Assembly: GCF_000247695.1 (NCBI RefSeq)
Contig: NW_004624743.1
Location: 7,958,566-8,022,565, forward strand
Length of the DNA stretch: 64,000 bases
Direction: 5' to 3'
Origin: Heterocephalus glaber
Lineage: Eukaryota > Chordata > Mammalia > Rodentia > Bathyergidae
How positions within the stretch are numbered: position 1 is the stretch's first letter; each line of letters begins with the position of its first letter. The position numbers and the translations under genes are program-made. The notes below the pieces were generated by a model, which made no database searches, had not been told where the DNA came from, and worked only from the letters and a program-made list of their open reading frames with translations. This document shows positions 1 to 64,000 of this stretch, piece by piece.

Positions 1-141
1 GGAGGGGGTGAAGGGAGGGCAAGGGAAGGGAAAAAAAAATAAGAACCAAGAGACTCATGTAATGGTACAAGACCCAATGATGAATGTAACTTTATTTTAT
101 ACCTAAAATGTACCAATAAACTTAATGGGAGAAAAAAAAAA
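1..141 (+). mobile_element. 3' end of a retroelement, probably L1
   Basis: A G-rich polypurine tract is followed by AATAAA (about 115-120) and then a poly(A) run at about 131-141. That order fits the 3' end of an L1, cut by the window edge. The family is not certain. Confidence 0.4.
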
Positions 142-1004
142 AGATGAAAATATGGCCCAGGCCTCATGAATCAGCCTGATCTGTCCTCTGGCCATAGTGA
201 ATTTTCAGATGTATGTTTGTGATTTAGGTCAATTTGCTCAAAGAAAATCATTTTAGTTAACTTTGAGAACTTTTTGCTGTAATTTTTCAGGTGTAGGAAT
301 GTAAGGATGACAATGTTTAATCATGATTTGGGGAGGATCTGCTAGAACATAAGATACATGGATGGAAGAGTTGGAAGAATGTAATAACCATAATTGAAGC
401 AAATCCTTTGTTTTCGTCATGCAACTCAGAAAACAAATCATTTCTTTTTGGATTAAGCCATTCTAAGTTGTGTTTTGGTTGCTGACAATCAAAGAGCCTT
501 GACTCATGTAGTTAAATTCATATCTAAATACCCCAGGTATCTCTGAGGCCAGAAACTCAGGAAAATAAAGCTGTATTACATATTTGGACTCAAAAAATTA
601 CTGCACACAATACATTTTAATCTTTATTCCTGTATAATCTTCTGTATTCTAGACATATTAAGGGTGACTTTCTTTTGTATATTGTGATTTCACACATTTA
701 GTTCTAAAATTCATAGGGGAAATTTATGCCAAAATGCATCCTTAGAAATAGATTATTTTTAATAATTTGTGATACCTTTATATTATTATAACCCAGATAT
801 CCTACCATATATTGTGATTCCATAGCATAATTTAGAAAACCATAACTAAATGCATAACCAATATTCATGATGTAATGCCTAATTTAGGTCATTTTAAACG
901 GAATCTAAATTGACAGTAATATTGCAGAAATAAATGGATGAATAGGCCTGAGACTATCTACGTGAGAAATCCAGGCATTTCCTGTTGTTATTTATCATAT
1001 ATTA
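142..1004. other. AT-rich intergenic DNA
   Basis: I see no gene, RNA or clear repeat here; the 62-codon minus frame has no recognisable features. Confidence 0.6.
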
Positions 1005-1255
1005 ATAGCTAATACTTACTAAACACTTACCAAAGACTGAACTACACTAGCATTTGCTAGGTATGTATTTGTTGACTCTCAAAAGTAATCTTTGGTGACA
1101 GATGTTATCATTTTATCAATGTTATAAAAGAGGTGACAATTCAGAGAAGCGAAGTAATTGCCTAGGGTCACATGGAGAGTAAGTGATATTCCCATCTTCG
1201 AATCCAAGCAATCAGACCTCAGAACTGGCATACTACAGCTTATCCACTTACAGTT
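1005..1255 (-). mobile_element. MIR SINE fragment
   Basis: The reverse complement follows the MIR core. It includes the conserved CCTAGGGTCACATGGAGAGTAAGTG region on the plus strand and the gaggtgacaattcagagaagcgaagtaa stretch. It is an old, inactive copy. Confidence 0.75.
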
Positions 1256-1432
1256 GCAGCAAGAGAAATCACTATCACCTGTACAGTCAAGCTCCTACTG
1301 TGTGCAGATGTAGTGGCTTTCTTTCATGAGAACTGTCTAAACATTGTGTCCACAAACATCAGAAGTGCATGTTAAGGTAGTCAAATTACCTCTCTCACCA
1401 ATAATAATCTGATATTAATATGTTGCTTCCAA

Positions 1433-1505
1433 GGGCCAGGGATTTAGCTCAGCGGTGCTGCCCCTGCCTCACAGGTGCAAGGTCCTAAGTTCAACCCCTG
1501 GTAAC
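1433..1505 (+). mobile_element. ID-like tRNA-derived SINE
   Basis: The element has the form GGGCCAGGGATTTAGCTCAG with the tRNA B box GTTCAACCCCTGG, and is followed by a short GT/G tail. It belongs to the same family as the other ID-like copies in the window. Confidence 0.85.
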
Positions 1506-2214
1506 AAAGTGTGTGTGGGGGGGAATATATATATGCTTCCCAGGAACCAACTGTGTTCAAAGACTTTAGTTAAGATGAAAATTAGTTTCCTGTATATGTA
1601 GTATAAACATTGACATTTGGAGATCGATTAATTATCTAGCTGGTTTTCCAGCAACATTTTTGAGAATTATTTAAGAAAGGAAAGAGAAAGTACTAAGTTC
1701 TGCAAAAAGCCAAGAAGATGGCTAATGCAAAATATTTTGTAGTACAACTTATTTATAATGGAAAGGCAAACTCCTTTTTATGAATTTCAAACTTTTGAAA
1801 TCATCAAAAGTCACACTATGAAGGATTCATAAGTGGTGTGTTAGTATTTACTGAATGTGAATGAGCCACACACATTTTCTGCCTTTTGGCTCCTTTCTCA
1901 AAATATATCTGGGCTTCCAACTCCATGCTCCTAAAAGTATCATTTAAACTTATTTTTTAAATTACCCTAAAACACGCTTTATCTTACAATTATGAAATTA
2001 CCATTTATTTTTCATATTATCAATAAAAAGGGAGTATTTTAGGCACTTGAGGATTTAAAGATGCTTAATAAGTTTCAGATTGTATGTAGGTATCAAAGAG
2101 TGGCTGGTATCAGCAAATGCCTTCAAAACCTGCACTAGTCAATTACAGTATATTAAATAATGAGCATTAGGAAAACATGTAATAGTCCAGCTCTTTATTT
2201 GGGGAAAGGAGAGT

Positions 2215-2525
2215 ATAGACTCAATGTTTGTGTCCTTCCCAAATTCATATGTTGAACTCCTCACCTCCACTATGGCAGGCAGTATTAGGAGGTACTGGGA
2301 GATACATCATGAAAGCGGAGCTCTCAGAAATGGGGATGTGCCCTTATGAAGACTCCAGGGATCATCCCCACCCTCCACCAGGTAAAGATACAGCAAGAAG
2401 ACGGCTGTCCATGCACCAGGGAGCAGCCACTCCCCAGACGCTGAGTCTCTAAGTATTTTGATCTAGTACTGTTCAGACTATACAAGTATGAGAAATAAAC
2501 TTTGGTTGTTTATAAGTCACCAATC
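2215..2525 (+). mobile_element. MaLR LTR, MLT1 type
   Basis: The sequence follows the MLT1 LTR from TGTTTGTGTCC, through the ATTAGGAGGTACTGGG and ACAGCAAGAAGACGGC landmarks, to the GAGAAATAAACTTTGGTTG end. It is a degraded solo LTR. The 74-codon open frame inside is not a gene. Confidence 0.8.
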
Positions 2526-2529
2526 TACA

Positions 2530-2642
2530 GAAGTTTCATTTGTTTGTTTTCAGACAAAGCCTCACTATCTAGTCCAGGCTGGCCTTGAACTCACTATGTA
2601 GCCCAATCTGACCTCCAACTCATGATCATCTGCCTCTGTATG
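2530..2642 (-). mobile_element. B1-type SINE, inverted and truncated
   Basis: AGTCCAGGCTGGCCTTGAAC with the preceding TTCAGACAAAGCCTCAC is the reverse complement of the B1 right part. The left part of the element is missing. Confidence 0.75.
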
Positions 2643-4306
2643 GCAGTTTCTTATAATGGCTAGAATAAATTAAGAGTGGATTAAATTAAGAAAAATTATA
2701 TAAAACTCCATGACCCCATTCAATGACAAGCCTTCTTCTTATTTCAAGTTACATATTATTTTCTTAGTCTGTGGTTCAAAAGATTTTTCAACCAGAAGAG
2801 AAAATGAAACAAACAATAAAAACAAATCCTGAAAGATTAGAAGACACAAATAAAATGTGGGGGAATAAAAAAAGATGGTAAGAAAGAGTAGAAGGAAGGG
2901 GAAGGGAGAGGAGACAGACATGGCTACAACACAGGCAGGTGAGTCAGCCCAGAACACCCACTACAACAGCCCGAGGTACACTCCTCCTCGATTTTCCCTC
3001 AGACTTCACCACAGTCCCATATGCTTTTCTCCGCTCTCACTTGCTACTGCTCCTTGTAACATGGAACTGAGTTTCTCAGTAGATGAAAACACATAAATAA
3101 TTCAATAATCTTAACTATTAGAACTTCATTCTGAATCTAACCAATTACTAGGTAACTCTATTTCCAATGGAGTTCTTCTGACATAACCCTAGCAGTCTTC
3201 AGTAGCTTCCTCGTTTAATATTATGAATGACATTTCTGGTTTGCATTATATATATTTTCTGCCCCAGACCTGGAGAATAAGCCATTTCTCTAAGCCACAG
3301 CAGAAAATGGTATTTACAGATCACAATCTATAGAAGAAAATCAAAATAAAACAAAAGCAATTAGTCAGGGAGGCAAAGGGATATCTGCCAATAATACTGA
3401 GAAAAGATGTTCTAAGAGACTGGAGCAAAATCAAGAGAACATAAGGTATTAGGGAAATGAGGGGCAGAGTGTGTTTTAAGACAAGGGAATGGTAAGCTAC
3501 ATTAAGCTCCATTGTGATTAGGAATTTCCAGGGCTCAGTATTTTAGATCTATTCTTTTGGTTTCCCCTCAATTATTACATAATATAATCATTCTTTTCAT
3601 ATTAAACATATTCTTCTGAATTACAGTTTGCAAGTTGGGTATAACCAGCTCTGATCTTTCCCCTTATTTCTTTACTTGCATGGCCAATTTCCTATTCAAC
3701 ATCTCCATTGGACACCTAGCAGGCATCTTGAGCTGGACACACGGAATGGTTACATTCTTACCTAATTTCAAACCAGCTTCTTCCCTAGTATTCCCCATCT
3801 CAGTAAGGGCACACAATCTAATTCCTCAAGTCAAAAAACTTGGGAAAACTATAATTGTTTTTTCTCTCAGCAAATTCTATTAAGATTCTCTCAGTTCCTC
3901 ACTTTTCCTCACTTCCACTGTTTCTTCTCTAACCCATACACTATATATATCTTCTACCATGTCTTCTGTACACAACAGCTGGCATCATATTTCTAACATG
4001 TAATTAGATGATGTCTCATCCTTACACAAATCCACAGTTTTGTCAGTTCCACAAGGGATAGAATCCAACATTTTAAACTTCCATCCTGGGCAAAGTGGCA
4101 TAAATGTATTCTACCCATCAAACAAAATGAAAAAACCCTGAACAAAATATATAAAACAAGTAAAAGAAGATAAAGCTGAATTTTAAAAAGCATATAGTTA
4201 GAGGACTCAGGACTTGAATGACCCAACTGTGAATAATTTAGGCTTTGTTTAGAGCCTGAGCTTTAAAGAGGAACACAACTGAAAACACCAACAAACATGT
4301 AGGTAT

Positions 4307-4342
<36 letters not shown>

Positions 4343-5570
4343 TCCCACAAAGTTTGTACTCTCTTAGCCAAAGGACAGCAGCACATAAACCCTTTGACCA
4401 TACCTGAGTTATTCCACATGAAACACCATGAGAAAAGCCACGTAGCTGTGCATCTTCCCCTCTTTCACCAGATGCTTCCACCTGGAGACTGGCCTGAGTG
4501 TCCCAGGGCCTCTCTGTCCCATATGATGAAAGAACTGTCCTTTTTCTAACTAAAGGAAGGCACAACAGATATCCTGAGAAGACCTCTGAGCAGCCTGTGC
4601 ATCTAACCCCAGAAACAACACAGCAAAAGGTTTGAAAATTAAGCAGTTTTAGAAAACTTTTTAGAATTAACTTGGTCTCTGGAAAGCACAGAAGTTGGGC
4701 GGGCCAGAATAGATGGCAAAGATTTTGAAAATTAAATTGATATTTGAACTACAGCCCACAAAGGTAGGCTAGCATATGCATTCTTTATAGAGACAGGCTG
4801 AAGCTTTCTTAAAATATAACATTTAAATAGGAACTGAACTCACATGAGTAGGATGCATAATATTGAAGATACAATATAAAATAACTCATCCCAGAAAAAC
4901 CACGACCGTTACATCTTAAACGAAGAAAAGCTATAAAACAAGCCTCCACGGAATACACACAGATGGTGGAAAATTATTACAGTGACAAAGGGGTTCTCAT
5001 TGGAAACTATGAAGGTCAGAAGGAAATGGTACAACATTTTTATACAGAAACGAAAAAGAAAAGCGTTCTCAATCAAATATTCGTGGCAGCTAGGAAGCAG
5101 CAAGTGAAGGGAGAAGGTGGGGAGGGGCACCCTACCAGGCCACACCCACTGACCCACCTCTTAACCTGCCCTGACCGCCTAGCGTCACATGTGGCTGCAG
5201 CACCACCGCGATTCAATCCTCTTTCAGAAACCTCACACACGAGCACGTGAGGCTGCTGGGGGAACATCTAGATATAAACCATAACAACTCCTTTGATATC
5301 AATTTTGTCCATTTTGAAACAAGACTCAAACAAATCATCTTTAAAGGCATTTCCAGCTCTAAAACTCCCCCGCAGTCATGTTCTACTAATGATCCTTTCA
5401 ACTTCAAGTTCACATTAGCAACCAGAGTCATCTCCTACAATTGCCGATCATCTCAGGCCTTCATTTAAACTGAAAGTCTGTCCTGAGGGAATAAATAGTC
5501 CTCCATACTTGATGAACACTGAATTCGTATTTGTACAATGAAAAGTCAAAGTTTAATTTTCCAAATCATA
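2643..5570. other. AT-rich intergenic DNA with a CA repeat
   Basis: Apart from the CA repeat there is no supported gene. A pyrimidine-rich stretch at about 3640-4060 is weakly reminiscent of an L2 body, but this is not firm. Short open frames on both strands look random. Confidence 0.5.
4307..4339. repeat. (CA)n microsatellite
   Basis: About sixteen CA units occur in a row. The repeat accounts for the Val-Cys run in the minus-strand open frame across it. Confidence 0.95.
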
Positions 5571-5572
5571 CA

Positions 5573-5895
5573 TGGACTAAAGCGGAAACTCGGCCAGGGT
5601 TATGGTTTATGTCTAGATGTCCTCCAAGAGCCTCATGTACTCAGAGGTGGGGCTTTTGGAAGATGATTGGATTATGGAATTTACAGCTGACTTCCTGTTC
5701 ACAGATGGGATATGGCTGGAAGAGGTGAGTCACTGGGGTGTGGCCTAAAAGGCTATGTCTCCCTTCCTGCCTTCTCCCTTACCTCTCTCTTGCTTCCTGT
5801 CTGCCACGCTATCCTGCCTCAGAGCCAGCCACCTGTGGACTGAACATTGTGAGTGCTGGCTGTTGTGTCTTGGCAAGGAGAAAGTGACCAAGAGA
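5573..5895 (+). mobile_element. probable MaLR-type LTR
   Basis: The order TTATGGTTTATGTCTAGATG, AGGTGGGGCTTTTGGAAG and TTGGATTATGG is that of MaLR LTRs (MST/THE1-like). It is degraded and lacks a clear polyadenylation end. It abuts a B1-ID dimer. Confidence 0.55.
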
Positions 5896-6092
5896 GCCAG
5901 CATGGTGACACACACCTGTAATCTCAGCACTCTGGAGGGCTGAGGCAGAAAGACTGAAAATTTAAACCCAGCCTGGGCAAATTAGCAGTGACTTAGCAAG
6001 GCCCTGTCTCAAAATAAAAATTTTGAAACATCTACACATGTAGCACAGGGTGAAGGCCCTGGGTTCAATCTCTAGTGCTGAAAAAAAAAAAT
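5896..6092 (+). mobile_element. B1-ID dimeric SINE (B1-dID type)
   Basis: The left half is B1 (GTGACACACACCTGTAATCTCAG onward, ending in CCCTGTCTCAAAATAAAA). The right half is a degraded ID unit ending GGGTTCAATCTCTAGTGCTG with an A tail. Dimers of this type are known from squirrels, dormice, beavers and related rodents. Confidence 0.8.
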
Positions 6093-7795
6093 GAAGAAAC
6101 AGAAAAGTACAACTCTCCAAAGATACCCAGAAGAGAAGGACTATGAGTATGTGGCCATGAGATCAGAGAGGCCTTAGAATTGTAACAATGTCACAGGGCT
6201 GAAAAATCACTATCATTCTGAATACTAGCTCTTTACAAAGCAGAGTTATTGACAGGGTAATGAGTTCTTTATCAAGTTGTTATGAAGGTAAAAAAAAAAT
6301 AAAAAGAGAAGATACTTCTGAAGAAAAACACAATCCACACTACCAGTTGTTTCTGCACAGGATTTACTAGAGGAAAATAAAATGATGAAGTAGTATTTTC
6401 TGTGGGAACAATATAGGCTGGCAGAAAGATATCAGATGTATTGCTTCACTGATTTGAAGGAAAACCAATCAAGGAACTGAGACATGAAGTTTGAGGTAAT
6501 AAAGAAAAAAGTAATGGAAAGAGAACAGAAAAGAAAGAAAACTTTTGTGTTTTACCACATATATTTCACTGAATCTGTTTCAGATTTTGACCTCTGTTGT
6601 TGAAGTGCAAGCCTTGGCTTGACCCCTTGCAATGGAATGACAAAAGGTGACTACGGAAAATAAAGATTCCAGAACTCCACCTCTGACCAGCTGAATTGGA
6701 ATCACTGGGGAAGAGGCCAGCAGCCTGAATTCTTCATAGGATTCAGGAGATTCTGACCCCTGTACTGGAGAACTGCTGCTAGAGAGTTAGTTAGTATAAT
6801 CTCTCCAGGGAAAAAAGAGCTTGTTTACACCAGATCAGCGAATTACTATCTCAGCTTATGAGATATTCTGGAGTATCTTGGAAGAAATAAATAGCCAAAC
6901 ATCTTGTGTACTATACTGTTAGCATAGAAAAATAATAAAAATGAGGGTTAATTTGAGGTTAATTTATATTCCTAGAGATAAAGGAGGACATTTTATTTCT
7001 GGCTTACAATGGAACTAGACCACTTAGGTAAAGAAAACTTAGTTTTTACAATGTCTGACAGGTCAGCCTTAAAATACGTAGTCTTATTTTCAGTAAAATT
7101 AATCCACAAGCTTGACTGGGAATTTATCCATTCTTTCAGTGACTAAATAAATATTACGTCTCTAATGGTTTAATTGGAGTGGTTTAGGGGTTTAATTTGA
7201 GGGCACATAGTCAAAATGAAGAAAAGGTGTGATGGGTTGCTGTGTGTGTGCATTTATATTGAGCATGACACCCATGGGACATATCTGAGATCACTTCCGA
7301 GAGAAAGTCTGAGTTACTCTGGGATTTACTTTCACCTTATTCTCTTTATCACTTAGCAAATAACGACATTATCACAAACGACAACTGGAACTCATGAAAA
7401 CGTATCTCCTGCATACAAGTGTATTCTCCGGCTGTGAGATCACTGAGTCTATTTTGGACTAGAGTCGTGTAAGGACTCAAGTTTATCTAAAGAGTAACAG
7501 TTTTGGAGACTTGCTTTTCATTTTTGTTCTGTTTTTATTTTGAAATTGATCCTCATATCATTTATATAAGCAAATGAAGATGAATCCACCTGTTTTAACA
7601 ATGCGATGGTGGAAATGATAAATTCCAAATATCACAGCTATTCATTCAATCATCTATCTGATAATCCACCAGAATGTGCAGTCTCCATTGTCCTGCTTTC
7701 TCTTTGCTGAAAGTGTGAGAAATCCTAAGGATGTTGCTTGGTGAATAATGTCTCTTGCTCTGGATCTCTGACCAGCCTGAAAGCAATGAAAAGCT
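6093..7795. other. AT-rich intergenic DNA
   Basis: Outside the MER5-like stretch nothing is recognised. No splice-framed open frame stands out. Confidence 0.55.
6655..6790 (+). mobile_element. hAT DNA transposon remnant, MER5-like
   Basis: The stretch CTGAATTGGAATCACTGGGG, then TTCAGGAGATTCTGACCCC and GAGAACTGCTGC, follows the MER5 pattern. It is a non-autonomous fossil element. Confidence 0.5.
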
Positions 7796-7798
7796 CCA

Positions 7799-7870
7799 TT
7801 ATTCTCCTCCTCCTCCTCTGCTGCCACCTCCTCCTCCTCCTCCTTCTCCTCCTCCTCTTCCTCTTCTTTC
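7799..7870. repeat. (CTC)n pyrimidine repeat
   Basis: An imperfect CTC/TCC triplet tract runs up to the start of the inverted SINE that follows. Confidence 0.9.
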
Positions 7871-7889
7871 CTCTCTACCCCACCTCGCT

Positions 7890-8095
7890 CCGTGTGTGGG
7901 GGGGTAGTTGGTAGTTGAATTGAATCTAGGCCCTTTTCACTGAGCTATATCCTCAACCCTTTGTCTATTTTTTACTTTGAGACAGGGTCTTGCTACATCA
8001 CCAAATTGTCTCAAGCTGGGGCTGAACTTAAGAGTCTCCTGCTTCAGCTTCCCTGCATATAGGTATGCCCCACCATGCCCATCAGCTTCCTGATT
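7890..8095 (-). mobile_element. B1-ID dimeric SINE, inverted
   Basis: From left to right there is a reverse ID unit (CACTGAGCTATATCCTCAACC) and then reverse B1 (TTGAGACAGGGTCTTGCTAC to CCCCACCATGCCC). It is an older copy with many changes. Confidence 0.8.
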
Positions 8096-8234
8096 CTTAA
8101 ACATCTCAATAGAACTCTTCCACTGGAAAGAAAGTTTAAAACAGGGACAAGAAACAGTATACTTTAGTGCTAAACATTGGTTCGACCAACTTTAGAACTT
8201 ACAGTCTTAGGAAAGTGTAGAGAATACATAACTA

Positions 8235-8385
8235 CTCTCCACTTAGAATAGAGACCAAAACCTATCCTTTGATTGAAGGGTAAGCTCCTTGAATTGTGGG
8301 GAACATTTACCATTGATTACACAATATCTAACAATACTGTGTACATTGCAGAAATCAATAAATATTGTATGTGTGTTGACTTGAC
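8235..8385 (+). mobile_element. L2 3'-end fragment
   Basis: GTAAGCTCCTTGAATTGTGG followed by ATCAATAAATATTG is the known L2 3' pattern. The copy is degraded. Confidence 0.6.
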
Positions 8386-8398
8386 ATCATACATTTAT

Positions 8399-8549
8399 TT
8401 TATAATTTTTTTGAGACAGGATCTCACTATGTAGGTCAGGCTGACCTTGAACCTACAATGTACCCTGAGCTGGCCTCCGACTTGAGGCAGTTCTCGTGCC
8501 TAACCCTCTGGAGTGCTGGGATTACAGGTGTGCACTACCACACTCAGCT
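8399..8549 (-). mobile_element. B1 SINE, inverted
   Basis: TTTTTTGAGACAGGATCTCAC starts the reverse element, and GGAGTGCTGGGATTACAGGT marks its left B1 part. It is nearly full length. Confidence 0.9.
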
Positions 8550-8699
8550 TATTGTATCATTTCTTAACCTTTCTTATTTTCTTGAAAATATTTCAAGCAG
8601 AGTTTTAAATTCAGTTCCTTACAAATAAGGGTTCTTACATTTTAAGATTCCCAATGATCATTAAATAAAAATTGGGAATAAAAAGTTATTTTTGTTTTA

Positions 8700-9182
8700 C
8701 CTGGGGTTTTTTGAGCTATATACATGGTACAAGAGTGTAGAGTCAGGATTCTCAAAAAAAAACACCCAGAACCCATAGAGGATATATAGATATAGAGAGA
8801 GTTATTATGAGCAACTGGAGAAGTCCTACAATCTGCTACCCGTAAACTGGAGGACCAGATCAAATGCATGGCCTGAGAACTAGAGGAGCCCATGTCTGGG
8901 TTCCAATCTAAAGTAGGAGCTGCAGAGTCTACAGGTAGAAGCTGAATGTCCACATCAACCAGAGAGCACGTTCGCCCCCTTTCCATGCTTCTGCTCTGAG
9001 TCGGGGCTCAACGATGGGGTGAGGGTTACCCACGTGGGCCAAGGAGGACCATTTAATCCACTCGATCAAATGCTGTTTCTTCTGGAAAGACCCCTACAGA
9101 CACACCCAGTAGTAATATCTACCAGGCATCTGGCCATCCTTAGCTCAGTCAAGTTGATGTAAAATTCAGCTCACAAAAACTG
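8700..9182 (+). mobile_element. ancient LTR-like repeat, family uncertain
   Basis: The stretch from the TTATTATGAGCAACTGGAG region to ACCCAGTAGTAATATCTACC and CAGTCAAGTTGATG resembles an old mammalian LTR seen in many genomes. I cannot name the family with confidence. The 114-codon minus open frame at 8642-8986 overlaps it and is not a gene. Confidence 0.5.
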
Positions 9183-9789
9183 ACGTGCCCTTGACTTCTC
9201 AGACCACACCTCAGGAAACCACTTATTTCTGCATTAATTGAAACAGGGTGTGAATCTGCTGTGTTCAAAATATTGGTCTGTTACACTGAATAAGTTTAAC
9301 ATTTTCAGTGATTAGGTAAATGAAAGAGAAACTGAACTCCATAGGAAAGATTTTTCACCTAGTTCTTGGAGGTAAAAAGGCAAAATTGGAATTATTAAAA
9401 TTACATTTCTTCAAAAAAGGGTCCTGATTGGTATCTCTTGTTTTGGGTGTTAATACCACACAAAAACACTCAGGCAACAGAAATACAATAATAGATACAA
9501 AAAGTATGCAAATACAAACCATAGGTAGCAAACCTGTGGAAGCAAGTCCTCTTTGCAGAAATACTTCTATCGGTATAAAGACAATCTAAACATAGGGGCA
9601 AACAAACATCAGTTTGAAGTATGAAAGATAGAGAATGAAGTAAAGTAGCTTAGCAGTTCTGAATATGACAGTATGGTTTTGAAGTTTTAATTTGATTTTC
9701 TAAATATTGTGCTTTTGTATTATGATCCTCTTTTTTTATTCTGCCTTACTGAAGTCAACTTATTGAAGTATTCAAGAAAGAAACCTCAA

Positions 9790-10520
9790 ATCATCTCTTA
9801 CTGATGAGAGTACAACTGCAACTAATTTAGAGGGTAATTCTGCTGGTTCTCTCAGCTTTTCAAATGCACATGGCCTTTGTCCCACAATTACACTTCTAGG
9901 CATTGATCTTTCACAATTCGTTTGCATATGTGCATAAAATTAGGTGTGCAAAATTGTTTTTCATTTCAGCACTGTTTCAAACACTGAAGAAATAGAAATA
10001 ACATATTTCCATTAATAGGTAACTTGTTAAATGTATGATAGAGTAGGGTGCAATGGATCCAAATGTCTATTATTTTCTTTAATGTATTCTTTGTTCTTGT
10101 TTGAATATAGAATATTTTATAATGCAAATTATCTTTATAAGTAAATAATAATAATAAATTATGATTCGCAATTCTATGGAATTCCAAGTCACCCTAAAAG
10201 GATGTATAAACCTATGTGCATTACCTTGAAAGTATAATAATGATAGGCTGTTAAACAAATAACAGAATATGGAGAATATGATTTATTCACATAAACAGAA
10301 AACCAACCAAACCCTGTGTGTAGGGAGGGAGAGGGAAAAGTGTAGAAAATTATCTGGAAGAAATTCACTGAGCTACTTATCATGGCTGCCAGTGGGTCTA
10401 AGATTAGAGGGTGGAGGAGCAGACCATTAGGATTTTGATTTTTTTAATTCTGTAAGTTTTTCCTTATAATAGGTATGTATTGCTTTTTTGGTATCTTTTT
10501 AAGTAATGAAAAAGAGGAAA
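9790..10520 (+). mobile_element. old L1 (L1M) 3' fragment
   Basis: AATTTAGAGGGTAATTCTGC, the CACTTCTAGGCATTGATC block, the CAGCACTGTTTCAAACACTG block and ATTAATAGGTAACTTGTTAA follow the end of L1 ORF2 and its 3' UTR. The reading frame is destroyed. The two short minus frames over it are artefacts. Confidence 0.7.
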
Positions 10521-11027
10521 AATAGAAATTCAGAGAAAAATTTAGAATAAAATAATTTCAGTCAGAGATATATATGGTAAACTGCTAGGACATGTGGAAA
10601 AAGTTCGAAGATGTGAATTAAATTTTGCATTTATATCTTATTCTGTCACAAGGCACTGATGTAGTAATTGGTATAAATATATACACTGGAATTGTTATGT
10701 GTTACTAATAAATCAATCATTAGTAAGCACTTATCTGTATAATTTACCTTACTTAAAAGTAAATTTTATTTCACTCAAATGCATTAAATATTGGAAAAGA
10801 AATTGCAGATGTGTCTAAAAATACACTTAAGTGCAGTTTTAGATATGCCATAACTACTATGGTTGGTTGACATTTCGTACATCTCACAGGGAATAGCTTT
10901 AACCTGCATTTATCTGAAGAGACCTCTTTTATGGAAGGATTACATAGGATCATTCTTATTCATACATCTACTTCCACCTAATTCAGACCCTGATACATAG
11001 AAATACTTCTTCACTAAATTCATCACC

Positions 11028-11137
11028 TCCGGTGTGGTGGCACATGGTGCCTGTAATCCTAGGCTTGAGAGGCTGAAGCAGGATGATCTTGAATTCAAGG
11101 CCATCCTGGGCAACATAGCGAAACTCTTTCTAAAATC
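11028..11137 (+). mobile_element. B1 SINE
   Basis: CCGGTGTGGTGGCACATGG starts a B1 unit and GGCAACATAGCGAAACTC ends it. The poly(A) tail is lost. Confidence 0.8.
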
Positions 11138-11539
11138 AATGTTTCTATTCTTTTCCTGCTACTATAGGCTGAATTTTATACCTTCTTTCACATGAATCCT
11201 TCATAGAGGGTTTGATACAAAAATCCTATATTTCATTGTAAGTTAAAATTCACCTGGACCTAAGAATTAGTTTCTGAACCTGGAAGTTACATTTTTATCG
11301 TCAAGTTATGAATCCAGTTGACCCAGGGTAGAGAACCCCATGTCATAAGGTGGGTGCTGCTGCTTCGCTCCCTGTTCTCTGCCACACGTGTCTCTCTCTT
11401 GTCCCCTGCACCCACCAAGTTCATGAACCCCACAGGGCCATTTCGCTTGTTTCCCATCACCCAGGATCTCCACGGCTACCACCTCCCTGTCACTCAGAGT
11501 CAAACACAAATGTCATTTCCTTAGCAAAATCATCAACCA

Positions 11540-11810
11540 ATGTGAAGTAACTCCTCTCAACTCTACTCATTCTTGTCCCCCTGTTTACATCACCTTTCCT
11601 TACTATCTTCAAAGCCTTGTTTGGTTCCCTAAAATCATCCTGCTCATTTATTTAGTTCTTTTCGTATCAACTGTCTCCCCTTCTTTCTTGGTTAGATGTC
11701 AATTCTATAACATCAAGAGCATTTCCTGTACGATTCACCTTGAAATTCCCTATCCCTAGTGCCCTACTCATAGGAGGCATTCAAATAATTTAAAGATGCA
11801 AGCAGTACAC
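11540..11810 (+). mobile_element. probable L2 fragment
   Basis: The pyrimidine-rich body, the AGATGTCAATTCTATAACATC stretch and the TAGTGCCCTACTCATAGGAG end fit the L2 3' pattern. The match is weak. Confidence 0.45.
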
Positions 11811-13719
11811 ATGAATAGCATGCATATGTGTGCACTGATTCCTTCTTTGGTTCCTTCAGTTATTCCCATAACAGCAGATGCTTGACATTTCCATGGGATA
11901 CATCCAAACTCCTCCAGAACCACTACTAAATTAACAATCAGATCATAGCATACAATTTTGCCAGCTTCCTTGTTTCTAACACAATCTACTCAATCTACTA
12001 ATACAATCTACTCTGCGCCTCCTTCAGAAGGTTGCCAACAGAATGAAATTAGAACAGCAAGTCCATGCTAACATGTGAGGCAGAGAGCTCATTGACTCAC
12101 TCGCCGACAAGTTGTATGATTTAAATTTACACCCAAAAAAGATACCAACCACCACTTCAAATCATGTGTCTTTGCTGGGGGTTGGGGTGGTGGGTAGAAT
12201 CAAAACTCTTCTGGGTAAGAACTATAGGCAAAATAAGTTGTGGGCTTCCCTTAGGACATGTGGTTTTTCCCCTTGCACATACACTCAGTTTGGTGAAGCC
12301 AAGCTTGAGGAAAGCTGAAGCTCTCCGCTGTCAGGCAAATGAAATGGTTCACAGAGTGAGACCAGAATGCACACCAAAGTTACTTGCAAAATTCTACTTG
12401 GGACTGTAAAAGCTACATCATCTCCATCACAGGGTAACTTTCTACCAACAGAAGAAAATGACTATTGAACAAAGTCAATATGATTTCTTTTTTAAAATAA
12501 CTAAATTTCCTGGATAGTTCAAAGGAAAGCTTGATCAGAGAAAATCTTACCTGATTTGTACTGTATAACAAGACCTGTAACTTTATAGCTTGAAAAGTAA
12601 AATCAGAAAAGCATTCTGATCTTGGCTATGTCAAATATGCCATGAGACGCAAGTGGCAGATGAAGATGATATTTAGAGGAAAAGGGCACACCAAGGTAAA
12701 GAGGCAATTTGGTAGCACATGTGCTGGCCAAGAAGAATGTCAAAATAGCATATTCTTGTGGTGGCTAATAGACAAAAAATGCCTATCCTCTGAAGTTTCC
12801 ATAACCAAAATGGGTAGTCCATTTTAATTTTCAGAGGAATTTGGTGAACAAATGATTAAATATCCACCAAAGCTTGGTACTAATGAAAAATACAGTGCAT
12901 TCTGAGAAAATCAATATATAGTTTGCCTGAAGGTTTCCCAAAGGAAACATTCAGTTATTGAGGTTTAAAATACGTTAGCCCCAGAATAATAAAATTCTTG
13001 AATTGCAGGCGTTTGCAAGAACAGCAAAGGGGTTAAAGACATTTTATATTTTATCAAAGCTCTAAAACTGCTGTGCAGAGTTTTTATGCATTTCACATTT
13101 TTCACTTGCTGCTTCTTCATGCAAAAGCTTCCACCAGTACCTCAGAGCACTGCTTTACTGTTTAGAACTTCTTAATTCGGTCTTCAAGTAAAATATTCTT
13201 AGTCCTACTCTCACCTGTTTTCCACAGTTCCACTGGGTCACTGAAGATTAGGTTGGGGACCTGGGTCAATGTCTTGAGGAAAAGATATTTGTCAGTGCCT
13301 CAGTATTATTTGCAGTTTTTGTTCATTGAAAATAAGAACTTTGGCCCGGATACATTGGGCTTTAACTTTAATTATGAATCTTATTTCACTTAATGAAATG
13401 AAGAAAAATTGAGACACCTCTATTTAAAAATAAAAACAACAAAAATGTGAAGATACAAATATAAAGGTCTAAGAAAAAAATCATTAAGTTTAGGCAGGAA
13501 ATTTAATAGCTCAATTTAGACTAATGATGAAGTTAATTCAGAAAATAATCTAGTTTGTCTCTAGTAGTCTATATTTCTAAGTTAATTCTTCAATATTTGT
13601 TAAATTTTTTTTTAAATGACCTGAAATCCTTCCAAGGGAGGAAGACAATTTATCGCAGAAATAAGTGAGACGAGATGTTTCAAAAATGCAACATGCTAAC
13701 ACTTCTTTTACCAAGTTAC
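11811..13719. other. AT-rich intergenic DNA
   Basis: No gene or clear transposon is seen. Short open frames at 12112-12409 and 12642-12827 have no recognisable motifs. Confidence 0.5.
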
Positions 13720-13736
13720 AAAACTATCAGTAGTCA

Positions 13737-13825
13737 GGGCCGGGATTTAGCTCAGTGGTTCTGTCACCTGCCTTGCAAGCGCAAGGACTCAAGTTCGATC
13801 CCCAGTACCAAAAACAAAACAAAAC
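13737..13825 (+). mobile_element. ID-like SINE with exact target-site duplication
   Basis: The tRNA-like body GGGCCGGGATTTAGCTCAG with B box GTTCGATCCCC ends in an AAAAC repeat tail. A 17-base target duplication, AAAACTATCAGTAGTCA, flanks it exactly at 13720-13736 and 13826-13842. The perfect duplication marks a relatively young insertion. Confidence 0.95.
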
Positions 13826-13886
13826 AAAACTATCAGTAGTCAAAAGAATGACTAAAGATAAGTATTTGTCAAAAAAACTAATTTCA

Positions 13887-14530
13887 TGTGAGACATGGTG
13901 TCCCAGGCCTGTAATCCCAGCACTCTGCAAGACTGAGGCAGGAGGATTGCAAGTTTGAGCTCAGCCTGGGCAATTTAGTGACCTACCAAGACCCTGTCTC
14001 AAAATTTAAAATAAAAACAAAAACTGAAGAGCTTGAATGTAGCTCATTCCAAAGGTCCTGGGTTTGATCTGTTATCAGAATGCCAAGGTTGTATCCCACG
14101 GTGACAGAAAGTGAAACCATGGACAGAGGAGGTAGGGTGCAAGCAAGTTTATTTAAAAGATATAAAAGCAAGGAAGTAGAGCTCCTGCTAGCCGGAAGGG
14201 GGTCCTGAATAGGATACCTATGAGAACTCTTTGTCTTAAGGTTTTTAGGGGGCTTAGAACAGAACTCCAGCTGTTGTATAAGCAATGTGACCTCCACCCT
14301 ACAGGGGACTACATACTTTTCAGGATGCAATCTATGTGGGATTCACACAGTGTCCAGGCAGAGCCCATGCCTGATCCTGCTATGGGGAGATCCCAGACCC
14401 AGCAGGTGTTTTTGTAAGATTTCTGGAGGGCGGTAACGCAGCAGACTTCCCAACTCCATTTTCGGGCTGCTGTCCTTATGGCCTAATAGAATTCTAACTC
14501 CTGCCTCAAATCCCCAGTACTGAAAAAAAA
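13887..14530 (+). mobile_element. B1-ID dimeric SINE split by a solo LTR
   Basis: The B1 half runs from 13887 to about 14010. The ID half is interrupted at 14069 and resumes at 14509 with the B-box end and an A tail. The flanking duplication CTAATTTCAT lies at about 13877-13886 and again after the tail at about 14532-14541, which proves that both pieces are one element. Confidence 0.85.
14070..14508 (-). mobile_element. solo LTR of an endogenous retrovirus, nested in a SINE
   Basis: On the minus strand the 439-base element starts TGAGGCAGG and ends GATAACA, the TG...CA ends of an LTR. It has a minus-strand AATAAA (about 14148-14153) followed by CTTGCTTGCACC, typical of the LTR R region. The target duplication is four bases (GATC/AATC, one change), which suits an ERV1-class element. 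No internal viral genes are present. The plus and minus open frames over it are artefacts. Confidence 0.75.
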
Positions 14531-14544
14531 GCTAATTTCATAGA

Positions 14545-15110
14545 ACCAATACTAAATTTAGCACTGAAGTATTTAAAAGTAGCATTAATTTAATAAGAAA
14601 TTTTCATGTAATTAAGAAAGCATTTGAGCATACTCACTGACACATTTCTCTTATTGTGCAAATACTACCGCACCTACTTTCGCGTTGGCCATGAGAAAGA
14701 CTATTTCAAAAGATGTTTACCCTTTTTGTTTATATCTTTTAATATTCACTTACAGTCCTGCGACCCACTGAATCATAAGTACATTCAGATTATCATATTC
14801 AGAATTTACCACTAAGGAACAGTTCGTTGTAATCATGTCAGGTAGCTCTAAACCCCTCATCCTCATTGCTCATTTTTGAACTCTTCAGAAGATCTCAAAA
14901 TTAGTTGGTACTCCTTACACCTCCAGAACAAAAATGTTCTGGAATGGAACAACATAAGCTTCAGTTAACCATGGGATGTGACCTTGAAGTGTAATTCAAA
15001 AGAAATTGGTAGCAACTATTCCAAGTAGTATCTGCCCTAGGGTGAAGGGAACAGGCAATGATCCTGACTGTTAATTCTTTTCATTGCTCACTTAGTTCTG
15101 GCCTAACAAG
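14545..15110. other. intergenic DNA
   Basis: No gene or clear repeat is recognised here. Confidence 0.5.
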
Positions 15111-15114
15111 TTGA

Positions 15115-15430
15115 AAATACAGTCACTGCTTCCTACCCATGGGTTCCACATCTGTGGATTTAGCCAACTGCAAATAGAAGACTTGAGAAAAAAACTGCAT
15201 CTGTATTGAACATGTACAGACATCGTTGTTGATATTATTCACTAAGTAATACAGAATAACAAGTATTTACATAGCATTTACATGGTGTTACATGCAATCT
15301 TTAGACGACAAGTATACAGGAAGATGTGGGTAGGTCACTGCAGGTCATACACCATTTTAGGCAAAGATTTGGTATCCATGGGGCATCTGAAACTAATCTT
15401 CCAAAGATACCAAGGGATATCTATACATCT
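15115..15430 (+). mobile_element. Tigger/pogo-type DNA transposon remnant
   Basis: The series GGGTTCCACATCTGTGGATT, then TGTATTGAACATGTACAGAC, ATTTACATAGCATTTACATG and GATTTGGTATCCATGGGG matches the Tigger-related non-autonomous repeats I know. It ends near ACCAAGGGAT. It is fossil and non-coding. Confidence 0.65.
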
Positions 15431-15980
15431 GTGATCTGTTCATCAGACTTTCCTGAAAATGCCTCTCCACCTCAGTTCCTTCCTGATCTATTTTCCAAGG
15501 CAACCATTGCACAAATGTTCTCAAAGAGGTGACAGAAGTTGAGTTCATAGATCACACATTTTTAGTAGTGTCCTGCAGCTAGTTTGCAATAGTGAATCCC
15601 AGCAAGTGCTCTAAACCTAAGTAGGAGGAAAGTATTTGCCATCCTCAGGTAGATTTGATTGGTAAATCACCTGCAGCTGATATGAGAAGTGAACTCCTTA
15701 TCCCTCATATATGTGCTGCTGCTGAAATTGTGTGAGAATCTGTCTCTGAAATTTGTACCACTCTTCAGAAACTAAAATAGTTATAAATAGCACAAGAATC
15801 TATCACAATCCACGTGAAAATCTTAATTTGAGTCCATCTTCTGTGGCTTAGTTTATTAGTGAATAAAATATAAAATAGACAATTTCTCCAGCATTGCAAA
15901 AAGAATTTCACTAAATACTAAAAAGAATTTAAAAATTAACAAGGAAACATAACTGCCAGCAACATATATAAATTTTGATA
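15431..15980. other. intergenic DNA
   Basis: Nothing is recognised beyond short random frames. Confidence 0.5.
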
Positions 15981-15984
15981 GACC

Positions 15985-16212
15985 ATTTTTTTTGGAATGA
16001 TTTCTTTCTTCTTCTTTGTCCTGTTGAAGCACTGGATGGAACCCAGGCCCTCACACATGCTAGGCAAGTGCTCTATCACTGAGCTACATCCCAGCCCTTT
16101 TTATTCTATTTGTAGACAAGTTATTACTAAGTTGTCCAGGCTGGTCTCAAACTTATGATCTTCCTGCCTCAACTTCCCAAGTACAGTAACCAGGACAGGC
16201 ACCAGGCAGAAT
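15985..16212 (-). mobile_element. B1-ID dimeric SINE, inverted
   Basis: The reverse ID half carries CTCTATCACTGAGCTACATC. The reverse B1 half carries TTGTCCAGGCTGGTCTCAAAC and CCTGCCTCAACTTCCCAAG. Confidence 0.85.
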
Positions 16213-16415
16213 GATTTCCTTATTGAAGAAGAACTTCTTATTTTACTAAGTTATCTGAGCTCCATTTGCCCAGAAAAAAAAAAACAAAAACATGGTAAAT
16301 TGAGGATCATTAACCTAAAATAAAATGCAAATACTAAGTGAAGAAAAATAAGCTTTAACTCAGAAATGTAAATTTTTTAAAATATCTAATACTGACATAC
16401 TAAGAAACACAGTAA

Positions 16416-16487
16416 AGGCTAGAGCTGTAGCTCAGTAGTAGAGCACTTGCCTAGTGTTTGAGAAGCCCTGTGTTTCATGTCCAGTGC

Positions 16488-16488
<1 letters not shown>
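16416..16488 (+). mobile_element. ID-like SINE
   Basis: GGCTAGAGCTGTAGCTCAGT begins the tRNA-like body. The element ends in GTCCAGTGCAAG, and a long GAAA tail repeat follows. Confidence 0.8.
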
Positions 16489-16531
<43 letters not shown>

Positions 16532-16582
16532 AAAGAAAGGAAGAAAGGAAGAAAGAAAAGAAGGAAAGAAAGAAAGAAAGCA
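16489..16582. repeat. (GAAA)n microsatellite
   Basis: A tetranucleotide tract grown from the A-rich tail of the preceding SINE. It yields the Lys/Arg/Glu open frame at 16454-16657, which is not a gene. Confidence 0.95.
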
Positions 16583-16744
16583 GTAAGAAATCTATATGTT
16601 TTTATAGAATATGTAAAATGTAATGCTAAAGATATACAACTTTCTGTGCATATTTAATATATTTCACAGTTATCTGATGAAATACTATTTTGGTTCTGAA
16701 GCTTGTGCTTTCCACCAAATTAACAAACAAATATGTGGAATATA

Positions 16745-16935
16745 TTTAAGAGGCAGCTCTGTGTAGTGGAAAAACAAGGGCTTTGAGAGCAAACACAGTG
16801 GTGACAGATGGGACCACTTTCTAGCTGTGTAATAAAGGATACATTGCTTTATCCCTGAGAGGACACTGAGGGTTAAGTGAGATAATATGAGGAAAACACT
16901 TGGGTCAGAGTCGGCTTTGAGTAATGTTTAGTGCT
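16745..16935 (+). mobile_element. MIR SINE
   Basis: TGTGTAGTGGAAAAACAAGG, CACTTTCTAGCTGTGTAATA and GGGTTAAGTGAGATAATATG follow the MIR consensus in order. Confidence 0.8.
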
Positions 16936-17167
16936 TTTCCTTTTTGTGCTTCTCTTTCTTTATGCCATACATGGTGGATTCCTGCTCCACTTTGTAGATT
17001 TTGACAACTGGCCAGGACATTTGGTGATTGTGGCAGCTAACTAGATTTTCAGTCCTGTGTTCTCAGCGAATAGCATAGGCATCTGTTAGTATCTGTTAAA
17101 GACATTTTTTTCAAAGCACGTGTGTCTATTCATTAGACAAATAAAAAGACATGAAAAAGAACATACA

Positions 17168-17294
17168 GCTGGGCATGGTGGCACACACCTGTAATCCCAG
17201 CATTTGGGAGACTGACGCAGGAGGATCTCCACAAGTTCAAGGCCAGCCTGGACTGCAAAGCGAGACCCCTGTCTTCCAAAAAAAAAAAAAAAAG
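17168..17294 (+). mobile_element. B1 SINE
   Basis: A near-complete B1 monomer from GCTGGGCATGGTGGCACACA to AGCGAGACCCC, with a poly(A) tail. It has few changes and so is relatively young. Confidence 0.9.
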
Positions 17295-17299
17295 GAAAA

Positions 17300-18420
17300 A
17301 CAAAAAGAAAAAGAACTTGCTAGCAGCTTTTGGAGTTAATGCTTCGATTTCTGTCGTTCTTATTTGTTTAAACTATCATTTTTATTTTTAAAATAATACT
17401 GTTATTTTTAATAATTTCTAGAAAATATCTTCATATAATTTAACAATATTTCCAAGCTGTCATCAAATGATACATAAAGTACATTGCACAACTCAGTTGC
17501 CTAAATTAAAATTATTTTAAAATTCAGTACTTAATTTAAAACTAAAATACGAATAAAACTATTAGAGAAAATTAGGTACAGTAATGAGTAAAGCAATCTA
17601 AAAGAAAATAACACTTAGGTCCAAAAATACAGTGAACTGCAGGTCAGCCTTATTTACTAGAAAAGTCTCCAGCTAGATCACTGAATTCAGAATACCTCTG
17701 TGGATGGGGTTCTCAGTGTCTGCTTATTTTAAAAAAAAGAGAGATTTCTTCTCATCTTTCAGAGTCCCGATTATTTTTGCCTCAGCAATATTTTTCTAGT
17801 TTTTAAAATACTCTGTGGAATATAGAATAAGGTTAAAGGCAACATTCTGTTTTTGAGGCCTTCCTTGGGCAGAAGAAACATAAAAATGTTAGTTTTCTCT
17901 ATTATGGCCTGAAGAAAGCCTATCAGCCCAAACATCACCTTTAACACGGTTTCTATTTCTGAGTAGTTTATCAACCAACCCCTCCTTTATTCTTTGGTCT
18001 AAAAACTGGTACGGGATTCACTCTCAGTATTGTAAATGTATTCGGGCTCTTTCAGCCCTCATTAGAAAGTCTCTCAATATTATAACCTTTTCCCCTCCTT
18101 ATTGTACAACAGCAAATAAAGGCTTATTTGAGTCTCAGAAGAAACCGCCCAATTGGTTATTTCATATATGTTCAAAATTTAGGGACCAGTTTTAGAATAT
18201 GTGCATTTCCTAACCATTAGCTTAGACAGTTCTTGCTTATTAAATAACAAACCAGGTCACAACTAGGAAGACCCTCATTAATTCTGAATATGTCCTAGAC
18301 ATGGGGTTCTTGTGAAAGAGAATACAGACTTGTAGTTAGTTTAGAAGAATAAACTTTATATTTTATGATCTCCACATTCTGTTTCTTAGCAAGAAACTGA
18401 AATCAGATCTGGCTTAAGAA
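17300..18420. other. AT-rich intergenic DNA
   Basis: No gene or repeat is recognised here. Confidence 0.5.
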
Positions 18421-18431
18421 TCAAAACTCTA

Positions 18432-18518
18432 GGGCTGGGGATTTCGCTCAGTGGTGCTGCACCTGCCTTGCAAGAGCAGGGTCCTGAGTTCAATCCCCCA
18501 TACCAAAAGAAAAAAAAA
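18432..18518 (+). mobile_element. ID-like SINE
   Basis: GGGCTGGGGATTTCGCTCAG starts the element and GTTCAATCCCCC is the B box. A short target duplication AAAACTCTA occurs at 18423-18431 and again at 18519-18527. Confidence 0.9.
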
Positions 18519-18529
18519 AAAACTCTAAT

Positions 18530-19300
18530 GACAAGACTCTACAGAGCAAGTGTTTCAAAAATCTTTATGCTTTCAATTTTATTCTATCTACATTATAGCC
18601 TATGAAACATAGTTGAAAATGAAAACAATAAATTAAGCAATTAAGTCTCCATGAAATTATAAAACATTTATTTTAGACTCCATTATTTTACTGATTGTAT
18701 TATTTTGATTTTGTTTATTGGTTGGTTGGTTGATTGGTGTCATCCAATCTAAATTACACATCAATTCACCTGACATACCTAGAGCTATTTATAAAACAAA
18801 TTGATAGCCATTTATTTTCAATATTTAAGTATATATTAGCATTTAATATAATATACCAATTCAAACTCTTGAGTGTACTCAGAATCTAATATTAATAAAT
18901 AGGAACATTGACTTAGGAGGCCATTTGTTTTCCCTAAAATATTTTATCATTAGGTATTGGGTAAACAGAATTTTAAAATAATATTTACAACAAAATGAAT
19001 TTTACTATGAATGTATTTGTCTTTGGGATTCCATGAGGTCACTATCTGTACACTAGGCTCAGAATGTCTGGGAAGAAATACTGGTTACAATATTTTAGAA
19101 ATCCATGTCACAATTCAAGAAATACGTTGTACATGCCAGGATCCAGTCAGAAAACAGAAATCATACGAGTTATTTAAAAGTGAAAAGTTAACCTGAAGAA
19201 CTGTTAACTATCAAAAAACATGCTGGAACGATTGGGCTTCCGCATACAAAAAAATATACCTTGACTCATACCTCAGACCACAAACAAACTAAAACAGAAG
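18530..19300. other. AT-rich intergenic DNA
   Basis: A short GGTT repeat lies near 18720. No gene is recognised. Confidence 0.5.
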
Positions 19301-19302
19301 GA

Positions 19303-19482
19303 AAGCTGGGCATTTTTGGCATGTGCCTGTAATTCCAGCACTCTGGGAGGCTGAGGCAAGAGGACTGCAACTTCTGGCCCAAACCTGGGCAATTTTGTGC
19401 TTAGCAAGACCCTGTTCAAAATAAAACCTAAAAAAGGGGTGGGAATGTAGCTCTGAGTTCAATCCCCAACACTTTAAAAAGC
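19303..19482 (+). mobile_element. B1-ID dimeric SINE
   Basis: The B1 half contains TGTAATTCCAGCACTCTGGG. The short right half contains GGAATGTAGCTCTGAGTTCA and CCCCAACAC. Confidence 0.8.
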
Positions 19483-19489
19483 AAAACAA

Positions 19490-20570
19490 AATTAAACTAA
19501 AGTAGAATGAATCATAGACCTAAGTGTAAAACTTAAAAGTATAAAATTCTAGGAGAAACTACATATGACTTTGTGATAGGAAAAGATTTCCGAAATAGAA
19601 AAATACGGCCCATCAAATGAAACACTGAAAATCTGGATATCATCAAAGTTAGATTCTGTTTTTCAAATGGTGTGGTTACAAGAATGAAGATAAAGGCCAC
19701 AGACTCTAGGAGAAAATATTTGCAAATCATATCTTTTTTGTTTTCATACCGGGGATCAAACTCGGGACCTTGCTCTTGTGAGGCAGGCAGCGGAACCACT
19801 GAGCTAAATCCCTGGCCCAACAAATTATATTTCTGATACCGGACTTGAAGTTAGAATATGTAATTCAAAACTCAAAACATCTTTAATAATAAAACTGCCA
19901 ACCCAACTTTTAATTTTTTTCCAACCCAATGGGCAAAATGGGCAAAAGGTTTGAACAATCATTTTGCCATAGAAGATATATGAACAAGCACATGAAAATG
20001 AAATTTTCTATGGTGATGGGTGTATTCATTATCTTGATTGTGATGATGGTTTTATCAATCATTAGGGTGATGCAAATGAAAAATCACACTGAGAGACCAC
20101 TGCACACCTATCCCAATGTCTAAAATGAAAATACTGGCCATATTAAGTTTGCTTGGATTGTGGACATATACTTTTCAAATATCAAATAATAGTACAACTT
20201 CAAAAACTGTTTGGAGAGTTCTCAAAAAGACAAACATAACTACCATGTAATCTACCCATTCTACTCCCAGTAATTAGCCAGGGGGAAATGAAAACATATG
20301 TCCATACAAAGATCTAAAGGAACATTTTCACGCGAGCTTTGTCAAAGCAGGAAGTAATATGAATCTCCATCAATAAGTGAAAAAGTGATACATCCATACT
20401 CTGTAATACTACTCAGAAATAAAAAGGCCTAAAAAATCTATCATCATAACTGGGACTTGGGAAAGGCAAGCTCTTTTAAGTCACCATGTCTGCTGATATG
20501 ATCAACCATATGGATGAATTGCAAAATGATTATGCTTAAAGAAGCTAGGCCAAAAGAAAAAAATGCATAT
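19490..20570 (+). mobile_element. old L1 3' fragment, interrupted by a SINE
   Basis: ATGGGCAAAAGGTTTGAACA, GGTGATGCAAATGAAAAATC, ACCACTGCACACCTATCCC and TACTACTCAGAAATAAAAAG match the end of L1 ORF2 in order. The frame is broken by many stops. An internal GTGATGGGTGTATTCATTAT segment looks like L1 3' UTR sequence displaced inward, a sign of rearrangement. Confidence 0.75.
19733..19820 (-). mobile_element. ID-like SINE, inverted, inside L1
   Basis: The reverse element shows GGGGATCAAACTCGGGACC and CACTGAGCTAAATCCCTGG. The target duplication is CAAATCATAT / CAAATTATAT (19723-19732, 19821-19830), with one change. Confidence 0.9.
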
Positions 20571-21110
20571 TGTGCGATCAAGTTTATATACAAAATACCG
20601 TAATCCTGAATAGCATGAAAGCAACTCTAAGACCAAGAATGCTGGTGCCCGCAGAGAAAATCGATCTATGTCCAGAATATAATCCTTGTATTAGTGAGGA
20701 CACTCTCTCCCCATTTCCTGATGGAAGTACTCAGTCATTCATTTGCCTGTCAGAACCAGGCTGCTGGTTCTTTTCAGGTACTTAGTAGTGAAACTGATCA
20801 GCCTTCGAGAGGGAAGTTGTTAAGCCCATGCTGAGCCTGTATTCCTGCCTCTAACATCACTTTTGACTAGTCAGTACCAGGGTAACTAGGGAAGGAAACA
20901 CACATCCAAGCAACAAACACGTAAATTTTACCCACCTAATTACTGAGTGTCCTCTGCAGTGAATGATTTTTCATGAGCATTCGCATGGGACATAAATATC
21001 TTTACATCTTGCGGCTATTCTGAAGGTGTATTCATACACCTCTTCTCTAGACTTCCTTGTCAAAGTATTCCAATCCCATTCCACATCTCTCATGACCAAC
21101 TTCTTCAAAT
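20571..21110. other. intergenic DNA
   Basis: No gene or clear repeat is recognised; the 71-codon frame at 20570 has no features. Confidence 0.45.
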
Positions 21111-21114
21111 GATG

Positions 21115-21470
21115 TTATGATCTTAGTTGTGCCCTTCAGAGTTCACATGGTTGAAGTCCTAACTCCCAGTAATTCACAGTGTAACTGTATTTGGAGATAT
21201 GGTCTTTTAAAAAGGTAATTAGGGTGAAATAAGTTGGCATAGTTGGGGGGGCCTTTAACATAGTATGGCTGCTGACTTTAAAAAAGAACTTAAGACACAG
21301 ACACAGGAAAGCCAGAGGAAGGCTTAGGAAGAAGAAAAAAGAAACCAACCTTACTGACATCTTGATTTTGGACTTCTAATTTCAGGGACTATGAAAAAAG
21401 AAATCTCCATTCTTTAGTCCATCCAGTCTGTAGTACTTTGCTACAGAAACCCTAATAAACTAACACAATG
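21115..21470 (+). mobile_element. MaLR LTR, MLT1 type
   Basis: CAGTGTAACTGTATTTGGAG, AAAGGTAATTAGGGTGAAAT and CAGAAACCCTAATAAACTAA follow the MLT1 LTR to its 3' end. Confidence 0.75.
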
Positions 21471-24085
21471 TACTTCTACCCATCTCTCAAACTGGAAAAA
21501 AAATGAAGAGCCAAATGTGCAACTTGAAATTCTGCCCACTGGAAGGACTGCCTTTCATCACATATCGCTGTAGGGCAAAACATTACCATTACCACTATGT
21601 GTCTGCTGTCTATTACAATAAATGTGCCCAAGCTGTTTTTGGAAATTAAGTGCTGCCATTTGGATTAAAAAGGACAGTCATCGTAGAGCTGTTGAAGAAT
21701 CCAGGTGCTCTCTTCACTAATGGCTCCCTAACGTGAGTGTCCTCAGTCCGTCTCAAACGATGGACTTAGGGAATGGTTACATTTGACATGCATGATAAAT
21801 ATATACCAATTTTCCTATCTCCATAAGCCTTGGGCATCTACTATTCCAAAGACACTCTATAATCTTTCCCTCATTCCATTTAAGCCACCAAAGAGTCTAA
21901 CTTTCAGTCAACCATACAAGAAGACTGGTAAAGTCTTTTCCACTGCATTAAGTTCAAAATCTATAGTAAGTCCACCCATATCAATAAATGTGACTCAAGC
22001 CAGTGTTACACAATGTCCCCCCAATATCCTTAGAATTCATTCTATTATACATTTTCAAGATTTCTGCCATATAATTAGTAAAAATTTCAAGTCTCTTGGC
22101 TTACAAACTATTTCTTCCTGGCTAAGACTTTGTACTCGTACTCATGAAGCATACTAAGACATGACCTTGGTAATGAGTCTAGTGATGACAAAGAATGGTT
22201 AGGGTAGGTCTTGAGTGGAGTGGACATCCCCTTGCAAGACAACTACCGTGGGTAAGGTTAAGGTTGTTGCAGGGTTGTCTAGCAGGGGGAAGCTAGTCTT
22301 CTTAGACCACGGAAAGACAAGGACTTCCATTCACAATGGCTCCATTCCAAGTTTCAGAGTCTTATCTCTTCCAACTGACACCTCAATTTGCAAGGAACAG
22401 ACTTGGCTAGCTTATGAATTCAACTCATCTTAGAAATGTCTAATACGTACAATTAAATTTGACTTCTCACAATACTAGTGTCATTGCTATAAGAAATAAG
22501 AAATCCTTTTAGGGCTACCATAGATATTCTGAGGTTCTTTGAGCATGTTTTGTACTAAGAGTTAACAACTGAGCTCCTTTGTTTTCTATAAATATTCTAG
22601 GTAGTTGGAAAGAATTCTTTCTGGCCCAAGTTCTTTAAAATCATGAATACAGTCATACTGGTTAAGTGTGGCAACTGCTTAGGCTCTTAAAATACATATT
22701 TCAGAAGACATTTAATCACAATCAATTATAGGTGATAATTTGGTTAATTTTAATGCCACTACATGCCATATATTACTAGCATTGCATGATACAGAGTTTG
22801 GCATTTCTTTCAAATCCAAGGGCGTGACAACTCAATTTCAAATTCCATCTTTGGAAAATAGTCTACATTATCTAGACACTTTATTTAGTATATAACATAA
22901 TTATTTCCTAATCTGTAAAATGTGATTGGTACCTATAATTGGACAGGAGAGGATAACCAATGATAAATTTTCAAATATATTTTGAAGCATGATAAACTCT
23001 CATGTGATTCACTGGGAAAATGTCTTCCTTACATTAGTAAAATCTATTATAGTAACTTGGAACTAACACATAGGCAATAAAATTAATGCTTCTTTCAAAC
23101 TTACCACTGTTTACTGCCTCTCAAATCTGTGTGTAACTAAGCTGCAGATTGACTTATTTCTAATTTTAGATGGATGAAAGGCCACTTATAGACATTAAAC
23201 TAAATTTCCTAGGAAGAAGAGAATATTTTCATTTCATCTCTGATTTTGTACTCACTTTTTTTAATACTCTAAATTTATAGCTATTTGGGAGAATGTAAAA
23301 GATCTATACTGTTTTCCCTGGTTATCACATTAGAGTAATAGGTTTTTATTTTCTTTTTCCGTAATTAGTCATGATAGATAGGTAAAAGAAAAGGAATCAT
23401 CTAACTTCAACTTTCATTAATAGGAAGTTGACAAGCATAAGTGGAGTAAAAACTAGTTCTAGAACTCTATCTCTTCAGCACAAAGTGAGGTAGGAAGGAC
23501 AGATGCAGGAAAGAGAAAGAACATTAAAAGAGGAATTAAAATGTATTATGCACATGTACCGATTCCCAACAAGGAATGTAAATATGTACTACAAACATAT
23601 ACTAATAAGGAAAATTATCTGAAAAAAAATCACTGAATACTTTTCTCAATTTAAACAATGTTCATTTAAAAAGCTGAATTCTTATCAATGTGTGGAATGT
23701 GTCCTGGAACCCAGAATGTTGAGTAGGTCCAGTTCCCTACAAGTCATCAACATCACCATAAGATCAACAAAATATTTCATAGAATATGACTCGGCCACTT
23801 AAATGACTAATGATAAACTGAGTTGCACAAACTTCTCATCTTACTTCAACCTTCACCATAGTAGAAGACAAAGACTAATCTCTAATTTCTAAACTGACTC
23901 TCTGATTATATCAAGTTATGAACTACAACTCGTTCGGGGCAATTCATTTTATCAAACATTTTCATGGTAAGGATGTTGAACCAAATCAATGCTGACTACA
24001 GTAGCAAAATTTACACACTATGAACTATTAATATTTAAGGGCACAGGAACCACTTAGAAAACAGACTTATGTATTAGAAATTGTA
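21471..24085. other. AT-rich intergenic DNA
   Basis: I find no supported gene, RNA or transposon in this stretch. The 124-codon frame at 21783-22157 plus has no domain, signal peptide or coding bias that I can see. Confidence 0.45.
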
Positions 24086-24089
24086 TGAA

Positions 24090-24275
24090 GAGCATAAAGT
24101 CAAGGGGCTGAATTATATAATCATGTGACCACCTCTGGCTGCATATAGGGCTGTTTGTTTTTCCCCCACACAGGCCCCATCTTAAACCAGAAACTTTGGG
24201 AGGTGAGCATCAACATTGCTTTTTCTACAACTGATGCCACTGTACAGCATTGAAAACTACTGTTTTAGGCCTATG
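24090..24275 (+). mobile_element. hAT DNA transposon remnant, MER5-like
   Basis: GGCCCCATCTTAAACCAGAA, ACTTTGGGAGGTGAGCATC and GCATTGAAAACTACTGTTTT follow the MER5-type 3' pattern. Degraded. Confidence 0.5.
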
Positions 24276-24898
24276 TATATTTCCTTAATCAATAAGTTGT
24301 ACTGTTTCCTTGAAGATGTCTTTGAGAAGTTAACAAGTGAGAAATCAAATAACAACTGGAATTATTGTAGACATATTTCCTATTAGCCAACTTATCACAT
24401 GAGATTTAAGAAACTTGAACAATTACTGCAATTAAAATTGCTACTTCTCAATTAAAGTTTATTTACTCTTGTTAGCATTTTGTTCATTTTCATTATGTAC
24501 ATATTTTTCTTAGTGATTCTAAAAAGTTTTAGTCTTAGTGATCTCTAAAAAATTGGTAAAAATTCAATTAAATGGGTACTATATGAATTTTAATTCTTTA
24601 TTTCTTTTATGCATTCAGAAGGGGACTTTAGAGAATCATGGTAGAGTAATATTCCATAGTTTAAAAGATGATGTATTTCACACTTTAATATTGTCACATA
24701 TTAAAGAATTACATGAATGTAAAATGAAATAAACAAAATAAAAACAATTTGTGATATCCTTGAAACATGCATATACCATTGTATAGTAGTTACAAAGAAT
24801 GACTACAGTACATCTTTATTCTTATGAAGAAGGGTTTTTTTTAAGAAGTGTGATATACATGAATTAATACTTTGTTTTATTTTTAAAAAGTAAAGCAT

Positions 24899-25000
24899 GC
24901 CGGGGATTTAGCTCAGTGGTTCCACCGCCTGCCTCGCAAGGGCAAAGACCCGAGTTCGATCCCCAGTACCACAAAAACAAAACAAAACAAAACAAAACTC
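24899..25000 (+). mobile_element. ID-like SINE
   Basis: An intact body from GCCGGGGATTTAGCTCAGTG to GTTCGATCCCCAGTACC, with a CAAAA repeat tail. It is the cleanest copy of the family here and useful as a consensus guide. Confidence 0.93.
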
Positions 25001-25595
25001 ATTTTAAAACTGGGCTTGCACTGTGATAATCCAACATTATTTTAAAATTAACTTTTTAATCTATTAAAATATTAGATATAAAATATGTGATATCACTCAT
25101 AACAAAATACGAGTATTATAGCATTTCAACTATATTTGCAGAAAGTCAAGAATGACTATTTCTTTATAAACTCTAACAACTTAGATGTGAACATTTCTAG
25201 CTTATTGTGAGTCATTAAAACATTCATCATGAGGTTCTAATTGAATCTTATCTTTGGTTCTATCATTACTGCCCCATATCCAATCAGACTGACTACGAGC
25301 TATTGTGCTTGATGGGTCTTGATGCATAATCACCATCACAGGAAATCACAGACACAGCTGGCCATATAAATTGAATTTTGATTTGTGATATGGTTTCTCA
25401 CTCACTTTAAATTTTAAATTTGTTCATTTTTATTATAATTATTAGCACCTATTAACTATATCATAGGTTTCTTTGTGACATTTTCATACATCCAAGTAAT
25501 ATATTCTCATTGCATCCTCTTTCCCTCTCGATTTGATTTCAAAGGTCAGTTGATTCCCAAACATCCCTCTACTGATTACCTGAAATTCCAAATTA
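25001..25595 (-). other. AT-rich DNA with a possible L1 end
   Basis: A stretch near 25400-25530 (TTCTTTGTGACATTTTCATACATCC) resembles an inverted rodent L1 3' end. The rest is unassigned. Confidence 0.4.
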
Positions 25596-25599
25596 TAAA

Positions 25600-25662
25600 C
25601 CTTCCTCACAGGTAGTAAGGATTAAATGAGTTAATGTTTATAAAACAATGAGAGAATAATTG
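25600..25662 (+). mobile_element. MIR fragment
   Basis: TAAGGATTAAATGAGTTAAT is the conserved MIR 3' core. Only this part remains. Confidence 0.5.
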
Positions 25663-25701
25663 TTAAATAAAACAATTTTCATTCCTTTAGCCTGTATTAT
25701 G

Positions 25702-25791
25702 ATTTATTTGGGGGAGGGGTACCAGGGATTGAACTCAGGTCCTTGCGCTTGTGCAGCAGGCAGCAAAACCACTGAGCTAAATCCCCGGCAA
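25702..25791 (-). mobile_element. ID-like SINE, inverted
   Basis: The reverse body has GGGATTGAACTCAGGTCC and CACTGAGCTAAATCCCCGG. Target duplications CCTGTATTATG and CCTATATTATG flank it (25691-25701, 25792-25802). Confidence 0.92.
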
Positions 25792-25812
25792 CCTATATTA
25801 TGTTTTAAAGAA

Positions 25813-25990
25813 TAAAAAGCTAGATGCAGTGGTGCATGTCTGTAATCCCAGCACTCTGGGAGGCTGAGGCAGGAGGATCCAAGTTCAAGGACAGCCTGGG
25901 CAACTTAGTGACTGAGCAAGACCCTGCCTCAAAATAAAATATTAAAAAGGCTGGGTATGTAGCCCATTGCCCTGTGACTCTAGTACCAAT
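25813..25990 (+). mobile_element. B1-ID dimeric SINE
   Basis: The B1 half is GTGGTGCATGTCTGTAATCC to CCTGCCTCAAAA. The short ID half is GGCTGGGTATGTAGCCCATT. An exact duplication TTTTAAAGAA occurs at 25803-25812 and 25991-26000. Confidence 0.9.
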
Positions 25991-26004
25991 TTTTAAAGAA
26001 AGGG

Positions 26005-26371
26005 AATAGGATATTGCTATAATTTGATGTGTGTCCCTCCAAAATTCATACGGTGAAACTGAGTCGCCAATGCAACAGTAGTGAGAGAGGAAATCTTTAG
26101 AGAAGTGATTAAATTATGTGGGCCCCACCCTCATGAATGGGATTAATGCCTTTATTGAGCCTTCAGAGAGCTGTCTGTTCCTTCCATTCCCTTGTCTTTT
26201 TGCCTCTTGGCTTACATGAAGGCACCGAGAAGATGCCATAGATGGAACAGGCATTCATCAGACACTCATAGTCCCTGGATCTCAGACTTCTCAGCTGCCA
26301 GTAAATTTCTATTTTTGATAATCATCTAATCTAGGACATTTTGTAATAGCAGCAGGTATGGACTAAGGCAG
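26005..26371 (+). mobile_element. MaLR LTR, MLT1 type
   Basis: TGTCCCTCCAAAATTCATAC, CACCCTCATGAATGGGATTA and the end GCAGCAGGTATGGACTAAGG follow the MLT1 LTR. Confidence 0.75.
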
Positions 26372-26893
26372 ACACAAGCATAGCATGATTTGCACCTCAG
26401 GAATTTTTGATCCAGCCACCAGACAAGGATGAACAAGGTTAAATTGAGACGATGAGAAGAAACTGGGTATCCTCAAAGAGAAAAAGTTGTGAGAAGAGAA
26501 AACGACTCTGGAAGTAAAAAGCCCAGAAGACAGAGGCTCTCTTACTGCATTGCAAGACACAAACATCCCTTCAGTTGCAAGTGCTCCTGGTATCAGTTGA
26601 CTTCTATACAATTAGGCTACGTCAGATTGAGCCAATCCAGCCCACTTCATTCTTCCACAGAGCTCACAGAGCCTCTAATTCATTTTTGTGTTCAAATTCA
26701 CAGTTAAAGAAAGAAATGTTAGTGTATATTTGATTGAAATGATGCTTGCATGTCACTTGTAGGTTATGTTGATTTTAACTTTCTTTTCCTCATCAAAGGC
26801 ACTTTTTCCTGACACACTTAGACGTAGGTACAGAAAATTGTCACTTATTTAACAATAGGGCTCATGTGTTTAAATAGTCATAATATCACATAT
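26372..26893. other. intergenic DNA
   Basis: No gene or repeat is recognised; opposing short frames at 26363-26707 look random. Confidence 0.45.
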
Positions 26894-26908
26894 AGTAAAC
26901 ATATTTTC

Positions 26909-26997
26909 TTTCTTTTTTTCCTTCTGTACTGGGGATCAAACTCAGGACCTTGTGCTTGCCAGGGAAGCACGGTGCCACTGAGCTAAATCCCTGGCAC
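26909..26997 (-). mobile_element. ID-like SINE, inverted
   Basis: GGGGATCAAACTCAGGACC and CACTGAGCTAAATCCCTGG give the family. A 15-base duplication (AGTAAACATATTTTC / AGTAAACTTATTTTC) flanks it. Confidence 0.92.
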
Positions 26998-27464
26998 AGT
27001 AAACTTATTTTCAATGCACATTTTCTTTCCATGAAGTTAAAAAAATATATAAAACTGGTCTTTTACAAAGAAATTTAAGTACTGAAATAATCATAAATAT
27101 AGATTTAATTTCTAAATATCTACCCATGTAAATGTGAACAAATGAATGTGTTTATAAGTCATACCGACAGATACCACAACATCTCATTGCAGAGTGAACT
27201 ATTCAATTTATTTTATTGGCATTAGTTTGAGTTTTTTCCCCTCATTCAACGGTCTATTTTTTCCCCAAAATGATCTGCTACTTTGATACCTTATGAATTC
27301 AAAGTACTGAGTTTTTACTGGCATGAAACTTTTCTTAGTCAGATACAGAAATGCTCTAAGTGGAGTTTTTGTTTGTTTAAACATAAGCTTATTCTGATGC
27401 TGATTCTATGACACCTGAACATTTTTCTCTTTTGATCCTGTTTTCTACTTACATGAAGAACCTC

Positions 27465-27600
27465 TCCATGCCTCAGCTTCTGCCTGTGAAAAATGAGGCC
27501 AACATAAACCACAAAGTTTTCACAAGGATTAAATGAAATAACGCATGTAAAGTATTCCTCGGAGTAGCCTCATATGATTTTGATCATGGCTTCGTCCTTT
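27465..27600 (+). mobile_element. MIR SINE fragment
   Basis: CCTCAGCTTCTGCCTGTGAA and GGATTAAATGAAATAACGCA follow MIR. Confidence 0.65.
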
Positions 27601-29597
27601 TCTTATTCTTATCAGTTCTAGAACAGTCAGAGTAATTGTGATGCATGAGAAGGAAGCATTTGCTCAATCACATCCTTTGTTCATCCCCAGTGTAAACCTG
27701 GAGTAACAATATATTTGATGTTCAGAATTTTCTGTATAATAAGCTATTGAGAAAACGCTGGGCATTTGTGGACTTGCCTAACTACATAATGCTCCACCTC
27801 CATTCCACCTGAGGAGGCTTCATAGGAGTGATGTAAGATTTCCCTTTGGCAGTCACAGTGGCTCCAGGATGGATAATCAGCTGAAGGTTTTGGAACTAGA
27901 GAAAATGTGACAGCTTCACATGAAGTCTGATTTACCATATCCCTTTGACTGATAAACATTAAGACTTAAGGATATTTGGGTAGAATAGACATATCAATTA
28001 CTAATCTTTTTGCTAACACATAGGCAGACTAACAGGATATTATCCAGCTGGGGTCACTTCTCATGTTGGGACTGCAGGAGTCCACTGGATGGTGGTTAGG
28101 TTGAGTATCATCTTCTGATTCTATGAAAACACTCTGTCCTGAAATTTTTGGCTGACTCTTAAGCCTGGAAGTTGACAAAAAAGGTTATTGCTTATAGCTC
28201 AAGCTAAAATTTAGAGATTGGTTAATTTGAAGTGAGTGGGAAACCGCTAATTATCTTGGAATTTGAAAGTTGGTCAAGCTCGTGGGGTTTTCAGGGGAAA
28301 AGTTTATAAACTAACCCATAACTGTAAATTCTGTATGTTCACAATAATGTTCATGAAATGCCATGAGGCCAACATAAACAATTTTGGAGGTAAATTACCC
28401 ATAACTTTTCTTAAGCCTCTTGAGTATGAATTTCACAAAATATTAACAATATTAATTCACTATATCTAGTTTTCACAAAAAATAACCCCATCAATTCTGA
28501 AATATACAGTGATTTATATTTAAATTCCATCTCTGCATAACTTTGACACTGTATTTTACATAACATTGTGAAATAGTAGAAAAATATTTTCAAGTCCAAT
28601 GTTAGTTATAACTTGAGGAACCTTTCATATGAGCAAAGTAATTTCAATTTTAACTTAAAACAGTTTCCAAGCCTGAAGAAATTGCTAGTTCCCTCTGGAG
28701 AGGAAAACTCAGGAAACCAGGACACTTACTTTTTGTCCCATTATCTCTGCTGAACTTTGAGCTAAAAAAAAAAAAAAAAAAGTCCATGTGTGCTTATTTT
28801 TTTAAGAAACTATGAATTAAAATTATTAAATAGTAATTTAAGTCTGAGTATAAATTCCCAAAACTACATTAGTAATTAGAAAAATATCAGCGTTTCTCAA
28901 AATTACCATGCAGGCAATTAACAAATGTCTTAAAAAGAAAATTTTTACTTGATAAGTTAAAGATCTTGTAATACATTAAAACAAAAATCATTAGTATTGA
29001 GTAGAAGTATCGTCAGTCTCTATAAATGAATATAAATTGTAGTTACTAATATAAAATTGGAACAATAAATTGATTTCCAAAATTCCCACTTTTTTATTAT
29101 TTTTTAATGGTCAACCTAAAATTTCTTATCCCTTGTTTCAACACTATTTTTGAATAATACTATTCCCCAATTAATACCTGTGATAGTATGTCATAAATAT
29201 AGGTTTCTGTATACACAACTAATATTAGTGGTAGTATTGTTTTATTAAATACTTCTGTCATGATACAGTTCAAAAGAATTCACCAAAATATATTGATTTT
29301 TATAATTCTTTCTTGAAAAATAGACATTGAAGTTCAAAGGGCAAAACTGCAGGTAAGAAACGACTTTCTCTGGATGTTTCTTTGGAGTTCCATGCACAAT
29401 TATGGAAGAGAAGTCTGCAGTTAAAAGTCACAATCCTGTCTTAGGGTTTTGTTTTCTATCCTTATATTTTTTTATGGTACTGAAAGGAGAGTCAAAAGTG
29501 ATGAAGTGAAAATTTTTATTTGGATGAAACTCAAATAGGTTCATTAATCTCACATAAATTGGTAGACAAATGTATGTAGCTCTTTTATAGAGTTAAA
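27601..29597. other. AT-rich intergenic DNA
   Basis: Nothing is recognised beyond an A17 run near 28766. No gene support. Confidence 0.45.
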
Positions 29598-29607
29598 AAT
29601 ATAAGCA

Positions 29608-29694
29608 TAGGGCTGGGGATTTAGCTCAGTGCCATGGCACCTGCCTCACAAGCACAAGGTCGCGAGTTCAATTCCCGGTATCAAAAAAAAAAAA
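29608..29694 (+). mobile_element. ID-like SINE with AT-repeat tail
   Basis: GGGCTGGGGATTTAGCTCAG to GTTCAATTCCCGG, then a poly(A) tail and a TA repeat to about 29716. A degraded duplication TATAAGCAT / TATAGGCAT flanks it. Confidence 0.9.
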
Positions 29695-29761
29695 ATATAT
29701 ATATATATATATATAGGCATTATGTTTTTAGGTACTAAGGTGTCACTTTAAGCATCATGTT

Positions 29762-29969
29762 TTCACTGGGCATGGTGGGAAATCCCAGAACTCTGGGAAG
29801 CTGAGGCAGGAAGATAACAAATTCAAGCCCAGGCTTGGAAATTAGCAAGACCCTGTGTCAAAACAAAAAGTAAAAAATGGGCTGGGGATGTAACCAAGTG
29901 AAGGTCCTAGGTTCAATCTCCAGTACTGCTAAATAAATAAACACACACACAAACAAGCAAACATGCAAT
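29762..29969 (+). mobile_element. B1-ID dimeric SINE
   Basis: A shortened B1 half (CTGGGCATGGTGGGAAATCC) is joined to an ID-like half that begins at 29879. The tail holds a CA/AAAC simple repeat. Confidence 0.8.
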
Positions 29970-30060
29970 GGGCTGGGGGTGTAACTAAGTGAAGGTCCTA
30001 GGTTCAATCTCCAGTGCTGCTAAATAAATGAACACACACACAAACAAGCAAACATGCATT
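29879..30060 (+). repeat. 91-base tandem duplication of a SINE right half
   Basis: Two units (29879-29969 and 29970-30060) are identical at 86 of 91 positions and include the ID half plus its AAAC/CA tail. This is a segmental duplication, not a second insertion, because the tail and 3' flank are copied too. Confidence 0.92.
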
Positions 30061-30169
30061 GGTCTTCAAGTAAGTATTATCTGACCAATCTAAGCTAATT
30101 TCCATCTTATGTCTTATTTATCATAGCAAGTATAATTATCTTATGCTTTATTTTATTTGCTTCTTGCCT

Positions 30170-30290
30170 ATCTTTTCTCTTTAAATTGTAGATTTTATAA
30201 TCAGAACCAAATCCAGCAGGACCAAAAACAGTGCCAGACATGTAAATGTTCAATAAATGCTTATTGAGTAAATATTTATTGATAATAAAA
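30170..30290 (+). mobile_element. L2 3'-end fragment
   Basis: AACAGTGCCAGACATGTAAA and TCAATAAATGCTTATTGAGT are the L2 3' end. Confidence 0.65.
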
Positions 30291-30299
30291 ATAAGTTTT

Positions 30300-30835
30300 T
30301 AAGAGAAATTCCTATGAACTTGAGCATATATTGGATAACTTGATAATCACTTAATTAAAATTGTATGAAGTATTTCTTAAATTCTAATTATTTCTAGAAT
30401 TCTATGAGCACTTGCCCAACCTCTTCTCTCTTTCTTTCTGTCAACATAATATCTTCTTAAGTGTAGCAAACTACAGACATTTTGGGAGAACCCTACTCAT
30501 TTCAATAATCAAACATGCACTAACCAGTTAAAAGTTAAGTTGCCTTCACAAAAGAGTTACTGAAAGTGACTGGTTTCCACATGTAAGCTGTCCTATGAGT
30601 GATGTCTGCTCATTCCTTTACCAGTTTCAGAACTGGTACCACGGCTTGCTGTTCTGTGCTCATGCTCTTTCCCCTTGGCAAACTCCACGTATTTTATGAC
30701 TTTAATCACAAATCTCAACTTATCCTTCCCAAATAGAACCATGCTCCCTTATCGAGACATTCCAGTCAGCTGTCCAACCCTGCAAACACAGCACTTCTGA
30801 AATGAGTTGGTCTTTTTTCTCCTCTCTCTGACTTA
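30300..30835. other. intergenic DNA
   Basis: No gene or clear repeat is recognised here. Confidence 0.45.
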
Positions 30836-30839
30836 CTTG

Positions 30840-31171
30840 CTGCAGTTGGGAAGGCAGCTGAGGCTACTCAGCGCTCAGATGTGGGTTTGCAAAGTTCCCC
30901 AGAGGACATGTGTTGGAAGTCTGGGCTGCTGCTTTAGATCTCTGCAAGATGGCGGACCCCTTGGTGGCAGCGCCTACCGGGAGGTTTGAGACCACGGGGC
31001 TCTGCCTGAAGGGGATTGTGGGGCTGGTCTCTCTCATGCCTTCACTTCCTGGAGCGGCTAACTCCTCCACACACTCTGCCGTGATGCACTGCCTCTCCAC
31101 AGGACCAGAAAGAACGGGTCTGCTTACTTGGATTGAACTGTCCGGAGTTGTGAGCTAAGACTAAATTGTTC

Positions 31172-31172
<1 letters not shown>
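30840..31172 (+). mobile_element. probable LTR (MaLR-like) with CpG-rich middle
   Basis: GCACTGCCTCTCCACAGGAC, AGAAAGAACGGGTCTGC and TTGTGAGCTAAGACTAAATT resemble the 3' half of a MaLR LTR. The middle has CpG and an AAGATGGCGG (YY1-type) site. Three overlapping open frames here are not genes as far as I can see. Confidence 0.45.

Positions 31173-31173
<1 letters not shown>

Positions 31174-31207
<34 letters not shown>
31174..31207. repeat. (GT)n microsatellite
   Basis: About sixteen GT units sit next to an inverted SINE. Confidence 0.95.
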
Positions 31208-31208
<1 letters not shown>

Positions 31209-31362
31209 AGCACTGGGGATTGAACCCAGGGCCTTTGTTCTGAGATACATTACCAGCTCTCTATTTTTTATGATTAGGACTATTTTTTTTTACTTTTGAG
31301 ACAAGGTCTTACCAAATGGCCCATAGTGCTGCGTTCACAAGCATGTGCCACTATGTCTAGCT
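31208..31362 (-). mobile_element. B1-ID dimeric SINE, inverted, internally deleted
   Basis: The reverse ID half has GGGGATTGAACCCAGGGCC. The reverse B1 half (TTTTGAGACAAGGTCTTACC) lacks its middle and ends CTATGTCTAGCTTA. Confidence 0.75.
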
Positions 31363-31614
31363 TACTTTTCCTCTTTTTAAGATGATGGATCTCAGGTAAT
31401 TTTTACAGTAATGAAAATCTGTTATAACACAGTAAAGCAAAACTTTTAAGTCAAAAAATCTGTTACGGTGTTCTTTGTAAAAATGCCTTTAGCGCTTACC
31501 TTCTTCACAAGTGTTGCAACAGTCTCCCGTTGGTGTCCCTAGTTTGATGTCAGGCCCATCTAAATACTGATGTCAGTAACCTCTTCTTCTAGTACTGCTT
31601 CCCTCATTTTGTTA

Positions 31615-32325
31615 ACTGATGATAGTTTGCTTCATAAACTCCTCTCAAATCTATCTGCCTCTCTTTAACTACAACAGTCCTAGTCTAAGCCACAATCACC
31701 TCTTATCACAGCTTTGGAACGGGTTTTCCCTCCCTCACTCTTGCCTTCCTCCAATATATACTGCAGGCAGAATGATCCACTTAAAATATAAATTCAAACA
31801 TGCTAGTCTGTGATTAACTACAAACATTCTGTGGCTTTCCACCACACGTAGGTCAAATATTAAAACCACTCAAAGTCTACCTAAAACCACTCTATGACCG
31901 CTCTTTTTTCTTGATTTCTGTGGGTTCTGTGTTCCACTCACGCTGACCGTGAAGTTCCTCAAACATGGCAGACCTCTTCCTCCCTAAGGCCTTGGCATGC
32001 AATATCTCCTTATCTGTAAATTCCAATCTGGCCCCCTCTCTTTATAAGCCACCTTCCACTCTTCCTTTAGCTCAACATCCCAAACATTACTTCTGAAGGG
32101 AAGATTTCCAATCTCACCTCTTGTCCTAGTCTGGTCCTTATACCATTGCATAACTTACCAGAGCCATGATCAGTGAGTCCTGTAATTAGTTGTTCATAGT
32201 CTAGCTTCCCTGCTAGAATACAAATTTTATGATAGTAGACATGAACTGATTTGCTTTGCCATTGTTCTCCCAGTGCTTTGCACAGTATTTTGCACATAGA
32301 AAATGTTCAATAAACATTTATCGAA
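31615..32325 (+). mobile_element. long L2 3' segment
   Basis: CTGTGGCTTTCCACCACACG, CCTAAGGCCTTGGCATGCAA and the end CAATAAACATTTATCGAAC follow the L2 3' kilobase. The frame is destroyed, so the open frames here are remnants or chance. Confidence 0.75.
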
Positions 32326-32449
32326 CAGATCAAAGAAGAAACCCAATGTAACAATCCATACTTTCCATCATCATGTCTATCTCCAATCGCCAAGTTTCAA
32401 GAATATAAATAGTCTGGTATTATCTCACCTACCAACAAGTATTAATCAC

Positions 32450-32845
32450 TATGGCTGAACATAAAGCTCCTCTCCTTTATTCTCAGAAACATGCTCTGCT
32501 CATTCATGCATCCAGATCATCATCAATCATCTCATTTTCCTGGCCCAAAGTAACTCCCAATTCTATCTGTCTTCATTCTTCAACCCTTCACAGCCCAAAT
32601 TCAAAGCTCCAACACTACGTTCCCCACGTGGATGTATCTTTTCTGTGGGTTTCTACAATAGTATTAATGTATTCTACCATTTAATAGTACCTTATATTGT
32701 TCATTAATTTTTTATATTTATTAATTTAGTCTCCCCATCCAAATTTTTTCAAAGCTTTCTATCTTCCAAGCCTACACTTCCAGACACATAAACACCCCTT
32801 ACCATTGTATATTTTATAAAGTATTTCATAAATGCTTGCTGGGTA
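32450..32845 (+). mobile_element. possible second L2 fragment
   Basis: AGTCTCCCCATCCAAATTTT and CATAAATGCTTGCTGGGTAG resemble the L2 3' end. The left part is uncertain. Confidence 0.4.
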
Positions 32846-33149
32846 GTACACTTCCTGTTGGTCCAGAAATTCTTAATTGGTTTCCACAGATCAATTAAAG
32901 AAAAACTATACCGCAATTCCTATACAGAGACTTCTTTTGTAAATAAAGGCCAAAAGCATGAACGTGATCCATATAAAATATTTCACCATATTTTCTGCTT
33001 TGCTTTATGATAAAATCTGTTGAAAATATCAGTTTAGACCCAGATTTTACCACAGTTCAGTCAGTCATCATGTTCAAATCTCCTAAGTTATCATTTGGTG
33101 CCTTTTTCACCGAAACAGAACCCATTAGGGCTTAAAAAATGTATAGATT

Positions 33150-33345
33150 AGCCAGGCATGGTGGCTCATGCCAGTAATCCCCCCACTCTGGGAGGTGAGG
33201 CAAAACTGCAAATTCAAGCCCAATCAGGGAAATTTAGTGACTTAGGGAGACCCTGCTTTAAGATAAAAACATAAAGGTTGAGAGGGGAGGCAAATATAGC
33301 TCGGTGCAAAGGCCCTGGTTTCATTCCCCAGTTCCTCCAAAAAAC
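33150..33345 (+). mobile_element. B1-ID dimeric SINE
   Basis: AGCCAGGCATGGTGGCTCAT begins B1. The right half has AAATATAGCTCGGTGCAAAG and TTCATTCCCCAG. Confidence 0.85.
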
Positions 33346-33387
33346 GTGCATAGATTCAAGTAGTACATTAATAGTCTTGCCAGAAAC

Positions 33388-33540
33388 AGCTGGACATGGT
33401 GGCATACATCTGTAATCCCAGCACTTAGGAGGCTGAGGCAGGAGGATCACCATGAGTTCAAGGCCAGCCCAGGCTACATAGTGAGTTCAAGGCCAGCCTG
33501 AACTACATAGTGAGACCTAGTCTCGAAACCAAAACAAAAC
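33388..33540 (+). mobile_element. B1 SINE with internal duplication; last SINE in the window
   Basis: AGCTGGACATGGTGGCATAC begins the element. The GAGTTCAAGGCCAGCC... CTACATAGT segment occurs twice in tandem, a B1 internal duplication. No SINE was found to the right of it. Confidence 0.88.
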
Positions 33541-36049
33541 ACAAAAATCTTATCTGGCACAACTTAATAGAGTCAATCAAATGTTTAACCCACTCCAAAA
33601 TCAAGAATATTTTTTCTCAATGGCGCATAAATGGGAACGGGCTGAAGTTTTTTAATGATTCACTTTTCTATTACTTGGTCTTGGGAACAGATCTGCTCGT
33701 TGCTTATTGTCTCAATAATCAACTGTTTGGTAATTTTCTAAGAATCTGAGAACTCTATTGGTAGGACAAACAGGGAGCCTAATAAACACTTCATTGGCTT
33801 GAGTTTCCCATCTTACATTTGTTATTTTGAACCCATATTGTGAGAAACTGTGAAAAGACAATGTTTTGCTGTTTATACAAAATCATAATTCCAATTTCTG
33901 CATGAAAATATAATCAATGATGTAAATTCTCCAAGTAGCTCTTTGATGAGGCACTTGGAAAGATTAATTCTTAAGCCTCAGGAGTACTGCTTAGCAACAC
34001 ATCTTTACTCTTAATTCCATGTACTATAAAGAAACCAGTGGAACTTCCAGAAAATAGTTCTAACTTAGTCAAGGAGAGAGTTGGACCAGGAAAACCCTGA
34101 CTCTCATTTAGCTCTTCTGTCATTGGTGGAAACTAGATGTACATCAGGCCACTGACCAGGAATGTGCTTCTACGAATTAGATTCTTTTAATCAAAGTGAA
34201 ATAAAAATATTAATATTACCTGAAAGTATTTTGTCTGAAGTATGTTTATCATTCTGTGTTGCAGAATTCAGTTCCCAGGTGTGCAGTCAATGGGCCCTCC
34301 ACCATGGCCAGTGACTACTCACATCTGTGATGGGATCTCCAGTATGCATCCAAAAGCCAGAGCCTAAAGCCAGCTTAGAGGCTGCACATAGTCACTAGCT
34401 CACTCCCAAATGAAACAGTGGTCTTACTCCATCTAGGAAAGGTAACATCAATAAGACTGTGCAGCTTCAGGAGGGATCCCAAGAATCAATTGATCCTATC
34501 TGAATCAATCTCTTAGATCCATAGGGCAACAGCTATCTCAGAAAGATTAATCTCTTATGAAAACATATCCATTCTTTCATCACCTAACACTTATTGAGCA
34601 TCTACTATGTGTCCAATACTCTTCCAGATACAGCATAGTTAGCAGTGAGCACAAGACAGGTACATTTCTGACTCTACAAACCTTATGCATATTTTGAGTT
34701 CCTATGCATTGGGAAGGGCTGTGAGGGAGAATGATGAACAAATAAAGAATAATACTGGTTTTGAGGAGGATAGAATACCAAATTGAAGTCAAAATTTTTC
34801 AAATTATAGAATTATATAAAAGGCACATCCGGCTGGCAAAATAAGATAGATTTTGATTCCTATCCACATGTTTAATCTTTCCAAGATCACATATCCCATG
34901 GTATTCGGTGGCCTACAGTGAACAAAGGAAGCAGTGTCACCATTCAGCGTTACAGATTACTCAATGAAAGTGAAATTTTATATACTTTGTAAGTAGGCGA
35001 TTTTTATTATTGATGTGTCCTAAGCCAATTATTAAAGATTATTAACAATTAGAATCAGTAAAATATTCTAATGAACTTCTAAATAAATATTCTAATTCTA
35101 GTGAACTGCTAAAGTATTTATTTTTCAGTTTCATTTGAGAATGTATATACACACACATATATACCCTCTTTCATCTGCCCAGAATTATAACTATGCAAAT
35201 CCCAAGTAAATTCCTCATACAAATAGAAAAAATAAATCAAAATAGTCTACTGAGTACCCTCATAATAAAACAGCAAATTTTACATAAATGTCCTATTCCT
35301 ATTTCATATATGACTTATACTCTTTCTGAAATTTATTTAAAATCACCTGTTTTTCTGGCCAATTGTCTAAAATGCAATAGATAATACAAATACCTAAAAA
35401 AATTGATCACTGTTATATTAAGTATCAATTGCTATTTTAAAAAGAATATTATATTCCAAAATGCTTGAGTAAAGCCCAGTTCTACTGTTAATCATCTTTA
35501 CACATTTGCATACATGTCTTCATAAATACTCCACTGTGTTAGAAAAATATACCCTCTTAAAGGCATTGAAATTGGCAGAAATGATTTTGAAGAAGCATGC
35601 AATTAATTTGTGATCATGACAGGTATGAATTAATGAAAAGCAGAGCATCATAAGCTAACAGACTTTTAATTTTATAAGTTTGATTTTTCAAGAAATACAT
35701 GTCATTTATTTTCAAAGTGGAATGATAGAAATACTTCCTAGAGTCTATCAATAGTATTTAAAATAAGATACTCATAACTTTCAAATTCTGCTTTTACTAG
35801 TCATCATTTGTCATTAAATGTAACTGTATATTCAAGAGCTTTCTAATAATAGCCTTTAATTAAACCAAGGACTATTAGAGGGTTTCCGTTGCCCTTTGAA
35901 GTTCTTAATTATTACTTGTATCCAGCCTTTTATGGTACACTTAAGGTTAAATTAAATAATTTAAATATACCTTGAAGAGAAATATGAAGACTTTTGCCTG
36001 TTTTAATTAAATCTCTAGATTTCAGGATTTGAAAATAATAACATATGTT
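33541..36049. other. SINE-free AT-rich DNA
   Basis: One L2-like fragment on the minus strand is seen near 34575-34700 (ACACTTATTGAGCATCTACT). No gene is recognised. Confidence 0.5.
34575..34700 (-). mobile_element. L2 3'-end fragment, inverted
   Basis: CACTTATTGAGCATCTACTA and TGTCCAATACTCTTCCAGAT read as the reverse of the L2 3' end. Confidence 0.6.
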
Positions 36050-36630
36050 TTGATTTTTTTTTCATGGCCGAATGATAAAATGCTTGCTATATTAAACAAC
36101 AACAAAAAAATGGTAGCTTTTTATGGGACTAATCGCTAAGCAGATGCATGTAAATGAGCTATTTTCTATGCATGGCTTCCAAAAGTGCTAATTAAATAGT
36201 TGGTATTCAAGGCTAGGCTCGCTCATTGTTTAGTGACACACAAATCCAGCGATGTGTGCCAGCAGACATTTTAAGTTGAATGTTTTCTCCTCTACGGCCT
36301 TTGTCATGAAATGGTGGCACCATGATGAGAACACTAGTGTAAGCAAAACATTGAAATATGCTTTAATAATGTTTTAACCATGTAGTGACACTAGTCTAGT
36401 TTTCCAATGAATTTTTAATTTCTTTTTTCTTATAAGGGTGGTATGAGTTATCGCTGATGCATATTAAATCATATACATGAGTCATTTTCTCTAAATTTGC
36501 ATAAAATGGCTAAATGCTAATGCGCCAAATGGAGCTTACTATACGTGGGACAGCAAATATTCCCTGGAAGATTTTCTGCAATCAATCTCCTGTATTTCAT
36601 TAGCAACCAGATAAGGTGTGGTTTGCAGAA
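36050..36630. promoter_or_regulatory. candidate conserved neural enhancer block
   Basis: This AT-rich, repeat-free block is dense in homeodomain cores (TAATTAAAT, CTAATTAAA, TTTAATAATG, GCTAATGCG), ATGCAT motifs and a TGACAC pair. Such composition is typical of deeply conserved non-coding elements around developmental genes. The mir-9-2/MEF2C desert is known to hold many. Conservation itself cannot be measured from one sequence. Confidence 0.4.
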
Positions 36631-36880
36631 TAAAAAAGAAAAGTGTGTAACTCATGAACTTAGGAGGTTTCAGATGATTTCTATGTGGTGATTAGAGTGG
36701 ATTCTGCAATTAGAATTTATGTAGGTAAAGCACACACATGCTTCCTTTAAAGGCACAGTGCAAGAGTTCTGAATACAGCCTTTGCACCGTGAAACAATGA
36801 GAAGGCGCCATTCAATTATCGTGACTCTCTACATCCACAATTAAACGACGGAAAGCCATACTTGGAAGGTAGCATCCTTT

Positions 36881-36915
36881 GATTGGCGTAACCCTGACTC
36901 AAGTTTTGCAATTTC
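36881..36915 (+). repeat. 35-base direct repeat, copy 1
   Basis: The block starts GATTGGCGTAACCCTGACTC and recurs 231 bases to the right with 27 of 35 positions identical. No known transposon is recognised. It lies in the motif-dense block at 36.0-37.2 kb. Confidence 0.7.
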
Positions 36916-37111
36916 CTTACCATGATTACAGAAGAGCTTTTAAAAATAACCACGCACGAAATGTTTTCTTTCCCAACTTTCCTCTTTTTCCTTGTCAAAT
37001 AATGGTGAGGAATTTCCTGCACCAACGTTTAACATTTAGACATGTTTTTTGCAATCACCAGAATACTCTTACTGAACTGGCATTAAGGTCACAAGCCAAA
37101 AAAAGGAAATG

Positions 37112-37146
37112 GATTGGTATAACCCTCACTCGAATTTTACAATGTT
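37112..37146 (+). repeat. 35-base direct repeat, copy 2
   Basis: The block starts GATTGGTATAACCCTCACTC and pairs with the copy at 36881. The 231-base spacing is a multiple of three, so both copies fall in one open frame (36879-37181, 100 codons). The differences fall mostly at third codon positions or are conservative. This is probably an old duplication in a regulatory element. Confidence 0.7.
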
Positions 37147-37199
37147 ATTGGGCAAACCAGAGATGTTTACTGGAAGGATAAATTTGCTGCTTATTTTCT

Positions 37200-38904
37200 C
37201 CACCCATCAACCTTTTTATTATCCCTCATTTTTCCACCATCTGGTATATTTTTTAACCTAAAAAAAATGGGGAAGGGGATGGCTATTTAAAAATAAATGT
37301 ATGCTTTGCCCTACAGTTATTTTGAATTAGTCTTGATAAATAATTAAGAAATGCATAATATATTATTTAGATGCCATGGTCTTAAGAATTTGAGCGGTAT
37401 TTCAAGTACAATTATAGTCATTTATTTATCAGTAGAAAATTTACATAATCACACTTCAAAATCCAGTGGACTGGAGGAATATCAGAAAGACACCCATGAA
37501 CGTGGTAATGACTCTGAGCATTAGATGAAGTTAATAATGTAGTGATGCACATGATATTCTAATGTCTAGCACTGCAGTATTTGATCAGTTAAAGTGATAA
37601 AAGCATAAATATTTTTCTCTTTTCCAACTGCATTTTATGCAGAAGTGCTCTTCATAGGATAAAATGCAATTTGAAAAATCAAAATTGAATTAGGTGATCT
37701 TTAATAAAATCGAGCTACTTAAGTTTAAATTTTAAGGAATAAAACCAAATTTCCATTTCCATTGGCTGAGAAAATAAGTGTGTCTTAGTAAAAATTATTA
37801 ATAAAAACATAGTTCACTTCATAGATTTTGAAGTGACAATATAGACCTTAAGGCTAAAGTCCAGAAAAATGACAGAAATTCAAGCCGCCTCCCCAGTCCA
37901 TGAGGCCAACACACAAATGCAGAGATTACCCATTGCAGGGTAACACCCTCTCTGCAAGCTCAGCCATGCTATGGGCCCTTCCTTAGCAGCAGCCCATCTG
38001 AGCCAAATTTGGCAGAAATATATGCAGTATTTGTACTGTGCTGTTGGAATCATTGGAATCCTATGTCAGCTCTCCAAACAGAGACTTCAGGCTATGACTG
38101 AGGGTGAGTTGTCAACGTGAAAAATCAAAGATACTCAGCAATTTCTAACTTTATTTGGGAACAGCTGAACTTTTCACTGCTTCTATTAATCTAAGAACAT
38201 ACACATTGTGATGAGTCACTGTACTAAGGCACACAATTGTAAATCTATTAGTTAATTCCTGTTTCCTTGCTCCTTAAGTATGTTGACTTCTTGGAACTAC
38301 CCAAGAGGCTATCCTACAAACCCTGAAGAAGAAACCTATGAAATTATTTTTCTTCCATCCTTTTCAACCCACTTGCCATGAATTAGTGGAAACTTCATAT
38401 TTAAAGCTTCTAAATAGGTTTCAAGTTATTCCACAGTCCATTCAACATCCTCAGCTCCATCAGCCTCAAAACGCAAATATATTTCGGGGTAATTTAATAC
38501 TTTAAAATAATATATATTGAGCAGCTACAGTATAAACCTACGGGTTTTGTAAAAATAAGGCCCAAAATCTATTATTAGAGTTCTTCCCAAAGACTGATAC
38601 ATTCATGCAACAGTTTGAACTACCTTCATAACACTCGCTGAATTAAAAATAAGGACTAAGTACACTTCTATTACTACTATACATGAGATGTAGTTTTGAC
38701 AGGAAGGAAGCCTATGGATTTTGAATTTCAATGATATCAAATCTCTTATTGTCTTCATGAAGGTATTAACTCCAAATAAATTATGAGCTTTTTATTAAAC
38801 CAGGATTGACAAATATATACATTCATTATGTTTGAGATACTTATTCAGTGAAAATGTCTTAATCATAGTTAGAAATTCTTCCGCCCCAGGAAATAAATTT
38901 GCTC

Positions 38905-38944
<40 letters not shown>

Positions 38945-39690
38945 AACACTTCTTACCCCTAAAAGACAAAGATCTAAGAGATACAGGGATATTCTGGGTA
39001 ATATGTAAATTGCTCTTGTGGCCTAAATAATACAAAGTGTTTATTGTTGGTTTGCTTTTTGTTGTTGTTACATACAAACTTTATCTCAAGTAGTTCCTTT
39101 ACTATCTATTTACAGGTTTTCACCAATTATTAAGGTGATCAGCATCTAGTCATTTCCAATCCACACAAGCTATTAATGATGTAAGACACAAACATTTCAG
39201 CTTTGTCAAGTTTAAATTTAAAACTAAAGAAAATAACGCCATGAGCCAAGATGCAGTCAAATCCTCCTTGTTTTCCCAGGGCAAGTGACTATTAAAAGAA
39301 ACTCAGAACACAAGAAACCTGTCAGATAACTACTTAGTGACAGAGCCAGATGAATATTGTTAGGTAAGTGTTTTAATAACGCAGCATTTTTGTAGCATTT
39401 TCCCAGGATTATTTCTAATTGGCCTTGACGTAAAGTAGTCACAAACTGCTTTAAAACAGTGATCAGTTTGGAACTAAACTAGTAGAGCAAGCCTGTGACA
39501 GAAGTTGTTAATAACACGCTCCGAAATGTACCTGTGAAATTCTGGGCCTGACTTCTTTTGTAAGAGTAGAAGTGAAAGTCAATAGTCTTTGTAATGCAAA
39601 CAGACCAGCGCCACGAAAGCCAAGGTCAAGGCCTCCCAAAACCTCACCTGAGCTTCCTACAGACCTCGCCCACCCTCAGGTTAATAAAAT
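37200..39690. other. SINE-free AT-rich DNA with a GT repeat
   Basis: The GT repeat (about 38907-38941) is the only clear repeat. Several homeodomain-like cores are present but no block is as dense as at 36.0-36.6 kb. No gene is recognised. Confidence 0.5.
38907..38941. repeat. (GT)n microsatellite
   Basis: About seventeen GT units. Confidence 0.95.
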
Positions 39691-39699
39691 CAAAACTGT

Positions 39700-41290
39700 T
39701 CAGGCAGGTTGGCTGAGTCCCCTCCGTGCCACTAAAGCACAGCCCGCGGATTAGGGTGCGTGCACACCAGGAGGCCTGGGCCTCACCCACTGCTCGCGCC
39801 CACCCAGAAGCACACCGCCCGTCCGCGGCCTCCCAGGACGACTGACCGTCCCCTGAAGCGAGGCTCAGGGGGGCTTCTCCTGGGTCCGCCCTCTTTCCTA
39901 GCCTCACCCGAGGGCCGAGGAGCCGGACCTGCGCTGGCGAGGTGGATTTAGCCCGGGTAGAGTTAAGATGGTATCATTAGCCGCGCGCAGCGTGACTTCC
40001 CGCTAATCCTCTCTGCAACTTACAACAAGTTTAAATGTCCATGCATGATGTTATTAACTGGCTTTAGTAAGTGCTTAAGACCCAGCTTTCTTTTTAAAGT
40101 AATCTCCGAACAAGTTCTACTGTATCCATCCAACAAGGAGATTAATATTTCCAGCAAATCTGATGGGAGAGGAGATGCGCCCCCGAGCTCCTACTGGGCA
40201 GTAGGGGTGGAGGCGGATGCTGACCTGAAGGGCCCAGATCAGGGTGAGCTGCTGCTCCCCGGGCCCAGCACCCCACCGTGCCCATGCCCAGGGTTTCTCC
40301 AGGAGCATCGCATCCCTAGGTGTGTGTGTCGGAGGGGGGGGGGTCTTCATCAGTCACTCGAGGACACCCAGGGAAACGCCCCGGAGGTGGTGCCGGGGAT
40401 GCACGTCCAGGCGGGACTGCCTCGACACCACCCGGTCCGCGCACCCGCGGGCCAGGGCGGGGTCGGGAGGGCAGGGCCGCGGTCTCGGGTAAGGGGCTCA
40501 GAAACAGGCCGCTCCAAGACCCCGGAGCAGCCGAGTAGCCCCGCACCCCAGGCCACGGACAGCCTCCCGCGGACTCCCGGGGGCGCGCGGCGGGCGCGGG
40601 AACAAACACGTGCGCGCGAACCCGGGCGGCTCCCCCGTCCCGCCCCTCCCACCTTTCCGGGAGAGTGCGCGCCTGCGCACCAGCGCCGCGGCCCAGCAGC
40701 CGGTCTCCCGGGAAACACCAATCAGACGCTGGATTCCGGGCGAGGGCGGTGAGCGGGAGCAGCTGCGGGAGGACTCGGGCGGCGGGCGGGCGCTGGGAGG
40801 TGTCGTGCTGCTGCCCGGCGGCCGGGCCGAGCGGAGCCTGCGCCGCGGCCGCTACCGGGCCCCGCGCGTCCGCAGCCGGGCGCAGGGTCCGCCCACGCCC
40901 GGCTATTTTTAGATCTCCCGACCGCGTTGTGCGGGCGCTGAGCTAAAACCGAGTCAGACCGCCGAGCACGGGGACGGACTTCTCCCGGAATAAATATGGC
41001 TCACACCCCTTGTTTCCCGGAATCGAGTCGATCCTCCCGGCAGTTTTTAAATGCTCTGCCCCCCGTGGCCCGGCCGCGGGGTGCAGAGCGGAAAGCGCAG
41101 GCCCTACCTCCCGGGGGCCCGCGCCCGCCCGCCTCGGCACCCCACCGCCACTCGGCGCCCAGAATCAGTTCCGCCAAAGCCGAGCGAGCCCGCGGGGAGA
41201 TGGGCTCCGGAAGCAAACGGGAGCGGGGGTTTCTGCTCGCTCCTGTACCAGCTTCTGTGACTTGTGCTAAGCAACCCAGAACAGAAAAAA
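39700..41290. promoter_or_regulatory. CpG island, downstream side of mir-9-2
   Basis: GC content and CpG density rise abruptly about 5 kb to the left of the hairpin, flanked by AT-rich DNA. It contains G-runs, GC boxes and an MEF2 site. Several overlapping open frames on both strands (for example 40045-40752 plus) arise from the lack of stop codons in GC-rich DNA; none has recognisable domains. It may be a promoter or a Polycomb-bound island. Confidence 0.8.
40903..40912. promoter_or_regulatory. perfect MEF2 site in a CpG island
   Basis: CTATTTTTAG matches the MEF2 consensus exactly. It is followed about 80 bases later by an AT-rich GGAATAAATATGG stretch. It stands out because the surrounding island is strongly GC-rich. 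If synteny holds, MEF2C is the next gene beyond the right end of the window, so cross-regulation of this region by MEF2C is a testable inference. Confidence 0.5.
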
Positions 41291-44200
41291 CTGGGTAACA
41301 AAGCCATCCATTAAAACCCAGAGACACTGAAAAACTGCCTGACATGCCCACTACTGTCTGCAAGCACAATGGTAGAACGATTGACCCGTACTACAGATAG
41401 CTTTTACTCAGGAACTTTGATTCCAATTAGTTCTTAATCTAAAGGGACACCTTGTCCTAGTCGCTGAGCTCACCACCACCCTCAGCATCCGCCCCAATGC
41501 GAGAGATGATGCGGTACTGTACTTACTCTAGCAAAGGGAGGTTAAAGGTAAGTCACAGAAAGGGAAAGTGGGACAAGGGTATCTTAAGCCACAGTGATAG
41601 TTCCAGAGGGGTAGAGAACTACTGGGGATAAAACCTAGATAGTTACATGCACTTTCATGCATATTCTAGCCACAGTGGAAAATCAATCCTTTGGGTTCAT
41701 TTCTCCATTTTTAAAAAGCCCAAATTCTTAAAATATCTTCAAGTGTTTACGTATAGTCTGTGAATTGGAAGAGTGTTTCTGAACTTGAAATTCACTCATC
41801 CTTATCTCTTACTATTTAAATGGTTGCTTAATTTTCATAAAACTACACAAAATCAGATTCGAATTTCATATCTTTCCAAATAAAATCATTTTAATTTTAA
41901 AATAGACACAGAGAGCACCAATAGCACAAATTTTAGTGTTTAAGAAGACTTAAAGAAAAGCCACTTTGGAAAATATTCCATTTTGAATATAAATAATGCA
42001 TTTATCTCATTATTATGCATATTAGGGGTAACGAGCAGGGGACAGTCTGGTAAATATGCCCATTCACATTCTGCAAAGATGTTGCAGAAGTCTTCTTGTG
42101 TATTTTTTTAACCTCTCCAATTACTTTTTTTTTCTTTTGAATTTTTTCTGTGCTTAAGGTGTATTCCTTAAAATTTGATTATTGTGACTTTTCACTATTA
42201 ATTTTCTAGTATCACAAAGTAGGACAAGGAAAATAAGTTGGTTAAAGCTTTATGTTTACTTTTAAGTGTATCATTTTTATCATCCTTTTTATGAGTACTT
42301 CAAGAAAAGATTCTAGATGTCAAAACCTGCAGTTAACGTTCCAGTTTAGAAATACACAAAATAATACCTTTGACGTTGGCAACTCAAATGTATTATTCAG
42401 CAAAACAGCAATTACTCATTGTTTTGCACTTACATGTTAAGAACTATGCGACACTTGGTGACACGATAACAAAATTGCAAAGTCAATTATATTTAAAATA
42501 GACATCCTAATAAAACATACACAACCAACTCCTTTTCCTCTTCTTGAACTGTTTTGTTTCCTTTTTCTGACTGTTTACAGTCAAATAGAATGTTAACCCT
42601 AAAGATAACTGATTTATACACATGATGAGAGGGAAAAGAAAGGAAATGGAGGGGTGGAACATAAAAGGGGAAGCATATTTCTCAGGGCACTAGAATCTAC
42701 CCAGGGAGGTGCCAGAAGGCTCTTGTGTATTTTTGGAAACGTACGCCTATGGTGTTCTTTTCCAATGTCGATCAATCACAGTGCCAAACTTTGAGAGAGT
42801 AGTGTGCCCAAATTGAAAGCAAATTTAAGCTAGATCCCTACCAACAACTCTAAGCAGAACTTCAGCGATAAAACTCAAGTGGAGACCGTAGATATTTAAT
42901 AAGAGACGGTTTCAGGTAGAAGTAGGTGTTTGTTTTATTCTATTTTAATTGCACAAGGTGCATTTTTTGTAACTTGAACTTCCAAGTAATGAATCCCAGT
43001 CCTCCACTGAGCCTGCAGCCTGCAGCCTGCATTGACGTTCCCATCAGAAAATTAAAATGTTTGTCTGGATAAAATAACTTCTAATGAACTCCCTTATTTC
43101 TTTTTGTTGCTTTTTGTTGTTGTTGTATTTTCGGCAATGTAGCCCCCTCGCAATGATATTAGTTCTAGTGTGGGAAAATATTATAATTGAGATCTGGTAA
43201 GTTATTTGCAGACTTCAAGTTTTTCTTTACACTGTGCTGACATTTAGTACAGCCCTGGTGAGGAAAACAATACTACCATTCATAGCTCTAGACGTAGATT
43301 TCAATCGACTTAAGCGGGCACAATGAAACTTGGTCATTCACTGGTTACCCATATTGTGTTCTCAAATTTTCTCTCAGCAAAAGTATAATGACTCAGTATT
43401 GTATGGTTGCATAGACAAGGGCTAGGAACAAGAGACACTAGTTTTGTCTGACGGTGTGAGAAAGTCGTGAAGGGATCTTTTCTTCCAGATGGTGTTAAAT
43501 TCAGCTGCCTTTTTAACATTGGCCTTGCACGGCAATCTGCTGCTCCCTTCACAAAGACTGCGCTCCGTTCCCACTAGTTAACATGCCTACTCACGCAACC
43601 TGCAACTTCACTCCAACTGCTTTACAATGCAGTGGTATGCTAAATAAACTTGATCCGGTTCCTGCCAATGTTAAAAACTAGCTTTCAAAGAACTACTTAA
43701 CTGATATTTACACTTCTTTTGACTTAAAGGTACATGCCTTTGGAATATTTCAGATTTCAAAGAAATATCACCTTATTATAAGGTCATTGTAGAGATTATC
43801 TCAGCACCCCCCCAACCCCCAAGCTCAGATGCGGTACTCTCTTCAACACACACAAATAAAATAAAATGTCAGAAATTTGATGTGTAATCAAAAAGAGAAA
43901 AAAAGAAAAAACTGGGACATGTTGCAGCAAGAGCAAAAAATAAAATGAAAAGAACATTGAAATGTATTTTTATTGATTGATAAGTTATGCAACATTAGTA
44001 TGATACAAAGCAAGGTTGATATGACAATGGCAAACACGTAATTATAATATTGTTTATTTTCCTTAGATGTTATATTTCACATATTTACAGAAAAGACCAA
44101 GATGTAGGCAAAAAGCTTCAGTAATTTGACTCCATTGAGTGCTTTCAGTAAACAATAGGTTTCCCCAGCAAACATCTTATTGCCTTAATTGAACCTCCTT

Positions 44201-45495
44201 GAGAAAGAAAAACCACACACTTTGTAATGTAAATGTAATTGTAGTAGACAATGCTTCTAGGTAAATAGCACCCCTGGACACGAAGTAAATGAAAGAAATA
44301 CAGGCACTTAACAAGGAAAGGTTGTTTGCACAAACAGTGCTTCAAATGTAAATAAACAAGGGTCTTCACAATGGTCACCAGGGTAGTAAAACTTTGGCGC
44401 GTGTTCAGCAGCCAAACAGAGAATTTACCTTATTAAAGTCTCTCTGAGCTTCTAAGTGAAATTAACAGTGGTTTTACTGGCTTTTCCAGTCTGAAGTCTT
44501 ACCAGGAGTAGAAGCTACAAAGGGAAATGGACTGCCTTTGAAGAGTGGTGGGCTAGTTGGGAGTGTCAGTAATCTAGGCCCTGTGGATGGTCGTAGGCTG
44601 TTCCAGTCATTTTCTCATCGCAGTGGTTGTATTTATGTGTCAATGCCCATACAAATGTTGGCTTGGTGATGTGGCCCAATGTAAAGACTTTCAGGGGTTG
44701 CAGTGCGGACCTTCATAACCCCAAAGTGTATGCCAGGCGTAGTTATTTTCAAATTAAACAAAAATGGCCGTTTAGAGTGCATCCAGCTGGGACTACTCCA
44801 AAACGAGCTTTTCTCACCCTGCTACTGTAATCCACTCTCTCTGGGCTGATGACTTTACAGTTTCACTTCTAGTAGGCATCAATTAGCTTCCGGGCGCCTC
44901 GCTCCTCTGCGTGTCACATTAAGAGGTAAACAAGCTGATGAAGTCATAACTGAGACTGTGGCACCGAGCTGTGTACTGGAAAGTATACCCCAGCCAAAAC
45001 AAAAACTCGAAAGAAAGGGTGTTCACCAGGCCCCCGGCCAGACCAAGGATGTCTCCCAGGGCGGGCATGATGGGACTTTCTTGGAATCATTTTCTACCAG
45101 GTCTCCTTACATATTGAAAAATCTCAACCAAACTTCAGAAGCCAAACTTTATCCTGGCCAGCAGATTAAACAGCGGTTCAAAAAAAACACAAAAAAACAA
45201 AAAAACCAGCGAGCAGCAAGCAGACCAGTTGGCGCTGCCATTTGGGAGCCTGCAGATGTCTGTGGGTGGGAAATGCCTTTACCTTCTTAAGCGGTGGAGT
45301 TGAGTATGGTGTGTGCACTGGATGTTTTTTTCATACCCTACCCTCCAACAGGGCTGTCTGTCATAGGCTGCCGGCCGCCTTACCCCCTGCCCCCGAGCGT
45401 GGGAATCGGAGCGTCCCGCCGTTCACATCTCCTCGTTCCGTTTAGCGGAATCAATTAGGCAAGACAGACCCTGCGATTCCCCACCCCCTTTCCAT
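41291..45495. other. SINE-free DNA downstream of mir-9-2
   Basis: No transposon or protein gene is recognised. Two good minus-strand donor-like motifs (CCTG then GTAAGA at 44503, AGAAG then GTAAAG at 45283) lie downstream of the hairpin in the host direction. They could belong to further host exons, but matching acceptors were not firmly found. Confidence 0.45.
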
Positions 45496-45500
45496 TTTTG

Positions 45501-45566
45501 TCAGGTCTATATACGTCCTAATTATTTCAGTTTGGGATGCCAGAGCTGTTTCCTGGATAGACCTGA
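45501..45566. repeat. 10-base inverted repeat with 46-base loop
   Basis: TCAGGTCTAT at 45501-45510 and ATAGACCTGA at 45557-45566 are exact reverse complements. It lies about 800 bases past the hairpin in the host direction. It may be a chance match or a small RNA or DNA structure. Confidence 0.6.
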
Positions 45567-46376
45567 TCATCCTTAAACAAAAAGAGAGGAGGCGCCCACG
45601 TGGGTTCTGGCGTAAATGTCACTTTCATTTCCAATGCTAGGCGCAGAGTAAGACAGAACATTTTTTTAACACTTTGACAAGAGAGGAGGCGATCTCGTCT
45701 CCATCATGTCTTTCTGCTTCAGTAGCTTCCTCAAGGAAACCCTCTTGGAACAGAGAAGCATCTGTCCTTGTATTTTGAATAGAAGAATCAAAATCAGCCT
45801 TTGCTTTTTTTTTTTTTTTTTCATTTTCCCTGCTACTGCTGAGTCCTCAATAGTTATAAATTATTAACTTTCCAGGATAAACTTTTCTGAAAGTCTAATT
45901 TCATAGCATTTGACATTTAGCCCAAATACATTTAAAGTAGTTTCCAAGCACAATCTTCAAATTGGGGGGGAGGGGCCTCGGAGGGGAACTGCCCAAGCCT
46001 ACATAATCATGGAATCATTTTTAAACCAGTTGTCAGAAATCTCTACAACAGCTAAGAAGAAGAAAAAAATCCCTCGTATATAAACTTTGGCCTTAAAACA
46101 GAACACATTGTACATGCATCTTTACCCTGAGCACTATACAATTCTTTACAGCCCTAACAACCCTCCCCCAAACCCTGGCACTTTTCAATTTCAGCATCTT
46201 GTGTCGCTTAATTTCCTTGTATCCCACCTTTACTCTTATAAGGAAAAAGCAAAAAACAAAACAAAAAACAAAAACAAAGTTAGATTCAATAAGTATTCCT
46301 GACCTTTCCGGTTTTTACTGTCTCTTGGTTGTAGTCTTTCATTCTCACGCTGCCCGGCGACCTTGAAGGAGTTTTT

Positions 46377-46398
46377 ACTTTCGGTTATCTAGCTTTAT
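46377..46398 (-). ncRNA. miR-9-3p: mature miR-9-3p (miR-9*)
   Basis: This is the 22-base 3p strand, read on the minus strand and beginning ATAAAGCTAGATAACC. It pairs with the 5p strand with the expected offset. It is identical to the known miR-9-3p, whose best-known target is CoREST. Confidence 0.97.
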
Positions 46399-46412
46399 GA
46401 AGACCAATACAC

Positions 46413-46435
46413 TCATACAGCTAGATAACCAAAGA
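46413..46435 (-). ncRNA. miR-9-5p: mature miR-9-5p
   Basis: This is the 23-base mature 5p strand, read on the minus strand. Its seed is CTTTGGT (bases 2-8), from the 5' arm of the hairpin. It is the dominant neural product and matches the invariant vertebrate miR-9. Confidence 0.97.
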
Positions 46436-46899
46436 TAACAACTCGCTTCCCTCATGCACCTCTGTCTTCCTCCTACCAGACTCCGGAGCTGCCACCGTGA
46501 GTAGTCAGTTATCCAGGACACTTGCCCTTCTTCAGATTCCTCCTTTTATGTAAATATGACCTGGTTTCTGTTTGTATATGTGGGGCTAAAACATCCAAAT
46601 GAGATCTGTGGCCTTCAGAGTTTATTCCGAACTTTTTCCCCCTTTCAGCAAGTAATCTCCGGCAGTGTTAGCCAACAATTCATCTATTAATATCAGAAAA
46701 TAAAACCAGCTATTAAGGTGCAGCAAGCTGTTAGGAGTGAGCAGCAGCAGCCATCCCTTCTGAGGCCTCTATTTGCATTGTAAATTGCTTCGTTCTCACG
46801 CACGACTCTTTAGCCTTCCTCTATAGAGATGTAAAAAGCCAACGGCAATTTCCAGCGCAGGTTAAGGAGGAAGGGGGGGGGGGAAATCCCGTTCTATAG

Positions 46900-47091
46900 A
46901 AGTGACCGCGGATTCAAGGATCGGCTCCTGATCCTTTTGGGTTAGGCAGCACGAGCTTTTTTACCAAGCGGTGGCAGCTTGATTGCACATATCTTGTATG
47001 TGAGTGTTTTAGGGGGAAGATCCTCGATTTCACAGGGCTTCTAGGCTGGGGAAGACAGATGCCGTCTTGCTGGTGTGCTGCTGCCCCCGGT
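46900..47091 (-). ncRNA. candidate host-transcript exon just upstream of mir-9-2
   Basis: On the minus strand a textbook 3' splice site (CTTTTCTCCTTCTTTCAG followed by ACCGGGGG) places an exon start at 47091. The tract is almost pure pyrimidine. The exon would begin about 640 bases upstream of the hairpin. Its 3' end is not visible: it may end at a donor before the hairpin or run through it, so 46900 is only a placeholder. In other mammals the LINC00461 host runs in this direction. An alternative is an unused cryptic site. Read-through or spliced RNA data would decide. Confidence 0.45.
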
Positions 47092-47099
47092 CTGAAAGA

Positions 47100-50000
47100 A
47101 GGAGAAAAGGGCCATCATTGGAGGGGCTTTCACTGCCAAATTGTGGACCAGCCTGGCAAGGTCAAAGGCTCCAGACCGCGGGAGACCAAGGTAATGATGA
47201 TGTCATGAGAAATCTCAAGTACATGGTTATTGATATGCATCAGTGATCAGCCAACTGCCCCACGCCTGCCACCGAGCAGCGACAGAAGCAGCAGGAGCAG
47301 CCAAGGCAGCAGCATTGCAAGGAGCCCTATTTTCTCAATCAACATTTCTTCGCTAGCACTACCGACCGCTCCTGGAAAAGCAACCCGCGGCCTTTTACCT
47401 CCTCCGTGCTAGTGTAGATCGTTCTAATATCAAAGACTGGAAGAAATTTCTCTCTAAGGACAGATAAAAGCATTTCAGGTCTGGGGAACGTCTTTGCCTG
47501 CATTTCTCTTCTGGCAGATTGCATAGGCAGACAGATGGAAGGCACTTTGCTATTGCTTAAAGCAGGGCCTGGCTTTCTGGGGCTGGGAATCAGATCTGTA
47601 TTACGCAGTGAGTCGATGTGTGATTACACTGACAGTTTGCTCTGGTGGTGTGTTTTTAATGGCTTCACAGCACAGTCATGTTTTGTATCTATGTACCATG
47701 GCGAAAGGGCAGCATATTTTGTTCTGTAAGTTCAAACCAAATGCCCTAAGCAGATGTATTTCTTCCTGGATTTTTTTTTTAAAATGACTGCATATATAGG
47801 GTGTGTGTGTTAGAATGCAGCACAGGTAAACACTGAGGCAATCATTTCTAATGTTGTATACAACTCTGCTGGAATAAAAATGCTGAACCTTTGTCTATTG
47901 TCTTAACATCTATTTTCATACAGAAGGATAAAATACACTAGTCTTATGAAACTATTTTAAAAAGTCTCATTATCTCCTGAAAAATGCAGATAAAACACCT
48001 GGAAGTTAAGAGCGTGCCGTACCCGACCTTCCCTCCCCACCCCCATTTTTCTCCTATCTCCAGGGGAATGATATTTTATTAATTGCTTATTCTCATTCCT
48101 TTTCTAAGAACTTTTTCAAAATGCAAATATTATCACTTCAAGGAGTCCTTTCTTCCTCTCCTTCCCAATGTGTTATCTATGTCTATTGTACCTATATTAC
48201 ATATAGTTCTAGCATTCAGATTTTTCTCAGCAAAATATCTTAGGTAGTCTACATAAGATGCTTACCCATCATGGGTGAACTTTATGAGCTGTTTTTCAAA
48301 ATTACAAGTTATATTTAGTGATGTTACCATTCTTGAAAATGTATGCTACAAAAGAATATAGTAAGTCTTACTATTCACTGCACACATCACTAGTTTATCA
48401 CAATACTCTTCTTTCTATAGGTTGACTATTTTCCCCAATGACTAAAACACTTTCATAGTTAACACACACTCTGTCACTAATTCAGTAATTCATTCATTTA
48501 AGGCATGAGTATGAACATGCTTATCTAATTACATACAAAGCACACATATGTAATCCCTGTAGAAAAGACTGACAAGTCAAGAAAACCAGAATTGGTAGGA
48601 AAAGCCCCCAATGACGAGTTTAAACAGCAACATCACACCAATGAAAGATAAGCTTTAGTAATATAGATGCCAACTTTCCTTAGATTTTAAACAATTTATT
48701 TACTTTTGTGGTGAGCATTCTTGCACTGATTTTTTTAGAAAAGACTAACCCATGGAAATTGCTTATCTATGTTTCTTATCGAACTATGGAACAAGAAGTA
48801 AGATCAGCAATGGCTGCCTTAGGTTGTACATAAAGTGGGCCTGCAAACTCCACACTGATGCAGGGAGCCACACTCATGGAATTATGTAGTGAACTATCTG
48901 GTGATAACATCTGAGAAAAAATTCAAAACATCACCAAGGCACAGGCCATTTTTGATTCTGTAAGACTCTAATGAGCTCTGAAGTATTAGAAGGCCAAAGA
49001 GCAGTGTGCTTTGCTTACAAGACCTAGAGGTGAATCATTAGTGATCTGGCATGCATGTGATCAAATGTATTCAATTCCTTAAGCCAAAGCCCAAGAAAGT
49101 CCAGATTTTTAGAATGTCTCTTTGCTTTATATGTACTTGGGAGAGGATACTGACAGTAGAGAGAGAACTGTGATGTATATATGTCTGTGTATATTAACTC
49201 CATATTTATGTAAATTTTCAAATTATTATGGTTCTATTCCACACTCGACAATTAAATGCATTTTTAGAATTCAAGAATATTTGAGATGGTCCTACAATTA
49301 GAAACTAAAGATACTGTCTTAAAACAGCATCTTCTTAAGGCAACACCACACAAATAACTTACTCTAGGACTGGCTTCAAACCTGGCACACATGCCATCAT
49401 GAGAGCACCAGTAAGTGGAATGAACCCACATGGTGACTATGGGCAGTCTGTTCATTAGTCACATAGCCAATCAAATATTTTATTTCTCTGTCGTCTCTCA
49501 GGATATGAAAAATTAAAACATACAGAGCAAAGCTTAACAGTGAGCACCTGTTTATTCCAAGTATTGCCAAGGTTTATATCTTAATTTATCATATACATAT
49601 CTTTTAAGGATTATGTTATTGTGTAGAATGTGAGACAAGTTAAAACAATTGTGCAGCTCTGCATATGCCTACCAATGTCTGTGGAACATTAAGAGCAATT
49701 CTTTGTACCTACATGTTCTCAAATCACATATTTTTGCTTTCAGAAAGCTATTTAGCTGAGCGACAGAATGCTGCCTTAGAATTTGCATACTGAAGGACAC
49801 ACTGAATTCAAATGGCTTTCCTGCTCATTCTCTAAAAAATTCCTATTAATAGCTAGTAGATTAGGACGTGATTGTCATGCTTGTTTTCTAATCTTTTTAT
49901 AGGTCTCCAGATGGATAAAACATGAATGGAAACATCCTGGTTTGCTTGGGAATAATAAGGTCTGGTGAAGTTAAAAGTAAAAAGTTATGATTTTCTACAT

Positions 50001-50740
50001 ATTTGGATCAGAAATATATGATTCCATAAATTCAAATCCACCAGGTTTGCTACCAATATTTAGAACATCTCCAAACCCTATTCACATTACTGCAGAGTCC
50101 ATAAAGAATTGGCCTACCACCAAATTCCCTTTTTAATATTTAGTTGATGTGATTCCCATGTATGTTAACCACAGTCCACTAACACAGTCAAGACAACCAT
50201 TTCCTCTATGAAAGCCACTTAATTTATAGCAACTGTACAGTGCAGGTGAGGTACTTGACTAGCATACTTTCTAATAAAAGTATCCTATTATCTCTTCTGT
50301 GTCCCAAATTTCCTTTTTATAGGCAGTTGTAGGTTATGCTGGTGTTATGTTTGATATATATTAGACACAAAGACTCCTTAAAAGGCAAAATACTGGACAT
50401 ACAGAAACTTAAAATTTTCTGGAATGATATCTACTCCATTGGGAGATACACAACACACTGCAGGCCCAGCATCCAGTAAATAATACTCGACTGTGATTGT
50501 ACAGCACTTTGATTTCATAAAACGTAAATTATGAAATTACCTTTGGTTGGATGGACAGTCTATTCATTTTATGCTTCTGTGCAGTCTCATCTGAAAAATA
50601 GTCAAGAAAACAAATGATCACAGTTTATATATATACATATATACACAAAATCATATCTAGGTATGGCTTCATTTAAAGTATTGCAATTACTAGGAATCCT
50701 TAAAATGCTAAGAGGCTCCCTAAACCCCAGTTGAGCATTT
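47100..50740. other. SINE-free DNA upstream of mir-9-2
   Basis: The part near 47190-47260 has a CRE-like TGATGTCA and a TATGCATCAGTGATCA motif and looks regulatory. A possible minus-strand donor (GGAG then GTAAAA) follows 47399. The rest is AT-rich with no gene or transposon recognised. Confidence 0.45.
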
Positions 50741-50764
50741 CCTGAGCTCCAGCACCCACAGGGT

Positions 50765-50830
50765 TAAATATGCTAATTTGCATTTAAATGGAGACATGCA
50801 TAATAATAGAAATGCAAAATATGCAGAATC
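50765..50830. promoter_or_regulatory. cluster of octamer and POU-type sites
   Basis: Within about 60 bases there is ATGCTAAT (50770-50777), a perfect reverse octamer ATTTGCAT (50776-50783), ATGCATAAT near 50796 and ATGCAAAA near 50812. The sites overlap or are closely spaced and lie in SINE-free DNA. This looks like a POU/homeodomain-bound enhancer. The role is inferred from motifs only. Confidence 0.5.
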
Positions 50831-51059
50831 TGGAGAGGCTTGGAAAATTAATTTTTCTTTCTCCTTTTCTTTTATTTTTAGCTTGCAAAGGAGAGGGACT
50901 TAAGAAACATTAGGGGTTTGAACCTTGTAACCTGCCATACAAAAGAGGAGTGAGAGTCCTTCCACGTAAGGATTTTAGGAACAAAGTCTTATTTTCTAAA
51001 TGTTTAAGAGACTGGATTTGCAGGCCTTTCAAACAATGGGAATCCCTGGATAAATGTCT

Positions 51060-51260
51060 AATCCATTAGAAAGATGCAAATAGTTTACTGTAAGGCCACA
51101 GCACGGTGAGATGTGCATTCATGTCTATGGCTCCTGATTGGCTCGCTCCTCCAGTAAATCAATGAATAATGTAAAACCTGATTGCTGTAAAGTGGTGGAT
51201 TTTTTATTCCCTTCCCCCATCCCTCCACGATCCAATATTCAGGAAGTCTTACACTCCTGA
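51060..51260. promoter_or_regulatory. candidate conserved element with CCAAT box
   Basis: GATTGG (reverse CCAAT) near 51137 is set among AATCAATGAATAATG and CCTGATTGCTG motifs, directly beside the island at 51.4 kb. Regulatory use is inference. Confidence 0.35.
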
Positions 51261-51389
51261 AAATAGGTTGCTTTTCTTTTATGATTTTTTATGCTTCTTG
51301 TTATTATGGACTGGTGGGGTGGGGCTACTGCTTTTGCAAAATGAAAGTACTGCACGGGTTCAATTATGCTGACTATGGTAGCTCGTCCC

Positions 51390-52460
51390 GAGACAGCGCC
51401 CTAATTACTGCTGCCAAGGCGGAGGAGGAAGGTGGCCTGGCAGGCAGCTGCGGGCACCAAGACAGGGCGGAGTGCATGTGGGCCCCGGCCGTGGCCGTGA
51501 CTTGACAGGCCTTCGGTCTAACTTCTGACCAGGTCCACGGCGGCTCTGACCCCGCCGGACGGTCCCCATTCAGACGCTGCGGGCACATTTGCAAGAGAAA
51601 ACGCCTCAGACCCTAACACAAATGTATCGTCGCGTGGGTTCCCCAAGGCCTGGGCTCCCGCGGTGAAGTCCAGGCCACCGAAAGGTCTCGCCTTCCCCGG
51701 CCGGGTCTGGGCTCCGAGCAGACCGCTAAGCCCAGGTTCTGCTCCGACCCCAGCAGCTCCTGGAGCTGACCCGGCCCAAGTCCCAGTAACTCACCGCGAA
51801 GGGTGCCTGTAGACGAAGCTAAACTTGGGATAACCCTGCACAACAGCCTCTCGCCTCTCCAAATCCAAAAGGCAAAGAAAAGGGAAGCGGAGACCCACCA
51901 GCTCTACTTAGATCCCTTACAGAAGTTTCTAACAGGATCCACTCAGACCCTCGCTTCCTTGGGACGAAATTGCAACTTTGAGAGGTTAAAGGAGGTGAAT
52001 TATTCAAAATGCGAATCCGGAAACCAGGGACGCAAAAGACCACTGTATTTAGCCGTAGATTTAAGAAGGAAAAGTCCCACCACCAACAACACAAAACCCT
52101 ATACGAAATTCCCTTCTCCAAAGCGAAATTTTCCTGGCCTCTTTCTGCGACTGGGGGATCCGGCCGGTGGATAATTAATAGTCCAGGCTCAGACAACTCC
52201 CGAGATCAACAGGTTTGGCATCCGAGGCACACAATCAATTAGCTGTAGCAAAGCCCGGACTGGCGCTCGGAGCGGCCCGCGGTGGGCTCTGAGGCGAGGC
52301 GCAGAGCGCGGGGCGCGGCGGGCAGTGCGGGCCGCCCAGATACTCACTTGATCTCCCAGCGCCAGGCAGTGCAGCCCCCCAAATCCAGCAGGCCAGGAAT
52401 CGAGGCGCTCCAACCAGAAGAGACAAGATCCAGTCCCAGAGCGGCGGCAGCACACACAGG
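51390..52460. promoter_or_regulatory. moderate CpG island, proximal host promoter candidate
   Basis: Two CpG-rich stretches (about 51390-51800 and 52200-52460) flank a less GC-rich middle. The minus-strand donor after 52348 lies within it. The open frames over it on both strands have no recognisable product. Confidence 0.55.
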
Positions 52461-52700
52461 ATCCTTTAGGCGTCTCCAAAAACAAAAACAAAAACAAAAA
52501 AAAACAAAACAAAAAAAACAAAAAATTTTTTCTGATCATTCCTCTCCTTCGCACATTTAAAACTGCCGCTCAATTCCACATGGTGATTCTTGCTTGATTG
52601 CGTCTAAAATAGTTTAAACGGGTCTTCCCCTGTGGGAAGAGAGAGAGCAGGGCGCAAAAGACCGAGGAGGAAAAAAAGCCAACTTTCCCCCCCCACGCGG
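52348..52700 (-). ncRNA. candidate first exon of the host transcript, proximal promoter
   Basis: A minus-strand donor (GAGATCAA then GTGAGTATC) ends a possible exon at 52348 in a moderately CpG-rich segment. An ATTGG (reverse CCAAT) motif lies near 52827-52832, upstream on this strand. The start is unknown and 52700 is a guess. It could also be an internal exon or an unused site. Confidence 0.35.
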
Positions 52701-53518
52701 GCACTTGCTCCCTAAGGCTCGCAGTGGAGAGTGAAGCGCTCTGTGCAAGGCTCAGCAAGTTTTTGGGGGGGCTGTCCAAGGTCTAGTCCAGCCCCCTCTG
52801 CCGAGGAGGACGTGCTCTGAAACTCAACCAATTTCCCCACTGCTTTTGTTACTGATGAACTGAAGCCCTATTGTTCATCCATTGCCACGGTCTTTTTCAG
52901 TCCCCACACTACGTTCTGCGTTGCCAGAGATAATGAATTTACAGCCAAACCTCTTAGTCCCCTCCTGACAGACGGAACAAATTAGAAATGTCTCGTCTGG
53001 AGCAGGGCAATGGCTACATTTTCCTATTGTAGGACGCAAAGCACACATTTCTTTGCAAACTTCTTTTGCCTTCTCTACCTTTTATTTTCCTCTCCCCTTT
53101 TCTTTTTCTCTTTTTTTCTCCTCTCCAGCCGCCCCCCCCGCCAATAACTTGGCTTCTCAAGACACACGATTAAAAGAATCAGCCTGCCTTGCCTTGCCAA
53201 TGCATTATTTTATGGAACTTGTGGGCCTTTCTACCTTCTCTTCCTTCTTGGCACTTCTTTCTTTTTTAAGGACTCCCTTTGCAATTGTATTTACAAACTT
53301 ACAGAATGACCTTTCGACTTGCAGACTTTCTTTTTTTTTAAAGAAAGGTCTCTTAGTTCAAGTCCCCCTTCCTCTCACCCACCCCTTTATGTGCTTAAAT
53401 GTTTGGCTAAAGACAAGCCATACATTATAAGGATTTTTATTCTCTAAACTCCAGTGCTATTCAAAAGGTACCAGGGACGCGCCATAGGGGTTATCTATTT
53501 GAGGAGGAAGAAAAAGCG

Positions 53519-53579
53519 TGTGTGCGCGCGTGTGTGTGTGTGCGTGTGTGTGCGTGTGCGTGTGTGTGTGTGCGTGTGT

Positions 53580-53615
<36 letters not shown>

Positions 53616-53617
53616 TT
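53519..53617. repeat. GT/GTGTGC microsatellite
   Basis: An interrupted GTGTGCG array changes into pure GT at its right end. It creates the Cys/Val/Arg start of several open frames. Confidence 0.95.
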
Positions 53618-53734
53618 CCAGGGAGAGACACAGCTGAGGGCGGGAGGAGGTGGGGGTGCGCGGGGAGGGAAGGGCCGGGGTCTCTGGAAGGTGGGCTTCT
53701 GCAGCGCGAGCTGGAGGCTGTCGGGGTGCAGCTC

Positions 53735-53753
53735 GGGGGGGGGGGGGGGGGGG
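53735..53753 (+). repeat. 19-base G run
   Basis: The run is an uninterrupted G homopolymer in a CpG island. Its length may be an assembly estimate and is likely polymorphic. Confidence 0.9.
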
Positions 53754-54775
53754 CGGTGCAGGAATCCTCGCGCCGAGCCTGCGCGTCCCCGGGCCTGGCC
53801 GCGCGCCCCCGGCCGGCCGCTGCCCGCGCGCGGGGGTCTGCGCGCTCAGGAGGCTCTTCCGAGCCTGCGCGCGTGCGCCTGGGGACAAGGGGAAGCGCGG
53901 GGCCGGCGCTGGGAGATGTACAAATTCAGACGAGCCGCCCGTCTGTAAACGCAGCCCGCGGGGAGCCGGGAGGCGGGGAGGAGCGCGGCGGCCCCGCTTT
54001 CCCGCCAAGTGCAGCCGGAGGACAGACAGCCATGCGTGTCCTTGGCGCCAGGGTCCCCGCCCATCCGCCGCGCGCGCCCGCCACCCGCCCCACGCACGCG
54101 CACACGCACACGCACACGCGCCCGTCATCGGCGTGGGACCCGGTGGCCGCTGGCATGGCAGGAAAACAAAGCTGCGGCTGCGAGGTGCAGCGCGGAAAAC
54201 CACGGCCCAGGCGGCCCGGCGCAGGGCCGGGGGACCAGCGTGGCGGCCCCGGGCGCCCCTGGCTTTCCTGCGCCGAGAGGCGAGGGGCGGATCGCCGGCC
54301 GCCCGGGAGGGGCGAGTGTGCACGGAGGTGCCGGTCCCCGCCCGGTGCGGGCACGCACACGCCGGCCCGGCGCAAAGCCCCCCTGCACCCCGCGATAGGG
54401 GACCCAGGCCGAACCCGGCACGGCTGGAGCCTCCGCTCCCTTTCCACAGACAATGCAGTCGGAAGGCTGGCCTGTTCCAGCAAGCCTTTCCCGGCCTCCT
54501 CTCTCAGCGGGAAAAACTCGAACCCCTGCATACGAGCCTTGGCCTACAGGGCTCCAAAGATAAGCCCCAGACCCGATCTCGGAAAGATGCTGATCTCTCC
54601 TCTCACTCGCAGCGCCAGCCTCGGGGCTCCTCAGCCCGAGCACCTACTAGCGCGCGCGCACACACTCACACGGCACTCCCATCACATTAAAACGCGCGCT
54701 CCCGGCACTGTTGTTCACGAAGCCGACGCGCATAATGAGTGCACAGGTAAATAGGTACAGGGGAGCAGCCCTCAC

Positions 54776-55200
54776 CTGTCGGAAGCACAATTTGCCTCTT
54801 CCTACTGGGAATATGTGGAGCTTATCGTGTTTTAGCAATGATATGCTGTTCTTTGTGGTTTTCCCCTCCCCTTCTTGCAGAGAGAAGCCCAAAGGGCAGG
54901 GGGGGGAATCAAAACCAAAAACGAAAACCTGTTCCATTGTCAGTCTTCTTTCTGATAAGCTACCGAGCAGTGTTCTACAAGACTTAGGGGTGCGTTCGGT
55001 ATGTTAGCTGTTGTTTCCGTTTTGTGGTTTTGGGGTGTGACTTCCTGGGGGAAGCAAAAGAACTTGTATTTGGTGCGGCTGGAGGCCAGGACGACAATCC
55101 GCTCGCGGGGCGGGCTGCAGAAGGCGCGCCTTGTGCTTCCCCGGGGCTGCACCGGCGCCTGCACCTCGCCTGGGCCGGCCGGCTGCACCAGCTCGCGCAG
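54776..55200 (-). ncRNA. candidate first exon of the host transcript, middle promoter
   Basis: A strong minus-strand 5' splice site (CGACAG then GTGAGGGC) ends an exon at 54776, in the left part of a CpG island. The upstream side (right) carries a perfect CRE at 55284-55291 and an octamer at 55359-55366, as expected for a signal-responsive neural promoter. The transcription start is not defined; 55200 is an estimate between the CRE and the donor. Published work on human miR-9-2, as I recall it, reported control by REST and CREB, which fits the CRE. I did not find a convincing canonical REST element here. Confidence 0.45.
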
Positions 55201-55283
55201 ACTGGCGGGCTCCGCGGCGGCCGCTCCGTGTTTTCCCCCATCCCGGCTTCACGTTCAAGGTTTAGCTGCGAGGTCACGTCCAT

Positions 55284-55291
55284 TGACGTCA
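55284..55291. promoter_or_regulatory. full palindromic cAMP response element
   Basis: TGACGTCA is the perfect 8-base CREB/ATF site. A second CRE-like half, TCACGTCC, lies about ten bases to the left. The pair sits in a CpG island upstream of the minus-strand donor at 54776, which suits CREB control of a mir-9-2 host promoter. Confidence 0.7.
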
Positions 55292-55358
55292 GCTCCCTGT
55301 CTCCCTCTACGTCCGGCTACATTTACATACATCAAGGAAATTAGGGCATTAAAAAAAT

Positions 55359-55366
55359 ATGCAAAT
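55359..55366. promoter_or_regulatory. octamer site ATGCAAAT
   Basis: This is a perfect POU-factor octamer, 67 bases from the CRE and in AT-rich sequence at the island edge. Neural POU proteins such as BRN2 bind this motif; use at this site is inference. Confidence 0.55.
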
Positions 55367-55616
55367 CCTGAGCGGAGAGGAGCGGGAGCATTCTTGGCGC
55401 GATCGCCTTTTATTGAAGGTTTTAATTAAAGAGGCCAGTTGGCGAGCCCCTGAAACAACCGCCAAAACCCCCTAAAAGAGAAAAATAAACGCTGTAGCCT
55501 TCGGGAACAGTTGTTTCTGCTGCTGTTCTGTGGGCGGCTGAGGACCGCCGGCTGCCGGGCTCGGAGAAGAACAGGTTAGAGAGGCAGCTCAGCCCATGCA
55601 GAATCAGGGCTCCGCG

Positions 55617-55728
55617 GCGCCTCCATTCTTCCCTCCTCTTCCTCCTGCTCCTCCTGCTCCTCCTCCTCTTCCTCCTCCTCCTCCTCCCCCTCCTCCTCCC
55701 GTTCCCTTCCTCCTCCTCTTCCTGCTCC
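55617..55728. repeat. (CTC)n / (CCT)n tract
   Basis: A pyrimidine-only triplet tract at the right flank of the middle island. It could form triplex DNA. Confidence 0.9.
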
Positions 55729-57231
55729 CCACTACTGTTGGTTCCAGAGTGTATTATTTTAAATACTGATGCATATGTAAAGATATATTTGCATTTTTAA
55801 TTCTTGAAAATTTCAGGTTTTATCGCTTTATTGATTTCCCTCCCCCCTTTTGGCTATTTTATTATATTGTCTCTGTTGTCCTTTTCTTTTTTTCTTTTTT
55901 TTTTTTTGGCGAGTGTCTGCTACTGTCTTTTTCGCTCGATAATATACACAATTGTCTCCCTGCTTCTGTTTATTTAAGGTTACAAATATGCACATCTGCA
56001 TGTATGTAGTGCTAGCTATATAACATCTTAGTTTGGTCATAAAAGAAAAGACACATTTTTTCCCCCTTCCCTGACATAACCCTCCATTGACTAATACGGC
56101 CCATCGTTCAAGGTTCAAAGTTGGATTGCTTAATTAACTTCATAATACCAGAAACACAGTTGGAGGCTAGTGCATTTGAGATACTGCAGGTATAAGGGAA
56201 GTGATTCCAAAGATTTCTAAGGAATTTTTGTGCTGATTAGCCGAGAGATGCAGCATTCATTGTCTATTGCTTTTTAGCATTTCTTATTGCAAAATATATA
56301 TATATTTTAAAATGTGTAGACACAGCAATCGACAGCCTTCTGCGAGGAGGACATTTTCAACCATGTTGTATGTGGTACTGTATCTGCTGCGTTCAAAATG
56401 TACTGAGTCTCATTTTATCTTAATATGGGAGGAAATACATTATCTGGATTGAAATCCTCTCTTAATTCCTGGCTTTGAAATGAAAACAAATACACAAACA
56501 AAACAGTTGACTATATTAAGCCAGCCGAGGTGCGCTAAAATATACAGGCCTTGAGTTGGATTTCAAGCAACGGTGATTCTTTTTTTTTTTTTTTTTTTTT
56601 TCTTTAATAGGATTGGGTTTTCCTTCCTGGCAATTTAGTTATTCAGCACGAAAAGGACATATAGAGAGATGCATAGATATCTGTATCTATTCTACTTTTA
56701 AAATATCTCCAAAGCTACCATTTTAAAAGCAGTTGCTCCATAATTGCTTAGCCACAAAGAACAGAAAATAGGCACACATGCAGCTTATTCGACTAAACAA
56801 GTCCAAGGACAGGCACAGGTAATTAGTTTTCACCCGAAGGACTTACCTGCAGGAATACCCGGCAAGACAGCCCACCCATGGCTTTCGTGTCCTAATGTTC
56901 ATGTGTGCCTCCCCCTTTCAAACCCACTGCCGCGTGCCCTCTCTTCCCAGGCTCTTCAGCATCCATTTTTAGCACCCTTAAATCTTATGGCATTTCCAGC
57001 CTTACCTCCAGCTGTAGATGTTCCAAGCCTACACCAAAGTGCTCATATGATATGCTACCCAATAAAAAGTGGTCAGATGGCTACACGTAAAACATTAAAA
57101 AATGGAAACACTCATCCTCCAGGCTCGCCCTTACCTTGCCATATATAGCAAGATTACGCTTCCTAAAGTACATTTTCAGCACGCTTTGTGAATAATTGCA
57201 GGATTCCGCAACTGGTCGAAGACGCCTGTTT

Positions 57232-57259
57232 GGGGTGGGGGTGGGGGTGGGGGTGGGGG
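57232..57259 (+). repeat. GGGGGT repeat, strong G-quadruplex motif
   Basis: Five G tracts of four or five bases, separated by single T residues, fit a very stable G-quadruplex on the plus strand. It lies at the left edge of a CpG island. Confidence 0.9.
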
Positions 57260-57755
57260 ACCTGGCTGAGTGAAATGGGCCACATCTCCCTCGGAGTTCG
57301 GCTGCGGGGAAATCGTGCGTGGCTGTCCATTCCTGCCTGGACTCACGCATAGCTGGGGCGCCGGTGCGTGAGGTCGGATGGCAGTAGCACGAGTGGGTGC
57401 GTGTACGGCTGTCTGGGCACGTATGTGTGTCCAGATGCGAGCGCGCGCGCGCGCGCGGTGTGCCAAGGGACGCGGAGAGGCACACCTCTCGTCTCTGATC
57501 TCTCCGTAATCTCCTTTTCCGTTTCTAATCTCCCTTATTGGCGCATGGTAGGAACCCGAAGCGTGCACGAGGTCCCCGGCTTCGCCGAGCGCGCTATGGC
57601 TTACCCCGGGGGCCCTCAGCTCGCTGGCTCGCCGGCCGGGTGTCGAGGCAGAGGGTGGGGAGCGCCGCTGCCGCCGCCGCCGCGGGTCCAGGCGCTCTGT
57701 CCCAGCCCGGCCGCCCAGCGCGTGGTGCCGGAGCCCCCTCCCACCCGCCGTCACC

Positions 57756-57810
57756 CTCTCCTCTGCTCTCCTCTCCTCTCCTCTCCTCTCCTCTCCTCTC
57801 CTCTCCTCCC
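57756..57810. repeat. (CTCTC)n tract
   Basis: A pentanucleotide pyrimidine repeat inside a CpG island; the minus-strand Glu-Arg run in the open frame comes from it. Confidence 0.93.
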
Positions 57811-58929
57811 TCCTCTCCGCGCCTCCCCCTCCCCCGTCCCGCATTACCATAAGGACGCCGAGTCCCTGCGAATCACAGCAGCAGCGGGCGATGTTTGAAT
57901 AAGCCCCGCAACCCCGCGCAGACCCCAACTCCTCCGCAGGCCGTGCGCCCTGCGCCCAGGGCCACCGCTTAGGCTGGGCACGGGGCAGCGACCGACACCT
58001 CCCCAAAGCGCCCTGCGCGCGCGCGGGGGACCGAGTCAGACAGGGGTGCTGGGCCTCCCACTCGCTACTTTTCCATTAACTTGATGGATAGAATCAGACA
58101 ATAAATTAGAGGAGAGAGGGAGAAAGAGGAGGAGAAGACACTGCGGGAGAGGAAAGGGGGAGACGCGCTGGAGAGGGGAGATAGGGGCAAGGTCGGCGAG
58201 GCAGGGAGCCCGAAGGGTCGAGGGAAAGAGAGTAACGCCGGCCAGGACGAGGTGGCGAAACCGGCGGAGGGGAGACATACCCAAGTATCTGAACTAGGCT
58301 TTTCAAGCTAAAACATCTCAGCTCTCTGAACTTCACAACCCCAAGTAGAAGTGCCCTTACGCCCGTCTTCCACTGGTTATTATGTCGTCTCGATTGGAAA
58401 TGATGATTTAGGGTTGTGTAACAGACACGGGACTTTACAGAAAGGAGCTAGTTTTTATGCAACTTAGCAAAGGGCCATGGCAAGACGATGCTGGCCACCT
58501 CACCTTAAAAATCAAGGCTTGCCTTAAGCACTCAGCCCCGTGGCCAGCCCTGCACTGCAAGTCACGGCGCTGCGAAGGCGGCCCAGGGGCCAGGCCACAG
58601 CCTATCCCGGTACACTCTGGACTTGGAATGAGATCTTGGCTTTCCTTTGTTTCGTTTTTTTCCTCTTCACAAATTGATTACTTGTTACCAAAAATTGAGA
58701 CAGTGTGGTTTTTTAAAAAGCACTGCAAAATTGTGACTCATGATAGGGTTTCAAACGTTAATTTAAATGCACAGCCGGTTCCATTTTGCATGCTAGCTCG
58801 TTCAGTAACAGGTTTCGCGTTTAGTGCATTCAGGGCCATTTTCCCTCTCCCATCTTCTCACCAGAGCTTTGATTCCTTCGTACAGAACAATCCGAATCAT
58901 CATAAAATCTCCAGTCCCCTGTAGGGTGT

Positions 58930-59880
58930 ACCCACTGTAAATGTCCCCGGGATCCATAAGCCGAGCGCCGTCCTTTTGCATCGCGCACACAAAAAGACGC
59001 CTCTGATTAATAATCTCTCACGCGGCACCCTGAGGCCGAGGCAGGCAGCCCCAGGACGCCAGGGAGGGCGCGGAATTCTCAGGGCCTGGCGTGCGACACA
59101 GATTCCAGAGACTTGCGTGCGACCGGCGAGGTTCCCAAGAGGATTACTACTTGGGGAAAGACAGCCACATCCCAAATATTGACTCCTTTCTTAGGCCGGG
59201 GGAGGGGGCGACAATGCCGATTACCGTGAATTTCTGCTTGCGCGAGCTGGTATGTAGCTTATGCATGCGTGAGTGCAGGCCCAGGTTGCGTGCTTTTCCT
59301 TCCTTCCTTCCTCCCTCCCTCTCTTCCTTCCTCCCTTCCTTTCTCCATTCCTTCCTGATTACTGAAATCAATCCATTCTTTCTGTGACTAGCTCCCACGA
59401 AGCTAGGATTTCTACCTCTGACTTCCTGATGCGCTCAGCACCCCACGCCGGGGCTCCGGGGCAGAAAGGGCCTAGAGCTGGAAAAGCTTAAGCAGCCCTT
59501 CCGTCGGGGCCTCGAGCTGCGCCCCAGCCAATCCATCTCCCCTTTCTGTGCCCGAAGGAGCTCCCTTGAGCTGACCACTGGCCGCCGCGGTCCCGGCCAG
59601 GTGAGCGAAGGCTCGGGTCCGGGAAGGGGCAGAGGTGCAAAGGACCCCCGCCCTCGAGCTCCGGGGGTGGGGGTGGGGGCGGGCGGGCGCCCAGGATGAA
59701 TGGCGCTAGGGGCCCTTGCGAGGCTCCCCGCTCCCGCCGGCGAGGAAACAGCGACACCTACTGGCCACGCGGGCGCCGCGCCTGAGCCGTCGGGGCGTCC
59801 CGGAGCTGCAGTCCCTGCCTCCGTGCGGCCTCCGGAGGCGGTGAGAACCTGAGACCAGGACCCTCGGGAGCTCACTAGGT
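58930..59880. promoter_or_regulatory. GC-rich segment with CpG clusters
   Basis: Two CpG-rich stretches (about 58930-59240 and 59430-59850) surround a TTCC/CTCC repeat. They may be part of one long regulatory domain with the neighbouring islands. No gene structure was recognised. Confidence 0.5.
59296..59357. repeat. TTCC/CTCC tract
   Basis: A pyrimidine tetranucleotide tract between two CpG-rich stretches. Confidence 0.9.
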
Positions 59881-59899
59881 TTGCTTGCCCCGGGGAGGG

Positions 59900-62230
59900 C
59901 AGAGCCACAGCTTCTAGAGTCCTCTAAGGGACCGCACCAAGACCGTGCGCATGCATGCACAACATGAACCCCCCCCCCCATGAACGAGGGTCCATGCTTG
60001 GGGTGACGGCACCCGAAGACGCCCTTGATCTCGGTCCCTTGGTTTTATGAGACGCAGGCGGAGGTGGAACTCTGATGGGCTTGAGTTCGCCCCCAGGCCT
60101 CTACACCACCACCCCAACCTCAGCACTGGGGGCAAAGCTGTCTGCAAATGCCGGGGGCACCCTCTGCGATCTCCCCGCCGGAGGTTAAGATTTGGACTCT
60201 TCCTTAAGAATTAAGGCTTAAAAAACTTAATCTTGAGGTAAAGGCACATTTGGAGTGCTGCGGATATTTTTGAGAGCTAACAGTATACATAGTGTTTAAG
60301 GCATGTATGTCAAAGGATATGTATGTCAACTACACTTTGATAAATGTGTGTGCGTATGTATGACATGTATATATCCTATGCCTTGGGGGTTAGTTCCTGT
60401 TGGGAAAGACGAGCGTGCCAGGGATCGGCAAGGCCTGACAAAGGATGAGGATGGAAAAGCCAAGTCGTGTATTCCAAAGTTACTTTGTCTCATGAGTCCT
60501 TTCTGTAAAAACAATTCTTTTATAGCCAACTCGTATGAAAAGAAAATGTGATATCGACGGTCCTAGCAGCAGATGGAGAAGGGGGAACTCAGCTGCCCCT
60601 CACCCCTAAATCCATCCTTTCCCTGTGCCAACTTCTGAGGCTAAGGCTCCACATGGGCCTCAGAAACCTGACTGGGTGTGACTCATACCAGTTTGCTCAA
60701 ATATCAAAATATGTTCCATCCCCTCAAACGATTGGGGTATTTGAACCAGTCTGCAGCCTAGAGATTTCCATTTAAAATGGCCATTAAAAAGCACCAGAAT
60801 TAAAAACATAAAAACTTTTCACTCAGAGTTCAAGAGTTTATCTTGGAAATTATTTTCCTTGGCTTTAGAGACTGATTGCAACTAGGATCTGAAGTGTTTT
60901 GAACGAGCTTTGTTGGGGCTGATTTTTGTCTTCCCTCTCAGCAACTGCAAAGGTTTGCTAATTCTGTTTTATTTAAATGAAGTTGGAAGCTCTTAATGTC
61001 CTTAAACCAGGAGTTTTAGATAAATTATCTTCCCCTTTTATTATTTTTTTAAAAGTACCTAACTGCTCAAGAAATCTGCTCTTCAACTCAGTTTTGTATG
61101 TATTTTTTCCTGTATTTTAAAAAACTTTCCTGCAGTCAATCAAATATGTTTTAATAATGGATGGATTCACTTGTACAATGCATGAATAAAGCCATATTAT
61201 TAGTAATAGATAAAATAGGGCACTCTAATGGCATCTATCTCAATGAATCCTGCACCCTACTGCATATCAAAGTCAACTTTCTCCAAGAAAAATGAAACCT
61301 TCATAGGAAAGGAAAATGATTGCAGAAAAACTAAATTACCCTGGACACGCAACAAGCACCTTTCATCCAAAGGGGTTTTTGGTATTAAAAGCCCCTTGAA
61401 AAACACAGGGGTTAATTTTTTTTCCTTTCCTGTTAGGTTTTTAGGATGTATCTTCATCTGTGACTCCAAAATCTTAGCTAGAATGGGTTCTTATTTGATT
61501 GTCTGCGATTTCACTCTAAAAGTTGTCGATTTGGCATTTGACATTAAAGAATAGAAAAAAATAGAATTTAGGTGTCAAAAAATGGTGGAATTTCTTTGCG
61601 TACTAATCACTCCCCAAATATTAACATAGTATTAAGGCCTAGTTGAGGGCATGTTTCTTGAATTAGAACAGAAAATTAGATCAGTAAAATTGCTCCATAT
61701 TTCACAAGAAATATGAATATATAATCTATATATTAAAACAGAATATAAGTAGGCTCTATGTGGGTATTATAATTATGCATACGAAGGGGGGGAACAAGGC
61801 TTTCCAGTCTGTTTAGGAGTCCTTTGATATGTTTCCCTTTTGATTTCTCTTACATATTGAGAGAACCATAGAACTAGACCAGGCTGAACTGTCCTTACCC
61901 GGGCTTTGTCACACCTAGCTCCTGTGGGCTCCCTGGGGAGAGTGTGCACACTTCCTCCAATGCCTGTTGAGTTGAGTTGGAAGGAAGGTAGGGTGCAGGG
62001 ACAGGGATATGGATCTGAAGGGCTCATCCCTGTACGTGAGGAGGAGAAGGATACATTTGGGGCCTGCGAAGCCAGGCTGGGTGGCTCTCTGGGGAGGGAG
62101 CGTGGAGCCGCAGGCCGATCCCTGGGGGCTCTTGGGGAGAGGACAGGAGCCTCCGGTGCACCGCACCGCCTTTCAGTTTTCCGGCGTCAGCCCGGGCTAT
62201 GACATTTGGCGCCAGGCACTGGAGCTCCAA
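59900..62230. other. SINE-free DNA between islands
   Basis: AT-rich from 60180 to 61880, with moderate GC on both sides. A C run lies near 59969. No gene, RNA or transposon is recognised. Confidence 0.45.
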
Positions 62231-62261
62231 CGACACCTGTGTGCGCCTCTGTGGAGACAGA

Positions 62262-62322
62262 TGTGTGTGCGTGCGTGTGTGTGTGTGTGCGTGTGTGTGT
62301 GTGAGTGCGCGCGTGTGTGAAG
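62262..62322. repeat. GT/GTGC microsatellite
   Basis: An interrupted GT array at the left foot of the right-edge island. Confidence 0.93.
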
Positions 62323-63506
62323 AGAAGGCATTTCATCAAACATGCATTTGAAAACTATTGGCCCTCACATCCTACCGCGTCCTCACCGGGACCAGACACC
62401 GAGGAGGTCACCCCCGAGGTCAAGTTCACACGCGGATGGCGGCAGCGCTACTGCTTTCCATAACAGGAACGTGGCTTCTTTAGTGTCCCTGGCTCTTTAG
62501 GGTACTTCTCTGGAGTGGGGCGAGGCTCACGCTTCCCCCTCCCCCCTCCTGGATCCGGACAAACAAAACCATTCTACACCTTGAGCCATCTGCTCCAGGT
62601 GCAACGGCGGCGGGCAGGGGCAGACCCAACCGCACTCCAGTCTCTCCTAGGTCGCCACCGCGCTCCAGCAAACAAATGAATCCTGTTTCGCCACTAGGGT
62701 GCCGAGGTGGATGCTGGATGCTGGCCCCCGCCTTTGGCAACGCTCAGCGCTTAGAGACCAGAGCCAGCTGACAACACACGGAACACACGCGCGCGCGCAC
62801 ACGCAGAAAACGCCCAGCCGCCCCCCCCCCCGCCCCGCGCTCGCTCTCCGTGCACACGGCGGGCGCGCACGCAGTCTTCTCACACTTAAGAACCCCTGCG
62901 ACTCCCGCGAATCCCCGGGAACTTCTGCCGGCCTCAGGCTCCGCACACAGCCCCCCGGGTGTGTGTGTGCGCGTGCGGGAGGGGGGCGCGTGGGTGTGCG
63001 TGTGTGTTTAAAACGCTTATTGGTAGGTCAGCAGCAGCTGATCAGACATGGTAATCCAATAATCTTTTGGACTACATACAATTTTTCGTTAAAGTCATTT
63101 TTTTAAGGAAAAGGAGAAAGCTATCAATTTTTTGCCAAGCTGAGGTTCCCGGTTTAGGATCCAGGGGACGGCGAAGCTGCGCGACCCCCACCTGGCCAAA
63201 CTTTCCCTTTGCGCGGCGGCGCGCGGCCACAGTCGGCGGAGGGCAGGGGCCCTCAGCGCGCGGGAGGGAAGCGGGGCTCCGCGGGCGGCCTCCGTGGCCG
63301 CGGGTTCGGAACCCGGCTGGGCGCAAGGTGCCCGGCGTGAGCGAGGTCCGCGCTTCCGGGAGCGGAGCATCCTCTCGGGCCGGACCCGCGGGCTGGAGTC
63401 AACCCCACCGCACCCCAACCCGGGTTCACGATTGCTCCAGCGCGGGGCTCTGGGCTCTGGGCTGGACCCTCAGGTGCGGAGCAAACGCCGGGGGCAGCGT
63501 ACTCAC

Positions 63507-63900
63507 CTCAGTGGTGGCGGAGCGTCGAGTTTCTTCCCCAGGGGTTGTGCCAGATTTGCCTCCCGTCTTCCGATCCTCGGCAATCTCTCTCTCTCTGTCT
63601 CTCTCTCTCTCTCCCTCTCTCTCCCTCTCTCTCCCTCTCTCTCTCCCCCTCCCTCTCCCCCCCTTCCCTCTCCCTCTCTGTCTCACATTACTTGTGACTT
63701 TTAGAGGCGAAAGCTTGCTTATTCAGAGGAGAGAGAGAGAGGGGAGGCGCCAGGAGGGCGGAGGGCGGAGAGCGGGAGAGCGGGGACCGGGGACGCCGAG
63801 GAGGTGGAGAATCGGCGGGGAGCGCGCGGCAGGAGAGGAGGCGGAGGCGACGCGGGGGAGGGCGGGGTGGCGTGGCCGCGGACGGGCTGGGACAGGACGG
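63507..63900 (-). ncRNA. candidate first exon of the mir-9-2 host transcript, distal promoter
   Basis: A consensus 5' splice site on the minus strand (CACTGAG then GTGAGTACG) closes an exon at 63507. It lies inside a large CpG island, which suits a first exon of a minus-strand transcript. The exon contains a CT/GA repeat (about 63583-63680). The start is unknown, so 63900 is approximate; no clear TATA box or initiator was found on this strand. By position and direction it fits a LINC00461-type promoter upstream of the microRNA. The open frames over it are short and GC- or repeat-driven, so I treat it as non-coding. Confidence 0.45.
63583..63680. repeat. (CT)n tract in the candidate first exon
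   Basis: A long CT-rich tract. On the minus strand it is GA-rich and lies about 75 bases upstream of the donor after 63507, so it would be part of the exon. Confidence 0.92.
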
Positions 63901-64000
63901 CCCGAGCCTCTCGCTCCCCACCCGCGGCAGCGCGACGCCCCCAGCGTCCCGGGGGAGCGGTGCGTCAGCTCGGGCGGGGCGCTACAAAAGCCCGCGCTGC

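Follow-up and report, generated by a model that had tools for sequence, protein, structure and literature searches.

A minus-strand mir-9-2 hairpin within the LINC00461/Visc locus of a 64-kb rodent window

During an Rfam search of the whole 64 kb of DNA under study (hereafter, the window) we found two matches at the gathering score, both to mir-9 (RF00237, cut-off 58.6 bits) and lying on opposite strands of positions 46369-46444. The minus-strand match scored 84.6 bits (E-value 2.4e-15), placing the element in RF00237, and the 87 nt of minus strand at 46364-46450 folded into one long stem-loop of -39.0 kcal/mol (z -8.55), a stability that none of 200 dinucleotide shuffles reached. Both mature arms were intact in this stable hairpin; each had a single exact occurrence in the window, on the minus strand, using what are presumed to be the miRBase arm sequences. 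The features of the hairpin are:

46364..46450, minus strand: mir-9-2 stem-loop (Rfam RF00237, fold, and 87/87 identity to the reference mir-9-2)
46413..46435, minus strand: miR-9-5p mature arm, exact (string match to the mature sequence)
46377..46398, minus strand: miR-9-3p mature arm, exact (string match to the mature sequence)
46399..46412, minus strand: inter-arm loop region; it and the basal stem set 9-2 apart from 9-1 and 9-3 in alignments to the reference paralogues

As a test of the locus that is independent of the hairpin, we mapped published oligonucleotides for the host lncRNA (LINC00461 / C130071C03Rik / Visc) onto the window at a threshold of two mismatches or fewer. Ten of the 34 locus oligos matched (5/14, 5/18 and 0/2 in the three sets), versus 0 of 39 controls (0/28, 0/9 and 0/2), the best control having 4 mismatches. 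The controls represented other genes, MEF2C, TMEM161B, an lncRNA more than 200 kb distant, and vector; they included the Gapdh pair of PMC4585502 and excluded the two GAPDH primers of PMC5663582 Table 1 and some other genes' primers. The eight matching oligos that do not come from opossum were also run against 40 order-1 random windows, where none matched at 2 mismatches. The matching oligos define the following features of the host:

45545..45756, minus strand: amplicon of the LINC00461 in-situ probe, on the downstream side of the miRNA (human primers of PMC5663582, both exact and convergent)
45462..45620, minus strand: host lncRNA qPCR amplicon (human primers of PMC5663582, 1 and 2 mismatches)
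45254..45275, minus strand: mouse C130071C03Rik qPCR forward primer site (PMC5663582, 1 mismatch; reverse primer unmatched)
62568..63062, minus strand: Visc-2 / Visc-1 first-exon region (mouse, opossum and human primers of PMC4585502)

Within the in-situ amplicon, the two human LINC00461 primers lie at 45735-45756 (minus) and 45545-45567 (plus), each with 0 mismatches. In the first-exon region, which lies ~16.6 kb upstream of the miRNA (62.6-63.1 kb), the mouse Visc-2 probe primers map to 63038-63057 (minus) and 62568-62587 (plus) with 2 mismatches each, a degenerate opossum forward primer is exact at 63035-63062 (minus), the other opossum primer falls in the Visc-2 region with 2 mismatches, and the human AK125167 forward primer, also with 2 mismatches, lies inside the same interval. 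All ten sites are in the published order and sense, with every forward primer on the minus strand and every reverse primer on the plus strand, and the host therefore reads from right to left. The hairpin thus sits in the LINC00461/Visc locus on the strand of its host. The sequence-only reading had deduced this direction from the hairpin, and ten oligos of which none touches the hairpin now bear it out; its further claim that every other reading of the window hangs on the hairpin was too strong, as the host primers locate the locus without it. The arrangement is like that of the known LINC00461 / C130071C03Rik / Visc host, with the miRNA in the 3' part and Visc-2 and the first exon upstream in a CpG-rich stretch; the difference is that 24 of the 34 locus primers are mismatched or missing here.

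Global alignment of the hairpin gave a score of 87 (identity 87/87) against mir-9-2 and scores of 55 and 46 against mir-9-1 and mir-9-3, from which it differs in the loop and basal stem. The three reference hairpins are presumed to be the miRBase forms; of their strings, that of 9-1 alone was located in the papers searched. The identification as mir-9-2 with both mature arms and loop intact, made earlier from the letters alone, is upheld by these alignments to the reference hairpins, by the exact arms and by the RF00237 score. The known mir-9-2 (RF00237; human 5q14.3, mouse chromosome 13) has the same hairpin, with both arms and the loop alike, and lies on the same strand relative to its host; we saw no difference in the hairpin. 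That the hairpin might instead be mir-9-1 or mir-9-3, or a retrocopy at another genomic site, had to be weighed since the three mir-9 genes give identical mature products, as stated in PMC10730111, and the arms alone therefore cannot discriminate among them; the paralogue call also uses presumed reference hairpins. However, the loop and basal stem match the reference 9-2 alone, and the LINC00461/Visc oligo sites fall at 45.3-45.8 kb and at 62.6-63.1 kb, 17 kb apart, a spacing that a processed retrocopy of the spliced transcript would have lost. We consider this alternative extremely improbable.

The plus-strand match at 46369-46444 is the reverse complement of the minus-strand hairpin and, at 67.3 bits, also exceeds the 58.6-bit cut-off; its fold reached -35.2 kcal/mol (z -9.56). 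As the plus strand passes the RF00237 threshold too, an automatic pipeline might annotate a pair of miRNA genes at this site. Score and fold would be compatible with an antisense miRNA gene in which the plus strand is the functional hairpin, but a strong hairpin also folds as its reverse complement, the minus strand scores 17.3 bits higher, the exact mature arms are confined to that strand, and all ten host oligos that matched have minus sense, leaving the plus-strand gene an exceedingly small chance. A few bidirectional miRNA loci exist, and a related possibility is that the developing brain transcribes both strands, so that miR-9 from the sense strand would be accompanied by an antisense miRNA whose seeds differ. 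Support for transcription of both strands, which we regard as very unlikely, is limited to the fold and the Rfam score of the plus strand. The account of the mouse locus in PMC4585502 has AK036048, opposite Visc-2, as the sole antisense lncRNA reported there, undetectable by in-situ hybridisation, and neither AK036048 primer matched in the window. In the review PMC3834235, 'opposite strand' refers to arm choice in fly, and a limited literature search, which is no proof of absence, met no antisense miR-9.

At two mismatches or fewer, 24 of the 34 locus oligos had no match in the 64-kb window. These included both mouse C130071C03Rik in-situ primers and the mouse C130071C03Rik qPCR reverse primer, the human pairs of PMC8027536, PMC8790831 and PMC7077533, all eight Visc-1 and Visc-3 primers (4 to 7 mismatches, or no site), both AK036048 primers, the human AK125167 reverse primer, and both Visc-2 genomic genotyping primers; the Ngn1 ChIP primers for the miR-9-2 promoter (PMC4577824) likewise failed to map in the window (0/2). 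Species divergence and primers that span exon junctions may explain these misses. Some weaker sites, none of them counted as proof, were seen outside this limit. The Visc-3 mouse probe primers have convergent sites at 49752-50106 (5 mismatches each), which fall in the interval separating the miRNA from the first-exon region, and a site for the Visc-1 qPCR forward primer is at 52357-52377 (4 mismatches); these are in the expected order and sense. The Visc-1 in-situ forward primer has a weak site on the plus strand at 45421-45440 (4 mismatches, the first 13 bases being identical), in the opposite sense to the host, which may reflect a swapped primer pair in print or a chance match.

Regulatory and transcript-end signals were scanned around the hairpin with simple MEF2, RE1 and CRE patterns, among others, and two features were listed:

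48309..48318, strand not assigned: MEF2 consensus match, 1873 bases upstream of the 5p arm
43969..44058, minus strand: two AATAAA signals, a candidate 3' end of the host (43.5-46.4 kb scanned)

Human miR-9-2 has been reported to be under REST and CREB control, but the sites reported there were not recovered with these simple patterns. At the thresholds used, no RE1 (REST) site was found in 40-64 kb, and a single raw CRE pattern match was found in 44-64 kb, at 55284. MEF2-like matches occur at 48309, 49843 and 50872 in 46.4-52.5 kb, again as raw pattern matches. The first of these may be equivalent to the reported rat site, judging from its similar distance in PMC3979806. CATATG boxes occur at two places upstream, at distances of 2.1 and 3.2 kb, and no exact TGACGTCA was found nearer than 8.8 kb upstream of the miRNA. 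For a human neuroblastoma line, a proximal start ~410 bases from the stem-loop is given (Laneve et al. 2010, as cited in PMC4585502).

Patchy CpG-rich DNA at 51001-60500 and 62001-64000, with lower bins such as 55501-57000, covers the host 5' part and the Visc-2 region. A separate CpG-rich block at 39501-41500 (500-base bins reaching a GC of 0.74 and a CpG observed/expected of 1.06) lies ~5 kb past the miRNA on the host 3' side, outside the stretch of matching primers. This block could represent a further promoter, perhaps that of an antisense transcript.

Searches with SINE consensus sequences found 23 places in the window when the best match per place was taken at an E-value of 1e-4 or less (7 B1, 14 ID, 2 Alu left part and 0 B2, lesser B2 matches beneath a better match being unlisted). 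The presence of B1 and ID elements agrees with the call of a rodent source made from the letters, and B1 plus ID with B2 never the best match fits a non-muroid rodent, given the general distribution of B1, ID and B2 among rodents. The failing mouse primers and the mismatched human primers make a mouse or human source unlikely. A 29-base internal repeat is present at two B1 places (2561-2622 and 33453-33514), and at 29876-30062 an ID-like piece of SINE is duplicated in tandem (91 bases per copy, 94% matches). No Pfam family was found at an E-value of 0.01 in the 10 frames scanned of 52 stop-to-stop frames of at least 110 aa, and there were no tRNA genes in the window.

As the locus is orthologous to that of mouse and human, the window probably lies between TMEM161B and MEF2C, presumably with TMEM161B to the left and MEF2C to the right. 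Neither gene was seen in the 64-kb window, where 0 of 8 MEF2C and TMEM161B primers matched. PMC5663582 and PMC4585502 place the mouse and human locus between these two genes, and PMC5663582 describes LINC00461 there as containing miR-9-2. For guinea pig, PMC4585502 names a BAC assembly that covers this locus, DP001051.

We conclude, with a probability of about 0.98, that the element is the orthologue of mammalian mir-9-2, an already known gene, on the minus strand in the terminal part of its host LINC00461 (mouse C130071C03Rik, Visc-1). The window itself shows its sequence and strand, its arms and fold, and the host neighbourhood around it. By analogy with the known orthologues, from which transcription, processing and function would carry over, the host would be transcribed from right to left from a start on the right side, Microprocessor and Dicer would cut the hairpin to yield miR-9-5p and miR-9-3p, and these would repress their targets, both in neural progenitors and in neurons. 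Control by MEF2C via upstream sites, as described in PMC3979806, may also be carried over from the orthologues.

The finding is of a known gene in a known place and adds nothing to knowledge of miR-9. What it does is fix the identity of the window as a long noncoding locus that is expressed in the developing brain of mouse and human, and give a frame in which to read the rest of it, with the 5' region of the host occupying the right end, its 3' part at ~44-46 kb, and repeat-rich DNA leftward.
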